A stretch of DNA of 64,000 bases from Variovorax sp. V93 (lineage in GTDB: Bacteria > Pseudomonadota > Gammaproteobacteria > Burkholderiales > Burkholderiaceae_C), in the NCBI RefSeq assembly GCF_041154485.1, contig NZ_AP028670.1, positions 930,001-994,000 on the forward strand, in the 5' to 3' direction. The notes beneath the pieces are model-generated. The model was not told the DNA's origin. It searched no databases and was given only the letters and a program-made list of their open reading frames with translations. Within the stretch, counting starts at the first letter, position 1; every line of letters begins with the position of its first letter. Of the stretch, positions 1 to 64,000 are shown in pieces. The position numbers were made by a program, and so were the translations under genes.

Positions 1-417
1 CAGCGTGTAGCCGCTGACCGAATAGGCGCCGACCGAGAAGCTGCCGAGCGGCGCCGAGACGCCTGCCGTGGTGTTGCCCGCCACCGAGGTGACGATGCCC
101 ACCAGCAGCAGCGACAGCCCCCAGGTGGCCAGCATGGTGTCGACCATGCGGCCGTAGAGGCGCCGGATGACCAGCCGCTCCAGCACCACGCCGACCATGC
201 CCACCGCGATGGGCGCGACGACGAAGATCGCGATCCACAGGTTGATGCCGAGCTTGAGCGCCGCGATCACGGCATAGGCGCCGAGCATCATGAACTCGCC
301 GTGCGCGAGATTGATGACCTTCATCATCCCGAAGATGACGGCCAGCCCGGCCGAGACGATGACCAGGCTCGCCACCGCGTAGAGCACCTGGATGAGGACG
401 ACGAACGCGAGATCCAT
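1..417 (-). CDS. Branched-chain amino acid/urea-type ABC transporter permease (LivH/UrtB family), partial
   Basis: The reverse strand reads from an ATG at 417 off the window edge, so only the N-terminal 139 residues are present. The peptide begins MDLAFVVLIQVLYAVASLVI and contains INLAHGEFMMLGAY, the conserved loop of LivH-type permeases, between hydrophobic segments. It would form half of the inner-membrane channel of an ABC importer. It lies 15 bp downstream of the binding-protein gene and in the same direction, so the two should be co-transcribed with the amidase further upstream. The rest of the transporter (second permease, ATPases) presumably lies beyond the window. Family is confident; substrate (amide or urea) is inferred from the neighbours. 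Confidence 0.88.
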   Translation of the reverse strand, partial: MDLAFVVLIQVLYAVASLVIVSAGLAVIFGMMKVINLAHGEFMMLGAYAVIAALKLGINLWIAIFVVAPIAVGMVGVVLERLVIRRLYGRMVDTMLATWGLSLLLVGIVTSVAGNTTAGVSAPLGSFSVGAYSVSGYTL

Positions 418-432
418 GTCGGCGCCCTGCCC

Positions 433-1659
433 TCAGACCTTGATCACGTACTGCTGGTTGTCCTTCGGATTCTTCACGAGGTTGCAGACCGCGCTGGTGT
501 CCACCGGCGGCTGCTGCTGGAAGGTCTCGACGATGTTGAGCTGCTTGTTGCGCACCTCCGCGATGCTCACGTTCAGCACGCAGTGGTGGGTGGCCGCATC
601 GAGCGTGACCTTGCCGCTCGGGCCGTCGATGGCGATGCCGGTCTCCAGCGCCGCGATCATCTTCTCGCGATCCAGCGAGCCGGCCTTCTTCACGCCCTCG
701 GCCCAGAGCTTGAAGCCCTGGTAGGTGCCCATCGCGAGCTCGGTGATGTTGGGATAGTCGGCACCGAAGCGCTTGTAGAAGCGCTCCTTGAAGGCCTTGT
801 TCTGCGGCGTGTCGAGGTTCTGGAAATAGTTGTACGAAATGAGGAAGCCGTCGGTCTCGGCCGGCGACAGCACGATGTGCTCGTTGCCGCCCGCGAAGGT
901 GGTGGACGCGAGCGGAATCTTCTTGGTCAGGCCCGCGGCCGCCCACTGGCGGTAGAACGAGATGTGCGCACCGCCGACCAGCGCCGAGACGATCATGTCG
1001 GGCTTGGCCGCCTCGATCTTCGAGATGGTCGGGCCGAAGTTGGTCACGTCGAGCGGGAAGAAGTCGATGGAAGCCACTGAGCCACCGTTGTCCTGCACGA
1101 ACTTCTTCACCCATTGCGAGGTGATCTGGCCGTAGTTGTAGTCGGCCGCCACCACGTAGACCTTCTTGCCCCACTTCTTCATCGCGTAGGGAATGAGCTT
1201 GGCGACGGTCTGCCCGGGCGTGACGCCGGTGCAGAAGGTGTTGCGGTCGCACACGCCGCCTTCGTACTGCGTGTTGTAGAAGTACAGCGTCTTGTTGCGC
1301 GTGAGCACCGGCCGGATCACTTCGCGCGAGGCCGAGGTGATGCCGCCCATCACCACCGTCGACTTGTCCTTGAGCGCCGACTGCTGCGCGAACTGCGCGT
1401 AGAGCTGCATGTTCGACTGCGGGTCGTAGGTGGCCAGCTTGAGCTTCCTGCCCAGCAGGCCGCCGGCCGCGTTCTGCTCCTCGACCGCGAGCGTCATGCA
1501 GTCGGCCATCGGCTTGCCGTAGATGTCCAGCCCGCCCGACATGTCGATGATGCTGCCGACGACGATCTCGTCGGCCGCCATGGCGGCCATCGGAAACAGC
1601 GGCACCGCGGTGCCCGCCAGGGCGGCGGCCGACGACTGGATGAAGGAACGACGATCCAT
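433..1659 (-). CDS. Amide/urea-type ABC transporter substrate-binding protein
   Basis: A 408-aa periplasmic binding protein of the Peripla_BP_5 family, resembling FmdD/UrtA/AmiC proteins. I place the start at 1659 because it follows a GAGGAG ribosome site and begins MDRRSFIQSS, a twin-arginine-like signal followed by an Ala-rich segment; a longer frame to 1782 would run into the amidase gene. The mature part starts near ADEIVVGSIIDMSGG. Motifs typical of amide/urea binders include the YFYNTQYEGG region and the NYFQNLDTPQNKAFKERF region near the C-terminus. It is in one operon with the upstream amidase and the downstream permease, so it probably delivers an amide that the amidase hydrolyses. 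Exact ligand unknown. Confidence 0.85.
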   Translation of the reverse strand: MDRRSFIQSSAAALAGTAVPLFPMAAMAADEIVVGSIIDMSGGLDIYGKPMADCMTLAVEEQNAAGGLLGRKLKLATYDPQSNMQLYAQFAQQSALKDKSTVVMGGITSASREVIRPVLTRNKTLYFYNTQYEGGVCDRNTFCTGVTPGQTVAKLIPYAMKKWGKKVYVVAADYNYGQITSQWVKKFVQDNGGSVASIDFFPLDVTNFGPTISKIEAAKPDMIVSALVGGAHISFYRQWAAAGLTKKIPLASTTFAGGNEHIVLSPAETDGFLISYNYFQNLDTPQNKAFKERFYKRFGADYPNITELAMGTYQGFKLWAEGVKKAGSLDREKMIAALETGIAIDGPSGKVTLDAATHHCVLNVSIAEVRNKQLNIVETFQQQPPVDTSAVCNLVKNPKDNQQYVIKV

Positions 1660-1744
1660 GGAACTAACTCCTCGATGTTCGGCAGACGCAGCCGCCGCTG
1701 TGTTTATCGGAAAGGCAGGAACGGAAAGAGAACGGGCGAAAGCC

Positions 1745-3262
1745 TCAGATGGCCTTCCAGTCGCCGGCCTGCTCGAAGGCATAGGCGGCGCGGTAGATGG
1801 TGGCCTCGTCGCAGTGGCGGCTGGTGAGCATCATCCCGACCGGCAGGCCGTCGACGAGCCCGCAGGGCACGCTCATCGACGGATGGCCCGTGACGTCGAA
1901 GGGACAGGTGTTGGGCAGCACCTCGAAGGCGCGCGTGACCACTTCCTCGATGCTCGCGCCGGGCGGCGGCAGCGGCGTGGCCGTGATCGGCAGCGTGGGC
2001 ATCAGCAGCAGGTCGAAGTCGGACAGTGCACTGTCGTAGGCCGCGGTCAGCTGGCGCGCGAGGTTCTGCGCCTTGGCGTAGTAGTGGCCGCGGTAGTGCT
2101 TGATGAAGTACTCGCCCAGCACCATCGTGAGCTTGAGCGTTTCCGAGAGTTCGTCGGCGCGCTGCTTCCAGCCGGCATGGAAGTCGACCATGCTCGTGAC
2201 GTAGAGGCCCTTCCAGTTGAAGCCATGGCCGTTGTCCTTCATCATCTGCTGGGTCGCGCCCTCGGCCGCGATCGGCAGCCAGATCGCCGGGCCAACCGCG
2301 TGCATGGGCACCGACACCTCGCTGACGATGGCGCCCAGTTTCGTGAACACCTCGGCCGCCTTGCGCACCTTGGCGCCGACGGCGGCATCCGACTGGGGCC
2401 AGCCGAAGCCCTCCTTGACGATGCCGATGCGCAGGCCGCGAACGCCCTCCTTCATGAGCTCGCTGTAGGGCTTGGCGGTCTGGCCCGCATGCTGGCGCGG
2501 ATCGAGCCCGTCGGGGCCGGCCAGCACCTCGAGCATCAGCGCGTTGTCGGTCACGTTGGCCGTCATCGGACCGGTGTGGTCGATGGTGAGTTCGATCGGC
2601 ATCACGCCGGTGTAGGGCACCAGGCCGTGCGTGGCCTTCATGCCGTAGATGCCGCAGTAGGACGCCGGCATGCGGATGGAGCCGCCCTGGTCGCCGCCGA
2701 TGGCCAGGTCCACCTCGCCGGCCGCCACCAGCGCCGCGCTGCCCGACGAGGAGCCGCCGGCCGAATAGCCCATGCGGTGCGGGTTGTGCACCGGCCCCGA
2801 GGCGCTGGTGTGCGAGCCGCCCGAGAAGCAGAAGTACTCGCAGACCGACTTGCCCACCACCGTGGCGCCGGCATCGAGCAGCCGCGTGACGACCGTGGCG
2901 TCCACGTTCGGCACATAGCCTTCGAGCGTGGAGGCGCCGTTCATCATCGGCACGCCGGCAAGGCAGACGTTGTCCTTCAGCACCACCGTCTTGCCGGCGA
3001 GCTTGCCCTCGGGCTTGCCCTTGATCGTGGTCTTGACGTACCAGGCGCCGTACTTGTTCTCCTCGCCCAGCGGGCGGTAGCCGGGCGTGCGCGCGTAGCT
3101 CACCACGGGCAGGTAGTCGGGCATCGCGTCGACCGCGTCGTAGGCATCGAAGTTGGCCTGCAGCAGCGCGTTGTAGCTGCTCGCCTGCGCTTCGGACAGA
3201 TGGATGCCCAGACTCAGCGCGACATCTTGCAGCTGGTCCAGGGTGGGGCGCTTGATGGCCAT
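1745..3262 (-). CDS. Amidase (amidase-signature family)
   Basis: A 505-aa cytoplasmic hydrolase expected to convert an amide to carboxylate and ammonia. The Ser-cisSer-Lys triad is visible: Lys96 in VVLKDNV, the cis-Ser near 171 in GGSSSGSAA, and the nucleophile Ser195 in GGDQGGSIR. Length is normal for the family, and the sequence resembles aliphatic/aryl amidases such as those linked to nitrile metabolism. The ATG at 3262 is preferred over an upstream in-frame start at 3313 because a GGAG site lies upstream of it. The gene is first in the operon that continues into the binding protein and permease. The 139-bp gap upstream holds two interlocked palindromes, likely operators. Physiological substrate cannot be read from the sequence. 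Confidence 0.9.
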   Translation of the reverse strand: MAIKRPTLDQLQDVALSLGIHLSEAQASSYNALLQANFDAYDAVDAMPDYLPVVSYARTPGYRPLGEENKYGAWYVKTTIKGKPEGKLAGKTVVLKDNVCLAGVPMMNGASTLEGYVPNVDATVVTRLLDAGATVVGKSVCEYFCFSGGSHTSASGPVHNPHRMGYSAGGSSSGSAALVAAGEVDLAIGGDQGGSIRMPASYCGIYGMKATHGLVPYTGVMPIELTIDHTGPMTANVTDNALMLEVLAGPDGLDPRQHAGQTAKPYSELMKEGVRGLRIGIVKEGFGWPQSDAAVGAKVRKAAEVFTKLGAIVSEVSVPMHAVGPAIWLPIAAEGATQQMMKDNGHGFNWKGLYVTSMVDFHAGWKQRADELSETLKLTMVLGEYFIKHYRGHYYAKAQNLARQLTAAYDSALSDFDLLLMPTLPITATPLPPPGASIEEVVTRAFEVLPNTCPFDVTGHPSMSVPCGLVDGLPVGMMLTSRHCDEATIYRAAYAFEQAGDWKAI

Positions 3263-3344
3263 GAACGACTCCGTGTTTCGTGTGGAAGGATGCGTCCGCA
3301 GCCCATCGGGCATGGGCGCGACACGGAGTGATTCTGGAATCCGA

Positions 3345-3389
3345 TATTTTCCAAGTCAAGTATTTTATTTGCCTTGGAAAATAAAATAC
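3345..3389. promoter_or_regulatory. Interlocked inverted repeats upstream of the amidase operon
   Basis: Two perfect 11-bp inverted repeats overlap in this AT-rich patch. The first pairs TATTTTCCAAG (3345-3355) with CTTGGAAAATA (3373-3383). The second pairs GTATTTTATTT (3360-3370) with AAATAAAATAC (3379-3389). They share bases, so the two hairpins or protein-bound forms would be mutually exclusive. The patch sits between the amidase start and the stop of the upstream binding-protein gene. A divergent MarR gene nearby has a similar TTTCC/GGAAA element, so MarR binding is a reasonable guess. Confidence 0.65.
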
Positions 3390-3401
3390 ACCGCCAGCCG
3401 C

Positions 3402-4529
3402 TCACAGCCGCGTGATCACGCGGAACACGTTGCCCTCGGCGCGGGCCAGGTAGATGGGGGTGTGGGTGATGCCGTCGGCGCCATAGGCCGCGTCGCGCGC
3501 GCTGCGGTAGCGCAGCGGCGAAGCGTCGAGCCCCTGGTGGCCGGCCGGCGGGCGCCGCTGGCGCTCGAGCAGCGCTGCGAGGAAGTGCATGCCCTCGTAG
3601 GTCGACTGGCCGAAGGTGTTGAGCGTGGGCGCGCGCTCGCCGAAGTGCGAGCGGTAGCGCTCCTTGAAGGCCAGGTTGGCTTCGGTGTCGAGCGTGGCGA
3701 AGTAGCCGCAAGCGACGTAGAGGTCCTCCGCGTTGTCGGCGCCGATGCCCAGCAGCTCGTTCTCGCCGATGGCGCAGGACAGCCTGAACATTGCGCGCGA
3801 CAGGCCGGCGGCGCCGAAGGCGCGGTTGAACTCGATCGCGTCCTGCCCGACCAGCGACAGCACGACCGCGTCCGCCCTGTCCCGGCGCAGCGCGTCGAGC
3901 GCCTCGGAAAAGTCGGTGGTGCCGAAGGGCACGTACATCTCGCCGACCAGCTCGCCGCCGGCCTCGGCGATGTAGCCGCGCGCCATGCGGTGCGACACGT
4001 GCGGCCACACGTAGTCGTTGCCGATGGCGAACCAGCGCCGCGGACGCTTGCGCGCGCCGAGCCAGCGGATCGCGGGCCCGAGCTGGCGCGCCGTCGTCTC
4101 GCCGATGGCGAAGACGCCCGGCGTCGACTCCCCGCCTTCGTAGAGCGGGGTGTAGACGAACGGGATCTGGCCGCCGACGGCCCGCAGGATGCGCTGGCGC
4201 ACGGCGCTGGTGTGCATGCCGATGATGGCGTCGATGTCGCCCGCCTGCACCAGCTCGATCAGCGTGGCCTCGATGTCGGGCGCATCGTCCGCGGCGTTGA
4301 CGGTCAGGAGCCGGCAGCCGCGCCCGCCAATGCCCGCCTCGCGGTTGAGCTCGGCGACGGCCAGCTTGGCCGACGATAGTGCGGACGGCCCCCAGATGCC
4401 GGCCGTGCCGCCCAGCGGCACGCACAGCGCGATCTGCAGTTCCTGGCGCGCGAGCGCGGGCCGCTCGGCCCGTGCGGATGGCGCGAAGGCGAGCGGGCGA
4501 GGCATGACCGATCCAGGGGAAGAAAACAT
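3402..4529 (-). CDS. AmiC-like amide-binding/transport substrate-binding protein
   Basis: A 375-aa Peripla_BP_5 protein that resembles the amide receptor AmiC and related ABC binding proteins. The domain begins at LQIALCVPLGGTAGIWGPSA and has the NTFGQSTYEGMHFLAALLE segment near the C-terminus that is typical of AmiC/FmdD relatives. I choose the ATG at 4529 because GGGAG lies 6 nt upstream; starts at 4562 and 4505 are possible. The N-terminus is a poor signal peptide, so the protein could be a cytoplasmic ligand sensor like AmiC rather than a transporter component. It is transcribed away from the MarR gene and toward the amidase operon. Confidence 0.78.
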   Translation of the reverse strand: MFSSPGSVMPRPLAFAPSARAERPALARQELQIALCVPLGGTAGIWGPSALSSAKLAVAELNREAGIGGRGCRLLTVNAADDAPDIEATLIELVQAGDIDAIIGMHTSAVRQRILRAVGGQIPFVYTPLYEGGESTPGVFAIGETTARQLGPAIRWLGARKRPRRWFAIGNDYVWPHVSHRMARGYIAEAGGELVGEMYVPFGTTDFSEALDALRRDRADAVVLSLVGQDAIEFNRAFGAAGLSRAMFRLSCAIGENELLGIGADNAEDLYVACGYFATLDTEANLAFKERYRSHFGERAPTLNTFGQSTYEGMHFLAALLERQRRPPAGHQGLDASPLRYRSARDAAYGADGITHTPIYLARAEGNVFRVITRL

Positions 4530-4598
4530 CGGGAGCTCCCGGGCAACGCACCAAGACGGCAACAGGGGCAGACGCTATCGCAAAAATCGCGCCAATAC

Positions 4599-4610
4599 TT
4601 TCCTGGGAAA
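4599..4610. promoter_or_regulatory. Palindrome in the divergent MarR promoter region
   Basis: TTTCC-TG-GGAAA forms a short inverted repeat between the AmiC-like gene and the marR gene. It shares the TTTCC/GGAAA arms with the palindromes at 3345-3383, suggesting that a single regulator could recognise both regions. The element is short, so chance is possible. Confidence 0.4.
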
Positions 4611-4668
4611 AGGATCGTTGCTAAACTGGCGGCTTCCAACCACGCGACAAAGACCGTTGCCTCGCCCC

Positions 4669-5103
4669 ATGCCCGAGCAAGACATCTCGCAATACCTGGC
4701 GTATCTGCTGGCCTCCGCCAACCGGCGCATGCGCATCGGACTGGCCCAGTCGATCGCGGCGGAAGAGGTCACCGAGGAGCATTGGCGCATCCTCCAGGTG
4801 CTGGGCGACGAGCAGGGCCGCGCCATGGGCGAGCTGGCCGAACTGGTGCTGCTCAACCACCCGGCGCTCACCAAGAACATCGACAAGCTCGTGAGCCGCG
4901 GCCTGGTGCAGCGCGCCGCCGACGCGGCCGACAGCCGGCGCGTGCTGGTCTACATCACCGACCTCGGGCTGGAAACCGTGTCGCGGCTCAAGAAGAGCGT
5001 GGACGCGCACCACCACGTGATCGAGGAAGCGCTGGGCCCGCGCAAGACCAGCCAGCTCAAGAAGCTGCTGGAGACCTTCATCGACGAGTGCGAGGCCGGC
5101 TGA
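4669..5103 (+). CDS. MarR family transcriptional regulator
   Basis: A 144-aa winged-helix repressor. The HTH covers about residues 50-80 (MGELAELVLLNHPALTKNID), followed by the wing with DSRRVLVYITDLG, the characteristic MarR DxR wing motif. The start at 4669 gives a normal-length MarR protein; the reading frame extends further upstream but overlaps the oppositely oriented AmiC-like gene. It is divergent from the amide-uptake genes, which makes it the probable local regulator of amide catabolism. Ligand unknown. Confidence 0.88.
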   Translation: MPEQDISQYLAYLLASANRRMRIGLAQSIAAEEVTEEHWRILQVLGDEQGRAMGELAELVLLNHPALTKNIDKLVSRGLVQRAADAADSRRVLVYITDLGLETVSRLKKSVDAHHHVIEEALGPRKTSQLKKLLETFIDECEAG

Positions 5104-5159
5104 GGCACTCGCGGTGATGCGCCTCAGATGATGAGTGTGGGCTCACATAATCAACATCG

Positions 5160-6527
5160 TCAGAGCCCGGCCACGCCGCGCTGAAGCGCGAAATCCAGCA
5201 GCACGCGATCGGAGGGCTCTTCGGGCCAGGTGTCCTCGGCCAGCCAGCGGAAGAAGGTGGTCGCGGCCACGCGGCTGGCGGGGCCGTCGCGCCGCCAGGC
5301 GCGCGCGATGGGGGCCGCCACCTGGTCGAGCCGTTCGGCCTCGAAGCGCGTGCGCACCTCGGCCTGCATGGGCTGCGGCATCTCGGCGAATACGGCGCGC
5401 GCCTGCCCCATGCGGTCGTTCTCCCAGAGCTCGCGGATGCGCCGCAGCCGGTCGGCCTCCGACAGCACCGCCACGGGGGGTGCCAGCGCCGGGCCGCTGC
5501 TGGGCGCCGGCTCCATCGCAGTCACGCCCGCGTAGCCCTTCTTCAGCGCATCCTTGAAATACGCGGCCGGCGACTTGAGCTCCGGCATCGAGGCATTGCG
5601 CAGCCGCTGGTCCACATGGTCGAGCGTGGCGCGGATCTGCCCTTCGTCGGTGGTGGCGTAGAGATCCTGCGCCTCGTCCTGTTTCAGGCCCAGCGCGATC
5701 AGGCGCCCGACCAGCGCCAGGTCGAAGACGTTGCGGTTGGACGCGCTGATGTCGCCCAGGCGCTGCTGGACCTTGGGAACGACCCGGAACTGGATCTCCT
5801 CGATCTTGCGGCCGCGCTTGTGCTCGATCAGCTCGAGCCCGAAGTCCTCGCACAGCGCGTCGATCTCGGCCAGCGCCTTGCTGATGACGTCGCGCTTGAG
5901 GAAGCGGTAGTCGACCTCCTTGATGTCGCTGCGACCCGTCAGCACCGCGGCCCACCAGACCACGTCCTCGCGCATCGACAGCCGCCCCGGCGAAGTCAGG
6001 TAGCGCGCGCCGATCTCGTACAGCACCGCGGCGGAATAGCTGCGCATCTGGCTGCTCATTTCCAGCAGCACGCGCGTGTACTGGTGCGGCTTGACCAGAC
6101 GCTCCTTGATCTCGTCCGGATAGCGCCAGGTCACCATGCAGGGGCGCCCCCTGCCCTGCTCCTCGATCGTGACCGTGCCCAGCAGCTGGGAAGACACCCA
6201 GCGCTTCAGGGAGCTGCTGCTGGTCGACCATTCGATGGTCGTGGCCTGCATGTCGCGCAGGTGCGATTTGAGCAGCTCGGTGTTGTTGGAGTTGAAGCGG
6301 GCGTCGCCGATCAGCTCGCTCAAGGTCAGCCGGTAGACCGGCTCGTCCACGCCCTGGCGCTGCGAGTGGTAGAGCAGCGCGTTGTAGATGCGCCGCGACA
6401 GCAGCGTGAGCCGGCCGCGCTTGGGGCGGATGGCGATGGCTTCGTTGGCCTTGGCAACGCTCTGTTCCTCCGCCGTGGGCGGTTGCCGCGGCGGAGACCG
6501 GGATTGTGAATTGTCTTCTTCGACCAT
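5160..6527 (-). CDS. Replication initiator protein (Rep_3 / RepB family)
   Basis: A 455-aa initiator of iteron-controlled replication. After a polar N-terminus, the double winged-helix core starts near RPKRGRLTLLSRRIYNALLY and includes TLSELIGDARFNSNN, the conserved early Rep_3 segment, and GRPCMVTWRYP with YSAAVLYEIGARY. The last ~120 residues are variable. The ATG at 6527 is preferred over a TTG at 6542. It is divergent from parA, with direct iterons in between, which is the standard arrangement for Rep_3 plasmids and betaproteobacterial secondary chromosomes. It should bind the iterons, melt the origin and repress its own promoter. Length is greater than small-plasmid Rep_3 proteins, in keeping with chromid initiators. 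Confidence 0.85.
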   Translation of the reverse strand: MVEEDNSQSRSPPRQPPTAEEQSVAKANEAIAIRPKRGRLTLLSRRIYNALLYHSQRQGVDEPVYRLTLSELIGDARFNSNNTELLKSHLRDMQATTIEWSTSSSSLKRWVSSQLLGTVTIEEQGRGRPCMVTWRYPDEIKERLVKPHQYTRVLLEMSSQMRSYSAAVLYEIGARYLTSPGRLSMREDVVWWAAVLTGRSDIKEVDYRFLKRDVISKALAEIDALCEDFGLELIEHKRGRKIEEIQFRVVPKVQQRLGDISASNRNVFDLALVGRLIALGLKQDEAQDLYATTDEGQIRATLDHVDQRLRNASMPELKSPAAYFKDALKKGYAGVTAMEPAPSSGPALAPPVAVLSEADRLRRIRELWENDRMGQARAVFAEMPQPMQAEVRTRFEAERLDQVAAPIARAWRRDGPASRVAATTFFRWLAEDTWPEEPSDRVLLDFALQRGVAGL

Positions 6528-6540
6528 GGTCCGCTGCGGC

Positions 6541-6592
6541 AATCAGATGGTTTCACATCATGCCTTTGCATTGTGATTCCGTCAATTCACAT
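6541..6592 (-). promoter_or_regulatory. Inverted iteron-like sites at the rep promoter
   Basis: Read on the minus strand, 6541-6558 gives ATGTGAAACCATCTGATT, close to the iteron TGTGAGAACCATTGGGATT with one base missing. A second element, 6573-6592, is an imperfect palindrome with TGTGATT and AATTCACA arms. Both lie just upstream of the rep start in the orientation opposite to the iteron array. Such inverted half-copies commonly serve as autorepression sites for Rep_3 initiators; that role is inferred here. Confidence 0.5.
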
Positions 6593-6696
6593 TACACCGG
6601 CGATGGTGCCTTGGTATGTTTGCAGATAAACACTTGGGGAATTGAAGAATTGGGATTCCGCTTTCCTCCATCGTGACAGTCACTTAGCTCCTCTCA

Positions 6697-6813
6697 TGTG
6701 AGATCGGTTGGGATTGAATGTGAGAACGGATGGGATTTGGCGTGAGCCTTGTTGGGAGACAAGCGCCACTGTTGTGAGGCCGGATGGGTTCCAATGTGAG
6801 TGGATATGGGTTC
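6697..6813 (+). repeat. Five direct iterons (Rep binding sites)
   Basis: Five copies of a 19-bp motif related to TGTGAGAACGGATGGGATT begin at 6697, 6719, 6741, 6773 and 6795. Start-to-start spacing is 22, 22, 32 and 22 bp, so copies keep nearly the same helical face, with one extra helical turn between the third and fourth. Copies 1 and 2 match best; copy 3 (CGTGAGCCTTGTTGGGAG) is the most diverged; copies 4 and 5 end in GGGTT. Placement between rep and parA supports Rep binding. Confidence 0.8.
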
Positions 6814-7002
6814 CGGCCACGGGCAGCGCCCCTGTTTGGGGCCCCAGGCGGCAGCCGGCGGCGTAAAAGACCCGTGCGAGGCGCCCTGCCCCCGGTTTTG
6901 GGGTCCTGCGGCGGCTGGCTTGCGAGGGGCTGGGGTCCGGGTCCCCAATCTTCCTCACAATACTTCGCGGTGCTGCAGTCGAGTTCTCCGCGAAACTTGT
7001 TC

Positions 7003-7042
7003 ATTCGACAGATTCTCATAGAATTGCCGTATTCTGTCGAAT
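7003..7042. promoter_or_regulatory. Inverted repeat upstream of parA
   Basis: ATTCGACAGA (7003-7012) pairs perfectly with TCTGTCGAAT (7033-7042) across a 20-bp spacer, ending 13 bp before the parA ATG. It is distinct from the parS palindrome and from the iterons. P1-type ParA proteins with an N-terminal HTH, like the one here, repress their own operon from such repeats, so this is a likely ParA operator overlapping the parAB promoter. Confidence 0.6.
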
Positions 7043-7055
7043 AAGGTCAAACAAA

Positions 7056-8291
7056 ATGTCCGTTCCCGTCCCCTCGATCGTTGGAAACCTGGTTTCCAGC
7101 GACGTCCAGGTGCCTCCCCGCCAAACCATCAACATGCAGAAGATCGCGGCGCTGGCGACCCGGGCCGGGTCGATGGTGGAGCAGATCCGGGGCATGCTGC
7201 TGGCACCGGAAGCCCGCAAGATTCCGCCCACCTACTCCACCGCCCAGTTGGCCGCGCTGTGCGGCGTCGACAAGGCGCATGTGGCCTACCGCATCACCAA
7301 GGAGGATCTGCCGGCCGGCCGGCTGACGCCCTCGGGCGGCAAGCGCACCTTCGAGCTGGACGAGCTGCGCCGCTGGACCCGGACCTACCGCGCGGAAAAG
7401 ATGCGGCCGGCCGGACGCAAGGCCATCACGATCGCCGTGGGCAATTTCAAGGGCGGCGTGGCCAAGACCACCACCGCCATGGTGCTGGCGCAGGGGCTCA
7501 GCCTGCGGGGCCACCGCGTACTCGCGATCGACACCGATCCCCAGGGTTCGCTCACCACGCTGCACGGCCTGCTGCCCGAAGCCGAGGTCACCGAGGACAT
7601 GACGATCGGGCCGCTGTGCGACGGGTCCGAGAACGACATCCGCTATGCCATCCGCTCCACCTATTGGGACGGCATCGATCTGGTCGCCGCCGCGCCCTTC
7701 CTGTTCTCGGCCGAATTCGCCCTCCCCGCGCGCCAGATGCAGCAGCCCGGCGCCAAGTTCTGGGATGTGCTGAACGAAGGCCTGGAGTCGGTACGCGACC
7801 TGTACGACGTGATCGTGATCGACACGCCCCCTTCCCTTTCGTACGTCACGATCAATGCGCTGTGGGCGGCCAACGGCATCGTCGTTCCGGTGCCGCCCTC
7901 GGGCCTGGACTTTGCCTCGTCGGCGCAGTTCTGGTCGCTGCTCGCCGACCTGGGCGGCAACCTGGACGGCCAGAGCAAGGACCGCGAGGGCAAGGCCTTC
8001 GACTTCCTGCACGTGCTGCTGAGCCGCGTGGACGCGGCCGACCCGGCCATGCCCGCGGTGCGCCAGTGGATCCAGGCCACCTATGGCGAGTACACGCTCC
8101 CGGTCGAGATCCCGAAGACCAGCGTGACCAGCAACAAGGCGGCCGAGTTCGCCACGGTCTACGATGTGCAGAAATACGAAGGCGCCGCCAAGACCTACAA
8201 GCGCGCGGTGGACGCCTACGATTCGTTCGTCGAGCTCGTCGAGCAGTCGGTGATCGGCGCATGGACCGCACAGGGGAGGGCGCAGCAATGA
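7056..8291 (+). CDS. parA: ParA-type partition ATPase with N-terminal HTH
   Basis: A 411-aa partition ATPase. The N-terminal ~110 residues hold a DNA-binding helix-turn-helix (STAQLAALCGVDKAHVAYRI), as in P1-type (type Ia) ParA. The deviant Walker A motif KGGVAKTT is at 132-139, followed by the switch region AIDTDPQGSLTTLHG and a Walker B-like VIVIDTPPSLSY. It should form an ATP-dependent nucleoid-bound gradient that moves ParB-parS complexes and also repress its own operon. A parS-like palindrome lies inside codons 9-15. It is followed by parB after a 252-bp gap carrying two more palindromes. Its position beside rep marks a replicon partition locus rather than a chromosomal Soj. Confidence 0.93.
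   Translation: MSVPVPSIVGNLVSSDVQVPPRQTINMQKIAALATRAGSMVEQIRGMLLAPEARKIPPTYSTAQLAALCGVDKAHVAYRITKEDLPAGRLTPSGGKRTFELDELRRWTRTYRAEKMRPAGRKAITIAVGNFKGGVAKTTTAMVLAQGLSLRGHRVLAIDTDPQGSLTTLHGLLPEAEVTEDMTIGPLCDGSENDIRYAIRSTYWDGIDLVAAAPFLFSAEFALPARQMQQPGAKFWDVLNEGLESVRDLYDVIVIDTPPSLSYVTINALWAANGIVVPVPPSGLDFASSAQFWSLLADLGGNLDGQSKDREGKAFDFLHVLLSRVDAADPAMPAVRQWIQATYGEYTLPVEIPKTSVTSNKAAEFATVYDVQKYEGAAKTYKRAVDAYDSFVELVEQSVIGAWTAQGRAQQ
7081..7099. promoter_or_regulatory. parS-like palindrome 1 (inside parA)
   Basis: The core TGGAAACCTGGTTTCCA (7082-7098) is a perfect palindrome around a central T, lying within codons 9-15 of parA. The outer pair differs from the other copies (T and G in place of G and C). 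It is one of four near-identical copies in 1.6 kb, which supports ParB binding. Confidence 0.7.
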
Positions 8292-8324
8292 GAATGCCGG
8301 CCATGCTTTCCGGAGCCTCTTGGG

Positions 8325-8343
8325 GTGGAAACCAGGTTTCCAC
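8325..8343. promoter_or_regulatory. parS-like palindrome 2
   Basis: GTGGAAACCAGGTTTCCAC is a perfect 9+1+9 palindrome in the parA-parB intergenic gap, extended by a G/C pair on each side. It is identical to the copy at 8673-8691. The conserved repetition at the partition locus, not tied to stop codons or U tracts, marks it as a ParB-binding centromere rather than a terminator. Confidence 0.8.
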
Positions 8344-8392
8344 CGGGCGGCTCGCTCGGTCTGTGCCCGATCTATGCGGCATGACGCAAGCC

Positions 8393-8411
8393 GTGGAAAC
8401 CTGGTTTCCAC
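8393..8411. promoter_or_regulatory. parS-like palindrome 3
   Basis: GTGGAAACCTGGTTTCCAC is the same palindrome with a central T instead of A. It lies 68 bp after copy 2 (start to start) in the parA-parB gap. The gap of 8292-8543 contains no other recognisable feature besides these two sites and the AGGAG ribosome site of parB. Confidence 0.8.
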
Positions 8412-8543
8412 CGCTGCGGATTCCGCAGGCCCGATGCGGCGCGGCAATGCCGCGGTGCGTGCCGAAGGCCAGAGGCCGCATCGGCAGACGGCCCCGTTTC
8501 TCGGCATCGAGCGCGGCGCAGGCCGCGCCAAGGAGTGTCCATC

Positions 8544-9623
8544 ATGGCTAGCACCCGCAAGCGGCTAGAGGCGTTGACCGCCGGCCTGATGCTTCCCGAG
8601 GCGGCAAGGGATCCGGTCGACACGCCGGCGCCGGCATCCGCTCCCGCGGTGCCTCCGTCCGCATCGAACGCCGTGGAAACCAGGTTTCCACCGGCGGTCG
8701 GCGGCTCGCTCGCGCCGCGCACCGGCCCTGGCCAGATGATGGCTTTCCGCGGCCAGATCCAGCAGGTCGAAGGCGAGATGGCGGCGCTGCGCGAAAAGCT
8801 CAGCCAGTACGAAGGCTCACTGCCGACGCGCAAGATGGACCCCAAGACCATCCATCCGAGCCGCTGGGCGAACCGCCACGATGCCTCGTTCACGAGCAGC
8901 GCCTTCGCGGGCCTGAAGGCGGACATCGAGCATGCCGGCGGCAACGTCCAGCCGATCCTGGTGCGGCCGCTCAAGGACGAGCCCGGCCAGTTCGAGATCG
9001 TCTTCGGCCACCGCCGGCATCGGGCCGCGCTGGAACTCGGCATTCCGGTGCTGGCGTCCATATGGGTCGACGAGCTGGGCGACGCCGCGCTCTTTGCCGC
9101 CATGGACCGGGAGAATCGCGAACGCGCGGACCTGTCCAACTACGAGCAGGGCCTGATGTACCAGCGCGCGCTGGAAGAGCAGCTGTTCCCGACGCAGCGC
9201 CAATTGGCCGAAGCGCTCGGCGTGAGCCACACCTGGGTGCGCAAGGCGCTCATGGTGGCGCAGCTGCCGACGGCCGTGGTGGAGTGCTTCCGCAGTCCGC
9301 TGGAGATCAGCTTCCGCCATGCCGAGCAGATCAATGCCGCCATGGAAAAGGACCGCCGCGGCGTCCTGAAGCGCGTGGAAAGGCTGCGGGGCCACAGCCT
9401 CGCGCCGGCCATGGTCGTCGCGAGGCTGCTCGATGCCAAGCCGGGTTTCGAACGTTCGGAAAAGCTCGACGTCCTGTCCGCGGGGCAGAAGATCGGCACG
9501 CTGGTGCGCGCCAAGAGCGGAGAGATCACGATCACGATCGTTCCCGACGCTGCAACCGAGGCCAGCCAGGACGCGCTCGAAGCCGGCATCGCCGAAGCCT
9601 TGCGCAAGGCCCGGACCTTGTAA
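8544..9623 (+). CDS. parB: ParB-type centromere-binding protein
   Basis: A 359-aa partition protein. The CTP/ParB nuclease-like N-terminal domain includes FGHRRHRAALE (about 154-164), the counterpart of the GERRxRA motif, and MDRENRERADLSNYEQ (188-202), the second conserved box. The helix-turn-helix PTQRQLAEALGVSHTWVRKA follows at about 216-235. The ATG at 8544 is chosen because AGGAG lies 8 nt upstream; a GTG at 8535 overlaps that site. It should bind the local palindromes and load ParA-dependent segregation. One palindrome is embedded in codons 44-50, within the low-complexity linker. Confidence 0.92.
   Translation: MASTRKRLEALTAGLMLPEAARDPVDTPAPASAPAVPPSASNAVETRFPPAVGGSLAPRTGPGQMMAFRGQIQQVEGEMAALREKLSQYEGSLPTRKMDPKTIHPSRWANRHDASFTSSAFAGLKADIEHAGGNVQPILVRPLKDEPGQFEIVFGHRRHRAALELGIPVLASIWVDELGDAALFAAMDRENRERADLSNYEQGLMYQRALEEQLFPTQRQLAEALGVSHTWVRKALMVAQLPTAVVECFRSPLEISFRHAEQINAAMEKDRRGVLKRVERLRGHSLAPAMVVARLLDAKPGFERSEKLDVLSAGQKIGTLVRAKSGEITITIVPDAATEASQDALEAGIAEALRKARTL
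8673..8691. promoter_or_regulatory. parS-like palindrome 4 (inside parB)
   Basis: GTGGAAACCAGGTTTCCAC, identical to copy 2, sits in codons 44-50 of parB and is translated as VETRFPP in a Pro/Ala-rich linker. Such a tolerant linker would allow a DNA site to be kept inside the gene. Confidence 0.75.
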
Positions 9624-9655
9624 ATCCGTCTGTCGGGGGAGGGCGGCAGGGGCAT

Positions 9656-9674
9656 TGTGAGAACCATTGGGATT
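9656..9674 (+). repeat. Solitary iteron downstream of parB
   Basis: TGTGAGAACCATTGGGATT matches iteron 2 (TGTGAGAACGGATGGGATT) at 16 of 19 positions and is in the same orientation, 2.9 kb from the main array and 32 bp after the parB stop. A distant extra Rep site could support handcuffing or copy control; that is inference. Confidence 0.6.
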
Positions 9675-10341
9675 TGCCTGCGCCGACCCTACCAGGCATC
9701 CGGCGGCCGCAACGGCACCCGGGCCGGCGTCATGGCGCGTCACCGGGGGCAGGGCAGGGAATCAAAAGCCGGCCCGGCCCCGCTCGGGCTGTCGGCACCT
9801 GGCGGCGAACCTCCATCGCCGGAGGCTGGGTCACGATCGCAGAGGGCTGGACGACCCCGCCGCGCGGCGGGCCTGCAGGGACCGGCGCTTCATCCACGGG
9901 GGGCGCGCGAGGCGTGGTCCTTGCCCTTGCGCTTTTCCCTGTCCCCCTTCGCCGCCGTGCCGCCCCTTGCGGCCGTGGCCGCTCTCGTCTTCGTACGGGT
10001 CCACCGCGGCGGGACATTGGCACAGGCGGCGAGCAAGGCCCTAGGGCCAGGGCGCCGCACGGGATGCACGAAGACCTCGAAGGTGATTCGCAGCCCCCAC
10101 GGCAAAAGTAGTACTAAAGCGAACATGACCCGCGCCCCAGGCGTCGGCACGGACGTCAGGCCACAGGTCCGACGGAACAGCCCCGCTCGGGCGGCGGATC
10201 TCGGGTCGACGACTGTTGCGAGGTTTCCACGGGTTCCGGTGGCGACAGGCAGACCCAAGCAACCCGGATAAAATCCAATCAAATCAAGAACTTAGGCGAA
10301 GGTGCTCGCGAAGATGCTTGGTTGCAACACAAAATGTGTAT
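9675..10341. other. Region without a recognised gene
   Basis: About 670 bp between the solitary iteron and an inverted repeat. Open frames on both strands are low-complexity and show no domain, and none has a convincing start. A half-copy of the parS palindrome (AGGTTTCCAC, 10221-10230) occurs. The last 80 bp are clearly more AT-rich than the surroundings and may form the promoter of the next two genes. Confidence 0.5.
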
Positions 10342-10365
10342 TGATGATTACTTCAGTTATCATCA
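10342..10365. promoter_or_regulatory. AT-rich inverted repeat upstream of the recombinase operon
   Basis: TGATGATTACT (10342-10352) pairs with AGTTATCATCA (10355-10365), with one mismatch and a 2-bp centre. Viewed as a recombination site, it has 9-bp arms around the 6-bp centre CTTCAG. It lies about 80 bp before the small gene that is coupled to the tyrosine recombinase. It may be the operator/promoter of that pair or a target site for the recombinase. Confidence 0.45.
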
Positions 10366-10447
10366 CCCAATTCATGACAACGACCACCGTACCAGCCGGC
10401 CGGCCGGCATCCGCCAGGGCCATGGTCCATCCCGCCATACCGGCGAG

Positions 10448-10735
10448 ATGGACCGCCGCATGAGTGCGACAGACATGCCTGCCGTTCCCACACCCTCCCA
10501 ACTGTCCCACATCGATGACGACGAGCTCGCGCGTCTGGCGTCGAACTGGCGGGCCCTTGCGGGCCGCGGCGACCGCGAGGCCTTCGGCATCGCGCATGCG
10601 CTCGAGGTCGAGCAGCGGCGGCGCACGCGCGTGAGCCAGCTGCAGCAGTTGCCGGAGGATCCTGGGCCGGCGCCGCGCCCGTGGTGGAAGTTCTGGCAGC
10701 CGGCCAGCGAGCGGAACCCGACATCGGCCTCATGA
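10448..10735 (+). CDS. Small hypothetical protein coupled to the recombinase
   Basis: A 95-aa protein with no domain I can name. The middle (LSHIDDDELARLASNWRALA, then REAFGIAHALEVEQRRRT) is predicted helical and acidic/basic, and the C-terminus is WWKFWQP-rich. Starts at 10448 or 10460 are both possible. Its TGA overlaps the recombinase ATG (ATGA), so the two are translationally coupled, and a shared function, for example as a recombinase accessory factor, is plausible. Codon pattern and base composition match the neighbours. Confidence 0.65.
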   Translation: MDRRMSATDMPAVPTPSQLSHIDDDELARLASNWRALAGRGDREAFGIAHALEVEQRRRTRVSQLQQLPEDPGPAPRPWWKFWQPASERNPTSAS

Positions 10736-12624
10736 AGGCCCTGATTCCGCGCAAGCTGCACCGCGGACACTTCGCGTTCATGCGGGCGCTGGCCCAGGGG
10801 CTCGACGAACGGGCCAGCTGGGACCGCTACCTGCGGCTGGAAGGCGAGCACACCGACCTGCGGACCGTGCGCCGCACCATCGCCTGGATCCGCGACGAAT
10901 TCGCGGCGGCGGCGCGGCGCGAGCACAAGCCAGGCACGGCCCGCCTGATCCTGCTCGATGCCGACCGCTTTTCCGCGGCCCCGGCGCTTCCGAGCCTGGC
11001 CGACTTCGCGATGGCGAACGGCCTGGAGGATTTCTCCGAATCCGAACAGGTCGAGGCCTACGAGGCCGCCTATCCGGCCGCGGGCAAGGCAGGGCAGGGC
11101 GCCCGGCCCTCGCGGCGGGCGCGCGTGGTCGAGCGCCAGCTCGAGGCGCTGCGCTGGCTCGAGAACCTGGTCGCCCAGGACCCGCGGCCGCTCGACAGCG
11201 TGTCGGCCTGGCTCAACCCCTCGGTGGCGAGCCGTTTGGAACGCGCCGGCCTGCGCACGCTCCATGCGCTGGTCGAGCACATCAACGGCATCGGCTCGCG
11301 CTGGTGGGTCCATGTGCCGGGCGTGGGCGAACTGAAGGCGGCGCGCATCCTCGACTGGCTGCGCGCCAACGAACAGGTGCTGGGACTGCGCATCGGCGCC
11401 CACGCGATGACGCCCCGGGCGCAGCTCGGCCCGCTGGCGCTGGCCGCCGTGGTGCCGGGCGGCACCGCGCTCGTGCCTTATGAAAAGTTCGTGCTCCCCG
11501 CCGGGCTCGACGGCAGCGCAGGCACCAACCGCGCGCCGCACGGGCAGTGCCTTCTGATGGCCGCCAACGACCACGAGGCCGTGGGGGCCTGGCTCAGCGC
11601 CAAGCGCGCGGGCGAGGCCACGGCCGACCTGTCGGCCACCCAGCGCGCCTACCGCAAGGAGGCCGAGCGCCTGCTGCTCTGGGCCGTGCTGGAGCGCGGG
11701 AAGGCGCTGTCGTCGCTCACCGTCGAGGATGCGATCGACTACCGCGACTTCCTGCTCGATCCGCCCGCCCACTGGTGCGGCGCGCGCCATCACCAGCGCT
11801 GGTCGCCGCTGTGGCGGCCGATGGAAGGGCCGCTCGCGCCCTCGGCGCTGCGCCAGGCCATCGCGATCCTGCGCAGCCTGCATGCCTTCCTGGTGAACCA
11901 GAACTACCTCGTGGGCAACCCCTTTGCCACCCTGGCGCCGCCCGCGAGCCTGCAGCAGCCGCTGGACTCCAGCCGGGCGCTGAGCTTCGCGCAGTGGGAC
12001 CATGTCGATGCGCTGCTTCAGGCGCACGCCGACACCGAAGCCAGGCGCCGGCTGCGGCGCGGCATGCGCTGGCTCTATGCCACCGGCCTGCGGCTGGCCG
12101 AGATCACCAGCGCCAAGTGCGAGGATCTGGAACAGGTCGAATACCGCAGCGCCGACGGCGCGCTGGCCACGGGCTGGCAGCTGGCGGTGGCCGGCAAGGG
12201 CGGTCGCTGCCGCCGGGTGCCGGTGCCGCCGGCGCTGGTGGCCGAACTGGAGGACGAACTCGCGCGCCACGGCTTCGAGCGGCAGGTCGGCGCCGTGAGC
12301 AACCGCGGCATCCATGTGCTCGCGCGCTTCGATGCCGAACTGCGCCGTCCGGCCGCGTGGTCGGCCTCGGGCCTGTACCAGGCGATCAAGGCCTTTGTCG
12401 CCCAGGCCGCAGCCGGCTTGCGTGGCGCCGAAGCACAGCAGCTCAAGAAAGCGAGCACTCACTGGCTTCGACACTCGCATGGATCCCACGCGCTGCGGGG
12501 CAGGGAAGGGCAAGTGCCGGTGCCGATCCAGGTCGTGCAGAACAACCTTGGGCACGCCTCGGTGGGGACCACGGCCATGTACTTGGCCGCCGCGCAGGTG
12601 CAGAGCCATACCGAAATGCGCTAG
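10732..12624 (+). CDS. Large tyrosine recombinase (phage-integrase family)
   Basis: A 630-aa site-specific recombinase. The C-terminal catalytic domain has the expected residues: Arg454 in TGLRLAEI, His577 and Arg580 in THWLRHSHGS, His608 in NNLGHASVG, and Tyr617 in TAMYLAA. A SAM-like core-binding domain lies around residues 275-400. The N-terminal ~250 residues are an extra domain found in large betaproteobacterial integrases (I recall it as a DUF3701-type region, not checked). The start at 10732 overlaps the preceding stop. Being next to rep-parAB rather than a tRNA or prophage, it may resolve replicon dimers or be a remnant of an integrating element. Confidence 0.85.
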   Translation: MKALIPRKLHRGHFAFMRALAQGLDERASWDRYLRLEGEHTDLRTVRRTIAWIRDEFAAAARREHKPGTARLILLDADRFSAAPALPSLADFAMANGLEDFSESEQVEAYEAAYPAAGKAGQGARPSRRARVVERQLEALRWLENLVAQDPRPLDSVSAWLNPSVASRLERAGLRTLHALVEHINGIGSRWWVHVPGVGELKAARILDWLRANEQVLGLRIGAHAMTPRAQLGPLALAAVVPGGTALVPYEKFVLPAGLDGSAGTNRAPHGQCLLMAANDHEAVGAWLSAKRAGEATADLSATQRAYRKEAERLLLWAVLERGKALSSLTVEDAIDYRDFLLDPPAHWCGARHHQRWSPLWRPMEGPLAPSALRQAIAILRSLHAFLVNQNYLVGNPFATLAPPASLQQPLDSSRALSFAQWDHVDALLQAHADTEARRRLRRGMRWLYATGLRLAEITSAKCEDLEQVEYRSADGALATGWQLAVAGKGGRCRRVPVPPALVAELEDELARHGFERQVGAVSNRGIHVLARFDAELRRPAAWSASGLYQAIKAFVAQAAAGLRGAEAQQLKKASTHWLRHSHGSHALRGREGQVPVPIQVVQNNLGHASVGTTAMYLAAAQVQSHTEMR

Positions 12625-12634
12625 CTGCTAGCGC
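12618..12634. repeat. Short palindrome at the recombinase stop codon
   Basis: GCGCTAG and CTAGCGC flank a CTG centre, and the TAG stop of the recombinase gene forms part of the left arm. No U tract follows, so it is a poor terminator. Its position at the 3' end of an integrase-type gene is noted only as a possible recombination-related site. Confidence 0.3.
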
Positions 12635-12671
12635 GCTTGGGCGCTCGCTCGCCGGTGGGAATCTGCGCAAG

Positions 12672-13562
12672 ATGAGCGCCATGCAAACCATGGACGAGAA
12701 CTGGCTGTGCTTCCACCCGAACCCGTCGAAGCCGCGCTTCACGCCGCCGCCCGGCGCGGTGGACGCGCACTGCCACGTCTTCGGCCCGGCGGCCGCGTTT
12801 CCCTACGCGCCCGAGCGCAAGTACACGCCCTGTGACGCTTCGAAGGATCAGCTCTTCGCCCTGCGCGACCTGCTGGGCTTCGAGCGCAACGTGATCGTGC
12901 AGGCCACCTGCCACGGCAGCGACAACCGCGCGCTGCTCGATGCCCTTGCGCATTCGAACGGACGCGCGCGCGGCGTGGCCTCTGTCGCGCCGGACGTGAG
13001 CGATGCCGAACTGCACCGGTTGCACGAGGCCGGCATTCGCGGCGTGCGCTTCAACTTCCTCAGGCGCCTGGCGGACTTCACGCCGCGCGAGGTGCTGATG
13101 CGCATCGCCGAGCGCATCGCGCCGCTCGGCTGGCATGTGGTCGTGTACTTCGAGGCGCAGGACCTGCCCGAGCTCTGGGATTTCTTCACCCGCCTGCCGA
13201 CAACCGTGGTGGTCGATCACATGGGCCGGCCCGATGTGAGCCAGCCGGTCGACGGGCCGCAGTTCGAGCGCTTCGTGCGGCTGATGCGCGAGCATCCGAA
13301 CGTGTGGTCGAAGGTGAGCTGCCCCGAGCGCATGTCGGTCTCCGGCCCGCCGGCCTACGATGACGTCGTGCCGTTTGCACAGCGCCTGGTCGAGCAGTTC
13401 CCGGACCGCGTGCTGTGGGGCACCGACTGGCCGCATCCCAACCTCAAGACCCACATGCCCGACGACGGCACGCTGGTCGACATGATTCCGCGCATCGCGC
13501 GCACCGCGCAGCTGCAGCAGCTGCTGCTGGTGGACAACCCGACGCGGCTGTACTGGGCCTGA
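12672..13562 (+). CDS. ligI: 2-pyrone-4,6-dicarboxylate lactonase (LigI-like amidohydrolase)
   Basis: A 296-aa metal-dependent hydrolase of the amidohydrolase superfamily. The N-terminal metal motif DAHCHVFGP, the FPYAPERKYTPCDASK segment, GVRGVRFNF, VVVDHMGRPD and the C-terminal WGTDWPHPNLKTHMPDD closely match 2-pyrone-4,6-dicarboxylate lactonases of the protocatechuate 4,5-cleavage pathway, which open PDC to oxalomesaconate. No other pathway gene is adjacent; a LysR regulator follows after 26 bp and a TctC binding protein comes next on the other strand. Start at 12672 or 12681. Confidence 0.85.
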   Translation: MSAMQTMDENWLCFHPNPSKPRFTPPPGAVDAHCHVFGPAAAFPYAPERKYTPCDASKDQLFALRDLLGFERNVIVQATCHGSDNRALLDALAHSNGRARGVASVAPDVSDAELHRLHEAGIRGVRFNFLRRLADFTPREVLMRIAERIAPLGWHVVVYFEAQDLPELWDFFTRLPTTVVVDHMGRPDVSQPVDGPQFERFVRLMREHPNVWSKVSCPERMSVSGPPAYDDVVPFAQRLVEQFPDRVLWGTDWPHPNLKTHMPDDGTLVDMIPRIARTAQLQQLLLVDNPTRLYWA

Positions 13563-13588
13563 AAGGCGGCGGCCCTAGACTCCAGCCC

Positions 13589-14524
13589 ATGGACCTCAAG
13601 CAGCTGGAGTACTTCGTTCGCGTGGCCGAGCTGGGGAGCTTCACACGCGCGTCGATCGTGATCGACGTGGCCCAGCCCGCGCTCAGCCGGCAAGTGCGCC
13701 AGCTCGAAGTGGAGCTGCGGCAGAACCTGCTGACGCGCAACGGCCGCGGCGTCACGCTCACCGAGGCGGGCCAGCTGCTGCTGGCGCATGCCAGGGGCAT
13801 CCTGCACCAGATCGAGCGCGCCAAGGAAGACCTCGGCCGCATGCGCGGCGCGCTGGCCGGCCGCGTCGCGGTGGGTTTGCCGCCCAGCATCGCCAAGCGC
13901 ATTGCCGTGCCGCTGACCCGCGCCTTCCGCCAGCAGCTGCCCGATGCGCGCCTGGCCATCACCGAGGCGCTTTCGAGTGCCCTGCAGGAATCGGTGATCG
14001 CGGGCCGCATCGACCTCGCGCTGCTCTACAACCCCGCGCCCTCGGCCGACATCGACAGCGTGGCCATCCTCGAGGAAGACCTGTACCTGGTCGGACCGGC
14101 GGGGCAGCCCGGTGCACAGGTGTCGCTGCGCGAGGTGGCGTCGCAGCCGCTCGTGATCCCGACCCAGCCCAACGCCATCCGCATGCTGGTCGAGGGGGAA
14201 ATGGCCAACATCGGAAGCCGCCCGACGATCGCGATGGAGATCGACGGCGTGGCCGCGATCCTCGACCTCGTCATCGACGGCGTGGGCTTGGCGGTGCTGT
14301 CCTCGAACGCGGTGCTCACGGCGCCGCGTCCGGAGGCTTTCGGCATCCGGCGGATCGTGGATCCCCCGCTGCGCAGCCGGCTGGCGCTGGCCGCCAGTTC
14401 GCAGCGGCCGGCCACGCTGACCCAGCAGGCCGTTTTCAAGCTGGTGCGCGAGGTGGTCGATCAGACGATGAATGCTTCGCCGGCCGCGATGCTCACTGCT
14501 TCGGAATGCCGGCCAGGCGAATGA
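13589..14524 (+). CDS. LysR family transcriptional regulator
   Basis: A 311-aa LysR protein. The N-terminal winged HTH is typical (MDLKQLEYFVRVAELGSFTR, then PALSRQVRQLE), and the effector-binding domain runs from about residue 92. It follows the lactonase gene by 26 bp in the same direction, so it may control an aromatic-acid uptake or degradation function together with it. Its 3' end overlaps the convergent TctC gene by 32 bp. Confidence 0.9.
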   Translation: MDLKQLEYFVRVAELGSFTRASIVIDVAQPALSRQVRQLEVELRQNLLTRNGRGVTLTEAGQLLLAHARGILHQIERAKEDLGRMRGALAGRVAVGLPPSIAKRIAVPLTRAFRQQLPDARLAITEALSSALQESVIAGRIDLALLYNPAPSADIDSVAILEEDLYLVGPAGQPGAQVSLREVASQPLVIPTQPNAIRMLVEGEMANIGSRPTIAMEIDGVAAILDLVIDGVGLAVLSSNAVLTAPRPEAFGIRRIVDPPLRSRLALAASSQRPATLTQQAVFKLVREVVDQTMNASPAAMLTASECRPGE

Positions 14525-15485
14525 CTTCCGACCAGCGCTGAATCTCGTCTCTCAGCAGCTCCGCCTGTTGCTGCGGCGTGCTTCCCTGCGCCTCCACGCC
14601 GAGCTGCCGCAGCCGCTCCTTGATCTCGGGCGCGGCCAGCGCCGCATTGGCTTCCTTGTTGAGCCTCGCGATGACGGCGGGCGGCGTCTTCGCGGGCACG
14701 GCAAGGGCGTTCCATGACGAGACCCTGAAACCGGGCGCGCCACTCTCCGCGACCGTGGGCGTCTCCGGCAGCGCGAACGAGCGCTTCGCGCCCATGACCG
14801 CGATGGCGCGCAGCGACTTGCCGCTGAGCTGCCCGAGGATCGGCGCGAGGATCTCGACGCCGGCGTCGACCTGTCCTCCCCGCAGCGCCGTGATCAGCGC
14901 GGGCGAGCCGTTGAACGGAACCACCTGCGCGTCGATGCCGGTGCTGCGCTTGAGCAGCTCGGCCGCCAGATGCTGCGTGCTGCCCACGTTGATCGTGCCG
15001 ATGTTGACGGTGCCGGGATGCGCCTTTGCGTAGGCCAGTAGCTCCTGCATCGACTTGAACCTGGAGTCGGCGGCCGTCACCACGGCCATGTCGAAATAGC
15101 CGAGCGTCGACACCGGCGCGAAGTCCTTCACGGTGTCGAACGGCAGGCGCTTGAACAGCCCCGCGCTCACGGCATTGCCGTTGGACATCAGCAGCACCGT
15201 GAGTCCGTCCGGCGCCGACTTGGCCACCGCATCGGAAGCGACCACGCCGCCGGCGCCGGGCTTGTTGTCCACGATGATGCTCTGGCCCATGGCCTCCGAC
15301 ATCTTCTGCGCGACGGTGCGTGCCGTGAGGTCGGCCACGCCGCCGGGGCCGAAGGGCACGACGAGGCGGATCGGCCTGGTCGACGACGATGGCTGCTGCT
15401 GTTGCGCGTTCGCTCCCGCGCAGAGCAACGAGAGTGCGGCCAGCGCGAGCGCCGAACGCCAGGTGGTTGTGCGCAGGATGTTCAT
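14493..15485 (-). CDS. Tripartite tricarboxylate transporter-type substrate-binding protein (TctC/Bug)
   Basis: A 330-aa periplasmic binding protein. A Sec signal peptide ends near AGANAQ, and the Bug fold signature follows: RLVVPFGPGGVADLTARTVA, VIVDNKPGAGG and APDGLTVLL. The ATG at 15485 has a GGAG site. No TctA or TctB membrane partner is nearby, so it is one of the orphan Bug proteins typical of Burkholderiales. The ligand is probably a carboxylic acid; adjacency to a PDC lactonase hints at an aromatic or dicarboxylic acid. Confidence 0.9.
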   Translation of the reverse strand: MNILRTTTWRSALALAALSLLCAGANAQQQQPSSSTRPIRLVVPFGPGGVADLTARTVAQKMSEAMGQSIIVDNKPGAGGVVASDAVAKSAPDGLTVLLMSNGNAVSAGLFKRLPFDTVKDFAPVSTLGYFDMAVVTAADSRFKSMQELLAYAKAHPGTVNIGTINVGSTQHLAAELLKRSTGIDAQVVPFNGSPALITALRGGQVDAGVEILAPILGQLSGKSLRAIAVMGAKRSFALPETPTVAESGAPGFRVSSWNALAVPAKTPPAVIARLNKEANAALAAPEIKERLRQLGVEAQGSTPQQQAELLRDEIQRWSEVIRLAGIPKQ

Positions 15486-15716
15486 GGGGTTCGACTCCGA
15501 TGGGGGGCAAGCATGCACGGCATCTCAGAAGCGGTGCCGCGCGCCGGCAGATGTCTGGGGCCTTGTGCCGGCGTGATGGACTATCGCAACTCGGGCGGCG
15601 GCTCGCTATCCGGCCCGGGCACTTTGAGATATGTCGCGGCGGCATACCTGATGCGCGCAGCTTCCTCGCCAAGATGCGCGCGGGACCGCGTCGCCATCGC
15701 CACCGAGGACATCTCT

Positions 15717-16694
15717 TTGACCATCAACCTGCAAACGCTCAAGTGCGGTGAATGCGGCAGCGGCATGCTCGAGCGCTCGGGGCTCAACCAGTACGCCTGC
15801 GCGCATTGCGGCTCGGTCGATGGGCCCTGCCATCGCGGCAGTCGTGGTGCTGGTCACCGGTGTCTTCGGCGTCATGGCCTATGTCGTGGACCGCAACCAG
15901 CCGGAGCGCGCCTCGATGGCGCCGCGCACGATCCCGAGCGAGGGCCTCAGGCTCGAGGCACGCCAGGTGCTGGCGGACAGCGGCAGTTCGGCGCAGCCCC
16001 GGCTGCTGGTGACGGCGCGCAACGAGAGCGGCACCGCGATCGAACGGCCGAAGGGCCATGCGATCTTCTACGACCGCGACAGCCGCCCGAGCTGCAGGCC
16101 GGCGCGTTGTCGACGCCGTTCTGGACGACCGAGGGGCCGCCGCTGGAGTTCACGTGCGTGCGCCTGGTGCAGCAGGCGGACGAGGTGTGGCTGTTCGGCC
16201 GCCTTGCGAACGCGCGCCAGGACGCCCTGGCACTGGCCATCGTCGAAGTGCTGGTCACGCTGTACGACGACGCCGGGGCGGTCATCGGCGTCGGGCGGGG
16301 CTTCTCGCAGGCCACCGAACTCAGGCCCGGCGAACGCAGCGCGGCGGAAGTGCGCATCGAGCGCCTCGGCAACCGCAAGGTGCCGATCGCGGCATGGGAC
16401 TACCGCATCGACTACAGCCTGACCGAAGGCGCGCAGCAGGCCAAGAAGCGGGTGCTGACGAGCAGCAGCCGCGTGATCCGCACGGCCGGCGCGCCCGAGA
16501 TCCTGCGCGCGTCGCGGCGCGCTGACGTCGCCGCGAGCCGGGCTACTTTCTCCTGCGGCCCGATGACGCCGGCTGCGCCGAGGTCTGCGAAGGCGCCGCG
16601 CCGCCATCCACGCCGAGCCGGCCGCCGCCGCCCAGGCCCTGGCCGCGCACCGTCTGCGCCTTGTAGCTGCGCAGCGAGCGCACCATCTGGTTGA
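15717..16694 (+). pseudogene. Frame-disrupted zinc-ribbon membrane protein gene
   Basis: Three pieces of one protein lie in two frames. From a TTG at 15717 (GAGGA upstream) the frame encodes TINLQTLKCGECGSGMLER and CAHCGSV, a CxxC...CxxC zinc ribbon. At about 15820 the sense continues in another frame with a transmembrane helix (AIAAVVVLVTGVFGVMAYVV) and RNQPERASM. Near 16085 it returns to the first frame with ELQAGALSTPFWTTEG and about 110 sensible residues. The first junction probably reflects a deletion of the linker, the second a one-base loss. The last in-frame stop is at 16694, inside the convergent neighbour, so the true 3' end is unclear. Sequencing error cannot be excluded. Confidence 0.6.
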
Positions 16695-17475
16695 AGGCGT
16701 CCATGAAGGCCGCCGCGATCAGCTTGCCCTGCGGCGTGCGCGTGTAGCCGCCGACGTTGCCGGCGCCGCGCAGGCCGCTGAGCTCGCCGAAGCCCGCGAA
16801 GTCGGTCTTGGAGGCGCTGCCTTCCGACGCCGCGACCTGCACGCCCGAGCGGTTGTCGATGAGCGTCAGCAGCGCCGCGGCTTCCTTGGTCTGGAGGCTG
16901 GCGCCCAGGCTCGCGATGGCGCGGCCGCGGCCGCCGCCGACCAGCCCGCCGATGGCACCGCCGAGCCCGCCCGCGTCGTTGTTGCTGAATACGATTTCCG
17001 GCGAAAGGCCGTAGTCGGACGCCACCATCTGGCCACGGCCGAAGTTGCTGCCGCCGCGCATCTCGCCCGACTGCATGAGCGCGCGCTCGCGCGTCATCGC
17101 GTTCATGCCGGCCGCGCCGCGCTCGACCACCACGAAGCAGTTCGACTGCTGTACCAGCAGGCGCAGCAGGTTGGCCGTGGGCGGCAGGCGGTATTCGCCC
17201 GTGAGAATGGTGTACCAGCCGGCATCGACGTTCTCGATCAGCGAGACGGTGCCCAGCGGCGAATCGCAGCGCTCGAGGGCGCTGCTCTCACCGGAGGTGG
17301 CCGAGCCCGCGGCGCTGCCCGTCGCGACGGTCTTGGCGGACTGGCTGCCCATCTGCATGTCGAGCGCGGGCATGTTCTGGCAGCCGGCAAGCGCCAGGAG
17401 CGTTGCCGCCGCTGCGGCCATGGCCGGTCTTGAAAACGCGCGCTGCTGGTAGGCCTTGTCCGTGGATTTCTTCAT
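16543..17475 (-). CDS. CsgG/HfaB-like curli-assembly family lipoprotein
   Basis: A 310-aa lipoprotein. The N-terminus MKKSTDKAY leads to a hydrophobic stretch ending in the lipobox LLALAGC. The body shows CsgG-family features (GTVSLIENVDAGWYTILTGE, then CFVVVERGAAGMNAMTRER, then a Gly-rich segment and ALLTLIDNRSGVQVAASEG). It probably sits in the outer membrane or on its inner face. Curli-type operon partners are absent. The ATG at 17475 is selected since it gives the signal peptide directly. Confidence 0.8.
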   Translation of the reverse strand: MKKSTDKAYQQRAFSRPAMAAAAATLLALAGCQNMPALDMQMGSQSAKTVATGSAAGSATSGESSALERCDSPLGTVSLIENVDAGWYTILTGEYRLPPTANLLRLLVQQSNCFVVVERGAAGMNAMTRERALMQSGEMRGGSNFGRGQMVASDYGLSPEIVFSNNDAGGLGGAIGGLVGGGRGRAIASLGASLQTKEAAALLTLIDNRSGVQVAASEGSASKTDFAGFGELSGLRGAGNVGGYTRTPQGKLIAAAFMDAFNQMVRSLRSYKAQTVRGQGLGGGGRLGVDGGAAPSQTSAQPASSGRRRK

Positions 17476-17593
17476 GCGATCTTCCCGTTGTTTGCGAAAG
17501 GGCCGAGATCCGGCCCCGCGCAAATCTAGAGGGAAGGCAGGATTTCCCACAGTGCCTAAAGTCACTGGTTGCGCTGCGCGCGGCAGGGCATCG

Positions 17594-18367
17594 TCAGACC
17601 GATCCCGGCAACTGGCCCACGCGCAGCATGCCCGTCAGCACCCGGTGCTTGGACTCTTCGATGTGGGCCATCATGTGGGCGAGCGCGCCTTCGCCGTCCT
17701 TGGCGGCGAGGGCGTGCAGGAACTGGAGGTGTTCCCGCATCGCCGGCACGACCTGGACCGGGCGCATGGAATCGGCGTCGTAGCGGATCAGGCGCACGTG
17801 CAGGCTGTTGACCCGGTAGATCTCCGACAGGATCTCGTTGCCGATCGAATCGACCATCAGGTCGTGGAGGCCCCAGTCCACCGCCTGGGCGTCTTTTTCG
17901 AGCTGCGCGTCGGGCTGGGGCTTGAGCGCGCGTTCCAGGATCGCCTCGTGGGCTTCGATGAGCCTCGCGATCGTCTCGGCGCTGGCGACGCGCGCAAAGT
18001 GAACAACCGCTTCGCGCTCCACCATGGCGCGCACCTGCCAGGCATTGCGGATCAGCTTCATGTCGACGCTGGCGATCTGCAGGCCCCGCTGCGGCACCGC
18101 CTTGATGAGGCCGGCCGCCTCCAGCCTCGGCACCAGCTCGCGCACGGCGGCCAGCGGCATCTCCAGCAGTTCCATGAGCTCGCGCTGCGAAACGAACTGG
18201 CCCGGCCTGATGCGCGCGTCGATGATCTGCTGCTGGAAGCCCTGGTAGGCGCGGCTGCGCTGCGTCACGGGCGCGTGTTCGACGCCTGCTTGAGCCGCCT
18301 GTCTGGGGCGGGCTGAACGGGTGGTGGCGGGGGGAGTCATTGCAGCAATGGTACGTGGTGCAGGCAT
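17594..18367 (-). CDS. GntR family regulator (FCD type)
   Basis: A 257-aa repressor. The winged HTH spans roughly residues 40-100 (GFQQQIIDARIRPGQFVSQR, then MPLAAVRELVPRLEAAGLI), and the all-helical FCD ligand domain follows. It is divergent from the dapA-like gene, and a palindrome in between (18406-18420) fits a GntR operator, so it likely represses the 18498-28255 operon until a pathway intermediate binds. An alternative start lies at 18340. Confidence 0.88.
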   Translation of the reverse strand: MPAPRTIAAMTPPATTRSARPRQAAQAGVEHAPVTQRSRAYQGFQQQIIDARIRPGQFVSQRELMELLEMPLAAVRELVPRLEAAGLIKAVPQRGLQIASVDMKLIRNAWQVRAMVEREAVVHFARVASAETIARLIEAHEAILERALKPQPDAQLEKDAQAVDWGLHDLMVDSIGNEILSEIYRVNSLHVRLIRYDADSMRPVQVVPAMREHLQFLHALAAKDGEGALAHMMAHIEESKHRVLTGMLRVGQLPGSV

Positions 18368-18379
18368 TGGCCTGTCATT

Positions 18380-18435
18380 GTCGTACGACTAGGGTTATCA
18401 CTAACACATGACTAACATGTCAGTCGGTGTATAGT
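18380..18435 (+). promoter_or_regulatory. Promoter and operator of the 18498-28255 operon
   Basis: A perfect palindrome GTCGTACGAC occupies 18380-18389, and ACATG-ACTAA-CATGT occupies 18406-18420. The second overlaps a possible -35 box (ATGACT, 18408-18413), with TATAGT (18430-18435) as the -10 box 16 bp later. Overlap with the promoter is the expected geometry for repression by the divergent GntR protein. Confidence 0.55.
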
Positions 18436-18497
18436 TGTCCCATGGCGCGGCAGCCGCCGCCTTTTCGCTGTCATCCCCGCACACCGGAGCTTTCTTC

Positions 18498-19388
18498 ATG
18501 GGTCTCGATCTCACTGGCGTCATTCCGCCGCTCGTCACGCCTTTCACTGCCGATGGCAGCATCGACGAGGCGGCCTTCCGCAAGCTCATCCGCTTCAATC
18601 TCGACAAGAAGGTGCACGGCGTCTGCCCGGGCGGCAGCAGCGGCGAAGGCCACACGCTGACGATCGACGAGTTCAGCCGCCTCATGGAGATCACCGCCGC
18701 GGAGGTTGCCGGCCAGGTGCCGATCGTGGCCGGCATCATCTCCAACAGCACGCGGGACGCGATCAACCGCGCCAAGGCGATCTCGCACCTGCCGGTCGCG
18801 GCGCTGCAGGTCACGCCGGTGCACTACCTGTTCAAGCCCGACGAGGAGGCGACCCACCGCCACTTCAAGGCGCTGACCGAAGCGGTCGACATCCCCGTGA
18901 TCATCTACAACGTGGTGCCGTGGAACTACCTGAACCCGGCGCAGATGATCCGCCTCATGAACGAGCTGCCCGGCGTGCAGGGCATCAAGCAGAGCCAGGG
19001 CGACCTCAAGCTGATGGCCGACCTGCTGCTCGGCGTGCCGAAGGGCTGCAAGGTCTTCTCGGCCGTCGATGCCCTGCTGTACTCGTCGTTCGCGCTGGGT
19101 GCGCACGGCACGATCGCCGCCACCCCGGCCGCCTTGCCGGGCGTGTGCGTGGCCCTGTGGAACACCGTGCAGGCCGGCGACCACGTGAAGGCGCTGGAGA
19201 TGCACAAGTCGATGCTCGCGTTCTGGAACGCCGTGATCGGCGACAACCTGCCGGCCAACCTGAAGACGACCATCACGCTGCAAGGGTGTGATGCCGGCCT
19301 GCCGCGCGCACCAATGCCTCCGACCACCGCAGCCCAGCGCGCCCGCATCGAGACGGCGCTGGAAGACGTGCTGCGCTTCGACGCCTGA
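18498..19388 (+). CDS. Dihydrodipicolinate synthase/N-acetylneuraminate lyase family protein
   Basis: A 296-aa TIM-barrel class I aldolase/dehydratase. Schiff-base Lys164 is in QGIKQSQGD and the conserved Tyr137 is in VIIYNVVP; the substrate-carboxylate loop GGSSGEG lies at 45-51. Since it heads a catabolic operon it is unlikely to be the lysine-biosynthetic DapA. It more probably cleaves or dehydrates a hydroxy-2-keto acid. The ATG at 18498 follows CGGAGC. Neighbouring dihydroxyacetone-kinase-like genes suggest that the products include a triose or tetrose. Confidence 0.88.
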   Translation: MGLDLTGVIPPLVTPFTADGSIDEAAFRKLIRFNLDKKVHGVCPGGSSGEGHTLTIDEFSRLMEITAAEVAGQVPIVAGIISNSTRDAINRAKAISHLPVAALQVTPVHYLFKPDEEATHRHFKALTEAVDIPVIIYNVVPWNYLNPAQMIRLMNELPGVQGIKQSQGDLKLMADLLLGVPKGCKVFSAVDALLYSSFALGAHGTIAATPAALPGVCVALWNTVQAGDHVKALEMHKSMLAFWNAVIGDNLPANLKTTITLQGCDAGLPRAPMPPTTAAQRARIETALEDVLRFDA

Positions 19389-19420
19389 AGGCGCCATCCA
19401 CTCGGAGACAGGTGAGAAAA

Positions 19421-20401
19421 ATGAACATCCATCGTCGGCAGATCCTCCATTTCGGCGCGGCAGCCGCGGCGGGCAGCGTGCTCGGCGCGCCGGCCTGGGC
19501 GCAGGGCTTTCCGAGCAAGCCGCTCACGCTCGTGGTTCCCTTCGCACCGGGCGGCAACACGGACATCGTCGCGCGCACCGTGGCCGTGGCGCTGGGCAAG
19601 GTGCTGGGCCAGTCGGTCGTGGTCGACAACCGGGCCGGTGCCGGCGGCTCGATCGGCGCCATGCAGGTGGCCCGCGCCGCGCCCGACGGCTACACGCTGC
19701 TGCTTTGCGGCGCCGGCGTGGTGGTCACGGTCCCGGAGATGGTCAAGACCAGCTACAGCCGGTCGAGCTTCGCGCCGCTCGGCCTGGTGAACAAGAGTTC
19801 GATGGTTCTGCTCGCGCGCAAGAACGAGACGCGCTTCAGGAACTTCAAGGAGTTCGCGGCCTATGCGCGTTCCGGCGACGGCAAGCTGACGGCGGCGCAC
19901 TCGGGGCCAGGAACGCCCAATCATCTCGCGCTGCTGCAACTGGAGAACCTGCTCAAGACCAAGTTCACGATCGTCAGCTACAAGGGCTCGGGTCCGGCGC
20001 TGGTCGACCTGATCGGCGGGCAGGTCGATGTGCATTTCGACCAGGTCACCAGCTCGCTGCAGCACATCAGGGGCGGTTCGCTCCAGGCGCTCGCGGTCCT
20101 GGGCCCCGCGCAGGACCCGTCGTTGCCCGGCGTGCAGACCGTGGCGGAGCTCGGCTTCGGCGAGATCGATGGCACCACGTACGTCGGGGTCCTCGCGCCC
20201 AGCGGCACGCCAAAGGACGTGCATGACAAGCTCGCCGCGGCGCTGGCGCAGGCCGTCAAGGACCCGCAGACGGTGAACAGCGCCCGCGAACTCGGCAGCG
20301 TCGCCCTGTCCAGCACGCCGCAGGAGTTCGCCCGCATCCTCGACGCCGAGTACGCACTGGCCACGCAGGCCACCAGGGACGGCCGCCTCAAGGCCGACTG
20401 A
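19421..20401 (+). CDS. TctC/Bug substrate-binding protein
   Basis: A 326-aa binding protein with a twin-arginine-like leader (MNIHRRQILHF) and cleavage near PAWAQG. Bug signatures follow: LTLVVPFAPGGNTDIVARTV, VVVDNRAGAGG and APDGYTLLL. It is 32 bp after the aldolase gene and is part of the operon. Having both a Bug protein and a full Liv-type ABC transporter in one operon suggests more than one acquired substrate or a sensory role. ATG at 19421 is preferred over GTG 19412. Confidence 0.9.
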   Translation: MNIHRRQILHFGAAAAAGSVLGAPAWAQGFPSKPLTLVVPFAPGGNTDIVARTVAVALGKVLGQSVVVDNRAGAGGSIGAMQVARAAPDGYTLLLCGAGVVVTVPEMVKTSYSRSSFAPLGLVNKSSMVLLARKNETRFRNFKEFAAYARSGDGKLTAAHSGPGTPNHLALLQLENLLKTKFTIVSYKGSGPALVDLIGGQVDVHFDQVTSSLQHIRGGSLQALAVLGPAQDPSLPGVQTVAELGFGEIDGTTYVGVLAPSGTPKDVHDKLAAALAQAVKDPQTVNSARELGSVALSSTPQEFARILDAEYALATQATRDGRLKAD

Positions 20402-20496
20402 GCACCTCCGCGCATGCAGGCGCCGGGCGCAAGCCGGCGTCGGCAGCGCCATGCCCGCGACAGCACGACAACGCCCCCGAACAGACGAAGACCACC

Positions 20497-21498
20497 GTGA
20501 AAAAGATCCTCAACGACCCCCATGCCTACGTCGACGAAATGCTCGACGGCCTGTGCCTGGCCCATCCCGAGCTGCAGCGCCGCGGCGAGGGCGGCCGCGT
20601 GATCGTGCGCCGCGGCGGCGCCGTACCCGGCAAGGTCGGCATCGTCACCGGCGGCGGCTCGGGCCACCTGCCGGTGTTCCTCGGCTACGTCGGCGAGGGC
20701 CTGCTCGACAGCTGCGCCGTGGGCAACGTGTTCGCGGGCCCGCGCATGGACGACTGCATCGACGCGATGCGCGCCGCCGATGGCGGCGCGGGCGTGCTGC
20801 AGCTCTATGGCAACTACGGGGGCGACCGCATGAACTTCGACATGGCGGCCGAAATGCTCGCGCTCGAGGGCATGCCGGTGGCGTCGGTGCGCGTCGCCGA
20901 CGACGTGGCGAGTGCACCCGCCGCGCAGCGCGAGAAGCGCCGCGGCGTCGCAGGCCTGGTCCTGGTCTACAAGGCCGCCGGTGCCAAGGCGGCGGCCGGC
21001 GCGACCCTGGACGAGGTGGCGGCACTCGCGCGCAAGGCGGGCGACGCCTGCCGCTCGATCGGCGTCGCGCTCAGCCCCTGCGTGGTGCCGGAGTCCGGCA
21101 AGGCTTCCTTCGCCATCGGCGACCAGGAGGTGGAATTCGGCATGGGCATCCATGGCGAGCCCGGCATCTGGCGCGGGCCGCTCAAGCCGGCCGACGCGCT
21201 GGCCGACGAGATGCTCGAGCACGTGCTGCCGGAGCTCGCGCTGGCGCAGGGCGATCGCGTTGCCGTGCTCGTCAACAGCCTGGGCGCGACGCCCGCCGAG
21301 GAGCTCTACATCCTGTACCGCCGCGTGGCCGGCGTGCTCGCGCGCCGCGGCGTGACGATCGTGCGCCCGCTCGTGGGGCGCTATGCCACGTCGATGGAAA
21401 TGGCGGGTGCATCGCTGAGCGTGATGAAGCTCGACCCGGAGCTGGAGGCGCTGCTGGCCGCGCCCGCGGACTGCCCGTTCTGGAGCGTGCGCCGATGA
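20497..21498 (+). CDS. dhaK: Dihydroxyacetone kinase subunit DhaK-like
   Basis: A 333-aa substrate-binding kinase subunit. GGGSGH (52-57), GNYGGDRMNFDMA (105-117) and GIHGEPG with His219 are all present; that His forms the covalent hemiaminal with dihydroxyacetone or a related ketose. The start is a GTG at 20497. Its stop overlaps the dhaL start (ATGA). Without a DhaM phosphotransferase subunit in view, the pair may be ATP-dependent, like tetrulose (erythrulose) kinases, rather than PTS-linked. Confidence 0.9.
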   Translation: MKKILNDPHAYVDEMLDGLCLAHPELQRRGEGGRVIVRRGGAVPGKVGIVTGGGSGHLPVFLGYVGEGLLDSCAVGNVFAGPRMDDCIDAMRAADGGAGVLQLYGNYGGDRMNFDMAAEMLALEGMPVASVRVADDVASAPAAQREKRRGVAGLVLVYKAAGAKAAAGATLDEVAALARKAGDACRSIGVALSPCVVPESGKASFAIGDQEVEFGMGIHGEPGIWRGPLKPADALADEMLEHVLPELALAQGDRVAVLVNSLGATPAEELYILYRRVAGVLARRGVTIVRPLVGRYATSMEMAGASLSVMKLDPELEALLAAPADCPFWSVRR

Positions 21499-22094
21499 TG
21501 CTCGACGCCGCCACGCTCGCGGCCGCGCTGCCCCGCTGGTGCGCGGGCCTGCACGCCGCCGCCCCGGAACTCAACGCGCTCGACGGCCGCCTGGGCGATG
21601 CCGACCTGGGCGCGACGCTCGACAAGTGCGCCACGATGGTGGAGCAGGCGCTGCCCGAGTTGCCGGCGACGCTGGAAGGCATCTTCAGGCGCACCGCGCA
21701 GGCGACCGCCAAGGCGTCGGGGTCGAGCTTCGGCACGCTGCTGACGGTCGCGCTCATAAGCTGTGCCAAGCGATGCGCGGGCATCGACTCGCTCGATCGC
21801 GCGGAACTCGCGGCCATGCTCGCCGACGTGGTCGCCACGCTCGCGGCGCGCGGCGGTGCGAGCCTGGGCGACAAGACCGTGCTCGACGGCCTGCATGCCG
21901 TTCATGTCGCACTGGCTGCGTCGCCGGAAGGCGCCGACGCACGCCGCCTGGCCAGCGACGCAGTGCGCGCCGCGCTCGACGCGTTCCGCGACAAGCCCAA
22001 CCGCATCGGCCGCGCGCGCATGTTCGCGGACAAGACCATCGGCATGGACGACCCCGGCATGGTGGCGCTGCAGCGCATGGTCGACAGCCTCTGA
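21495..22094 (+). CDS. dhaL: Dihydroxyacetone kinase subunit DhaL-like
   Basis: A 199-aa nucleotide-binding subunit. The magnesium-binding aspartates fall at 30, 35 and 37 (LDGRLGDADLG), the same numbers I recall for the E. coli protein, though the usual His after the third Asp is Leu here. SGSSFGTLL and GDKTVLDGLHAV are further conserved boxes. It is translationally coupled to DhaK. Together they should phosphorylate a three- or four-carbon ketose. Confidence 0.88.
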   Translation: MMLDAATLAAALPRWCAGLHAAAPELNALDGRLGDADLGATLDKCATMVEQALPELPATLEGIFRRTAQATAKASGSSFGTLLTVALISCAKRCAGIDSLDRAELAAMLADVVATLAARGGASLGDKTVLDGLHAVHVALAASPEGADARRLASDAVRAALDAFRDKPNRIGRARMFADKTIGMDDPGMVALQRMVDSL

Positions 22095-22137
22095 CGCGCG
22101 GGACCCGCCGCGCGAAATTTTTTTCCGGAGACAAGAA

Positions 22138-23010
22138 ATGCTTGGACAAGTGATCGTCAGCGGCCTTGCCATGGGCTGCATCTACGCCCTGATCGCTCTC
22201 GGCTACGCCTACGTCTGGAACACCATGGCGATCGTCAACTTCGCCGCCGGCGAGTTCCTCACGTTCTCGGCCTTCGTCTTCGTCGCCACCTTCACCACCA
22301 GCCTGCAGCTGCCGTTCTGGCTCGCCGCGGTGCTCACCGCCGCGGTCATGGCCGTGCTGGGCGCGGTGTTCTCGCGCCTCGTGTTTGCACGGCTGCAGCG
22401 CCAGAAGGCGCTGGTCGCCATCATCGCGACCGTGGGATTCGGCATCTTCCTCAAGGAGATGGCCCGCATCATCTACGGCCCCGAGCCGCTGCTGTACACC
22501 AGCCCCTTCGGCGACGGCGTCGTGGCCCTGGGCGGACTGCGCGTTCCCGTGCAGCAGATCGTGATCATGGCGGTCGTCGTCGCCGTGATGGCGCTCCAGT
22601 ACCTGGTGCTGCGCTACACCACCATCGGCAAGGTGATGCGCGCCACCGCGCTCGACCGCGAGACCGCGCTGCTCATGGGCATACCGGTCAACCGCGTCCT
22701 TGCCGGCACCTTCGCCTTCTCTTCGGTCCTGGCCGCGCTCGCCGGCATCCTGCTTGCGCCGCTCTTCTACGTGACGACCGAGATGGGCACGCTGGTGGGG
22801 CTGAAGGGCTTCGTCGCGATGATCATCGGCGGCTTCGGCAGCGTCCCGGGCGCGATCCTTGGCGGCGTGCTGCTGGGCGTGGCCGAGAACGTCGGCGCCT
22901 TCACGATCTCCTCGACCTACAAGGACGCGATCGCCTTCGGCCTGCTGCTGGTGTTCCTGCTCGTGCGTCCCCAGGGCCTCTTGCCCGAGCGCAATGCGGA
23001 CCGTGCCTGA
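22138..23010 (+). CDS. LivH-type ABC transporter permease
   Basis: A 290-aa integral membrane protein with about eight hydrophobic segments, the AIVNFAAGEFLTFSAF loop and the C-terminal GGFGSVPGAILGGVLLG motif of LivH permeases. The ribosome site CCGGAG lies upstream of the ATG at 22138. It pairs with the LivM domain of the next gene to form the import channel. Confidence 0.92.
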   Translation: MLGQVIVSGLAMGCIYALIALGYAYVWNTMAIVNFAAGEFLTFSAFVFVATFTTSLQLPFWLAAVLTAAVMAVLGAVFSRLVFARLQRQKALVAIIATVGFGIFLKEMARIIYGPEPLLYTSPFGDGVVALGGLRVPVQQIVIMAVVVAVMALQYLVLRYTTIGKVMRATALDRETALLMGIPVNRVLAGTFAFSSVLAALAGILLAPLFYVTTEMGTLVGLKGFVAMIIGGFGSVPGAILGGVLLGVAENVGAFTISSTYKDAIAFGLLLVFLLVRPQGLLPERNADRA

Positions 23011-23020
23011 GGAGCCCGCC

Positions 23021-24844
23021 ATGACCCAGACCTGGATGCGCCCCGCCGCCTGGACCGCCGTGCTCGCGGCGCTTGCGCTGCCGATCGTGCTGGACCTCAA
23101 CAGCTACTACCTGCACGTCCTCAACCTCGCGTGGATCTTCGCGATCGCCGCGCTGGGCCTGCAGGTGGCCACCGGCGTCACCGGACAGATCGTGCTCGGG
23201 CAGGCGGCGTTGGTGGGCTTCGGCGCCTACGCGACGGCGCTGTTCATGATGCGGCTCTCGCTGCCGTGGTACCTCGCGCTGGTGGCGGCGATGCTGCTCA
23301 CGGCCGCCGTCGGGGTGCTGCTGGGCGCGGTGAGCACGCGCATCAAGGGGCACTACCTGGCCATCGTCACGCTGGCGCTGAACGAGATCTTCCGCATGGT
23401 GGCGCTCAACGAGGAATGGCTGACCGGCGGCCCGATGGGCATGCGCGACATCCCGACCCTGAGCATTCCGGCGCTGGGCGACACCATCGACCGGCAGCTG
23501 TACTTTCCGCTGCTGGCGCTGTGCTTCGCGGCCTATGCCGTGACGGTGTTCTTCCATCGCGCACGCACGGGCCGCAACATGCGCGCCGTGCGCGACGACG
23601 AGATCGCCGCCGAGGCCATGGGTGTCGATTCGCGCCGAGTGAAGACCATCGCCTTCGTGGTGTGCAGCGCGTGGGCGGCGCTGGCCGGCGGCCTGTATGT
23701 GCTGCTCGTGGGCTTTGCGGCGCCGGCCAACTTCACGGTCTTCGAGAGCATCAAGATGATGCTGATGGTGGTGCTCGGCGGCCTGGGCTCGATTGCCGGC
23801 ACCTTCCTGGGCGCGGTCGTCATCACGGTCCTGCCCGAAGCGCTGCGCGGCCTGCAGACCTACTATCTCGCGGCCTTCGGCATCGGCGTCGTGGCGATCC
23901 TGCTGCTCGCGCCGCGCGGTCTCGGCGTGGTCGGCGACTGGCTGCTGGGCGCGTTCCTGACCGGCAAGCGCGAGCCCGTGGGCGAGGCGCCCGCCGCGCC
24001 GCTCAACCTGGGCGCTGCGGCGGCGGCCGCGGCATCGGCGCTGCGTGCCCACGTTCCAGCGCCCGGCGCCGGCGAGGCGCTGCTCAGGGTGCGCGGCGTA
24101 TCGCGCAGCTTCGGCGGCGTGAAGGCGCTGAACGAGGTGGCGTTCGACCTGCAGCGCGGCGAGATCCTGGGCCTCATCGGACCCAACGGCTCGGGCAAGT
24201 CGACCATGATCAACGCCTGCTCGGGCACGGTGGGCGTCGAAGGTTCCATCCAGCTGGGCAGCGACCGCATCGACAACCTCGCACCATGGACCATCCATGC
24301 ACGAGGCGTCTCGCGCATTTTCCAGAATGTCCGGCTGTGGGAATCGATGACGGTGCTGGAGAACGTGATGGTGGCCCATCGCGCGCCGCGCGACCCGGCA
24401 GGCTCGCGCGAAGCCCGCAGCCGCGCCGCCGCACTGGAAGCCCTTGCCAGCATGGGCGTCGCGCATCTTGCGCACCGCCGCGGGGGCGACCTGTCCTTCG
24501 GCCAGAGCCGGCTGGTCGAGATGGCGCGCGCCATCGTGAACAAGCCGAGGCTGCTGTTGCTCGACGAGCCCGCGGCCGGGCTGCGCGGCGGGCTCATCCT
24601 GGAACTCTCGCAGATCCTCCAGCACCTGCGCGCGCAAGGCATGTCGATCCTGGTGGTCGAGCACCGCATCAAGCTGGTGATGAACATGTGCGACCGGGTG
24701 GTGGTGCTCAACCTGGGCGACAAGATCGCCGACGGCCGCCCCGCGGAGGTCATGGACTCCCCGGCGGTGATCGAGGCCTACCTGGGCGAGCGCATTCCAC
24801 CGGAGCCGGCGGCTCCCCTGGCGCGCGAGCCGGCCCCGGCGTGA
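23021..24844 (+). CDS. Fused LivM permease-LivG ATPase
   Basis: A 607-aa protein that fuses two transporter parts. Residues 1 to about 310 are a LivM permease (GLQVATGVTGQIVLGQAAL, FRMVALNEEWLTGGP, GGLGSIAGTFLGAVVI). After an Ala-rich linker (~325-345), a LivG ATPase follows with Walker A GPNGSGKST, signature DLSFGQSRLVEMARA, Walker B LLLLDEPAAGL and H-loop VVEHRI. GGAG stands 10 nt before the ATG. The fusion fixes a 1:1 ratio of permease and nucleotide-binding domain. Confidence 0.92.
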   Translation: MTQTWMRPAAWTAVLAALALPIVLDLNSYYLHVLNLAWIFAIAALGLQVATGVTGQIVLGQAALVGFGAYATALFMMRLSLPWYLALVAAMLLTAAVGVLLGAVSTRIKGHYLAIVTLALNEIFRMVALNEEWLTGGPMGMRDIPTLSIPALGDTIDRQLYFPLLALCFAAYAVTVFFHRARTGRNMRAVRDDEIAAEAMGVDSRRVKTIAFVVCSAWAALAGGLYVLLVGFAAPANFTVFESIKMMLMVVLGGLGSIAGTFLGAVVITVLPEALRGLQTYYLAAFGIGVVAILLLAPRGLGVVGDWLLGAFLTGKREPVGEAPAAPLNLGAAAAAAASALRAHVPAPGAGEALLRVRGVSRSFGGVKALNEVAFDLQRGEILGLIGPNGSGKSTMINACSGTVGVEGSIQLGSDRIDNLAPWTIHARGVSRIFQNVRLWESMTVLENVMVAHRAPRDPAGSREARSRAAALEALASMGVAHLAHRRGGDLSFGQSRLVEMARAIVNKPRLLLLDEPAAGLRGGLILELSQILQHLRAQGMSILVVEHRIKLVMNMCDRVVVLNLGDKIADGRPAEVMDSPAVIEAYLGERIPPEPAAPLAREPAPA

Positions 24845-24920
24845 GACCGGCATCTCCATCTTTCCGCTCCCTCGGTTTTCAACAAGGCGCATGTTGCGCA
24901 ACTCACCGGAGACACAAGCC

Positions 24921-26051
24921 ATGAAGAAATCTTCCATCCCGTTCCCGCGCGCCGGCTGGCTCGGCGCCGCCGCGCTGGTGCTGTGCGTTCCAGCCATGGC
25001 CGATGCGCTGATCGGCGTGTCGCTGCCCCAGACCGGGCCCAAGGCCCTGGTCGGGCGCAACTTCAAGCAGGGCGTGGAACTCGCGGTCAGCGAAATCAAC
25101 GCCGCGGGCGGCGTGCTGGGCAAGCCGCTGGAAGTGGTGTTCGAGGACGACCAGGGCGACAACCCGAACGGCGCCATCAATGCCGTCAACAAGCTGATGC
25201 AGGTCAGCAAGGTGCCGGTGATGATCGGCCCGCACTACTCGGTCACGCAGATGGCCACGCAGAAGACCTACTGCAACGGCAAGGTGGTGTCCATCACGGG
25301 CGGCACGTCGGTGGCGATCACGCACAGCGGATGCAGCTACGTGGTGCGCACGCGCTCGGACGACGACGTGCAGGCCCGGGCGCTGATCGCCTATGCGCGC
25401 AACGAACTCAAGGCCGGCGAGAAGACCGCGGTGTTCTATGCCAACGACGACTTCGGCAAGTCGGGCCAGGCGCGCGTCGTCGCGCAGATGGCCGCGCTGG
25501 GGCTGAAGCCCGTGGCGGTGGAAAGCCACAACCCGAGCGACAAGGACTATTCCGCCCAGCTCGCGAAGCTGCAGAAATCCGGTGCCGAGCTGGTGATCCT
25601 GTGGGCGCACGACACCGATGCGGCATTGATCCTGCGCCAGGCCAGGCAGTTCGGCCTGCCCTTCAAGTTCGCGGGTGCCGTGCTCTCCGAGGATGCGTTC
25701 CTCAAGCTGGCGGGCAGCGCGGCCGAGGGCTCGATGAGCGCGTCCTATTTCGTGCCCACCGATCCAAACCCCGCGGTGCAGGCGTTCGTCAAGAAATACG
25801 AAGCCAGGTACAGGATGGCGCCCGACGTGTGGTCCGCCACCTACTACGACGCGACCATCCTCGCGGCCAAGGCGATCAACGAAGCCAGGTCGGCCGATGT
25901 CGAGAAGATCCGCGCGGCGTTCTCCAGCGTGAACTACAGCGGCCTGCTGGCCGACTACAAGTGCGACAAGGCGGGCGACTGCAACAAGCAGGTGAACATC
26001 GTCGAGATCAAGGGCGGCCAGCCGGTCGTGCGCTCGGCCGTCAGGTTCTGA
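24921..26051 (+). CDS. Liv-type ABC transporter substrate-binding protein
   Basis: A 376-aa periplasmic protein. The signal peptide ends near PAMADA, and the mature N-terminus LIGVSLPQTGPKALVGRNF is typical of LivK-like proteins. VFEDDQGDNPNGAINAVNKL and FYANDDFGKSG follow. The start after CCGGAGACACAAGCC is well supported. It serves the LivH/LivM-G/LivF transporter of this operon. Ligand unknown; the surrounding enzymes suggest a short polyol, sugar acid or ketose rather than an amino acid. Confidence 0.9.
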   Translation: MKKSSIPFPRAGWLGAAALVLCVPAMADALIGVSLPQTGPKALVGRNFKQGVELAVSEINAAGGVLGKPLEVVFEDDQGDNPNGAINAVNKLMQVSKVPVMIGPHYSVTQMATQKTYCNGKVVSITGGTSVAITHSGCSYVVRTRSDDDVQARALIAYARNELKAGEKTAVFYANDDFGKSGQARVVAQMAALGLKPVAVESHNPSDKDYSAQLAKLQKSGAELVILWAHDTDAALILRQARQFGLPFKFAGAVLSEDAFLKLAGSAAEGSMSASYFVPTDPNPAVQAFVKKYEARYRMAPDVWSATYYDATILAAKAINEARSADVEKIRAAFSSVNYSGLLADYKCDKAGDCNKQVNIVEIKGGQPVVRSAVRF

Positions 26052-26075
26052 GGTGGCGCGCATGCGAGGAAAGCC

Positions 26076-26828
<753 letters not shown>

Positions 26829-26848
26829 ACATCAACACGCAGTTAACG

Positions 26849-28255
26849 ATGGCCTTTCACAAATCCCTCGAACAAACCGCGCGAGCGGTCGAACTGCTCC
26901 TGCCCGAGTTCCGGGCGATCTTCGGCGAGCGCGCCGTCACATCGGCTGCGGTGCGCGCGCACCACAGCCACGGCGAGGGCCTGCCCGACCCCGGGCAGCC
27001 GGACCTCGTGCTGTTCCCCCTTGCGAACGAGGAAGTGGCCGCCGCGGCCCGGCTGTGCCATCGTGCCGAGGTGCCGATCATCGCCTTCGGCAGCGGAACC
27101 TCGATGGAGGGGCACGTGGCGGCGATCCACGGCGGGGTGTGCATCGACCTCTCGCGCATGGACCGGGTGCTGGAGGTCTCGACGGATTCGATGGACTGCC
27201 GCGTCCAGGCCGGCGTGACGCGCGAGCAGCTCAACGAACACCTGCGCAGCAGCGGCCTGTTCTTCGCGGTGGACCCGGGCGCCAACGCGTCGCTGGGCGG
27301 CATGGCGTCTACGCGAGCGTCGGGCACGGCCGCCGTGCGCTACGGCACCATGCGCGAAACGGTCATGGGGCTGACGGTGGTGACGCCCGACGGCCGCATC
27401 GTTCGCACCGGCACGCGCGCGCGCAAGTCGGCGTCGGGTTTCGACCTCACCCGGCTCTACGTGGGCAGCGAAGGCCTGCTGGGCATCCTCACCGAGGTGC
27501 AGCTGCGCCTGTTCGGCCTGCCGGAGCATGTGGTTGCGGCGGTCTGCCAGTTCGACAGCCTCCGCGCCGCGATGGACACGGTGATCGCCACGCTGCAGCT
27601 GGGTGTTCCGGTGGCGCGCATCGAGCTGCTCAACGATGTGCAGATGGACGCATGCATCCGCTATTCGAAGCTCGACGAATTCGAGGCACGGCCCACGCTG
27701 TTCATCGAGTTCCACGGCAGCCAGGCGGCCGTGGCCGAGCAGGTGGACATGGTGCAGGGCCTTGCCAGCGAGAACGGCGGCAGCGGGTTCCGCTATGCCC
27801 ACCGGCCCGAGGAGCGCTCGCGCCTGTGGAAGGCCCGCCACTCGTGCTACCACGCCAACCTGGCGATGCATCCGGGCTGGAGTTCGATGGGCACCGATGC
27901 CTGCGTGCCGATCTCGGCGCTGGTCGACTGCATCACCGAGACCGAGGCCGACATCCGCGAAAGCGGGCTCTATGCACCGATCGTCGGCCACGTGGGCGAC
28001 GGCAACTTCCACCTCGGGATCATCTACGACGACGCAGACCGGGCGGCGCGCGCCAAGGCCGAGGCGCTGGCCGAGCGTGTTGCGCTGCGCGCGATACGGA
28101 TGGGCGGCACCTGCACCGGCGAGCATGGCGTGGGGCTGCACCGCATCGGCCAGATCGAAGTCGAGCACGGCGAGGCGATCGATCTGATGCGCGACATCAA
28201 GCGGGCCCTGGACCCCGCCGGAATCATGAATCCGGGGAAGATGCTGCGCATGTGA
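26849..28255 (+). CDS. FAD-linked D-2-hydroxyacid dehydrogenase (D-lactate/glycolate oxidase GlcD type)
   Basis: A 468-aa flavoprotein of the VAO family. The FAD-binding half has PIIAFGSGTSMEGH and DPGANASLGGM; the C-terminal half has VGHVGDGNFHLG and the family signature TGEHGVGLHRIG, ending in MNPGKML. It should oxidise a D-2-hydroxy acid to a 2-keto acid and pass electrons to the respiratory chain or a cytochrome. It is last in the operon and its end overlaps the convergent molybdoenzyme gene by 32 bp. Confidence 0.88.
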   Translation: MAFHKSLEQTARAVELLLPEFRAIFGERAVTSAAVRAHHSHGEGLPDPGQPDLVLFPLANEEVAAAARLCHRAEVPIIAFGSGTSMEGHVAAIHGGVCIDLSRMDRVLEVSTDSMDCRVQAGVTREQLNEHLRSSGLFFAVDPGANASLGGMASTRASGTAAVRYGTMRETVMGLTVVTPDGRIVRTGTRARKSASGFDLTRLYVGSEGLLGILTEVQLRLFGLPEHVVAAVCQFDSLRAAMDTVIATLQLGVPVARIELLNDVQMDACIRYSKLDEFEARPTLFIEFHGSQAAVAEQVDMVQGLASENGGSGFRYAHRPEERSRLWKARHSCYHANLAMHPGWSSMGTDACVPISALVDCITETEADIRESGLYAPIVGHVGDGNFHLGIIYDDADRAARAKAEALAERVALRAIRMGGTCTGEHGVGLHRIGQIEVEHGEAIDLMRDIKRALDPAGIMNPGKMLRM

Positions 28256-30539
28256 CCGCCACCGGCGGCTCGAACGCGCGGATCGGCGGCAGCGCGCCGT
28301 CGTAGCGTTCGATCTGCACCGTGCTGAGCTGGCCCGCGCAGCCTTGCGCGAGCGACGAGGTGCCGATGTCGCGCGTCAGCACGTTGGGGTTGCCGTGCGC
28401 GCACATCGGGCGGCCCTGGTCGTCCGTGGCCGGGTCGTACCAGGCGCCGGTGGGCAGCTGCACCACGTCCTCGCGCATGTCGGCACACAGGTGCGCGCTG
28501 GCCAGGCAGGCGCCGATCTCGTTGAAGAGCCGCACGATGTCGCCTTCCTGGATGCCGCGCGCCGCGGCGGCGGTGGGATGCAGCGTGCAGACCTCGCGGC
28601 CGCGGCGCTTGCTGGCCTGGCTGTGGGCGCCGAAGTCGAGCTGGCTGTGCAGCTTGGTGTGCGGCTGGTTGGCAACCAGCCACAGCGGATGCTCGGCGGT
28701 CGGCGCGAACCTCGGTGCAAGCCAGGCCGGATGGCCCGGGCAGTCGGCATAGCCGAAGGCGGCGATCGCCGGCGAGCTGATCTGCACCTTGCCGCTGGGC
28801 GTGGGCAGCGGCGCGGCGGCGGGATCGTTGCGGAAGGCGCGCAGCATGCCGCCGTCGTCGTCCCGCTGCGGCAGCATGAGTTCGCCGCGCTGCCAGAAGG
28901 TCTCGAAGTCCGGTGCGTCCAGGCCCAGTGCCTCGAGCCCGCTGCGGGTGCGCTCGTACAGGTGTGCCAGCCATTCGCGTGTCGTGCGGCCCTCGCTGAA
29001 GGCCTCGAAGGCGCCGAGCCGTTCGGCCAGGTCGCAGAAGATGTCGTAGTCGTCGCGCGCCAGGCCGCAGGGCTCGGCGATGCGGTGCATGGCCACCACC
29101 ATCGGGTCGGTGGCCGTGGCGCCGATGTCCTCGCGCTCCAGTGTCATGGTGCTGGGCAGCACGATGTCGGCATGGCGCGCGGTCGCGGTCCAGGCGATCT
29201 CGTGCACGACGAAGGTGTCGAGGGTGCGGAAGGCCTCGGCCAGGCGCGCGAGGTCCTGGTGGTGGTGGAACGGATTGCCGCCTGCCCAGTACGCGAGGCG
29301 GATGTGCGGATAGGTCCGGCGCTGGCCGTTGTAGTCGAAGGGCTGGCCCGGATTGAGCAGCATGTCGCTGATGCGCGCGACCGGAATGAACTCCTTCACG
29401 CCGTTGCTGCCCTGGGGCAGCGCGGCCGCCGGCACGGCGTTGTTGCGCTTGCCGTAGTGCGCGAGCGTGCCCAGCGCGTAGTTGTAGCCGCCGCCGGGCA
29501 GGCCCAGCTGGCCGAGCGCCGCGGCCAGCACCGCGCCCATCCAGACCGGCTGCTCGCCATGCTCGGCGCGCTGCAGCGAGTGCGACACCACCACCAGCGT
29601 GCGCTTGCCCACGAGCGAGCGGGCCAGCTCGACGAGCTGCTGTGCCGGCAGGTCGCAGATCGGTGCGGCCCAGTCACAGCTCTTGGCCACGCCGTCGCTG
29701 CGGCCCATCAGGTAGTCCTCGAACGCGGCCCAGCCGTCGCAGTGGCTGGCGATGAATTCGCGGTCGTGCGCACCGTCGCTCACGATCTGGTGCACCAGCG
29801 CCAGCATCAGCGCCGTGTCGGTGTTGGGCCTGGCGGCGAGCCACTCGAACTGCGCCTCGTCGGGCAGGTCGCTCCGGAGCGGGCTGATGCAGACGAAGCG
29901 GCAGCCGCGCGCCGCCGCCTCGCGCATGGCGCCGCGCTCGACATGGCGGCTGATGCCGCCCGAGGCGATGCGCGAATTCTTCAGCGCCATGCCGCCGAAG
30001 GCCAGCACCACGTCGGTGTGTTCGACGATCTGCTCCCACGTCACGTTGCGGCGCGCCACCTCTTCCATCGAACCGAGGATGTGCGGCAGCATCGGGCCCG
30101 AGGCGCCGGCGCTGTAGCTGTTGACCGAGCGCACGTAGCCGCCGAGCGTGGTGTTGAGGAAGCGGTGCACCTGGCTCTGCGCATGGTGGAAGCGCCCCGC
30201 GCTCGACCAGCCGTAGGAGCCGCCGAAGACTGCACCGGCACCGTGCCGCTCCTTCACGCGCCGAAGTTCCGCGGCCAGCCGGTCGAGCACCTCTTCCCAC
30301 GGCAGGGCCGCGTACGCGTCCCGGCCGCGCATCGGATCGGGCCCGGGGCCGCGTTCCAGCCAGCCCTTGCGCACCATCGGCGTGGTCACGCGCGCGCGGT
30401 GGCGCAGTGCATCGGGAAAATTGTCGATCAGCGGGTTCGGGTCCGGATCGCCCGGATGCGGCTTCACCGTGAGCGTGCGGCCGTCCCAGGCGGCGGAGAA
30501 CACGCCCCAGTGGGCGCTGTGCGGATGGAAGGTGGGCAT
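28224..30539 (-). CDS. Molybdopterin oxidoreductase of the DMSO reductase family (BisC/TorZ-like)
   Basis: A 771-aa molybdo-bis(MGD) enzyme. The N-terminus HPHSAHWGVFSAAWDGRTLT and DPDPNPLIDN match BisC/TorZ/MtsZ-type S- and N-oxide reductases, which lack an N-terminal iron-sulfur cluster. Ser143 in NSYSAGA is in the position of the molybdenum-ligating serine. Further motifs are GGMALKNSRI, YWAGGNPFHHHQD and the C-terminal VANQPHTKLHSQLDFG. No Tat signal is seen, so it is probably cytoplasmic, like biotin/methionine sulfoxide reductases. The start at 30539 has no strong ribosome site. It likely belongs to the same minus-strand operon as the sulfurtransferase, 23 bp upstream. Confidence 0.85.
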   Translation of the reverse strand: MPTFHPHSAHWGVFSAAWDGRTLTVKPHPGDPDPNPLIDNFPDALRHRARVTTPMVRKGWLERGPGPDPMRGRDAYAALPWEEVLDRLAAELRRVKERHGAGAVFGGSYGWSSAGRFHHAQSQVHRFLNTTLGGYVRSVNSYSAGASGPMLPHILGSMEEVARRNVTWEQIVEHTDVVLAFGGMALKNSRIASGGISRHVERGAMREAAARGCRFVCISPLRSDLPDEAQFEWLAARPNTDTALMLALVHQIVSDGAHDREFIASHCDGWAAFEDYLMGRSDGVAKSCDWAAPICDLPAQQLVELARSLVGKRTLVVVSHSLQRAEHGEQPVWMGAVLAAALGQLGLPGGGYNYALGTLAHYGKRNNAVPAAALPQGSNGVKEFIPVARISDMLLNPGQPFDYNGQRRTYPHIRLAYWAGGNPFHHHQDLARLAEAFRTLDTFVVHEIAWTATARHADIVLPSTMTLEREDIGATATDPMVVAMHRIAEPCGLARDDYDIFCDLAERLGAFEAFSEGRTTREWLAHLYERTRSGLEALGLDAPDFETFWQRGELMLPQRDDDGGMLRAFRNDPAAAPLPTPSGKVQISSPAIAAFGYADCPGHPAWLAPRFAPTAEHPLWLVANQPHTKLHSQLDFGAHSQASKRRGREVCTLHPTAAAARGIQEGDIVRLFNEIGACLASAHLCADMREDVVQLPTGAWYDPATDDQGRPMCAHGNPNVLTRDIGTSSLAQGCAGQLSTVQIERYDGALPPIRAFEPPVAVTCAASSPDS

Positions 30540-30562
30540 GCGCGGGTCCGCGGAGCTTCCGG

Positions 30563-31432
30563 TCAGGCGGCCGGTCCCGTGGCGATCGGCGCGCCCGGCT
30601 GCGCGCTCCATTCGCTCCACGATCCGGGGTACAGCGCCGCGCCCTTCAGGCCCGCGACTTCCATGGCCAGCAGGTTGTGGCAGGCGGTCACGCCCGAGCC
30701 GCACTGGTTCACCAGTTCCGCGGCGGGCCGGCCGCCGGTGATGGCGTCGAACTCGGCGCGCAGCTGCTGGGCGGGCTTGAAGCGGCCGTCGGCGTCCAGG
30801 TTGTCCTTGAACAGGCGGTTCCTCGCGCCCGGAATGTGGCCGCCGACCGGGTCCATCGTCTCGTTCTCGCCGCGGAAGCGGTCGGGGGCGCGGGCGTCGA
30901 GCACGAGCTTGTGCCGGCTCTCGATGTTGGCGCGCACCTCTTCGTAGGACAGCGTCGTGACCAGCGATTCGCGCAGCGCGAAATCGCCGGGCGGCCGTGC
31001 CGGCGGCGCCTCGGTCGACACCGCGTGGCCCGCGGCTTTCCAGGCCGCGATGCCGCCATCGAGCACGGCCGCCGCGCGGTGCCCGGCCCAGCGCAGCATC
31101 CACCACAGGCGCGCCGCATACATGCCGCCGGCGTTGTCGTAGGCCACCACCTGGGTGTCGTTGCCCACGCCGATCGCGGCCAGGGTGCGGGCGAAAGCTT
31201 CGCGCGCGGGCAGCGGATGGCGGCCGTTGCGGCCGGTCTTCTCGGCCGAGAGCGCGTGTTCGAGGTGCAGGTAGAACGCGCCGGGGATGTGGCCCGCGTC
31301 ATAGGCCTGCTGGCCGGCGCCGTGATTGGTCAGCTCGAAGCTGCAGTCCAGCACCAGCGGCGGATGCGCGCTGCGCAGTGCCTCGGCCAGCTGCGCGGCG
31401 GAGACGAGGGTGTCGAAGGTCACGTGATTCAC
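30563..31432 (-). CDS. sseA: Rhodanese-type sulfurtransferase (3-mercaptopyruvate sulfurtransferase, SseA-like)
   Basis: A 289-aa protein with two rhodanese domains. The active loop VNQCGSGVTACH puts the catalytic Cys at 244; CGSGVTA is the mercaptopyruvate-sulfurtransferase form of the loop. HIPGARNRLFKDNLD is also characteristic. The GTG start at 31432 overlaps the stop of the TctC gene by 4 bp (GTGA), so it is translationally coupled. It should move sulfane sulfur from a mercapto acid to thiol acceptors, making persulfides. Context with a persulfide-dioxygenase-like gene supports sulfur catabolism. Confidence 0.9.
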   Translation of the reverse strand: MNHVTFDTLVSAAQLAEALRSAHPPLVLDCSFELTNHGAGQQAYDAGHIPGAFYLHLEHALSAEKTGRNGRHPLPAREAFARTLAAIGVGNDTQVVAYDNAGGMYAARLWWMLRWAGHRAAAVLDGGIAAWKAAGHAVSTEAPPARPPGDFALRESLVTTLSYEEVRANIESRHKLVLDARAPDRFRGENETMDPVGGHIPGARNRLFKDNLDADGRFKPAQQLRAEFDAITGGRPAAELVNQCGSGVTACHNLLAMEVAGLKGAALYPGSWSEWSAQPGAPIATGPAA

Positions 31433-32421
31433 TGGGCGATCTCCTTCATCAGCGCAGGCGTGATGGCCGCCTTGTAGCGGGCGATGTCGTCGACGATGAA
31501 GCTGCGGAAGCGTTCCATCGGCAGGTCGTGCTCGGTGGCGGCGTCCTTGCGGATGGCGTCGCGCACCTCGGGCGTCGCCAGCGCGCGGCTGAGGTGCTCG
31601 GACAGCAGCTTCACCACCGCCTGCGGCGTGCCCGCGGGCGCCACCAGCCCGTACCACTGCGTCACCGGCACATCCACGCCCAGCTCCTTGAAGGTCGGCA
31701 CCTCGGGGATCGCCGGGTTGCGCTTTTCGCCGGTGATCGCGAGCAGCCGCAGCTGGCCCTGGCGCACCTGGCCGACCAGGGGCGATGCGGTGGCGAAGAA
31801 GCTGTCGACCTGGCCGCCCAGCATGTCGGTGATGGCCGGACCCGATCCCTTGTAGGGCACGTGCAGCATGTCCACGCCGGCCTTCTGCTTGACCATTTCC
31901 ATGCCGATGTGTGCGGCGCCGCCGGTGCCGGTGGAGGCGAAGCTCAGCTTCTGCGTCTTCGCGGCATCGAGCAGTTCGCGCGCCGTTCTGAAGCGCGAAC
32001 CCTGGCTCACGAACAGGCCGTGCGGCGCTTCCAGGATCAGCCCGATCGCGGCGAAGTCGTCGGGCACCTTGTAGGGAAGGCTCTGGGGCTTCATGGCGGG
32101 CGAGACCGCGAGGTTGCCGCTCATGGCCAGCAGGATGGTGTAGCCGTCGGGCTTGGCCTTGGCCACGATGTCGGCGGCGATGTTGCCGCCGGCACCGGCG
32201 CGGTTGTCGACGATCACGCTCTGCCCGAGCGTCCTGCCCATGGCGTTGGCGATCAGGCGGCCATACAGGTCGCCGCCGCCGCCGGGCGGAAAACCCACCA
32301 CGAGCTTGACGGGCTGCTCGGGGTAGGCGGCCCGGGCGGCGGGTGCGGCCAGGGCCAGCAGGCTGGCGCCGGCCAGTGCAAGGGCGCACAGGCGGCGGAT
32401 CGGGGCGATGGTGTGCTGCAT
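31429..32421 (-). CDS. TctC/Bug substrate-binding protein
   Basis: A 330-aa binding protein. The signal peptide ends near APAARAAY, and the Bug motifs KLVVGFPPGGGGDLYGRLI, VIVDNRAGAGG and KPDGYTILLA follow. AGGAGACATGAC precedes the ATG at 32421. It lies between the lyase and sulfurtransferase genes in one direction, so the ligand is probably the organic acid degraded by this cluster. Confidence 0.9.
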   Translation of the reverse strand: MQHTIAPIRRLCALALAGASLLALAAPAARAAYPEQPVKLVVGFPPGGGGDLYGRLIANAMGRTLGQSVIVDNRAGAGGNIAADIVAKAKPDGYTILLAMSGNLAVSPAMKPQSLPYKVPDDFAAIGLILEAPHGLFVSQGSRFRTARELLDAAKTQKLSFASTGTGGAAHIGMEMVKQKAGVDMLHVPYKGSGPAITDMLGGQVDSFFATASPLVGQVRQGQLRLLAITGEKRNPAIPEVPTFKELGVDVPVTQWYGLVAPAGTPQAVVKLLSEHLSRALATPEVRDAIRKDAATEHDLPMERFRSFIVDDIARYKAAITPALMKEIAQ

Positions 32422-32479
32422 GTCATGTCTCCTGTCTTTGTTCGTGCAGCGGGAGATGCACTCCCGCAGCGGGCGCAAT

Positions 32480-33838
32480 TCAGCCGAGCCAGGCCGCCTG
32501 CGCTGCCACGACACGGTCCACCGAAGCACCGCACTGGCCCAGGTAGGCCGCGGGGTCCGTCATGTCGCGGATCTCGTCGTCGGCGAGCAGCTGGCCGAGG
32601 CCCGCGTGCTGGCGCATCGCATCGGCGAAGCTCAGCTTCTGCGTGATGCCGTGCATCGAGGCTTCGTAGATCCATTCGTGCGCGGTCTGCTTGCCGACGC
32701 GCTCCGACAGCTCCAGCATCACGCGCTCCGAAAGCAGGTAGCCGCGCATGCGGTCGAGGTTGGCGGCCATCGCGTCGGCATTCACCTTCAGGCCCGCGAG
32801 CAGGTTCTTGGCCTGGAACAGCATGGCGCCGGCAATCAGGCAGCACTCGGGCAGCGCCTTCCATTCCATCTTCCAGGCGATGCCGTCGCGCTCGCCCTCC
32901 TGCACCATGCCCTCGACCATCATCGCGGCGTTGTAGCGCAGCGGACGCGAGAGGCCGGCCAGGTTCTCGGCCGAGGTCGGGTTGCGCTTGTGCGGCATGG
33001 TGGACGAGCCCAGCTTGCCTTCGGAGAAACCTTCCTCGACCTCGCCGAACTCGTTGCGCTGCATGTTGAAGAGTTCGTTGCCGATCTTCGACAGTGTGCT
33101 GCCCAGCATGGCGAGCAGGCCCGTGTATTCGGTGAAGCGGTCGCGCGCCGGTGCCCAGCTGATCGTGGGCACGCCCAGGCCGAGCTTCTTGAGCATCAGC
33201 GCTTCGAGCTCGATGGCCTTCGGGCCCAGCGAGGCCTGGCTGCCCACGGCGCCGGCCAGCATGCCGACCAGCACGCGCGGCGTGGCCTGCACCAGCCGCT
33301 CGTGGTGGCGGCCGAGTTCGTCGAGCCACACGGCGCACTTGTGGCCGAAGGTGATCGGCAGCGCCTGCACGCCGTGCGTGCGGCCTGCCATGGGCGTGTC
33401 GCGGTGGGCCACGGCCAGGCGGGCGAGTTCCCGGCCCACGGCCTGCAGGTCGCGCATCGCCACCGCATGGAATTCCTTGAGCTGCAGGGCGACGCCGGTG
33501 TCGACCACGTCCTGCGTGGTGGCACCGTAGTGCACCCATTCGCCGTTTTCCTTCGAGCAGGCGGCCTGCAATTGCTTCAACGCCGGCACCAGCGAATGCT
33601 TGATGCGGCGGATCTCGGCCGACATCGCGGCGATGTCGATGTGCTCGACCTTGGCCTTGCTCGCGATCTCCTTCGCGGCGGCGGCCGGGATGAGGCCCAG
33701 CTCGGCCTGCGCGGACGCCAGCGCGGCTTCGAAGTCGAGCCACTTCTGGATGCGGTTCTCCTCGCCGAAGATGGCGCGCAGTTCATCGGTGCCCCAGAGG
33801 TGCTGGAGCGATTGCATGTCGAAGACGGAAACGGGCAT
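32480..33838 (-). CDS. Fumarase/adenylosuccinate-lyase superfamily lyase
   Basis: A 452-aa homotetramer-type lyase. The superfamily signature GSSTMPHKRNP is at 277-287, with the catalytic serine at 278/279; GRTHGVQAL carries the conserved His155, and WVHYGATTQDVVDT is the substrate-loop box. Relatives include adenylosuccinate lyase and 3-carboxymuconate cycloisomerase. Because it is in a catabolic block with sulfur enzymes rather than purine or protocatechuate genes, I suspect a C-N or C-S lyase on a succinate-type adduct that releases fumarate. That last step is inference. It is 15 bp downstream of the FAD dehydrogenase gene. Confidence 0.85.
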   Translation of the reverse strand: MPVSVFDMQSLQHLWGTDELRAIFGEENRIQKWLDFEAALASAQAELGLIPAAAAKEIASKAKVEHIDIAAMSAEIRRIKHSLVPALKQLQAACSKENGEWVHYGATTQDVVDTGVALQLKEFHAVAMRDLQAVGRELARLAVAHRDTPMAGRTHGVQALPITFGHKCAVWLDELGRHHERLVQATPRVLVGMLAGAVGSQASLGPKAIELEALMLKKLGLGVPTISWAPARDRFTEYTGLLAMLGSTLSKIGNELFNMQRNEFGEVEEGFSEGKLGSSTMPHKRNPTSAENLAGLSRPLRYNAAMMVEGMVQEGERDGIAWKMEWKALPECCLIAGAMLFQAKNLLAGLKVNADAMAANLDRMRGYLLSERVMLELSERVGKQTAHEWIYEASMHGITQKLSFADAMRQHAGLGQLLADDEIRDMTDPAAYLGQCGASVDRVVAAQAAWLG

Positions 33839-33853
33839 GGAGGTCCTGGTGGT

Positions 33854-35332
33854 TCAGCGGAAGGTGAGGGGGTCCAGCAGCGCGCGCGGCAGCATGCGGC
33901 CTGGATTGAAGGTGTTGGCCGGATCCAGCGCGCGCTTGATCCGCGCCATGGCGGCCAGCGCGACCGGGTTCTTGTAGTGCATGAAGGCCGCCTGCTTCTG
34001 CCGCCCGATGCCGTGCTCCGCGGAGATGGAGCCGCCCAGCCGCGCGGCGGTGGCATGCACGACGTCGTGCACCGCCTCCTCGCGCGAGCGGAATTCGGCA
34101 TCGGCCATGCCGGCGGGCTTGCCCTGGTTGTAGTGCAGGTTGCCGTCGCCCACATGGCCGAAGCAGACGATGCGGATGCCGGGCATCAGCTGCTGCAGCG
34201 CTGCGCCGGCCTGCTCGATGAATTGGGGAATGCGCGAGATGGCAACGGCGATGTCGTGCTTGATCGACGGGCCTTCCAGCCGCTGGGCCTCGGGGATGTG
34301 CTCGCGCAGCGCCCAGAAGGCATGGGCCTGGCTGTCGGAAGCGGCGAGTGCGGCATCCGGCACCAGGCCGTCTTCCATCGCCGCGCCCAGCACCTCCTCC
34401 ACCGCGGGCCGCAGGTCCAGGCTCGCGGAAACCTCCGACACATCGAGCAGCACCGACCAGGGGCTCGCGCTGCCGAGCGGCGCGCGCATGCCGGGCGTGC
34501 CGTGCCGCAGCACCAGGCCCAGCGGCTCCTCGCCGATCAGCTCGAAGGCGGTCACGCGCTCGCCCACCGCATCGGTCAGGCGCGACAGCAGTTCCACCGC
34601 GGCCTGCGGGTCGCGCACCGCGGCCCAGGCCGTGACCACCTGGCGCGGCCGCGCAAAGAGCTTGAAGGTGGCGGCCGTCACGATGCCCAGCGTGCCTTCG
34701 CCGCCGATGAAGAGCTGCTTCAGGTCGTAGCCGGTGTTGTCCTTGCGCAGCGCGCCCAGCAGGTCGAGCACGCGGCCGTCGGCCAGCACCACTTCCAGGC
34801 CCAGCACCAGCTCGCGCGTGTTGCCGTAGCGCAGCACCTGTTCACCGCCGGCATTGGTCGAGACCACGCCGCCCACCGTGGCGCTGCCCTCGGAGGCCAG
34901 CGAGAGCGGGAACAGGCGGCCCGCCGCCTCGGCCGCGGCCTGCGCCTCGAGCACCGTGCAGCCGGCCTCGAGCGTGAGCGTGTTGTCCAGCGGATCCGCG
35001 CGGCGCACGGCGCGCATGCGCTCGAGGCTCAGCACCACCTCGGTCCCCGAATCGTCGGGCGTGGAGCCGCCGACCAGGCCGGTGTTGCCGCCCTGCGGCA
35101 CGATCGGCACGCCGGCGGCCGCACAGGCCGCGACCACGCGCGACACCTCATCGGTGCTGGCCGGGCGCACCACGGCGCGCGCGCTGCCGGGGAAGGTGCG
35201 GCGCCACTCGGCCTCGTAGCGGGCCCTGTCGGCGGCGGCCGTCAGCACGTGGGCAGAACCCACGATGCCGGACAGCATCTCGGCCAGCGCGTCGGTGGCC
35301 GGGGCGGCGGGAATGTCGATGGTCGCGGTCAT
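33854..35332 (-). CDS. FAD-binding 2-hydroxyacid dehydrogenase (D-lactate/D-2-hydroxyglutarate type)
   Basis: A 492-aa VAO-family flavoprotein. PIVPQGGNTGLVGGSTPDDS is the FAD-binding motif, and SEGSATVGGVVSTNAGG, FGHVGDGNLHYN and ISAEHGIGRQK follow. It resembles D-2-hydroxyglutarate/D-malate-type dehydrogenases more than GlcD. It is the first gene of the minus-strand operon 35332-28224 and is divergent from the IclR regulator, sharing a 175-bp promoter region with a strong palindrome. It may supply or remove the 2-keto/2-hydroxy acid that the lyase makes. Confidence 0.88.
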   Translation of the reverse strand: MTATIDIPAAPATDALAEMLSGIVGSAHVLTAAADRARYEAEWRRTFPGSARAVVRPASTDEVSRVVAACAAAGVPIVPQGGNTGLVGGSTPDDSGTEVVLSLERMRAVRRADPLDNTLTLEAGCTVLEAQAAAEAAGRLFPLSLASEGSATVGGVVSTNAGGEQVLRYGNTRELVLGLEVVLADGRVLDLLGALRKDNTGYDLKQLFIGGEGTLGIVTAATFKLFARPRQVVTAWAAVRDPQAAVELLSRLTDAVGERVTAFELIGEEPLGLVLRHGTPGMRAPLGSASPWSVLLDVSEVSASLDLRPAVEEVLGAAMEDGLVPDAALAASDSQAHAFWALREHIPEAQRLEGPSIKHDIAVAISRIPQFIEQAGAALQQLMPGIRIVCFGHVGDGNLHYNQGKPAGMADAEFRSREEAVHDVVHATAARLGGSISAEHGIGRQKQAAFMHYKNPVALAAMARIKRALDPANTFNPGRMLPRALLDPLTFR

Positions 35333-35397
35333 GCAGAAGGCGGGTGGGCTTCTCGGCCAAGCTGGCACGAGGGCAGGAATGTCTCTTTGTCGATTTG

Positions 35398-35422
35398 CTG
35401 TATTTCATTGATTGAAATACAG
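35398..35422. promoter_or_regulatory. Perfect palindrome in the IclR divergent promoter
   Basis: CTGTATTTCA (35398-35407) and TGAAATACAG (35413-35422) are exact inverted 10-bp arms around TTGAT. It lies in an AT-rich patch between the FAD dehydrogenase and iclR genes. A related ATTTCATT element occurs at 37260-37276. IclR-family regulators bind such palindromes, so this is probably the operator of both divergent units. Confidence 0.7.
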
Positions 35423-35507
35423 TTCAATAAACAAAATTCTAGGCGGGCGCGCGACGCACTGTCAACCGGGTCGGTCCCGACGCGGCAATCGCACACAATC
35501 TGCTCCC

Positions 35508-36329
35508 ATGAGATCTACCCCTGCTTCGAAGAAGACATCGGACGCGGCCCCGGTTCGCAAGACGGCGCGGCGCGCATCGGACGCCGCCTCGCCCGTCGAG
35601 GCGCCGGCTCCCGAGGTGGCGCCCAGTGCGCCGCAGCCGCCCTCCGGCGTGCTCGAGCGCGGCCTGTCGATCCTCGAATGCTTCACCGAAGACCGGCTGC
35701 GCCTGAAGCTGCGCGAGCTGGCCGACTGCACGGGCCTGGACAAGGCCACGCTGCTGCGGCTGCTCGGCGTGCTGGTGCGCGCCCGCATGGTCCACCGCTT
35801 CGACGACGGCGCCTACGCGCCCGGCCCGGCGCTGCTGCACATGGGCATGCTCTACCGGCGCACCTTCGACATCGGCACGCGGCTGCAGCCGGTGCTGCAG
35901 GAGGTGATGCGGCAGACCGGCGAGACGGTGGCCTTCTACGTGCGCGACGGCGACGAGCGCGTCTGCCTCTACCGCGAGAACAGCAGCAACGAAGTGCGCC
36001 ACCATGTGGAGGTGGGCGCGCGGCTCAAGCTTTCGGCCGGCGGCTCGTCCTCGCACGTGCTGCGCTATTTCACGGGCGGCAGCACGCCGCATGCAGAGGC
36101 CATTGCGCGCGACGGCTTCGCCATCACGCGCGAGGAGCGGGTGCCGCAGATCGCGTCGGTGGCCGTGCCGGTGTTCGACAGCGATGGCGCCTTCCAGGGC
36201 GCGCTGGTGGTGATCGGCCTCGCGCAGCGGCAGAGCGCGACGGCCCAGCGCAAGGCCGTGCAGGTGGCGCAGAAGGCGCTGGTGCAGCAGGGCTTCAGCA
36301 ACCGCCCGCCGCGCGACTGGCGCCGGTAG
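35508..36329 (+). CDS. IclR family transcriptional regulator
   Basis: A 273-aa regulator with an Ala/Pro-rich N-terminal tail of about 45 residues. The winged HTH follows (VLERGLSILECF, then LKLRELADCTGLDKATLLRL), then the GAF-like effector domain with YRENSSNEVRHHVEVGARL and the SSSHVLRYF region. It is divergent from the FAD-lyase-TctC-sulfurtransferase-Mo operon and is flanked on the other side by the metallo-hydrolase gene. It is the natural candidate regulator for the whole 28.2-38.7 kb block. Confidence 0.9.
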   Translation: MRSTPASKKTSDAAPVRKTARRASDAASPVEAPAPEVAPSAPQPPSGVLERGLSILECFTEDRLRLKLRELADCTGLDKATLLRLLGVLVRARMVHRFDDGAYAPGPALLHMGMLYRRTFDIGTRLQPVLQEVMRQTGETVAFYVRDGDERVCLYRENSSNEVRHHVEVGARLKLSAGGSSSHVLRYFTGGSTPHAEAIARDGFAITREERVPQIASVAVPVFDSDGAFQGALVVIGLAQRQSATAQRKAVQVAQKALVQQGFSNRPPRDWRR

Positions 36330-36341
36330 CGCGCGCGGGGC

Positions 36342-37214
36342 TCACAGCCGGTCGACCGGGATCTTCAGGTAGGCGGTGCCGTTGGCATCGGGCGGCGGCA
36401 TGCGGCCCGCGCGCATGTTGACCTGCACCGCCGGCAGCATCAGTGCCGGCAGCGCCAGGGTGGCGTCGCGCGCCCGGCGGCGCGCGACGAAGTCGGCCTC
36501 GGGCACGCCGTCGCGCACATGGATGTTGCCCGCGCGCTGCGCGGCGACCGTGGTGCGGCAGGCGGCCTCCCGCCCCGCGGGCGGATAGTCGTGGCAGAGG
36601 TAGAGCAGGGTCTGCGGCGGCAGCGCGAGCAGCCGGCGGATCGAGCGGAACAGCGTGGGCGCATCGCCGCCCGGGAAGTCGCAGCGGGCGGTGCCCAGGT
36701 CGGGCATGAACAGCGTGTCGCCGACGAACACCGCGTCCGGGCCGCCGGCCGGGTCGGCGATGCGGTAGGCCACGTCGGCCGGCGTGTGGCCGGGCACGTG
36801 CAGCGCCTGCGCCTGCAGCCGGCCGATGGCGAAGGCCTCGCCATCGGCGAACAGCCGGTTGAACTGCGAACCGTCCGCCGCCATGTCGGCTGCATTGAAG
36901 ATGCCGCGGAATTCGCGCTGCACGGCGGTGATGCCCGCGCCGATCGCCAGCGTGCCGCCGAAGCGCTGCTGCAGCCAGGGCGCGCCGGACAGGTGGTCCG
37001 CATGCGCATGCGTCTCCAGCAGCCACTGCAGCTGCAGGCCCCGTGCCTCGACGTGCGCCGCCACGGCCTCGGCCGGACGCGCATCGGTGCGGCCGGAATG
37101 CATGTCGAAGCCCAGCACCGGGTCGATCACCGCGCAGGCCCCGGCGCCGTCGTCGACCACATGGGAGAAGGTGGAAGTGGCCGCATCGAAGAAGGAACGG
37201 ATGGACAGGCTCAT
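36342..37214 (-). CDS. Metallo-beta-lactamase-fold hydrolase (persulfide dioxygenase/Blh-like)
   Basis: A 290-aa MBL-fold protein. The metal motif THAHADHLSG (68-77), PGHTPADVAY and GDTLFMPDLGTARCDFPGG are characteristic of the ETHE1/Blh subgroup rather than true glyoxalase II; ETHE1-type enzymes oxidise glutathione persulfide to sulfite with one ferrous iron. The ATG at 37214 follows GAGGAA. It is divergent from the MmgE/PrpD gene and converges on the iclR gene. With the nearby sulfurtransferase, it suggests disposal of sulfane sulfur. Confidence 0.82.
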   Translation of the reverse strand: MSLSIRSFFDAATSTFSHVVDDGAGACAVIDPVLGFDMHSGRTDARPAEAVAAHVEARGLQLQWLLETHAHADHLSGAPWLQQRFGGTLAIGAGITAVQREFRGIFNAADMAADGSQFNRLFADGEAFAIGRLQAQALHVPGHTPADVAYRIADPAGGPDAVFVGDTLFMPDLGTARCDFPGGDAPTLFRSIRRLLALPPQTLLYLCHDYPPAGREAACRTTVAAQRAGNIHVRDGVPEADFVARRRARDATLALPALMLPAVQVNMRAGRMPPPDANGTAYLKIPVDRL

Positions 37215-37240
37215 GGGGCGGATTCCTCGCAACTCGTTGC

Positions 37241-37276
37241 ATTTTATATAATGATCCAGATTTCATTCAATAAAAT
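37241..37276. promoter_or_regulatory. AT-rich divergent promoter region with near-palindrome
   Basis: ATTTCATT-C-AATAAAAT (37260-37276) is an inverted repeat with one mismatched pair, preceded by ATTTTATATAATGA. ATTTCATT and TTCAATAAA also occur at the iclR promoter (35402-35431), so the two regions share sequence words. It lies between the divergent metallo-hydrolase and MmgE/PrpD genes and is a likely second IclR site. Confidence 0.5.
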
Positions 37277-37285
37277 TACCTTGCC

Positions 37286-38680
37286 GTGATCGCAGCTCCC
37301 ATTTCCGATGTCCTGCCGGAATCCGTGCTGGTGGCGCACCTGTTGCGCCAGGCGTCGCAGCCACTGGCCGCCGCCACGCGCGCGCGGCTCGCGCAGGCGC
37401 TGCTGGACTGGTTCACGGCCGGCTGGTCGGCGCAGGACATGCCCGCCGCCGCCACGCTGCGCGGCCTGGCGCAGACGCTGATGCCCGGTGCGGGCGAGGC
37501 GGCGCTGTTCGGCGGCCAGGGCGCCACGCCGCTGGCGGCCGGCTTCGCCAATGCCGGCATCGCGCACCTTCGCGAGATCGACGATGCGCACCGCGCGGCC
37601 ATGCTGCATCCGGGAGTGGTCGCGATCACGCCGGTGCTCGCGCTGGCGTCCTCGCTCGGGCTCACGCACGAGCGCGCCGCGCGCGCCATCGTGGCCGGCT
37701 ACGAGGTCGCGCTGCGCCTGGGCGAGGCGCTGGGCGCGCGCCATGCGGGCCTGTTCCATGCCACCGCCACGGCGGGCGCGGTAGGCGCGGCCGCTGCGGC
37801 CGGCATGGCGATGGGGCTCGATGCGCCGCGGCTGCACCATGCGCTGGGCATCGCCGCGACGCAGGCGGCCGGCCTCTGGCAGCTGGTCGACGACGATGCG
37901 CACGAATCCAAGTCGCTGCATCCCGCGTTCGCGGTGCGCAACGGCATGACGGCGGCGTTTGCCGCGCGGGCCGGCCTGCCGGGCGCGCGCGCCTTCTTCA
38001 CCGGCCGGCGCGGCATGTACGCCGCACTGGCGGGCGAGGGGCCGTTGGCAGCCGTCGCTGAAGGACTCGATGCGCCCGAGCGGCTGCACACCGCCACCAT
38101 CAAGGCCTGGCCGGCGTGCGCGATGCTGTTCACGCCGCTCGACGCGACGCGCGCGTTGATCGAGGAACACCGCATCGGGGCCGCCGACGTGCAGGCGATG
38201 GAGATCGAGATCTTTCCGCATGCGCTCAAGATCGCAGGCGTGCAGTGGCCCGCCAGGCCGGCCGAGGCGAGCTTCTGCCTGCGCTACCTGCTCGCGGTGC
38301 TGCTGGAGAAAGGAGGCGTGCTCGGCATCGCCGACACGGAAGCCCCCGATCTTGACAGCCCGAGCCTGCGCGCCCTGGCCGCGCGCATGCAGGTGCGGCC
38401 GAACGAGGAGTTCCAGCGCGCGTTCCCGCAGCGCCGCCCGAGCCGCGTGACCCTCATGCTGCGCGATGGAAGGCAGATCAGCGCCTACCGCGATCTGCGC
38501 CGCGGCGACCCCGAAGACCCGTACAACTGGGCCGGCCTGCAGCAGCGCATGCGCAGCTTCGCGCCCGCCATGGACGAGGCGCAGGCCGCCGCACTGGTGA
38601 GGTGGTGCGAGGGCTTCACCTCACCAGCGCAGGACGCCTTGCCCTGTGCGCCGGCCGGCGCGCTGTTCGGCGCAGCCTAG
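37286..38680 (+). CDS. MmgE/PrpD family protein
   Basis: A 464-aa protein of the 2-methylcitrate dehydratase (PrpD)/MmgE/IDS-epimerase fold. FANAGIAHLREIDDAHRAAM is the active-site loop region, and GYEVALRLG, HATATAGAVGAAAAAGMAMG and the C-terminal second domain are present. The start is a GTG at 37286. These enzymes dehydrate or isomerise hydroxylated tricarboxylic or succinate-type acids. No prpB or prpC is nearby, so a methylcitrate role is unlikely; it may act on an adduct in the IclR-associated pathway. Confidence 0.85.
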   Translation: MIAAPISDVLPESVLVAHLLRQASQPLAAATRARLAQALLDWFTAGWSAQDMPAAATLRGLAQTLMPGAGEAALFGGQGATPLAAGFANAGIAHLREIDDAHRAAMLHPGVVAITPVLALASSLGLTHERAARAIVAGYEVALRLGEALGARHAGLFHATATAGAVGAAAAAGMAMGLDAPRLHHALGIAATQAAGLWQLVDDDAHESKSLHPAFAVRNGMTAAFAARAGLPGARAFFTGRRGMYAALAGEGPLAAVAEGLDAPERLHTATIKAWPACAMLFTPLDATRALIEEHRIGAADVQAMEIEIFPHALKIAGVQWPARPAEASFCLRYLLAVLLEKGGVLGIADTEAPDLDSPSLRALAARMQVRPNEEFQRAFPQRRPSRVTLMLRDGRQISAYRDLRRGDPEDPYNWAGLQQRMRSFAPAMDEAQAAALVRWCEGFTSPAQDALPCAPAGALFGAA

Positions 38681-38684
38681 CGCG

Positions 38685-38701
38685 GCCCCCGGCACCGGGG
38701 C
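38685..38701. terminator. Possible bidirectional terminator hairpin
   Basis: GCCCC (38685-38689) and GGGGC (38697-38701) pair, with an inner CGG/CCG pairing, between convergent MmgE/PrpD and LysR genes. No U tract follows on either strand. Confidence 0.35.
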
Positions 38702-38736
38702 GGCGCCATGGCTCCGCCGCGTTCAGGTGGCCAAGC

Positions 38737-39669
38737 TCAGCCCGGCAAGCCGGCCTTGATCCGGGCCGCCAGGCCATCGGCCGCTGCGTGCATTGCATCC
38801 CAGAGGCACACGGCAGCACGCGTGTGGTAGCGGTTGAGCGAACGTATCAGGCAGGCCGTTCGCGCGAGCGTGGGATCATCGATGGCGACGGCGCCGCGCA
38901 CATCGAGGCTCAATGCCGTGGCCGCATTCACCACGGCCGTCATGCCCCGGTGGCGCACGGCATGCACCAGGTCTTCCTGGGCATCGGACTCGAAGCGGAC
39001 CTGCGGCCTGAGGCCTTGCGCGGCAAACAGGCTGTCGATCCGGCGGCGCATGGCGTATTCGGGCGGCAGCAGCGCCAGCGGCTCGCCGGCGAGTTCGGCC
39101 AGCGCCATGGGACGCCGCCGCCTGCCCGATCGCACGGCGACATAGGGTTCGGCAAAGCAGGGCTGGACATCCATGTCCGGGCGGTCCGACGCATCGAAGG
39201 TGACGGCGAAATCCAGGTCGCCGCGCGCGACCCCTTCGGCCAGCGCCGATACCGTGCGGCGGGACATCGAGATGGACAGGTCCGGCCAGCGCGCCTGCGC
39301 CGCACGCACCACCGGCGCCACCCAGCAGCTGCCGTACGACTGGACCAGGCCGATGCGCACGGTGCCCGAAACGGCAGCGGAACGATCGCTCGCGGCGCGC
39401 AGCGCCGCCTGGAGATCTCCCATGGTGGCGGTGATGCGCCGATGCAGTTGCAGCGCTTGCTGCGTGGGAATGGCCCGCCGGCCCACGCGGTCGAAGAGGC
39501 GCAGGCCCAGGGCCGACTCGAAGGCGGCGATCTGCTCGGACAGCGCGGGCTGCGAGATCGAGCATTCGCTGGCCGCCTTGCCGAAGCTGTCGGCCCGGAT
39601 GACTGCGTTGAAATAGCGAAGCTGGCGCAGCGAGACGAGTTCCAGCGGATCGCGGGCACGACGGGACAT
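38737..39669 (-). CDS. LysR family transcriptional regulator
   Basis: A 310-aa LysR protein. The HTH segment is SLRQLRYFNAVIRADSFGKA and ISQPALSEQIAAFE; the effector domain includes GTVRIGLVQSYGSCWVAPVV and a LALLPPEYAMRRRID loop as in CynR/NAC-like members. It is divergent from a TctC gene with a 98-bp gap, the usual layout for a LysR that controls an uptake gene. Confidence 0.9.
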   Translation of the reverse strand: MSRRARDPLELVSLRQLRYFNAVIRADSFGKAASECSISQPALSEQIAAFESALGLRLFDRVGRRAIPTQQALQLHRRITATMGDLQAALRAASDRSAAVSGTVRIGLVQSYGSCWVAPVVRAAQARWPDLSISMSRRTVSALAEGVARGDLDFAVTFDASDRPDMDVQPCFAEPYVAVRSGRRRRPMALAELAGEPLALLPPEYAMRRRIDSLFAAQGLRPQVRFESDAQEDLVHAVRHRGMTAVVNAATALSLDVRGAVAIDDPTLARTACLIRSLNRYHTRAAVCLWDAMHAAADGLAARIKAGLPG

Positions 39670-39767
39670 ATTGATAGGTTTTTCCGAAGAATATCGAGGA
39701 TAGAACCGATTTGATCAATTCCCTCCTATCCGTGACATTGGGATGTACCCAAGCAACCCCGAGAATC

Positions 39768-40745
39768 ATGCAGACACGCCGACACTTCATCCAAGGCGCC
39801 GCGGCAATGGCCACGGCCGGCAGTTCGTGGACCGCAGCGATTGCGCAGGGCTTTCCGGCAAAGCCCATCCGCATCGTCTGTCCCTACCCGCCCGGTGCCA
39901 CTACGGATGCGATCTCCCGCCTGATGGCCACGGCGCTCCAGACCACGAGCGGCGCCACGGTGCTCGTCGACAACCGCGACGGCGCGGGCGGCAACATCGG
40001 GACCGAGGCCGTGGCCCGCGGCGATGCCGATGGCTACACCCTGCTGCTCGGCGCGCTGGGGCCGCTGAGCGCGAACGAGGCCCTATACCCCCGGCTTGGC
40101 TTCAACCCCGGGCGGGACTTCAAGCCGCTGGCGCTCGCTGCGGTGGTGCCGCTGATCATGGTGGCGCACCCGTCGTTTCCCGCAGCCACGCCGGCCGAAG
40201 CTGTCAAGCTGCTGCGTGCGAACCCCGGGAAATACGCTTACGCATCGGCCGGCAACGGCACGCCGCAGCATCTCGCCGGTGAACTGTTCAAGCAGGTCAC
40301 CGCCACCGACTTCGTGCATGTGCCGTACAGGGGCTCGGGCCCGGCGCTCAACGACGCCATGGGCGGGCAGGTCCAGCTGCTGTTCGAGGCCTCGCCTGCC
40401 GTGCTGCAGCACATCAAGTCCGGGCGGTTGAAGGCACTGGCCGTCACCACCCGCGAACGGATCGCAGGCTTGCCCGGGGTACCGACATTGAAGGAGTCCG
40501 GCATTGATGCCGATATCGGCGGCTGGTACGGCTTCCTCGCCCCCGCGGCCACGCCCGCCGACAGGGTGGCCTGGCTGTCGGAGCAGATGCGGCGTGCCCT
40601 GGCCGATCCGCTCGTGCAGACGCGCCTGGCAGACCTGGGATCGCAGAAGGTCGACAGCTCGCCGCAGGCGTTCGCCCGGCTGATCGACGCCGAGCGGGCG
40701 CGCTGGGGCCAGTTGATCCGCGAACGCGGGATAAGGCTCGACTGA
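39768..40745 (+). CDS. TctC/Bug substrate-binding protein
   Basis: A 325-aa binding protein with a twin-arginine-like leader (MQTRRHFIQGAAAMATAG) and Bug motifs RIVCPYPPGATTDAISRLM, VLVDNRDGAGG and ADGYTLLLG. The stop codon shares one base with the start of the isomerase gene (TGATG), so the two are coupled. It is probably controlled by the divergent LysR regulator. Confidence 0.9.
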   Translation: MQTRRHFIQGAAAMATAGSSWTAAIAQGFPAKPIRIVCPYPPGATTDAISRLMATALQTTSGATVLVDNRDGAGGNIGTEAVARGDADGYTLLLGALGPLSANEALYPRLGFNPGRDFKPLALAAVVPLIMVAHPSFPAATPAEAVKLLRANPGKYAYASAGNGTPQHLAGELFKQVTATDFVHVPYRGSGPALNDAMGGQVQLLFEASPAVLQHIKSGRLKALAVTTRERIAGLPGVPTLKESGIDADIGGWYGFLAPAATPADRVAWLSEQMRRALADPLVQTRLADLGSQKVDSSPQAFARLIDAERARWGQLIRERGIRLD

Positions 40746-41137
40746 TGCCGCACCTGCATATCGAAGTCAGCGCGGACCTGGCCGCCGCATTGCACTGGAA
40801 GCAGCTGGCTCGCGACATCCACCTCGACCTGGCCGCCCGCGAATGGGCCGACATCGGCGACCTGAAGACACGGGTCCTGGTTTGCGCCGATACCCTGTCG
40901 GGCCAGGATGGCGGCGCGCAGCAACTGGTGGCGACCTTGATCCTCACCCGGGCGCGTGCGCCCGAGCTGCAGCGCGCCATGAGGGACCGAGTGATGGCGC
41001 ACCTGGAACAGGCCGTGGGTGCGTTGCGGCCCGTGCATTGGGTCCAGTGCTGCGTCTTCATCCAGGCCACACCCAGGGACGACTATGCGAAGCGGCAGTG
41101 GAACGCGCCGGCCGCGCTGCTCCCGCGCGTGCGATGA
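40745..41137 (+). CDS. 5-carboxymethyl-2-hydroxymuconate isomerase-like protein
   Basis: A 130-aa protein of the CHMI family, in the tautomerase superfamily. The N-terminus MPHLHIEVSADL provides the catalytic Pro exposed after Met removal. In the homoprotocatechuate pathway this enzyme ketonises 5-carboxymethyl-2-hydroxymuconate, but no other pathway gene is nearby. Coupling to a TctC gene suggests that it acts on an imported unsaturated dicarboxylic acid. Confidence 0.82.
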   Translation: MPHLHIEVSADLAAALHWKQLARDIHLDLAAREWADIGDLKTRVLVCADTLSGQDGGAQQLVATLILTRARAPELQRAMRDRVMAHLEQAVGALRPVHWVQCCVFIQATPRDDYAKRQWNAPAALLPRVR

Positions 41138-41726
41138 GCGGCGTGGCTGCGGCGACCCGCCCTGGGCGGGCGTCAACGCACGGAATTCGCCATACGGCCG
41201 GAAGCCACTTGGGCGCAAAGGTTGCCGCCGATCGGCGGTTCGTGCGACCGCCTGGAGCGATCGCGCGCGGCCACATTTCAGGAAGCCGGTTCGAACCATG
41301 TTCGCCCTTGCAGGCGAGTGCATGTCTCAGCCCGCTCGCGCGGAACAGCATGCGCCAGGCTGGGCATCTGGCATTCCATCTTGGGCGACTGAAGCGGCAT
41401 GGGCCTGCGGGCGCGTCGAGCGGGTCGGCGGGCCCCCCACTTTCTCCTGCCATTGCCCGACGGCACAAGCCGCGGGCTTCCGCTTGATCTTCCTCAAGCA
41501 CCCTGTGGCGCCATCGGTGCATCCTCGTGCCTGGATCGTCGTCTCCTGATCAGGCGGATCCGACCATGACCGAACCGACCCTGGCCCCACGTCCCCATTC
41601 GCTACACCGGCCGCGCACTCGCGCCATGCTTTTCCCGGCTGCCGCCATCCGGCGGCGGGTCGTGCGCGTCGTGTCGAACGCAGTCCGGTGACTGTGCCTC
41701 TTCATCCGATCGTCCGAAAGCAGCGC
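41138..41726. other. Region without a recognised gene
   Basis: Nearly 600 bp with no convincing coding sequence; open frames on both strands look random. A hairpin CCCGCC-CTG-GGCGGG (41156-41170) just after the isomerase stop may terminate transcription, although no U tract follows. The promoter of the next two genes presumably lies in the last ~200 bp, but no clear -35/-10 pair stands out. Confidence 0.5.
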
Positions 41727-43406
41727 ATGTCCAGGCCCGTTCCGCATCTCTTTGGCGACGCCCCTGCCGCGCTGCCGGCACCCGCCACCACGATCGAGCA
41801 GCTCAATCGCGAGTGCTTCTGTCTCAGCCTCGACCGGGACGCGCTCGCGCGCGCGCTCGACGCCGAGCTGGGGCAGCCGGGCCTGTCCCAGCTGGTGCGC
41901 GAGCGCTGCCCGTTCGTGTTCGCGGCCCAGCCGGTGTTCGTGGCCGCGCCGCGGATACGGCGCATGGCGCAGGTGGTGCGGGCCGTGGAGTCGGTGGTGG
42001 CGCTGCCGGCCTACCGCGAACAGGCCCTGGCCACCGCTCCCGCGATTGCCCGCCTGGGCAGCGCGGGCCCGCGCGGCGTGTTCTTCGGCTACGACTTCCA
42101 CCTCGAACAGGACCGCCTCGGCCTCATCGAGATCAACACCAACGCCGGCGGGGCGATGCTCAACGCGGTGCTGGCGCGCGCCCAGCGAGCCTGCTGCGAG
42201 GCGATGGATTCGATGGTGCCCACGCGGGCCAGCGCGGCCGACTTCGAGCAGCGCATCGTCGACATGTTCCGCCAGGAATGGCGCCTTGCAGGCCGCTCGC
42301 GGCCGCTGGCCAGCATCGCCATTGTCGATACGGCGCCGCCGGAGCAATACCTCTACGCCGAGTTCCTGCTGTTCCAGCAACTCTTCGAGCGGCATGGGCT
42401 GCGAGCCGTCATTGCCGACCCGTCGTCGCTCGAATGGCGAGATGGCACGCTGTGGCACGGCGACGTGGCCATCGATCTGGTCTACAACCGCTTGACCGAC
42501 TTCTATCTCGAGCAGCCGGAAAGCGCCGCGCTGCGCGAGGCGTACCTGCATCAAGGCGTTGTGCTGACACCCCACCCGCAAGCCCACGCGCTGTACGCGG
42601 ACAAACGACAGCTCGCCGTTTTCAGCGATGCAGCGCGGCTGCAGGCGTTGGGTGTGCCCGAAGCCACCCGGCAGGTGCTGCTGGACGCGGTCCCGCACAC
42701 GGAGGTCGTGAATACTGCCGATGGCGAGCGCCTGTGGGCCGCACGCCGTGGCCTTTTCTTCAAGCCCGTCGCCGGCTTTGGCAGCCGCGCCGCCTACCGC
42801 GGCGACAAGCTCACGCGGCGGGTGTGGCAGGAGATCCTCGCTGGCGGCTACGTCGCGCAGGCCATCGTGGCGCCGGGCGAACGCCTGATCGACGAGGACG
42901 CCGACCATGCCATGAAGTTCGACCTGCGTGCCTACGCCTACGCCGGCGACGCGCAGTGGGTGGCGGCTCGCCTGTACCAGGGGCAGACCACCAACTTCCG
43001 CACCCCCGGCGGTGGTTTCGCGCCGGTGTACAGCACGGTCGATGCGTCGGGCCGCGCGCTGCGCCAATCGGGTGGCGAGCATGCCTCGTATGTGTTCCTG
43101 CTCGACGAGGCCGGCGGTGTGCACGCGGTCCCGCATGCGCTGTATGTGGCGCTCGCGCGCCGCGAAGCCGCGGCGCCCGCATGGGCCGGCCGGAACCTGC
43201 GCCTGGCCGACTGGTATGTGCGGCTGAAGGACGGTGAGCCCGATGCCATCGTCAACGAGACTTATGGCCTTGCCCATGTCGACGCGCAGGGTCGTCTCGG
43301 GTCGGTGGCCGCACCCGCCGATGCCGGCTGGCCGACGGTGAAGGAACGGGAACGCATGCATGCCATGCTTTTCGAGGCGGCGGATTGCCCGGGGAGCGCG
43401 CGATGA
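41727..43406 (+). CDS. ATP-grasp-like protein of unknown function
   Basis: A 559-aa protein. I see a probable ATP-grasp core: GLIEINTNAGGAML near 130-145, RGLFFKPVAGFGSRAAYRGD near 345-365, GGYVAQAIVAPGER, and KFDLRAYAYAG with VNETYGLAHV near the C-terminus, in an order that suggests a circularly permuted ATP-grasp like glutathionylspermidine synthase relatives. Substrates are unknown. The ATG at 41727 is one option; a GTG at 41688 is another. It overlaps the phospholipase D gene by 4 bp, and the two probably act together, perhaps in envelope lipid or peptide modification. Confidence 0.68.
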   Translation: MSRPVPHLFGDAPAALPAPATTIEQLNRECFCLSLDRDALARALDAELGQPGLSQLVRERCPFVFAAQPVFVAAPRIRRMAQVVRAVESVVALPAYREQALATAPAIARLGSAGPRGVFFGYDFHLEQDRLGLIEINTNAGGAMLNAVLARAQRACCEAMDSMVPTRASAADFEQRIVDMFRQEWRLAGRSRPLASIAIVDTAPPEQYLYAEFLLFQQLFERHGLRAVIADPSSLEWRDGTLWHGDVAIDLVYNRLTDFYLEQPESAALREAYLHQGVVLTPHPQAHALYADKRQLAVFSDAARLQALGVPEATRQVLLDAVPHTEVVNTADGERLWAARRGLFFKPVAGFGSRAAYRGDKLTRRVWQEILAGGYVAQAIVAPGERLIDEDADHAMKFDLRAYAYAGDAQWVAARLYQGQTTNFRTPGGGFAPVYSTVDASGRALRQSGGEHASYVFLLDEAGGVHAVPHALYVALARREAAAPAWAGRNLRLADWYVRLKDGEPDAIVNETYGLAHVDAQGRLGSVAAPADAGWPTVKERERMHAMLFEAADCPGSAR

Positions 43407-45028
43407 ACGATCGGGTCGATCAGCCGCCGGCCCGCATCGCCTGCTTCGAATGGCGCCGCCGCGGCGAGAGGCTTGGCCGGTGCATGCTCCTCGTGGCTGC
43501 GGCGCTGCTGCTCGCTGCCTGCGCGGCGATCGCCTTCGACGCGCCGCGCGCGCCGTCCCATGCGTTCGACCAGCCCCTGCAGACGTCGCTCGGACGGACC
43601 TACTTCGCGCAACTCGCATCGGCACCGGGCCAATCGGGCTTTCATCTGCTGGTTTCCGGACCGGAGGCGTTTGCTGCTCGCGGCGCTCTTGCCGCGGCGG
43701 CGGAGCGAACGCTGGACCTGCAGTACTACAGCGTCGCCGACGACTCGACGGCAACGCTGCTGCTGGACGGTGTGCTGCGCGCCGCGCAGCGGGGCGTTCG
43801 CGTGCGGCTGCTGGTCGATGACCTCAATGTGGGCGACCGCGAAGCTCACCTGTCGGTGCTTGCCGGGCATCCGAATGTGGAGGTGCGATTGTTCAATCCG
43901 TTTTCGCAGCGCGGCAGTTTCGGCCTGGTGCAGGTGCTCGAACTGCTCGGCGATGGCGAGCGCCTGAATCGGCGCATGCACAACAAGCTGTGGATCGCCG
44001 ATGGCGCCGTGGCCGTGATGGGTGGCCGCAACCTGGGCAACGCCTACTTCAATGCGTCCCAAGAGCGCGACTTTGCCGATCTCGACGTGCTGGCCGCCGG
44101 TCCCGTGGTGGCCGAAGTATCGCGCAGCTTCGACCAGTACTGGAACAGCCGGGAGGCGGTGCCGATTGCCGCCGTCGCCGGACCCGCGCCGCCGCTGGCC
44201 GATCTTCGGCAAGCGTGGGCCGAGACTGCCGCGCAGGCCGGACATTTTCGGGAAGGCGCCTATGTGCGCTCGCTGCGCAGGACAGCGTTCGGCGGCCTGG
44301 TGCGCTCGGGACAGCTGCCGCTGGTTGTGGCGCCCGCCGAGGCGCTGTTCGACGTGCCCGCGAACTCGCTCGCCGGTTCGCCCGAGACGACCAGCGCGAT
44401 CTTCCCGGTGCTGCGCAAGGACGTCGAGCAGGCCCGGCACGACGTGATTCTGGTGTCGCCCTATCTGGTTCCGGGTGCGACCGGTGTGGAGGTGCTGTGT
44501 GGTCTGGCTCGTCGTGGGGTGCGGGTGCGGATCCTTACCAATTCCCTGGCCTCGACCGATGTGCCGGTGGTGCACGCCGGATACGCGCGTTACCGCCCGC
44601 AGCTGCTCGCCTGCGGCGTGGTGCTCTATGAGTTGCGGCCCGGGGGACCCGGCGCCAGGACCCCGCGCCTGGGACTGTCGTCCGGCGCCAGTCTTCACGC
44701 CAAGGCCGTCGTCGTGGATGGCCACGCGGTGTTCATCGGATCGATGAACCTCGATCCGCGCTCCAGCAAGCTCAACACCGAGGTGGCGCTGCGGATCGAA
44801 AGCCAGGAACTCGGGGGGCAGCTGACCGCGCTCTTCGGCGAGGCCACCACGCTCGACCAGGTCTTCGAGGTCGAGCTCGATGAGCCGGGCAACGCCGCTT
44901 CATCGCTGCGCTGGCAGTCCCTGGATGGCGATCGGCCGGTGCGCTATTCGAGCGACCCCCTCGCCAGCGCGTGGCGCGTCTGGATGGCCCGCTTTCTGGG
45001 GGGGCTGGCGCCGGAAGCGCTGCTGTAG
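43403..45028 (+). CDS. Phospholipase D/cardiolipin synthase-like protein
   Basis: A 541-aa protein with two HxK motifs: HNKLWIADGAVAVMGGRN in the first half and LHAKAVVVDGHAVFIGSMN in the second, as in cardiolipin synthases. An N-terminal hydrophobic helix (MLLVAAALLLAACAA, possible lipobox) suggests membrane anchoring. GGGGAG lies before the ATG at 43403, which overlaps the preceding stop (ATGA). It should transfer phosphatidyl groups in the envelope. Confidence 0.88.
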   Translation: MNDRVDQPPARIACFEWRRRGERLGRCMLLVAAALLLAACAAIAFDAPRAPSHAFDQPLQTSLGRTYFAQLASAPGQSGFHLLVSGPEAFAARGALAAAAERTLDLQYYSVADDSTATLLLDGVLRAAQRGVRVRLLVDDLNVGDREAHLSVLAGHPNVEVRLFNPFSQRGSFGLVQVLELLGDGERLNRRMHNKLWIADGAVAVMGGRNLGNAYFNASQERDFADLDVLAAGPVVAEVSRSFDQYWNSREAVPIAAVAGPAPPLADLRQAWAETAAQAGHFREGAYVRSLRRTAFGGLVRSGQLPLVVAPAEALFDVPANSLAGSPETTSAIFPVLRKDVEQARHDVILVSPYLVPGATGVEVLCGLARRGVRVRILTNSLASTDVPVVHAGYARYRPQLLACGVVLYELRPGGPGARTPRLGLSSGASLHAKAVVVDGHAVFIGSMNLDPRSSKLNTEVALRIESQELGGQLTALFGEATTLDQVFEVELDEPGNAASSLRWQSLDGDRPVRYSSDPLASAWRVWMARFLGGLAPEALL

Positions 45029-45080
45029 AGAGCCCCTGCTTTGCACGCTGGCTGCGCTCCCTGCGGGCCTGTCAGGGGCG

Positions 45081-45099
45081 CGATCCTGCTGGCGGATCG
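45081..45099. terminator. Possible terminator between convergent genes
   Basis: CGATCC (45081-45086) pairs with GGATCG (45094-45099) around a 7-nt loop, in the 74-bp gap between the phospholipase D gene and the convergent methyltransferase gene. No U tract is seen. Confidence 0.3.
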
Positions 45100-45102
45100 G
45101 CC

Positions 45103-45768
45103 TCAGTGGCCGCTGGCGGGGCGTGCGTGCGAAGCCTTGAAAAAATTCGGCACGAACCGAGGCGTGGTCTTCGCGTACTCCCGCCAGGCATCGCCGAAAG
45201 CCATCTCGGAGTCGCGCTCTTCCGAAATGGCCAACCGAACGTACATCACCACCAGCACCGGGAACATTCCGAGCGTGAGCATCGTGGGCCACTGAAGCAG
45301 GAAGCCGAACATGATGGCCACGAAGCCGATGTACTGCGGATGGCGAACGAGCCGGTAGGGACCTGCCTTGGCCAGTTCGTGACGTCGCTGGGCGTGATAC
45401 AACACGTGCCAGGCCTTGGACAGCAACGTGAACCCGGCAAAGATGAAGGCGAAGCTCAGGACGTGCAGCGCGCCGAAATGCGGATTGCCGTGCCGGCCCG
45501 TGATGAGCCACCACAAATGGCCAGCGTCATGCTCGAGCAGGTTGACGCCCGGAAACTTCGTGCCGAGCCAGCCGGAGAGCAGGTAGATGGTCAGCGGGAA
45601 GCCGTACATCTCCGCGAACAGGGCCACGATGAAGGCACCGTACGCTCCGAAGCTGCGCCAGTCGCGCAGGTTGGCCGGTTTGAAGAAGCTGTATGCGAAC
45701 CCCACGAAGATGACGGAGTTCAGGAACACGAGGCCCCAGAGGCCGTAGTCATTCGGAGCGCTGTTCAT
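45103..45768 (-). CDS. Isoprenylcysteine carboxyl methyltransferase-family membrane protein
   Basis: A 221-aa membrane protein with about five hydrophobic segments. The C-terminal half carries GPYRLVRHPQYIGFVAIMFG and SEERDSEMAFGDAWREYAKT, the conserved ICMT/PEMT methyltransferase boxes. GGGGAACGACC precedes the ATG at 45768. It overlaps the upstream DUF2933-type gene by 20 bp. In proteobacteria such small methyltransferases often travel with metal-resistance genes; substrate unknown. Confidence 0.85.
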   Translation of the reverse strand: MNSAPNDYGLWGLVFLNSVIFVGFAYSFFKPANLRDWRSFGAYGAFIVALFAEMYGFPLTIYLLSGWLGTKFPGVNLLEHDAGHLWWLITGRHGNPHFGALHVLSFAFIFAGFTLLSKAWHVLYHAQRRHELAKAGPYRLVRHPQYIGFVAIMFGFLLQWPTMLTLGMFPVLVVMYVRLAISEERDSEMAFGDAWREYAKTTPRFVPNFFKASHARPASGH

Positions 45769-46003
45769 GGTCGTTCCCCGGGGGCTGTCCGTGCGGCTGT
45801 CCATGGCCGCCGTGGCCATGGCCGTGGTGCATGAAGATGTGCATCAACGGACAGGCCAGGATGATCAGGTAGGGCAGGGCGCCGAACAGGTGTGCCGTGT
45901 GCTCCGTGACGAGGTAGAAGCCACCAGCGGCAGTGGCTACGAGCAACGCCAGGCCCGCAGGAGACCGCCAGAACGACGGCGGCTCGGAACGATCGTGGTC
46001 CAT
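45749..46003 (-). CDS. Small membrane protein (DUF2933-like)
   Basis: An 84-aa protein with two hydrophobic helices (GLALLVATAAGGFYLV, then LPYLIILACPLMHIFM) and a His/Gly-rich tail HHGHGHGGHGQPHG that could bind metal. AGGAG precedes the ATG at 46003. It is in an operon with the ICMT-family gene and is divergent from a second small membrane protein. Confidence 0.78.
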   Translation of the reverse strand: MDHDRSEPPSFWRSPAGLALLVATAAGGFYLVTEHTAHLFGALPYLIILACPLMHIFMHHGHGHGGHGQPHGQPPGNDHEQRSE

Positions 46004-46136
46004 GGACGTGCTCCTTTGGTCACCGGGCTCCCTGCCGTTGCACGAGCGTCGCACGTATTTCGATGCGCGGCTTGATGTGCGTCAATGCAGCCCGGCCCCA
46101 TCGCGCCAAGATCTGAAGTGGCAACAGGAGAATCTC

Positions 46137-46439
46137 ATGGGCACGACCTCGCCTTCAGTCCGGAACCTGGAATCCGCTCCCACGGCTCTGCGTACGGGGA
46201 TGGCCTTGGCCGTGACCGTTGCGGTCTTCTACACGCTGTGCGCAATGGTCTGGCTCGCCGCGCCCGGCCCATTCCTGAATTTCATGAATGGCCTGTTCCA
46301 CGGCATGGACTTCAGCGCACTCCTGCGGCCTGCACCGTTCTCCTGGGCCGGCTTCCTCGAAGCGATCGTCGTGTTGAGCGTTTGGGCATTCCTCGCAGGG
46401 TCGTTCTTTGGGTGGCTGCGCCGGCGTCTTGGCAGCTGA
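46137..46439 (+). CDS. Small membrane protein (DUF5676-like)
   Basis: A 100-aa protein with two hydrophobic helices: GMALAVTVAVFYTLCAMVWL, and the C-terminal segment before FFGWLRRRLGS. The LNFMNGLFHGMDF loop in between is typical of the small family I know as DUF5676. ACAGGAG precedes the ATG at 46137. It faces the DUF2933-like gene across 133 bp, and the three small genes probably form one metal-related set. Confidence 0.75.
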   Translation: MGTTSPSVRNLESAPTALRTGMALAVTVAVFYTLCAMVWLAAPGPFLNFMNGLFHGMDFSALLRPAPFSWAGFLEAIVVLSVWAFLAGSFFGWLRRRLGS

Positions 46440-46591
46440 ACCCTTCTTCGGGGTGGTCCTCCCCGCTTCAGGTCCTGCAGACGCCGGTCCGGATCCAAGG
46501 CCCGTCCGTAGCCGCGATGCCAGATGCGCCCAGGGTGTTCCAGCTGGATCACCTCTGCACCAAGGCCACGGACGACCATCGCGCAGTTCAT
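46440..46591 (-). pseudogene. Possible CaiB/BaiF CoA-transferase fragment
   Basis: On the minus strand about 50 residues read CAMVVRGLGAEVIQLEHPGR and then GRALDPDRRLQDLKRG, resembling the N-terminal region of CaiB/BaiF CoA-transferases (in which LGAEVIKVE-type sequences are conserved). There is no start region or remainder, so at best it is a remnant. It directly abuts the transposase fragment. Confidence 0.35.
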
Positions 46592-46700
46592 ACAGGCCGC
46601 GGACTCCGACATCCATTGGTACACCGAACAGCGGATCAAGATCTTCCTGGGCTGTCCGAGGCCCATCGAATACCGAGAGAGCCCTGGACTTACGACATAG
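46581..46700 (+). mobile_element. IS3-family transposase (OrfB) C-terminal remnant
   Basis: A short frame ending at a TAG (46698-46700) encodes DIHWYTEQRIKIFLGC and RPIEYRESPGL, matching the WYN-x-RI-x-LGGLSPxEYR tail of IS3-family OrfB transposases. The catalytic DDE core and the left end are missing. It lies against the truncated end of the AbiEii gene, so insertion and later decay of the element probably cut that gene. Confidence 0.55.
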
Positions 46701-47103
46701 AACCAGTCCAGGTTTTTATCCGCACCCCCCTCGGCACCAACTTGAAGTCAATGCCGTAGCCGCCCCAGAAGCCGGCGAGATCCGGGCTGACCTCGGCAGG
46801 CTTTTCCTCCATCCTGAAATCAAAGGGCTCGTAGCCCGCGAGTCGAAATGTGCGTTGCAACGCAAGTTCGATGCGGACTTGCACGGCTTCGGTTCCGTCC
46901 GGAAAGTCATGGCGCATCGAGAAGTCGAGGTCGACAGATTCGCGCGACGTCAGCTGGTGGATGAGGGCCATCGCGTTGCCGCCCTTGAGCACCAACTGGT
47001 CCATGAGCTCGTCGTCAGAGAACATGGCCGTGACGGCCAGTTTCTTGATTTGCTCGAGGCTGATGAGCTCGTCGTGTTTCCTGTTGACCGCGCTTTTCGC
47101 CAT
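46690..47103 (-). CDS. Truncated AbiEii/AbiGii-type nucleotidyltransferase toxin
   Basis: A 137-aa protein whose first ~120 residues match AbiEii-type toxins: KGGNAMAL (40-47), SVDLDF (57-61, the DxD metal motif) and later EKPAEVSPDLAGFWGGYG. Full-length members are about twice this long. The frame then enters the IS3-remnant sequence and stops, so the C-terminal domain is lost. The start at 47103 follows GGAAG. It may be non-functional; a truncated nucleotidyltransferase could still be expressed. Confidence 0.68.
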   Translation of the reverse strand: MAKSAVNRKHDELISLEQIKKLAVTAMFSDDELMDQLVLKGGNAMALIHQLTSRESVDLDFSMRHDFPDGTEAVQVRIELALQRTFRLAGYEPFDFRMEEKPAEVSPDLAGFWGGYGIDFKLVPRGVRIKTWTGSMS

Positions 47104-47231
47104 GTTCTTCCCGTGACTGCCAAGGGGCCCTGCTGCGTTTTCGGCATCGCTCGAGTGCGACGTTCCTCAAGTTGTCGGCCCGATGTTGCCATATGCACGC
47201 AAGAGTTCATAAAGGCTGTATTTTGAATGCC

Positions 47232-47357
47232 ATGGGTGATCAAAATGCCGGAAAACTGAACCGCCTGCTGGCCGAGTTGGGCGGCACACGCCTTGGTATC
47301 GCCGGCGTGCGGCGTCCACATGCCCAAGGGCGGGCGCCTGCAATGGGAGGTGGGTGA
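47232..47357 (+). pseudogene. AbiEi-type antitoxin N-terminal remnant
   Basis: From the ATG at 47232 the frame gives GKLNRLLAELGGTRL, the start of AbiEi-type antitoxins. About 30 residues later in the family, the expected ARGVYMPKGGRLQWE-like stretch appears in another frame as ACGVHMPKGGRLQWEV, so an internal deletion with frameshift is inferred. It runs opposite to the toxin fragment, unlike a normal abiEi-abiEii operon, which implies rearrangement. Confidence 0.5.
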
Positions 47358-47372
47358 TCCGCAGCCTGGGGG

Positions 47373-47487
47373 CGCAACGACGCGCTGGATGGTGGCGCCG
47401 GCAACGCCACCGTCAGTGGCCTCGGCGGGATGACACGTATGTCGACGGCGCAGGCAACGACACGCTGACCGAGACGGCGCCACCTCG
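47373..47487 (+). pseudogene. RTX calcium-binding repeat remnant
   Basis: The frame from 47373 reads NDALDGGAGNATVSGLGG, and after a single-base loss the sense continues as DDTYVDGAGNDTLTETA. These are GGxGxD-type nonapeptide repeats of secreted RTX proteins. No gene start or remaining domains are seen. It is fused directly to the antitoxin remnant. Confidence 0.55.
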
Positions 47488-47594
47488 TCGGACGTGTATT
47501 GGAGAATTGATTCATCGCCTCCTTCCAGTTGTGCGCCGCTCGTCCACCGTCGGCCGCGGCGTTGCGCAGAGATGAAGGTCTTGCGGAATCACCG

Positions 47595-48366
47595 CTAGGT
47601 CACCCGGAGCGTTGGGACTTGCGCGTTTCCGGCAAGTTGATACAGATAGTCCGCCCAGCGCTGCATCATGTCCTTGCGCATGTCCATGAATTGCGCACGA
47701 GCGTAGGCTGCACCCATCGGCCCGCTCTTGCCATGGGCAAGTTGTGCCTCGATGACATCGGGCGAAATGCCGTGCATCTGTTCTGCCATGACCGTGCGTG
47801 CCATCGCGCGAAATCCGTGGGCGGCCATTTCGTCGTTGGTGTAGCCGAGCCTTCGCAACGCCGCGTTCATGGTGTTCTCGCTCATGGGGCGCTCGCCAGT
47901 GCGGATACTCGGAAAGACATACCGGCCGTGCCCGGTCAATGGCTGAATATCTTCAAGTGCCTGCACCGCCTGCCTCGCCAGCGGCACGAAGTGGGGACGG
48001 CCGTTGAGCTTTTCATGGAGCCTTCGCTTCATGTCCTGCGCCGGGATGGTGAGCATTGCCTTTTCGAGATCGATCCAGGCCCATCCCATCGCACGGATGC
48101 TGCTCTGCGCGCTTCGCGAGGCCGGGATCGATGTTGTCGGCAAGCAGTTCGCGGGCCTTGTCGCGCCGTTGCCGGGCCTTCGCGAGCGAGACCGCGGGGT
48201 AGACGCCCAAGGCCAGCGTCTTCGCCTTGCCGTTGAACCGGTAGTCCATGCGTCAGTACTTGCCTGCCGCCTTGACGCGCAGGTACATGCCGCCGCCGTC
48301 CGCGTAGCGCTCGCCGATCTCGGTGCCCTTGTGCTTCACTTGCCTCACAAAAGTGTCTGTCAGCAT
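47595..48366 (-). pseudogene. P4-type integrase pseudogene
   Basis: On the minus strand an ATG at 48366 begins MLTDTFVRQVKHKG and continues GGGMYLRVKAAGKY, the DUF4102 start of P4-type integrases. A TGA at 48255-48253 then replaces the expected Trp codon, after which RMDYRFNGKAKTLALGVYPA and AKARQRRDKARELLADN continue in frame. Around 48130 about 200 residues are missing and the frame shifts to the C-terminal part (GWAWIDLEKAMLTIPAQDMK, HGFRAMARTVMAE, which holds the HxxR box, and AQLAHGKSG). The Tyr region near AYARAQFMDMRKDM is present. It is a dead integrase of a lost genomic island. Confidence 0.8.
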
Positions 48367-48405
48367 TGGATTCTTCTCCTTGCTGTCTATCTCCGGATAC
48401 TTTTT

Positions 48406-50733
48406 CTAAATGGTGCGCGTCTGGTGCAGGGGCGCCGTGCGCGCAATCACGCGGATCTGCTCGAAATCCAGCCGATCGAGCGCCTGGCGAAGCGTCTGCG
48501 CCAGCGGCTGGCTGTGTGCGTCCGCGGCCAGCCGGTTCACCCATTCGTGCAGATCGCTCCATCGCCCATCGCGGGCCAGCGCCTCGAGTTCCTCCTTCTG
48601 CGCCGGCGACAGCGGTGTCAATGCCGGCAGCGACCGGCCACGCGCCCTCGGCGTTGCGCGCGGGATCGGCGTGGAGACTGGGTGCGGCGGCGGTGCGGGT
48701 GGCGCATCCGATGAGGGCGCAGGCCCGGTCGACAGCGAGAAGGCGATCCGCGTTCCCGTGCCCATGCCGCTGTGGATCGCGAGTTGTCCGCCCATGCGCT
48801 GCACGATGCGCTGCGCAATCAACAGCCCGAGGCCGCCGCCCGCCAAGCTCGGTGCGTTGCCGGCCAGCAGGCGGCTTATGCGGTCGAGCGTGTCGGGGTC
48901 GATGCCCGCGCCGCTGTCGGTCACCTCGAAGTGCAGTTGCCAGGCCTCGCCGAAAGGTTGGGCTCGCAGCCGCAGTCCGATGGCGCCGTTGCGCGTGAAC
49001 CTGGCCGCGTTCGACAGCAGGTTCAGCACCACCTGCTGCAGCCGCTTGCCGTCCAGCCGGACCAGGGTCGGGAGCTCGCCGTCGATCGTCAGTTCGAAGC
49101 TGTTGTGCTGCCGCTGCGCGAGCGCGTCCGCGTACCGCGCGATATCGTCGACCAGCGTGCGCAGCTGCACTGGCTGCGCCTCGACGGCCAGCGGCGCCAG
49201 CTCGCCCTTGGCATAGTCGACCAGGTCGTCGATGAGCTCCAGCTGGTAGGCCGCGCTGCGTTCGATGGTGGCGAGCTGCGCGGGCGCGGGCGTGCCGCCG
49301 GCGTCCTGCATCAGCTTGAGGCTCCCGAGGATGGTGGCCACCGGCGCGCGCAGGTCGTGGCTGATGTAGGCCAGCAGTTCCTTCTGCTCGCGTGTGCGCT
49401 GCTCGGCCTGGCCCAGCGCCTCGCTCAGGGCGCGGGTCTTGCGCGCCACTTCTTCGTCGAGCCGCTGCTGCTCCTGGGCCTGCCACAGCAGCAGCGTCTG
49501 CTGCGCCGCGTTGCGCTGGCGCGTCTCCCGGAACGACCAGGCCGTGATCGCGAAGGCGGCGGCCAGCATGCCCGGGAATGACAGCGCATCGTGGTCGAAG
49601 CCGGACATCGGGTGCTCCGCGAACATCATCGCCGACATGTGCACCAGCATGCCCACGCAGATCAACAGCATCACGAGCAAAGAGAGCCGACCGCCCGGGC
49701 CAACGCGCCGCTGGTAGATGAAGATGCAGGCCGTGAGTGCGAGCACGATCAGCAGCGCGTTCACGATGCCAATGGCCGCGAAGCTCGCGTAAGGGCCGAA
49801 CAGGGTGCCCAGCAGCACGGCGATTTCGACACCCGCCAGCAGATACAGCAGCGGGCGCCCGGGCACGCGCACCGGGCTCCGGCGGCTGTGCTCGTGAAAG
49901 TACAGCAGCAGGCACAGCGCCGTGGCCGCCAGCAACACGCCGTGGCTGCGATAGCTCCAGCCGGTGCTGTCCGGCCACAGCGCAATGCGCGCATAGCCGC
50001 GGTAGGTGGCCTCGTACAGCGCCAGCAGCGCAAAGCTTCCCGCCTGGAACGCGGGCATCGGCGCGCGCGAAATCCACCATAGCGCGGCCGAATACACCGC
50101 GAAGGCCAGCAGCCCGCCGATCAGCAGGCCGCTCAGCAGCGCGTGGTTGCGTTCGAGGTGATGCCAGGCCTCCTCGGTGTGCAGTTCCGGCACCAGCTGG
50201 ATCTGGTCCGTGCTCATGATCCGCACCTGCACCCGCACCGACTCTCCCGGCTGCAGGTCGATCCGCAGTTGCGGAATGCGGTCGTGGCGGTGCGTCGCAT
50301 CCATCGGGTCGGACACGCCGGCCTGCGCGTGTGTCCACGCGGGCTGCCCGTTGCGCATGCGCAGCAGGTGGAAGTCGACATGCCGCAGCCACGTCGCGTC
50401 GAGCCCCAGCCGTGCCGTGCGGAGGTCCGGCGTGTCATTGACCAGCGACAGGCGCAGCCAGACGGCCGATGACGAAAACCCGCGCACCAACTGGTCGGGC
50501 GTGGCGGGCACGAAGCCGTTCGCGCCACTGCTCGGCAGCGCGAGCACCTCGCTCGCCGACAGGCGGGCCGTCGGGTCTTCCAGCACCTCCACGGTCTGCG
50601 CGACGGCGATGTCGTCCCGGGCCAGCGCGCTGACCTTGATCGCTTCCGCCGCACGGGCCGCGAAGACGCACAGCCACAAGGCCAGGCCGAGCAGCAGGCA
50701 GCTCGTCCATCGGGACAGGCGCGCCGGCTGCAT
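48406..50733 (-). CDS. Hybrid membrane sensor histidine kinase (7TMR-DISM type)
   Basis: A 775-aa sensor kinase. A signal peptide (to about residue 30) leads to a periplasmic 7TMR-DISMED2 domain, then about seven hydrophobic segments (200-400), a coiled coil (405-450), the HisKA domain with His459 in AYISHDLRAPVA, and an HATPase domain (N box VLNLLSNAARFT, G1 DSGAGID, G2 GGGLGLLIAQ). The 100-residue C-terminal tail is Pro-rich and then helical, with no receiver domain seen. It follows the response-regulator gene by 6 bp, so they form one operon. Confidence 0.88.
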   Translation of the reverse strand: MQPARLSRWTSCLLLGLALWLCVFAARAAEAIKVSALARDDIAVAQTVEVLEDPTARLSASEVLALPSSGANGFVPATPDQLVRGFSSSAVWLRLSLVNDTPDLRTARLGLDATWLRHVDFHLLRMRNGQPAWTHAQAGVSDPMDATHRHDRIPQLRIDLQPGESVRVQVRIMSTDQIQLVPELHTEEAWHHLERNHALLSGLLIGGLLAFAVYSAALWWISRAPMPAFQAGSFALLALYEATYRGYARIALWPDSTGWSYRSHGVLLAATALCLLLYFHEHSRRSPVRVPGRPLLYLLAGVEIAVLLGTLFGPYASFAAIGIVNALLIVLALTACIFIYQRRVGPGGRLSLLVMLLICVGMLVHMSAMMFAEHPMSGFDHDALSFPGMLAAAFAITAWSFRETRQRNAAQQTLLLWQAQEQQRLDEEVARKTRALSEALGQAEQRTREQKELLAYISHDLRAPVATILGSLKLMQDAGGTPAPAQLATIERSAAYQLELIDDLVDYAKGELAPLAVEAQPVQLRTLVDDIARYADALAQRQHNSFELTIDGELPTLVRLDGKRLQQVVLNLLSNAARFTRNGAIGLRLRAQPFGEAWQLHFEVTDSGAGIDPDTLDRISRLLAGNAPSLAGGGLGLLIAQRIVQRMGGQLAIHSGMGTGTRIAFSLSTGPAPSSDAPPAPPPHPVSTPIPRATPRARGRSLPALTPLSPAQKEELEALARDGRWSDLHEWVNRLAADAHSQPLAQTLRQALDRLDFEQIRVIARTAPLHQTRTI

Positions 50734-50739
50734 CGCGCC

Positions 50740-51567
50740 TCAGGTGCCCGACCGGCCGGCGCCGGCCTGGCGGCAGGCGGAGGGCGTGCAATCGAAGTAC
50801 TCGCGAAATGCCGTCGCGAAATTCGCGGCGCTGGAGAACCCGACCGCCGCGGCGATCTCCTCGATGCGCATCGCCGATTCGAGCAGCAGGCGCTGCGCCT
50901 CATGCAGCCGTGCTTCGCGCACGAACTCGAAGACTGTGCGGTCCGCAAGCTCCTTGAACACGCGCGACAGGCGCTTCTCGTGCGTGCCCACGCGCGCAGC
51001 CAGCTCGCGCAGCGGCGGCACGCGGCTCAGGTCGGCCAGGATCAGGCGCTCGGCTGCCTGGAGGAGCGCGTGGTCCATGCCCGCGCCCGCCGCACCGCCG
51101 TCGTTCGCCGCGGGGCGGTCGGGCGGCGGCGCAGGTCGTGTCCCAGCGGCGGTGCGCGCCCTGCGGGATTCCGCGAGCGCCAGGTGGATTTCGATGCGGG
51201 CCATCACCTCGGCGGGGTCGAAGGGCTTCACGATGTAGTCGACCGCGCCGGCCCGCAGGCCCGTCAGGCGTTCTTCCAGGCTGGCCGACGAGCTGACAAA
51301 AATGACCGGGATATCCGCCGTGGTCGGGTTGGCCTTCAGCAGGCGGCAGACGCTGAAACCGTCGGTGCGCCCCAGGCGCACGTCCAGCAGCACCAGGTCC
51401 ATCTGCAGCGTCGTCGCGCGTCGGTAGCCCTCCATCGCGTCGAAAGCGAGCGTGATGCGGTAACCGGTACCCCGCAGCGTTTCCAGCAAGAGCTTGAGCT
51501 CGTCAACGTTGTCGTCGACAACGAGAAGATGAGCTCTCCGGGGCTCCGGCGCGGACCAATAGGACAT
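50740..51567 (-). CDS. Response regulator with AraC-type DNA-binding domain
   Basis: A 275-aa protein. The receiver domain has VVDDN, the phosphoacceptor Asp62 in LVLLDVR and the VKPFD lysine. A linker leads to an AraC HTH with EEIAAAVGFSSAANFATAFREYF at the C-terminus. I use the ATG at 51567; a GTG at 51588 is equally possible. It is the partner of the adjacent kinase. The adhesin operon lies directly upstream in the opposite direction, so it may be a target. Confidence 0.87.
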   Translation of the reverse strand: MSYWSAPEPRRAHLLVVDDNVDELKLLLETLRGTGYRITLAFDAMEGYRRATTLQMDLVLLDVRLGRTDGFSVCRLLKANPTTADIPVIFVSSSASLEERLTGLRAGAVDYIVKPFDPAEVMARIEIHLALAESRRARTAAGTRPAPPPDRPAANDGGAAGAGMDHALLQAAERLILADLSRVPPLRELAARVGTHEKRLSRVFKELADRTVFEFVREARLHEAQRLLLESAMRIEEIAAAVGFSSAANFATAFREYFDCTPSACRQAGAGRSGT

Positions 51568-52209
51568 GGGCAGGAAGGGCGCGGACACGGCGTTTGCACG
51601 CCCGGTGACCGAAACAATGTAACCAAAATATTAATTAGTAATCATTGTCACAAGAAATGCCATTTCATCCAATGACTGCTATTCAGTCCTTATTGGGTGA
51701 CCTGCCATTCGCACCGAGGGTTCAAAAACGGGATGCCGCGCGCGGGTCTCCGAAACCGCCTCTGCCAGAGGGGAAACGGGGCGTGGGAGGAGGGCGAATC
51801 CAGCATTGCCGGTATTCCAGCAAAGGGCCCGGCCAATGCCGTCCAGCAAAAGAAACAGGCGCTCTTACAAAGCCCAGAAGCCGCAGGCCATCTGCATCCG
51901 CTTTCCTTAATGCACAAATTGTTTGGTTTCTTTTGCCATTTTTGTGAAGTATTCGACGTTTACACACGTTTGTAAACAACTGTCCGCTGCGGAAAAAGCC
52001 ACAGCCTTTCCAGCAAAAGTCTGGCCGACACCTCGCACCAAGAATCCCGCCCCATGCAAGCGCAAGCCGGCGTGGCCCACGCACCGGGCCTCGCTGGCGA
52101 GTCCTCGAGAGACGCAAGCTGCACTCGAGATTTCCCAATGTGCGACCCGGGCTGTTCGTCCAAGACGAAGGCTCGCCCGAGGTTCGAAGTCAAGGAGCAA
52201 GGACAAATC
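51568..52209. promoter_or_regulatory. Divergent intergenic region upstream of the adhesin
   Basis: A 642-bp gap without a convincing gene. It is more AT-rich than the surroundings in 51600-51680 and 51890-51990. It holds a small hairpin CCTCTG-C-CAGAGG (51759-51771) and an inverted repeat GTTTAC (51958-51963)/GTAAAC (51972-51977). The ribosome site AAGGAG for the adhesin lies at about 52193. The length suggests complex control of the adhesin or a long leader RNA, but no known riboswitch was recognised. Confidence 0.45.
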
Positions 52210-55200
52210 ATGGAAGCTGTTTACAAGTCTGGTGGCGCCTCCCGCAAAGCGGCGGCTGAAGCCCCTCTGGTTCTGGATCGCCCGTCGATCGTCTCGCTGA
52301 AGGTTGCGCCCGAGAGCGTGCTCAAGTTCGAGCGCCGCGGCGGCGACCTCGTGCTCGTGCTGCGCGACGGCCAGGAAATCGCCGTGCGCGGCTTCTTCGC
52401 CGAGTACCCCGACGGCGGCCGCAACGACCTCGTGCTCGAAGACGGCGCCGGCGTGCAGTGGTGGGGCCAGTACACCGCACCCTGGAAAGACTTCCACTTC
52501 ACCGAAATCGAGTGGAACGACGCCGGCGGCGCGCTGCTGCCCGACGGTGTGCCGGGCTGGCTGCTGGGTGCGCTCGGCGTGCTGGGCGTCGGTGCGGCCG
52601 CGAGCGGTGGCGGCGGCGGCGGTGGAGGTGGTGGCTCGGCCTTCATCCCGCCGTTGCTCCCGCCGCAGAACCGTGGCCCCGAAGGCAAGGCCGAGCCCGT
52701 CGTGACCGCGCAGGACAAGCCCGTGCAGGGCCAGGTGAACGCCACCGACGCCGATCGCGACGCGTTGAACTACACCGTCACCAAGGCCCCCGAGCACGGC
52801 ACCGTCACCGTCGATCCGTCCACGGGCCACTTCGTCTACACCCCCCAGCCTGGCTACGAAGGCCCCGACAGCTTCGAAGTGATCGTCAGCGACGGCAGGG
52901 GCGGCACCACCACCGTCACGGTGCCCGTGACCGTCTCGCCCGTCAACGACGCGCCCACGGCGCCCGACTACACCGAGACCACGAACGAAGACACGCCCGT
53001 CAGCGGCCGCGTGACCGGCAGCGACCTCGACAGCAGCGACACGCTGACCTACATCAAGGGCACCGATCCGTCGCACGGCTCGGTGACGGTCAACCCGGAT
53101 GGCACCTACACGTACACGCCAGACCCGGACTTCCACGGCACCGACAGCTTCACCGTGACGGTCAGCGACGGCCACGGCGGCACGACGACGAGCACCGTGA
53201 CGGTGACCGTCGACCCGGTGAACGATGCACCGACGGCACCCGACTACACCGAGACCACCAACGAAGACACGCCGGTCAGCGGGAGCGTGGTCGGCACCGA
53301 CGTGGAGGGTGACGCGCTGACGTACGTGAAGGGCAGCGATCCGTCGCACGGCACGGTCACGGTCAATGCCGATGGCACGTACGTCTACACGCCGAACCCC
53401 AACTTCAACGGCACGGACAGCTTCACGGTGACGGTCAGCGACGGCCACGGCGGCACGACGACGAGCACCGTGACAGTGACCATCGACCCGGCGAACGACG
53501 CACCGACGGCACCCAACTACAACGAGACGACAGACGAAGACACGCCCATCAGCGGCCAGATCGTCGGCACCGACGTGGATGGCGATGCGCTGACGTACGT
53601 GAAAGGCAGCGATCCGGCGAACGGCACGGTCACGGTCAATGCAGACGGCACGTACGTCTACACGCCGAACCCCAACTTCAACGGCACGGACAGCTTCACG
53701 GTGACGGTCAGCGACGGCCACGGCGGCACGACGACGAGCACCGTGACGGTGACCATCGACCCGGTGAACGATGCACCGACTGCACCCGACTACACCAAAA
53801 CCACGAACGAAGACACACCCGTCAGCGGCCAGGTGACGGGCACTGACCTGGACGGTGACGCACTGACCTATGCGAAGGGCAGCGACCCCGCGCACGGCAC
53901 GGTGACTGTCAATGCGGACGGCACGTACACCTACACACCCGCGGCCAACTTCCACGGCACCGACAGCTTCACCGTGACGGTCAGCGACGGCCACGGCGGC
54001 ACGACGACGAGCACCGTGACGGTGACCATCGACCCCGTGAACGACGCACCGACGGTGCCCAACTACAACGAGACGACAGACGAAGACACACCCGTCAGTG
54101 GCCAGGTCGTCGGCAGCGACGTCGATGGCGACGCGCTGACCTACGCGAAGGGCAGCGACCCGGCGCACGGCACCGTCACGGTCAACGCCGACGGCACCTA
54201 CACCTACGTCCCCGGGGCCAACTTCCACGGCACCGACAGCTTCACCGTGACGGTCAGCGACGGCCACGGCGGCACGACGACGAGCACCGTGACGGTGACC
54301 ATCGACCCCGTCAACGACGCACCGACGGTGCCCAACTACAACGAGACGACAGACGAAGACACGCCCGTCAGCGGCCAGGTCATCGGCAGCGACGTCGATG
54401 GCGACGCGCTGACCTACGCGAAGGGCAGCGACCCGGCGCACGGCACCGTCACGGTCAACGCCGACGGCACCTACACCTACGTCCCCGGCGCAAAATTCAA
54501 CGGCACCGACAGCTTCACGGTGACGGTCAGCGACGGCCACGGCGGTACGACCACCAGCACGGTGACCGTGACCATCGACCCGGTCAACGACGCCCCGGTG
54601 TTCGTCGACGCCGGCGGCACGCCGGTGGACACAAGCACCGGCTACGTCTTCGGCTATGAGGAGAACCGCCCCGCAGGCACCGTGCTCGGCACCGTCCGCG
54701 CCACCGACATCGACAGCGCAACCGTCACCTACAGCATCCTCTCGGGCAACGACAACGGCTACTTCAGCATCGATCCGGCCACGGGCGAGATCAGCCTCAC
54801 GGCCTCGGGCGCTGCGGCGTTCGTCAACGACTACGAAGCGGGCGCCAACGCACATGCGCTGGTGGTCGGTGCGAACGACGGCACGGTCACGACGAGCATC
54901 CCCGTCACGCTCAACGAGCAGAACCTCAACGAGGCACCCGCGGTGCCCGACTACAACGAGGTCACGAGCGAAGACACGCCCGTCAGCGGCCAGGTCGTCG
55001 GCAACGACGACGACGGCGACACGCTGACCTACGCCAAGGGCAGCAACCCATCGCACGGCACGGTCACGGTGAACGCCGACGGCACCTACACCTACGTTCC
55101 CGGCCCCGACTTCAATGGCACCGACAGCTTCACCGTCACGGTGAGCGACGGCCATGGCGGCACGACCACCAGCACGGTGAACGTGACCGTCAATCCGGTG

Positions 55201-57069
55201 AACGACGCGCCATCGGCCACGGTGACCAATGCCGACCCCGTGTCCGAAGGCAGCCTGCCCGGCGGCATCGCGGGCGCGGGAGAGCCGCCGGTGCAATCGA
55301 CCGGCAAGATATCGATCGCGGACCCGGACAGCCTGGCCGGCGACCTGTCGGTGTCGCTCAGCGGCCCGGCCGGCGTCACCTCCGGCGGCCAGCCGGTGTC
55401 GTGGACCTGGGACGCGGGCACGCACACGCTCACGGGCAGCGTCACCGTCGGCGGTGTCACCACCGAGGTGATGACCGTGGCGGTAGGCAACGTCACCGCC
55501 GACGGCGCGGGATTGTTCGAGGCGGGCTACACCGTCACGCTGAAGGCGCCGATCGACCACCCCGCGGGCAACGGCGAGGGCGTGTCGAACCTGCACTTCG
55601 AGGCGCATGTGACCGACGGCCAGGCCAGCGCCGCGCCGGTGGGCTTCGACGTGCCTGTCAAGGACGACGCGCCGGTGCTCGTGAATGGCGAGCAGGCCGT
55701 CGACGTGGCGCCGATCAACACGAACCTGATGGTGGTCCTCGACCTCTCCGGGAGCATGGGGCAGGAAACCCCGACACGCCTCAGCCGAGCGAAAGAGGCC
55801 GTTCAGAACCTGATCGACGGCTACGACCTGTACGGCGAGGTGCGGGTGCAGCTCGTCACCTTCAGCACGACCGGGGCGTCGCAGCAGGCCTGGATGACGG
55901 CGGCCGAGGCCAAGGCGCTGGTGCAGAACCTGCAGGCCAGTGGCAGCACCAACTACGACGCTGCCCTGGCTGCAGCGATGAACGGCTTCTCGGCCAGCGG
56001 CAAGCTGGACGGCGCCCAGAACGTGTCCTACTTCCTCACGGACGGCGAGCCGACCCTGGGCGACGGCAACACAGAGCAGCTGACGAATGGCAGCAACAGC
56101 AATACGGCCGACAGGGGCATCCAGGCCGCGGAGGAAACGATCTGGAAGGACTTCCTCAGCACCCACCAGATCAACTCGTTTGCACTGGGCCTGGGCTCGA
56201 GCCTGAACGCGGCGGCGCAGGCTTTCATCGACCCTATCGCCTACAACGGCAACACCGGCACGAACACCAACGGCCAGATCATCACCGACACGAGCCAGCT
56301 GAACGACGTGCTGCAGGGCACGATCGGCGTGCCCCCAACGGTCAGCAACCTGCTGACCGGCGGCCTCGGTGGCTCGTCGGGCTTCGGCGCCGACGGCGGC
56401 CATGTGGCCGAGCTGAGCATCGACGGCACCACCTACGCCTTCGACAGCAGCACGGGCCTGATGACAAAGACCGGCCCCGCCACCGGCAGCGACTACAGCT
56501 ACGACGCGGCGACGCACCAGGTCACCATTGCCACGGCGCAGGGCGGCAAGCTGGTCGTGGACTTCGACTCGGGCGAGTTCAGCTACCAGGTGGCACCGAA
56601 GACCGCTGCCTCGCAAAACTACGAGGAGACCATCGGCTACCAGGTGGTCGACCGCGACGGCGATGCAAGCAACGCGGCCACGCAGACGCTGCACGTCAAC
56701 TACACGCCTGCGGCTGGTGCGGCTGGTGCGGCGGCGATGTACAGCTCGGCCGACTCGCTGGGCCTGGCCGGTGTCGACGAGGTGACGGTGTCGCTCGAGC
56801 AGCAGCCGCACGAGGCGCGGCATCTCGCCTTCGGCGACAGCGCGGCGGGGGAGGGCATGCAGCTGTCCGACATGCTGCAGGCCTACAGCGCTGCCGAGTC
56901 GCTGCATGCGCTGCTGCAGGCCGCGTTTCCGCCGGCCTTCGCGGGCACGCAGCCATCGCCCTCGGTGCTGGCCCTGGCGTCGTCTGCCGATTCGCTCGCG
57001 GCCTACGCGCCGCCCGTGGTCCCTTCGCTCGACGACGAGCTTCACATGGGCCTCGCGCTTCACCACTGA
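52210..57069 (+). CDS. Giant repeat adhesin secreted by a type I system (LapA/BapA-like)
   Basis: A 1619-aa surface protein. The start at 52210 follows AAGGAG. Residues 20-150 resemble the BapA prefix-like domain, including a short hydrophobic segment GWLLGALGVLGVGAA followed by poly-Gly. Eight VCBS/cadherin-like repeats of 91-92 aa follow: one diverged copy from about 162, six from 250 to 796 and one at 911-1001; a cadherin-like domain lies at 797-910. A T1SS-143-like domain begins at about 1002, and a von Willebrand A domain from about 1170 to 1375 carries DLSGS with Asp1178, Ser1180 and Ser1182. The C-terminus resembles a type I secretion target but shows no GGxGxD repeats. The downstream operon encodes the exporter. 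Likely role: biofilm or surface attachment. Confidence 0.9.
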   Translation: MEAVYKSGGASRKAAAEAPLVLDRPSIVSLKVAPESVLKFERRGGDLVLVLRDGQEIAVRGFFAEYPDGGRNDLVLEDGAGVQWWGQYTAPWKDFHFTEIEWNDAGGALLPDGVPGWLLGALGVLGVGAAASGGGGGGGGGGSAFIPPLLPPQNRGPEGKAEPVVTAQDKPVQGQVNATDADRDALNYTVTKAPEHGTVTVDPSTGHFVYTPQPGYEGPDSFEVIVSDGRGGTTTVTVPVTVSPVNDAPTAPDYTETTNEDTPVSGRVTGSDLDSSDTLTYIKGTDPSHGSVTVNPDGTYTYTPDPDFHGTDSFTVTVSDGHGGTTTSTVTVTVDPVNDAPTAPDYTETTNEDTPVSGSVVGTDVEGDALTYVKGSDPSHGTVTVNADGTYVYTPNPNFNGTDSFTVTVSDGHGGTTTSTVTVTIDPANDAPTAPNYNETTDEDTPISGQIVGTDVDGDALTYVKGSDPANGTVTVNADGTYVYTPNPNFNGTDSFTVTVSDGHGGTTTSTVTVTIDPVNDAPTAPDYTKTTNEDTPVSGQVTGTDLDGDALTYAKGSDPAHGTVTVNADGTYTYTPAANFHGTDSFTVTVSDGHGGTTTSTVTVTIDPVNDAPTVPNYNETTDEDTPVSGQVVGSDVDGDALTYAKGSDPAHGTVTVNADGTYTYVPGANFHGTDSFTVTVSDGHGGTTTSTVTVTIDPVNDAPTVPNYNETTDEDTPVSGQVIGSDVDGDALTYAKGSDPAHGTVTVNADGTYTYVPGAKFNGTDSFTVTVSDGHGGTTTSTVTVTIDPVNDAPVFVDAGGTPVDTSTGYVFGYEENRPAGTVLGTVRATDIDSATVTYSILSGNDNGYFSIDPATGEISLTASGAAAFVNDYEAGANAHALVVGANDGTVTTSIPVTLNEQNLNEAPAVPDYNEVTSEDTPVSGQVVGNDDDGDTLTYAKGSNPSHGTVTVNADGTYTYVPGPDFNGTDSFTVTVSDGHGGTTTSTVNVTVNPVNDAPSATVTNADPVSEGSLPGGIAGAGEPPVQSTGKISIADPDSLAGDLSVSLSGPAGVTSGGQPVSWTWDAGTHTLTGSVTVGGVTTEVMTVAVGNVTADGAGLFEAGYTVTLKAPIDHPAGNGEGVSNLHFEAHVTDGQASAAPVGFDVPVKDDAPVLVNGEQAVDVAPINTNLMVVLDLSGSMGQETPTRLSRAKEAVQNLIDGYDLYGEVRVQLVTFSTTGASQQAWMTAAEAKALVQNLQASGSTNYDAALAAAMNGFSASGKLDGAQNVSYFLTDGEPTLGDGNTEQLTNGSNSNTADRGIQAAEETIWKDFLSTHQINSFALGLGSSLNAAAQAFIDPIAYNGNTGTNTNGQIITDTSQLNDVLQGTIGVPPTVSNLLTGGLGGSSGFGADGGHVAELSIDGTTYAFDSSTGLMTKTGPATGSDYSYDAATHQVTIATAQGGKLVVDFDSGEFSYQVAPKTAASQNYEETIGYQVVDRDGDASNAATQTLHVNYTPAAGAAGAAAMYSSADSLGLAGVDEVTVSLEQQPHEARHLAFGDSAAGEGMQLSDMLQAYSAAESLHALLQAAFPPAFAGTQPSPSVLALASSADSLAAYAPPVVPSLDDELHMGLALHH
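52957..54597 (+). repeat. Six tandem 273-bp repeats inside the adhesin gene
   Basis: Units begin at 52957, 53233, 53506, 53779, 54052 and 54325. The first is 276 bp and the others are 273 bp, ending in VNDAP or ANDAP. The segment encoding DSFTVTVSDGHGGTTTSTVT is nearly identical in all units at the DNA level, while the first part varies. A seventh copy of the type is at 54940-55212 after the cadherin-like domain. Such similarity promotes recombination that changes repeat number. Confidence 0.9.
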
Positions 57070-57127
57070 CCGACCGGGGCGCCGGTGCCGATTGCGGTGC
57101 CGGCACCTTGTCCGCACGTCTTCACGC

Positions 57128-58458
57128 ATGCTTTCTCCTCGTCATCTTCCGCTCGCCGCCGCGGGCCTTCTCATCCTGCTCGCGAGCACGGCGGCACTCG
57201 CACAATCGAGCGCCGCCCCCCCGCTGGGCATGGCCGAGGCGGTGCGCCTGGCCGCCACCTCGCACCCGACCGTGCGCAATGTCGTCGGCCAGGCGCTGCA
57301 GGCGGGCGAGGGCATTGCGGCGGCGCGCTCGGGCTACTACCCGCAGGTCAGCGCCGGCCTCAGCGCGCGCACGGGCAACCGCCAGCTCCAGACCGACGGC
57401 CGCCGCCAGGCGCACGAGGCCTCGCTGTCGGTGACCCAGCTGCTGTACGACTTCGGCAAGGTCTCGAGCGCCGTGAACGAAGCCGAAGCCTCGGCCACGG
57501 CCGCGCGCGCCAAGCTGCTCATGGCGGTCGACGATGTGGTGCGCGACACCGCGCAGGCATGGATCGAAGTGCATCGCCAGCAGGCGCTCGGCGAAATCGC
57601 GCAGGCCCAGGTGAAGGGCGTGCAGTCGCTGGCCGGCCTGGTGGGCGAACGCCAGGCCAAGGGCGCCACCAGCCAGTCCGACGTGGCGCAGGCGCAGTCG
57701 CGCCTGGAAGCCGCGCGCGCCCAGCAACTCAACACCGCGTCGCAGGCCGAGCGCTGGCGCCTCAACCTCATGCATCTGACCCAGGGCCGCATGCCGGCCG
57801 ATATTGCCGGCGAAGCGTCGCCGCCGCTCGCGAGCGCCTGCGCCGTGCAGCCGCAGGCGGCCCTGCCCGCGCCGGCCGTGCAGGTGGCGCAGGCCGAGCG
57901 CGACATGGCGCAGGCCGCGCTGCGTGGTGCCGATGCCCAGCTGCTGCCCACGCTGTCGCTGAACGCCGGCGTGAACCGGGGGCTCGAATCGGGCGCGCGG
58001 CTCGCCGGCCAGTCCGGCACCGAAAGCACGCTCACCGTGAGCTTCACCGCACCGCTGTACGAAGGCGGGCGCAGCCAGGCCCGCCAGCGCGCCGCCGCGC
58101 ACGCCGTCGAGGCGGCCGAGGCCGCGCTGGGCTATGCGCAACTCAGCGTGCGGCAGCGCCTCGAAGACGCGCGCGTGCAATCGCAAGGCCACGCGCAGCG
58201 CCTGCCCGTGCTCGCCGCGCGCGTTCACAGCACGCAGCGCACGCGCGACCTGTACCGGGAGCAGTACCTGCAACTGGGCACGCGCTCGTTGCTCGACCTG
58301 CTCAATGCCGAGCAGGAGTTCCACGGCGCGCGCTTCGAGCAGGCCGAAAGCGCGCACGAAGTGCAGCGGCTGGCGGTCGAGTGCCTGTACCAGTCGGGCC
58401 GGCTGCGCGAGGCCTTTGGGCTGGTCGATGCGGGCGAGCTGGTCGCAGGAGGCCAGCC

Positions 58459-58462
<4 letters not shown>
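57128..58462 (+). CDS. TolC-family outer membrane protein of the type I secretion system
   Basis: A 444-aa outer-membrane channel. The signal peptide ends near TAALAQ, and two TolC repeats follow (MAEAVRLAATSHPTVRNVVG, then SGYYPQVS near the start; VSFTAPLYEGG and LLNAEQEFHGARF in the second half). It starts 58 bp after the adhesin stop and overlaps the ABC gene by 4 bp. It forms the exit duct for the adhesin. Confidence 0.9.
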
Positions 58463-60647
<2,185 letters not shown>

Positions 60648-60651
<4 letters not shown>

Positions 60652-61883
60652 ACGCCGTGACACGGACCGGGACACAAGTGCAGGCACCGGCCGCATCCAC
60701 CGCCACCGTGTGGGGACCGGGCGGCGCCGACGACTTCGACGAGGCACGTGCCAGCGGTTCCGCCCGCGTGGTGTGGTTCATCGCGCTCTTTCTGCTCGCG
60801 TTCTTCGTATGGGCCTGGTGCTTCGAGATCGACGAGGTGTCCAGCGGCATGGGCAAGGTGATTCCCAGCTCGCGCGAGCAGCGCATCCAGTCGCTCGAAG
60901 GCGGCATCCTCGCCGAGCTGCGCGTGCACGAAGGCCAGATCGTCGAGAAGGGCCAGGTGCTCGCGCAGCTCGATCCCACGCGCGGCGAATCGAACGTCGA
61001 GGAAACCGCCGCGCGCTACCGCGCCGCACTGGCCAGCAGCGCGCGGCTGCGCGCCGAGGTGGAGGGGCGAAGCACCCTGCAGTTCCCCGCCGAACTGCAG
61101 GCGCACGCGCAACTCGTCGATTCCGAAAGCGCGCTCTTCCGTTCGCGGCAGGGCAGCCTGCGCGACACGGTGTCCGGCCTGGGCCAGGCGCTTGCGCTCG
61201 TGCGCAAGGAGCTCGACATCACGCGCTCGCTGCAGGTGAGCGGCGCTGCCAGCAACGTCGAACTCATCCGCCTGCAGCGCCAGGCCGCCGACCTGGAGCT
61301 GAAGATAGCCGATGCGCGCTCCAACTACATGGTGCGCAGCCGCGAAGAACTCGCCAAGGCCGATGCCGAGGTGAAGTCCTTGTCGTCGGTGGTGCGCGGG
61401 CGCACCGACTCGCTCGAGCGGCTCACGCTGAACTCGCCCGTGCGCGGCATCGTCAAGAGCTTGCAGGTCACCACCATCGGCGGCGTCGTGCCGCCCAACG
61501 GCTCGCTCCTGACCCTCGTGCCCCTGGACGACCAGCTGCTGGTCGAGGCGCGCATCTCGCCGCGCGACATCGCCTTCATGCGGCCTGGGCAGGAGGCGCA
61601 GATCAAGATCACCGCGTACGACTACGCCGTGTACGGCGGCCTCAAGGGCCGCGTGGTGACCATCGCACCCGACACCCAGCGCGACGAGGTCAAGCCCGAG
61701 ATCGTGTACTACCCCGTGCTCGTGCGCACCGAGTCCGACGCACTCACCGACAAGGCCGGCCGCCGCATGCCCATCGTGCCCGGCATGGTGACCACCGCTG
61801 ACATCCGCACCGGCCGCAAGACCGTGTGGGACTACTTGACCAAGCCGCTGAACAAGGCGCGCGAAGCCATGCGCGAGCGTTGA
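60648..61883 (+). CDS. HlyD-family membrane fusion protein (LapC-like)
   Basis: A 411-aa adaptor with one N-terminal membrane helix (VVWFIALFLLAFFVWAWCF). A biotinyl-lipoyl-like domain (GKVIPSSREQRIQSLEGG), a long helical hairpin and the C-terminal LTLNSPVRGIVKSLQVTT and PDTQRDEVKPEIVYYPVLV segments follow. AAGGAGG precedes the ATG, which overlaps the ABC stop (ATGA). It links the ABC exporter to the TolC-like channel. Confidence 0.92.
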
Positions 61884-61934
61884 ACCGCGCGCTCATTCCC
61901 CAAGAAACCCATCTGACCAAAGAGGACGCTAGCC

Positions 61935-62378
61935 ATGAACCAGACCCTGCATGCATCACCCGCCGCTGCCACCTTCGTGCTTGTCGCCGCGCTGCTCGGC
62001 GTCGCCACCACGGTGGCAGCCCGCGACAACCCCGTGGACCCCGTGAGCAACCCCGACAAGCTGAGCTATCGTGACGTCGAGGCGCGCCGCCCGGACTTCA
62101 AGGAACCCTTTCTGCGCGACGGCGTGGTGTCGCGGCCCGAGCGTTTTCGCGAGATCAAGCCCGGCATCAGCCAGGCCCAGGTGCTCGCCGTGCTCGGCCA
62201 GGCCCTGAAGGAGCAGCGCGGTGCGCTCGGCACCGAGTGGGACTACCACTTCAAGTTCCAGATGCCCCAGTCGGCCAACTACCTCGTGTGCCAGTACAAG
62301 GTCGTGTTCGACGACAGCCAGGCCGTGCGCAGCGCCGTGTGGCGCCGCCGCCAATGCCTGGACCTGATTCCTCGTTAG
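61935..62378 (+). CDS. Small exported BamE/SmpA-like protein
   Basis: A 147-aa protein with a signal peptide (cleavage near VAARDN). The C-terminal part has FREIKPGISQAQVLAVLG, the BamE/SmpA fold motif, and four beta-strand-like segments. It is last in the secretion operon, 51 bp after the HlyD gene, with GAGGA before the ATG. No lipobox is evident. It may help place the secreted adhesin at the outer membrane; that role is a guess from position. Confidence 0.75.
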   Translation: MNQTLHASPAAATFVLVAALLGVATTVAARDNPVDPVSNPDKLSYRDVEARRPDFKEPFLRDGVVSRPERFREIKPGISQAQVLAVLGQALKEQRGALGTEWDYHFKFQMPQSANYLVCQYKVVFDDSQAVRSAVWRRRQCLDLIPR

Positions 62379-62404
62379 GCCCTGCTTCGATCCCACGAAC
62401 GCCG

Positions 62405-62419
62405 GGCCCCAGGGGGGCC
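62405..62419. terminator. Possible terminator after the secretion operon
   Basis: GGCCCC (62405-62410) and GGGGCC (62414-62419) form a hairpin with a 3-nt loop, 27 bp after the last gene of the operon. No U tract follows. Confidence 0.35.
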
Positions 62420-62473
62420 GCATTCGAGCGGAACGGTGCACGCGGAGAATGCGGGCTGTTCCAGGAGAAAGCG

Positions 62474-63418
62474 ATGGACGAAGAAGGTGGTGTCGCGGAA
62501 GACTTGATGCTGCTCGTCGCGGTGATCGAGGCGGGCGGTTTCAGTGCGGCGAGCCAGCGGGTGGGTATCCCCGTGTCGCGCCTGAGTCGCCGCATTGCTG
62601 CGCTCGAGAAGCGGCTGAACGTCCGCCTGATCGCGCGCAGCTCGCGCAGCTTCAAGGTGACGGACATCGGCCAGCGCATGTACGAGCATGGCGTAAGCAT
62701 CCGGGCCGCGACCCAGCGCGCGGTGTCTGCGGCGCATGACAGCCTCGGCGAGCCATCGGGGCCGCTGCGCATCTCCTGCCCCATGGCACTGAGCGCATTT
62801 CTCGTCGGCCCTCTCGCCATCGGTTTCAGTGCGCGCCATCCCGCCGTGGCGATCACGCTCGACGCGACCGATGGCCGGGCGTCGGTGTTCAGCGAGCCCG
62901 TGGACCTGTGGATCCGCCCCAGCGACCAGTCGCTGCGGGATTCGAGCTGGGTGATGCGCAAGCTGATGGACGTCCCCTACATGCTGGCCGCATCGCCCCG
63001 GGTCCGCGACGCCTTGCCCGATGCCGCGACGGCCGCCGGCCTGCGCGGGTGCCCCGCGATCGGCTGGACCTTCAAGCCGCGGCCCGCCGCCTGGCTGCTG
63101 CGTCATGCGCGCGACGGCGAACTGGAGATCGATGTGCGCGTGCAGTTCACCAGCGACAGCCTGATGCAGATCAAGGAGGCCGCCATCGCCGGCCTCGGCG
63201 TGGCGCAACTGCCGGCGATGATGTGTGTCGCGGACCTCGAGGCGCACCGCCTGGTCGCCGTTGCACCGGGATGGGCGCCGCCGTTGATGTCGCTCTATGC
63301 GCTGTACCCCTCGCGGCGCGACCTGACCATCGCGGGGCGCATGTTCCTGGACGAACTCTGCAAGGCCGCGGCCGGCATCGCAGGCCCGCCGGCGCCGCCG
63401 CAAGCCTCGCATTCATAG
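62474..63418 (+). CDS. LysR family transcriptional regulator
   Basis: A 314-aa LysR protein. The HTH is visible as LMLLVAVIEAGGFSAASQRV and PVSRLSRRIAALEKRLNVRL, and the substrate domain as GPLRISCPMALSAFLVGPLA with VDLWIRP, like the DsdC/ArgP-related CrgA-type members. CAGGAG precedes the ATG at 62474. It runs toward the esterase gene, 101 bp downstream, and may regulate it. Confidence 0.88.
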   Translation: MDEEGGVAEDLMLLVAVIEAGGFSAASQRVGIPVSRLSRRIAALEKRLNVRLIARSSRSFKVTDIGQRMYEHGVSIRAATQRAVSAAHDSLGEPSGPLRISCPMALSAFLVGPLAIGFSARHPAVAITLDATDGRASVFSEPVDLWIRPSDQSLRDSSWVMRKLMDVPYMLAASPRVRDALPDAATAAGLRGCPAIGWTFKPRPAAWLLRHARDGELEIDVRVQFTSDSLMQIKEAAIAGLGVAQLPAMMCVADLEAHRLVAVAPGWAPPLMSLYALYPSRRDLTIAGRMFLDELCKAAAGIAGPPAPPQASHS

Positions 63419-63519
63419 AAAGCTGCGTTGCACGGATGGCGCTGTCGTCCGCGGGCCATCGTTCATAGACTCGCCTGCGTTTCGGGCCTCTTCAGGCCCG
63501 GCGATCAGAGGATGCGGCC

Positions 63520-64000
63520 ATGAACCCGAGCGCTTCACGCGAACCCCTGGCGGCCGACCGGCGCCGCTTCGTCCTGGCAGCCGGCGCGCTGGCGGCGCTG
63601 CCGCTGGCAGGATGCGGCGGTGGTGGTGGCGGCAGCGGCGGCTTCCCCGCGGTCGCGGTGCCGCCCCCTGCACCGGCACCCGCACCGGCACCCGCACCGG
63701 CCCCGGCGCCCGACACGCGGCCCGTGGCGGACACGAGCTCCGGAAAGCTCCGGGGGCAGCGCAGCGCCGACGGCAGCATCGTGTCCTTCCTCGGGGTGCC
63801 GTATGCGCAGCCTCCCGTCGGCGCACTGCGCTTCCGATCGCCGCAGGCCTACCGGGCGGCGGCCGGCACTTTCGAGGCCACGGCCTTCGGGGCCGCGGCC
63901 CTCCAGACGCTGCCTCCCTATGTCACATGGATCTATCCGCGGCCGGACCGCCAGGACGAGGACTGCCTGAGCCTGAACGTCTGGGCACCCAGCCAGGACG
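63520..64000 (+). CDS. Type-B carboxylesterase/lipase, partial
   Basis: The first 160 residues of an exported hydrolase, running off the window. The N-terminus has a twin-arginine-like motif (ADRRRFVLAAG) and a lipobox (LPLAGC), then a Gly-rich run, and a PAPAPAP linker encoded by a near-perfect 12-bp repeat. The esterase domain starts at DTSSGKLRGQRSADGSIVSF, with GVPYAQPPVGALRF and EDCLSLNVWAP, classic type-B motifs. The active-site Ser lies beyond the window. Confidence 0.88.
   Translation, partial: MNPSASREPLAADRRRFVLAAGALAALPLAGCGGGGGGSGGFPAVAVPPPAPAPAPAPAPAPAPDTRPVADTSSGKLRGQRSADGSIVSFLGVPYAQPPVGALRFRSPQAYRAAAGTFEATAFGAAALQTLPPYVTWIYPRPDRQDEDCLSLNVWAPSQD

Follow-up and report, generated by a model that had tools for sequence, protein, structure and literature searches.

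A candidate IclR-controlled gene cluster of Variovorax for the breakdown of S-(2-succino) thioethers

Introduction

Succinate tags on sulfur molecules are a frequent kind of metabolic damage, and the succination of thiols by fumarate occurs widely and has been noted in medicine. PMC9706529 and PMC12757645 describe only two breakdown routes, which are related and both pass through N-acetyl-S-(2-succino)cysteine. In the yxe (scm) pathway, the lyase 2SL prefers the N-acetyl adduct and is encoded next to YxeL/YxeP and an ABC importer (PMC9706529). Compared by this description, 2SL belongs to lyase class I and sets fumarate free from an S-succino thioether, which is the step proposed here. Unlike that locus as described, the cluster presented below has no identified YxeL/YxeP or ABC importer, and harbors a D-2-hydroxyacid dehydrogenase, a 3-mercaptopyruvate-sulfurtransferase-type protein (MST), a BisC-type molybdoenzyme, an MmgE/PrpD protein and a TctC binding protein.

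The published route for mercaptosuccinate uses the dioxygenase Msdo (PMC5373536), and a separate Variovorax route has been published for thiodipropionate (PMC6370202). The Msdo loci of Variovorax and Advenella resemble the cluster in that they serve a sulfur-bearing C4 dicarboxylate and carry a rhodanese beside Msdo, but they differ in their thiol dioxygenase chemistry and LysR control (PMC5373536). A further likeness is that some Variovorax genomes have TctC genes and copies of the BisC clade in the vicinity of Msdo. No match to the cluster lyase, MST or D-2-hydroxyacid dehydrogenase was found in the Msdo loci L104, L106 and L107, and Msdo is absent from the cluster itself.

The cluster lyase also resembles XcbD of bacterial coenzyme M synthesis, its top NCBIfam model. 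Since XcbD is named 3-sulfopropionylcysteine synthase, it is an enzyme of a C–S bond; it is biosynthetic, unlike the catabolic lyase proposed here, and no other coenzyme M synthesis genes were seen in the cluster. Iminodisuccinate catabolism shares the logic of an MmgE/PrpD epimerase plus a lyase acting on a C2-substituted succinate, although that system handles a nitrogen adduct and is not known to include sulfur enzymes. Finally, known sulfur oxidation by MST and persulfide dioxygenase employs both enzyme types in the same sequence, whereas here both are tied to a C–S lyase and a 2-hydroxyacid dehydrogenase in an operator-sharing set.

Organization of the cluster

The window, the whole stretch of 64,000 nucleotides of Variovorax sp. 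V93 that was analysed, holds the cluster between 28224 and 38680. Open reading frames together with Pfam and NCBIfam profile scans confirmed there all the genes that the first-pass annotation had named (BisC, MST, lyase, dehydrogenase, TctC, persulfide-dioxygenase-like protein, MmgE/PrpD and IclR). It had placed them around one IclR gene; a single IclR gene is indeed present, but the set comprises at least two transcription units, with the operator on both. Five tightly packed genes form a minus-strand operon, from which the IclR gene diverges, and beyond it lies a divergent pair encoding the persulfide dioxygenase and MmgE/PrpD proteins. The features are as follows, with start codons chosen from the sequence.

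28224..30539, minus strand: BisC/DMSO-reductase family molybdoenzyme, proposed thioether-sulfoxide reductase (TIGR00509 bisC_fam; DMSO reductase 1eu1)
30563..31432, minus strand: MST-type two-domain rhodanese (Pfam and NCBIfam; active loop CGSGVT)
31429..32421, minus strand: TctC solute-binding protein (PF03401, 222.6 bits)
32480..33838, minus strand: ASL/fumarase-superfamily lyase, proposed S-(2-succino) thioether lyase (Pfam Lyase_1 and ADSL_C; signature GSSTMPHKRNP)
33854..35332, minus strand: FAD-linked D-2-hydroxyacid dehydrogenase of the D2HGDH/GlcD type, operon gene 1 (Pfam FAD_binding_4 and FAD-oxidase_C; frame open to 35368)
35399..35421, no strand: perfect palindrome TGTATTTCA-N5-TGAAATACA, proposed IclR operator, in the IclR/dehydrogenase intergenic region
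about 35508..36329, plus strand: IclR-family regulator, divergent from the operon (PF09339 and PF01614)
36342..37214, minus strand: persulfide-dioxygenase-type protein of the metallo-beta-lactamase fold (Blh model; 9g8t, 4ysk, 4efz)
37261..37275, no strand: second copy of the operator core, with one mismatch, in the intergenic region of the divergent persulfide dioxygenase/MmgE pair
37286..38680, plus strand: MmgE/PrpD-family protein, proposed epimerase of the substituted succinate carbon (PF03972 and PF19305)

The MST gene starts with GTG, in a 4-base overlap with the TctC stop, and the ATG at 30539 was taken as the BisC start in preference to a long GTG frame reaching 31106. Neither TctA nor TctB is present within the cluster in the window. 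Several neighbors were considered as members and set aside: the convergent FAD oxidase (26849-28255) with Liv-type ABC genes, and the LysR gene of the 38737-40745 region, recur at orthologue level only in L031, and the second TctC of that region finds only 30-43% matches elsewhere.

Conservation and proposed regulation of the gene set

Among 101 genomes from the genus, 12 encode the lyase, including the window's own and one of the same species. These same 12 genomes carry the cluster-type MST (at least 489 bits, versus no more than 325 for any other listed copy), MmgE, the dehydrogenase (at least 785 bits versus at most 492 otherwise) and a lyase-linked BisC, which in G294 aligns over 600 of 771 residues. 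The co-conservation on which the first-pass annotation had made its reading depend is borne out by this shared distribution. Part of this co-occurrence may reflect common ancestry of the genomes, and it does not amount to 12 independent events.

Among 34 loci with a lyase of at least 75% identity, MST was found in 31, BisC in 31, the dehydrogenase in 30, and MmgE and IclR in 32 each. The persulfide dioxygenase occurs in 9 of these 34 and in 6 of 13 loci of the 60-75% lyase group, where BisC is found in 4. None of 20 control loci with paralogous lyases (38-42%) contains MST, BisC, the dehydrogenase, MmgE or IclR, while TctC is present in 19 of the 20. These controls are 19 of the 28 places L003-L030 (longer contigs being chosen) plus G121, each taken with 20 kb, because the initial flanks of L003-L030 were only 1.5 kb. 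In the Roseomonas/Pararoseomonas group, three of six loci keep the whole set in a changed order; the other three lack MST, and two of them also BisC and IclR. Two Celeribacter loci retain a reordered set except for BisC and the persulfide dioxygenase. No dehydrogenase match was found in the Ottowia and Comamonadaceae MAG loci (L037, L041), two Paracidovorax lyases of 82-84% (L044, L046) appear without the set on only 3-4 kb of upstream sequence, and the L076 lyase (61%) stands without it. In Campylobacter relatives, the lyase is accompanied by MetC-like, RidA, DcuC and MmgE genes.

The palindrome at 35399..35421 has a mean of 0.00 in shuffled sequences and is the sole match genome-wide at up to three mismatches. 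Its core lies upstream of MmgE in 29 of 43 relatives' loci and upstream of the dehydrogenase in 30 of 43, where 0.031 would be expected per stretch, and it was found at none of the 20 control lyases and in none of the Msdo-related loci L103-L107. We infer that IclR binds this palindrome. Given the genus profile, the synteny and rearrangement, the control loci and the common operator, the gene set is a real unit, beyond chance neighborhood.

The lyase

The lyase shares with 2SL the lyase class I family and signature (Lyase_1/ADSL_C, GSSTMPHKRNP). The XcbD model gives it 533 bits, below the curated cut-off of 600; the lyases of four relatives score 502-526, that of the Campylobacter relative 462, and the seven control lyases scanned 402-425. 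It also reaches 361.9 bits on TIGR00928 (purB), over the curated cut-off of 326.2, and this score is the likely source of the label 'adenylosuccinate lyase'. Although that cut-off is passed, the protein is probably not PurB: a separate PurB at G000:C1:5303449 scores 726.6 bits on PRK09285 (cut-off 446), where the window lyase scores 80.5. The acetyltransferase and deacetylase of a yxe-type locus are absent among the 10 proteins in and around the cluster scanned with Pfam and NCBIfam. Sequences with a stop or shorter than 380 residues were excluded from the lyase tree.

Sulfur enzymes, dehydrogenase and MmgE/PrpD protein

The active loop of the MST is CGSGVT, not the CRKGVT of rhodanese, in 41 of 42 aligned orthologues, the remaining one being a gap (sequences with a stop were excluded from the residue counts in the MST, MmgE and dioxygenase alignments). 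On the curated model PRK11493 (cut-off 250) the window protein scores 139 bits, below the cut-off, and that of L073, the one of the two Celeribacter loci scanned, 254.6 bits, above it. In the window protein, methionine occupies the position of the second substrate arginine of human MST; none of the 42 aligned orthologues has arginine there, and only L073 and L075 have one nearby. The cluster MST is a cluster-specific paralogue; the genome has another MST-like gene at G000:C1:1755947. In G281 there is a further, interrupted MST-like copy (53%, L102), a locus with no match to the lyase, BisC or dehydrogenase.

The persulfide dioxygenase scores 343.7 bits over the dioxygenase part of the Blh model, below the cut-off of 625, and its nearest solved relatives are 9g8t, 4ysk and 4efz (349-357 bits). 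Its metal motif HxHxDH, second histidine, bridging aspartate and third histidine are invariant in all 16 aligned sequences. For the BisC-type enzyme, TIGR00509 bisC_fam is by far the best model (878.7 bits, below the curated cut-off of 1017.55), and it matches DMSO reductase 1eu1 with 611 bits. A role of MST as a helper of BisC was rejected because each gene is kept in loci without the other: MST without BisC in L064, L065, L066, L070, L073 and L075, and BisC without MST in L068.

The nearest solved chains of the dehydrogenase are 3pm9 (447 bits) and the D-2-hydroxyglutarate dehydrogenase 6lpn (280 bits). Locus L052 has an extra L-2-hydroxyglutarate-oxidase-like gene. The MmgE/PrpD protein is similar to the iminodisuccinate (IDS) epimerase 2hp0 (105 bits). 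Characterised members of this family act on substituted 1,4-dicarboxylates (PMC12290011). The equivalents of the dicarboxylate-holding residues listed there, placed by eye from the HMMER alignment, are retained by 43 to 45 of the 45 sequences aligned, and no conserved tyrosine was found in these at the presumed position of the catalytic tyrosine given in that paper.

Proposed pathway and alternatives

S-(2-succino)-3-mercaptolactate is the hydroxyacid relative of the fumarate–cysteine adduct S-(2-succino)cysteine. On balance, S-succino thioethers in general are the probable substrate class, by a small degree of confidence over even. The fuller reading, in which IclR controls a regulon that degrades S-(2-succino) thioethers and most probably this mercaptolactate adduct, is held at slightly less than even confidence, and the adduct itself as the substrate is a tentative assignment. 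We infer all reactions, their order and the exact substrate from sequence. Points that weigh against the reading are the MST, XcbD, BisC and Blh scores under their curated cut-offs, the methionine of the MST, the absence of TctA and TctB, and the loci with an incomplete set. TctC would capture the S-(2-succino) acid, and the BisC-type enzyme would reduce its sulfoxide to the thioether. The dehydrogenase would convert the lactate half into a 2-oxo acid, while the MmgE/PrpD protein would interconvert both configurations of the succinate carbon. Elimination by the lyase would then yield fumarate and 3-mercaptopyruvate, whose sulfur would be transferred by MST to a thiol, forming a persulfide and releasing pyruvate; the persulfide dioxygenase would oxidize the persulfide to sulfite. 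The first-pass scheme of import of a sulfur-bearing dicarboxylate, sulfoxide reduction, C–S cleavage, sulfane transfer and sulfite formation fits in general, but it gave no role to the dehydrogenase or MmgE/PrpD protein and named no specific substrate or operator. Neither the mercaptolactate adduct nor a route for it was found in the open-licence literature searched, an absence that does not prove the combination unpublished; this literature also gave no combination of MST and biotin sulfoxide reductase in clusters, and no account of the cluster combination for the Campylobacter locus, whose tags we take to be Cj1388-Cj1395.

Mercaptosuccinate and thiodipropionate had been suggested as substrates. 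The latter has the separate Variovorax route (PMC6370202). The former is less likely as the main substrate here, because its published route uses Msdo (PMC5373536) and the Msdo homologue of this genome (81%) lies outside the cluster, at G000:C1:4143097. In L032 and L072, only 2 of 69 loci, Msdo accompanied by a rhodanese is found at distances of 3.5 and 5 kb from the cluster. Extra BisC copies have Msdo within about 5 kb in four of six cases, the copies in G222 and G281 having none; the three such loci inspected also contain MetC-like and AstE/AspA genes. In L072, a TauE/SafE sulfite exporter gene overlaps the dehydrogenase gene, the only TauE among the 69 loci. These Msdo and TauE links favor the S-succino reading, and their rarity counts against it.

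It could be argued that S-(2-succino)cysteine is the substrate, with general cell enzymes deaminating it and the cluster handling the 2-oxo or 2-hydroxy acid by the same remaining chemistry. The adduct is known, as are S-(2-succino) lyases (PMC9706529), and both the MetC-like and RidA genes of the Campylobacter relative and the company of extra BisC copies (Msdo, MetC-like, AstE/AspA) agree with it; we nevertheless consider it unlikely, since the identified cluster genes include neither an aminotransferase or amino-acid oxidase nor an acetyltransferase or ABC amino-acid importer, the importer part being TctC. Alternatively, the lyase could cleave mercaptosuccinate to fumarate and sulfide, or thiodisuccinate to fumarate and mercaptosuccinate, with MST and the dioxygenase only detoxifying sulfide and the dehydrogenase acting on D-malate or another product. 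PMC5373536 mentions for Rhodopseudomonas BB1 that mercaptosuccinate loses sulfide to give fumarate, and the two loci with a nearby Msdo point the same way. This would leave unexplained both an MST with the CGSGVT loop and the 30 of 34 loci that have a 2-hydroxyacid dehydrogenase of their own, which makes it improbable.

The resemblance of MmgE to IDS epimerase and its place beside a fumarase-superfamily lyase, an arrangement reminiscent of iminodisuccinate catabolism, favor a nitrogen-adduct pathway in which MST and the dioxygenase serve some other purpose. The co-inheritance of a cluster-specific MST with the lyase, the persulfide dioxygenase type, the XcbD similarity, and Msdo and TauE in single relatives all point to sulfur, and render this very unlikely. 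Marginally less credible still is an ordinary tricarboxylate/dicarboxylate cluster whose MST does no more than support tRNA thiolation or the synthesis of the molybdenum cofactor. Clusters of TctC, IclR, MmgE and lyase are common in Burkholderiales, and human MST has reportedly been suggested to act in cofactor synthesis; against this stand the control lyase loci, with TctC in 19 of 20 and never MST, and the retention of MST and BisC without each other in the loci named above.

Significance

The apparently jointly controlled gene set is a candidate for an undescribed breakdown of succinate-tagged sulfur compounds that recovers both carbon and sulfur. A broader proposal, to be taken as slightly more tentative than the mercaptolactate substrate itself, is that bacteria possess a third, hitherto unknown way to process thiols damaged by fumarate, in which a stereochemically complete regulon would mineralize S-(2-succino)-3-mercaptolactate, and sister loci with Msdo, a MetC-like beta-lyase, an AstE/AspA-like deacylase and BisC would degrade S-(2-succino)cysteine via mercaptosuccinate. 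The regulon would comprise the succinate-carbon epimerase, the sulfoxide reductase, the lyase, MST and the persulfide dioxygenase, together with a 2-hydroxyacid oxidase of the D type, joined in one species by one of the L type. With concrete substrates named, the hypothesis is directly testable.

If true, the 'adenylosuccinate lyase' label on the orthologous group of the window lyase would be corrected, and Msdo and a clade of BisC enzymes would gain natural work, the sister loci giving Msdo its natural substrate source via mercaptosuccinate. The occurrence of the regulon in Burkholderiales and Alphaproteobacteria, with lyase–MmgE kin in Campylobacter, would then point to succinated thiols as a nutrient in regular use.

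Gene organization of the cluster

The genome of the strain (G000; 6.74 Mb) comprises two contigs, and named relatives of the cluster lyase at 98–99% belong to Variovorax paradoxus and Variovorax beijingensis. All the gene types named in the first-pass annotation are present between window positions 28224 and 38680, in the following arrangement:

Minus strand, series of five: FAD D-2-hydroxyacid dehydrogenase, fumarase-superfamily lyase, TctC, 3-mercaptopyruvate-sulfurtransferase-type protein (MST), BisC-type molybdoenzyme
Divergent from this series: IclR gene
Mutually divergent and adjoining IclR: metallo-beta-lactamase-fold gene (persulfide-dioxygenase type, here dioxygenase) and MmgE/PrpD gene

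Dehydrogenase and lyase are 15 bases apart, lyase and TctC 58, and MST and BisC 23, while TctC and MST overlap by 4 bases; this spacing looks as it does in one operon. A separate plus-strand block (18435–28255), convergent with the BisC gene, encodes a DHDPS-family aldolase, TctC, Dak1, a Liv-type ABC transporter and a GlcD-like FAD oxidase; of its proteins, the FAD oxidase and LivK have orthologues only in L031, a very close relative. Elsewhere in the window, a very long plus-strand ORF (52054–57069; 1671 aa) has coding-like GC periodicity, and the lowest-GC stretch (46001–48000; GC 0.618) contains a 137-aa ORF (46690–47103), which by eye resembles an AbiEii-like nucleotidyltransferase and is possibly mobile.

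Inheritance, synteny and regulation

By these three lines, the cluster genes are one unit. The lyase is found in 12 of 101 genomes of the genus, including the one that contains the window and one from that species. Exactly these 12 carry a second, cluster-type MST (489–653 bits; the best non-cluster copy among the matches listed has 325 bits), MmgE and the dehydrogenase (785–1094 bits; other copies reach at most 492), and in exactly these a BisC gene lies about 3 kb or less from the lyase, its alignment spanning 600 of 771 residues in genome G294.

Synteny was counted at 69 lyase loci, within 10 kb or to the contig end, at coverage of at least 50% and identity of at least 45% (36% for IclR and MmgE), thresholds that leave out the Celeribacter MSTs (34–36%) and the Campylobacter MmgE proteins.

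Neighbour genes at lyase loci, by lyase identity (at least 75%; 60–75%; more distant)
MST: 31/34; 7/13; 0/22
BisC: 31/34; 4/13; 0/22
Dehydrogenase: 30/34; 12/13; 0/22
MmgE: 32/34; 11/13; 0/22
IclR: 32/34; 9/13; 0/22
TctC: 32/34; 4/13; 0/22
Dioxygenase: 9/34; 6/13; 0/22

The co-conservation of lyase, sulfurtransferase and molybdoenzyme, which the first-pass annotation had set as a check, is seen both within the genus and across the closer loci, and the observation made in that annotation holds. At 20 control loci of 20 kb each, with lyase paralogues of the same family (38–42%), TctC is present at 19, and MST, BisC, dehydrogenase, IclR, dioxygenase and MmgE are all absent.

Gene order varies from group to group. 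In L067, L071 and L072, from Roseomonas and Pararoseomonas, the lyase is followed by MST, TctC, dioxygenase, MmgE and dehydrogenase, with IclR and BisC after these; of three others in this group, none has MST, and two are also without BisC and IclR. In two Celeribacter loci the lyase is followed by three transporter genes and then by MST, MmgE and the dehydrogenase. Some loci speak against the chemical reading proposed below. The dehydrogenase is missing from Ottowia and from a Comamonadaceae MAG, and in both a DUF2520/Rossmann protein adjoins MmgE. The lyase occurs without the rest of the set in Paracidovorax cattleyae and P. oryzae, where a short upstream sequence is covered, and in P. konjaci (61% lyase). 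Dioxygenase and BisC are missing at many loci, which likewise speaks against that reading. A small AhpD-like CMD protein is encoded at fifteen cluster loci.

A perfect palindrome lies at 35399–35421, with no other match in the whole genome at three or fewer mismatches, and a second site of its core at 37261. In a survey of 47 loci, window included, whose counts are not independent because many loci come from related species, this core (expectation 0.031 per stretch) stands upstream of MmgE (29/43), the dehydrogenase (30/43), the dioxygenase (10/16, the stretch being common with MmgE where the two diverge), IclR (11/42) and the lyase (8/47, heading its block in all eight), but only 2/36 BisC genes and no MST (0/41) or TctC (0/39). 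None of the 20 control lyases is preceded by it. IclR would bind this predicted operator.

Enzymes and proposed chemistry

Adenylosuccinate lyase is the name given to this lyase in the sources, and its score exceeds the TIGR00928 purB cut-off, but a PurB with 726.6 bits is encoded at another place in this genome. Its top NCBIfam model is XcbD, a 3-sulfopropionylcysteine synthase, at 533 bits, short of the curated cut-off. Other clade lyases (L044, L067, L073) score 513.5–525.6 bits with this model, that of L079 502.5 and that of Campylobacter L086 461.6, and the seven control lyases scanned score 402–425, all preferring carboxymuconate cycloisomerase PRK09053. The midpoint-rooted FastTree phylogeny, in which the clade appears as one branch, also covers a 54–60% group, eight of the 20 control lyases and the Campylobacter and Rubrobacter sequences. 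The 54–60% sister clade (L077–L084, L090, L094), chiefly Betaproteobacteria MAGs, has Tct transporter genes beside several lyases and an NAD 2-hydroxyacid dehydrogenase at four, and may act on a related substrate.

MST enzymes act on 3-mercaptopyruvate, and the MST together with the persulfide-dioxygenase-type protein points to sulfur chemistry. Against the proposed reading, the window proteins miss the curated cut-offs for XcbD, BisC, MST and Blh, a persulfide-dioxygenase-related model. Also against it, the window MST has no Arg at the position that we take to be the second substrate arginine; among the aligned MSTs an Arg is nearby only in those of Celeribacter, which diverge most from the rest, and the one scanned exceeds the MST cut-off. 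The first gene of the operon encodes a D-2-hydroxyacid dehydrogenase akin to D-2-hydroxyglutarate dehydrogenase, and cluster locus L052 has an additional L-2-hydroxyglutarate-oxidase-like gene (173 bits; cut-off 299).

Members of the lyase family usually act on O- or N-succino groups, releasing fumarate; S-(2-succino) lyases are also described (PMC9706529). Characterized MmgE/PrpD enzymes act on C2/C3-substituted 1,4-dicarboxylates, one being an iminodisuccinate epimerase (PMC12290011); the corresponding residues of the cluster protein, assigned by eye, are conserved apart from the catalytic Tyr. Both family chemistries therefore point to a substituted succinate. The general organosulfur-acid reading of the first-pass annotation finds support. 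Going beyond it, we propose a specific substrate and step order from the gene content: a thioether linking succinate to mercaptolactate would employ lyase, MmgE/PrpD, MST, dioxygenase and dehydrogenase alike. A point against this reading is that the searched text of a 2025 S-(2-succino)cysteine paper mentions neither mercaptosuccinate, mercaptopyruvate nor mercaptolactate (PMC12757645).

Relation to known routes for succinated thiols

BisC relatives (70–89%) also occur away from the cluster, in six copies, four of which (G245, G265, G294, G239) have a mercaptosuccinate dioxygenase (Msdo) homologue about 5 kb or less away, identified from the G245 protein against 8vni (342 bits, full length); those of G222 and G281 have none nearby. 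Three of these four loci (L104, L106, L107, from Variovorax genomes G239, G245 and G294) also carry a four-domain rhodanese, a MetC-like PLP enzyme (two ORFs in L106), an AstE/AspA-type hydrolase and TctC, which suggests that mercaptosuccinate is made there from (N-acyl) S-(2-succino)cysteine. Rhodanese and cystathionine beta-lyase genes next to Msdo are described for Variovorax B4 and Advenella (PMC5373536). Of the 69 lyase loci, two have Msdo and rhodanese near the cluster: L032 (3.5 kb) and L072 (5 kb). The latter, from Roseomonas aerilata, also has an AstE/AspA gene and, alone among the loci examined, a TauE/SafE sulfite exporter gene (L072:17126–17899) overlapping the end of the dehydrogenase gene.

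Eight Campylobacter loci (L086, L088, L089, L091, L092, L093, L098, L099) encode lyase relatives of 44–50%, with the frame split in L093 and L098, beside a regulator, RidA, DcuC, a MetC-like enzyme and MmgE, families named for L086:

L086:6167–12712: YheO-type regulator, RidA, DcuC, MetC-like, lyase, MmgE

Their MetC-like enzyme is 44–48% identical to that of Msdo locus L107, and the gene set would suit S-(2-succino)cysteine, for whose catabolism it is a candidate operon.

The Variovorax cluster would work like the S-(2-succino) lyase pathway, from which it differs in having no yxe-type locus, and like the Msdo pathway, from which it differs in having no Msdo within it. We regard it as a variant of organosulfur catabolism that has a fair chance of representing a third pathway for the breakdown of succinated thiols.
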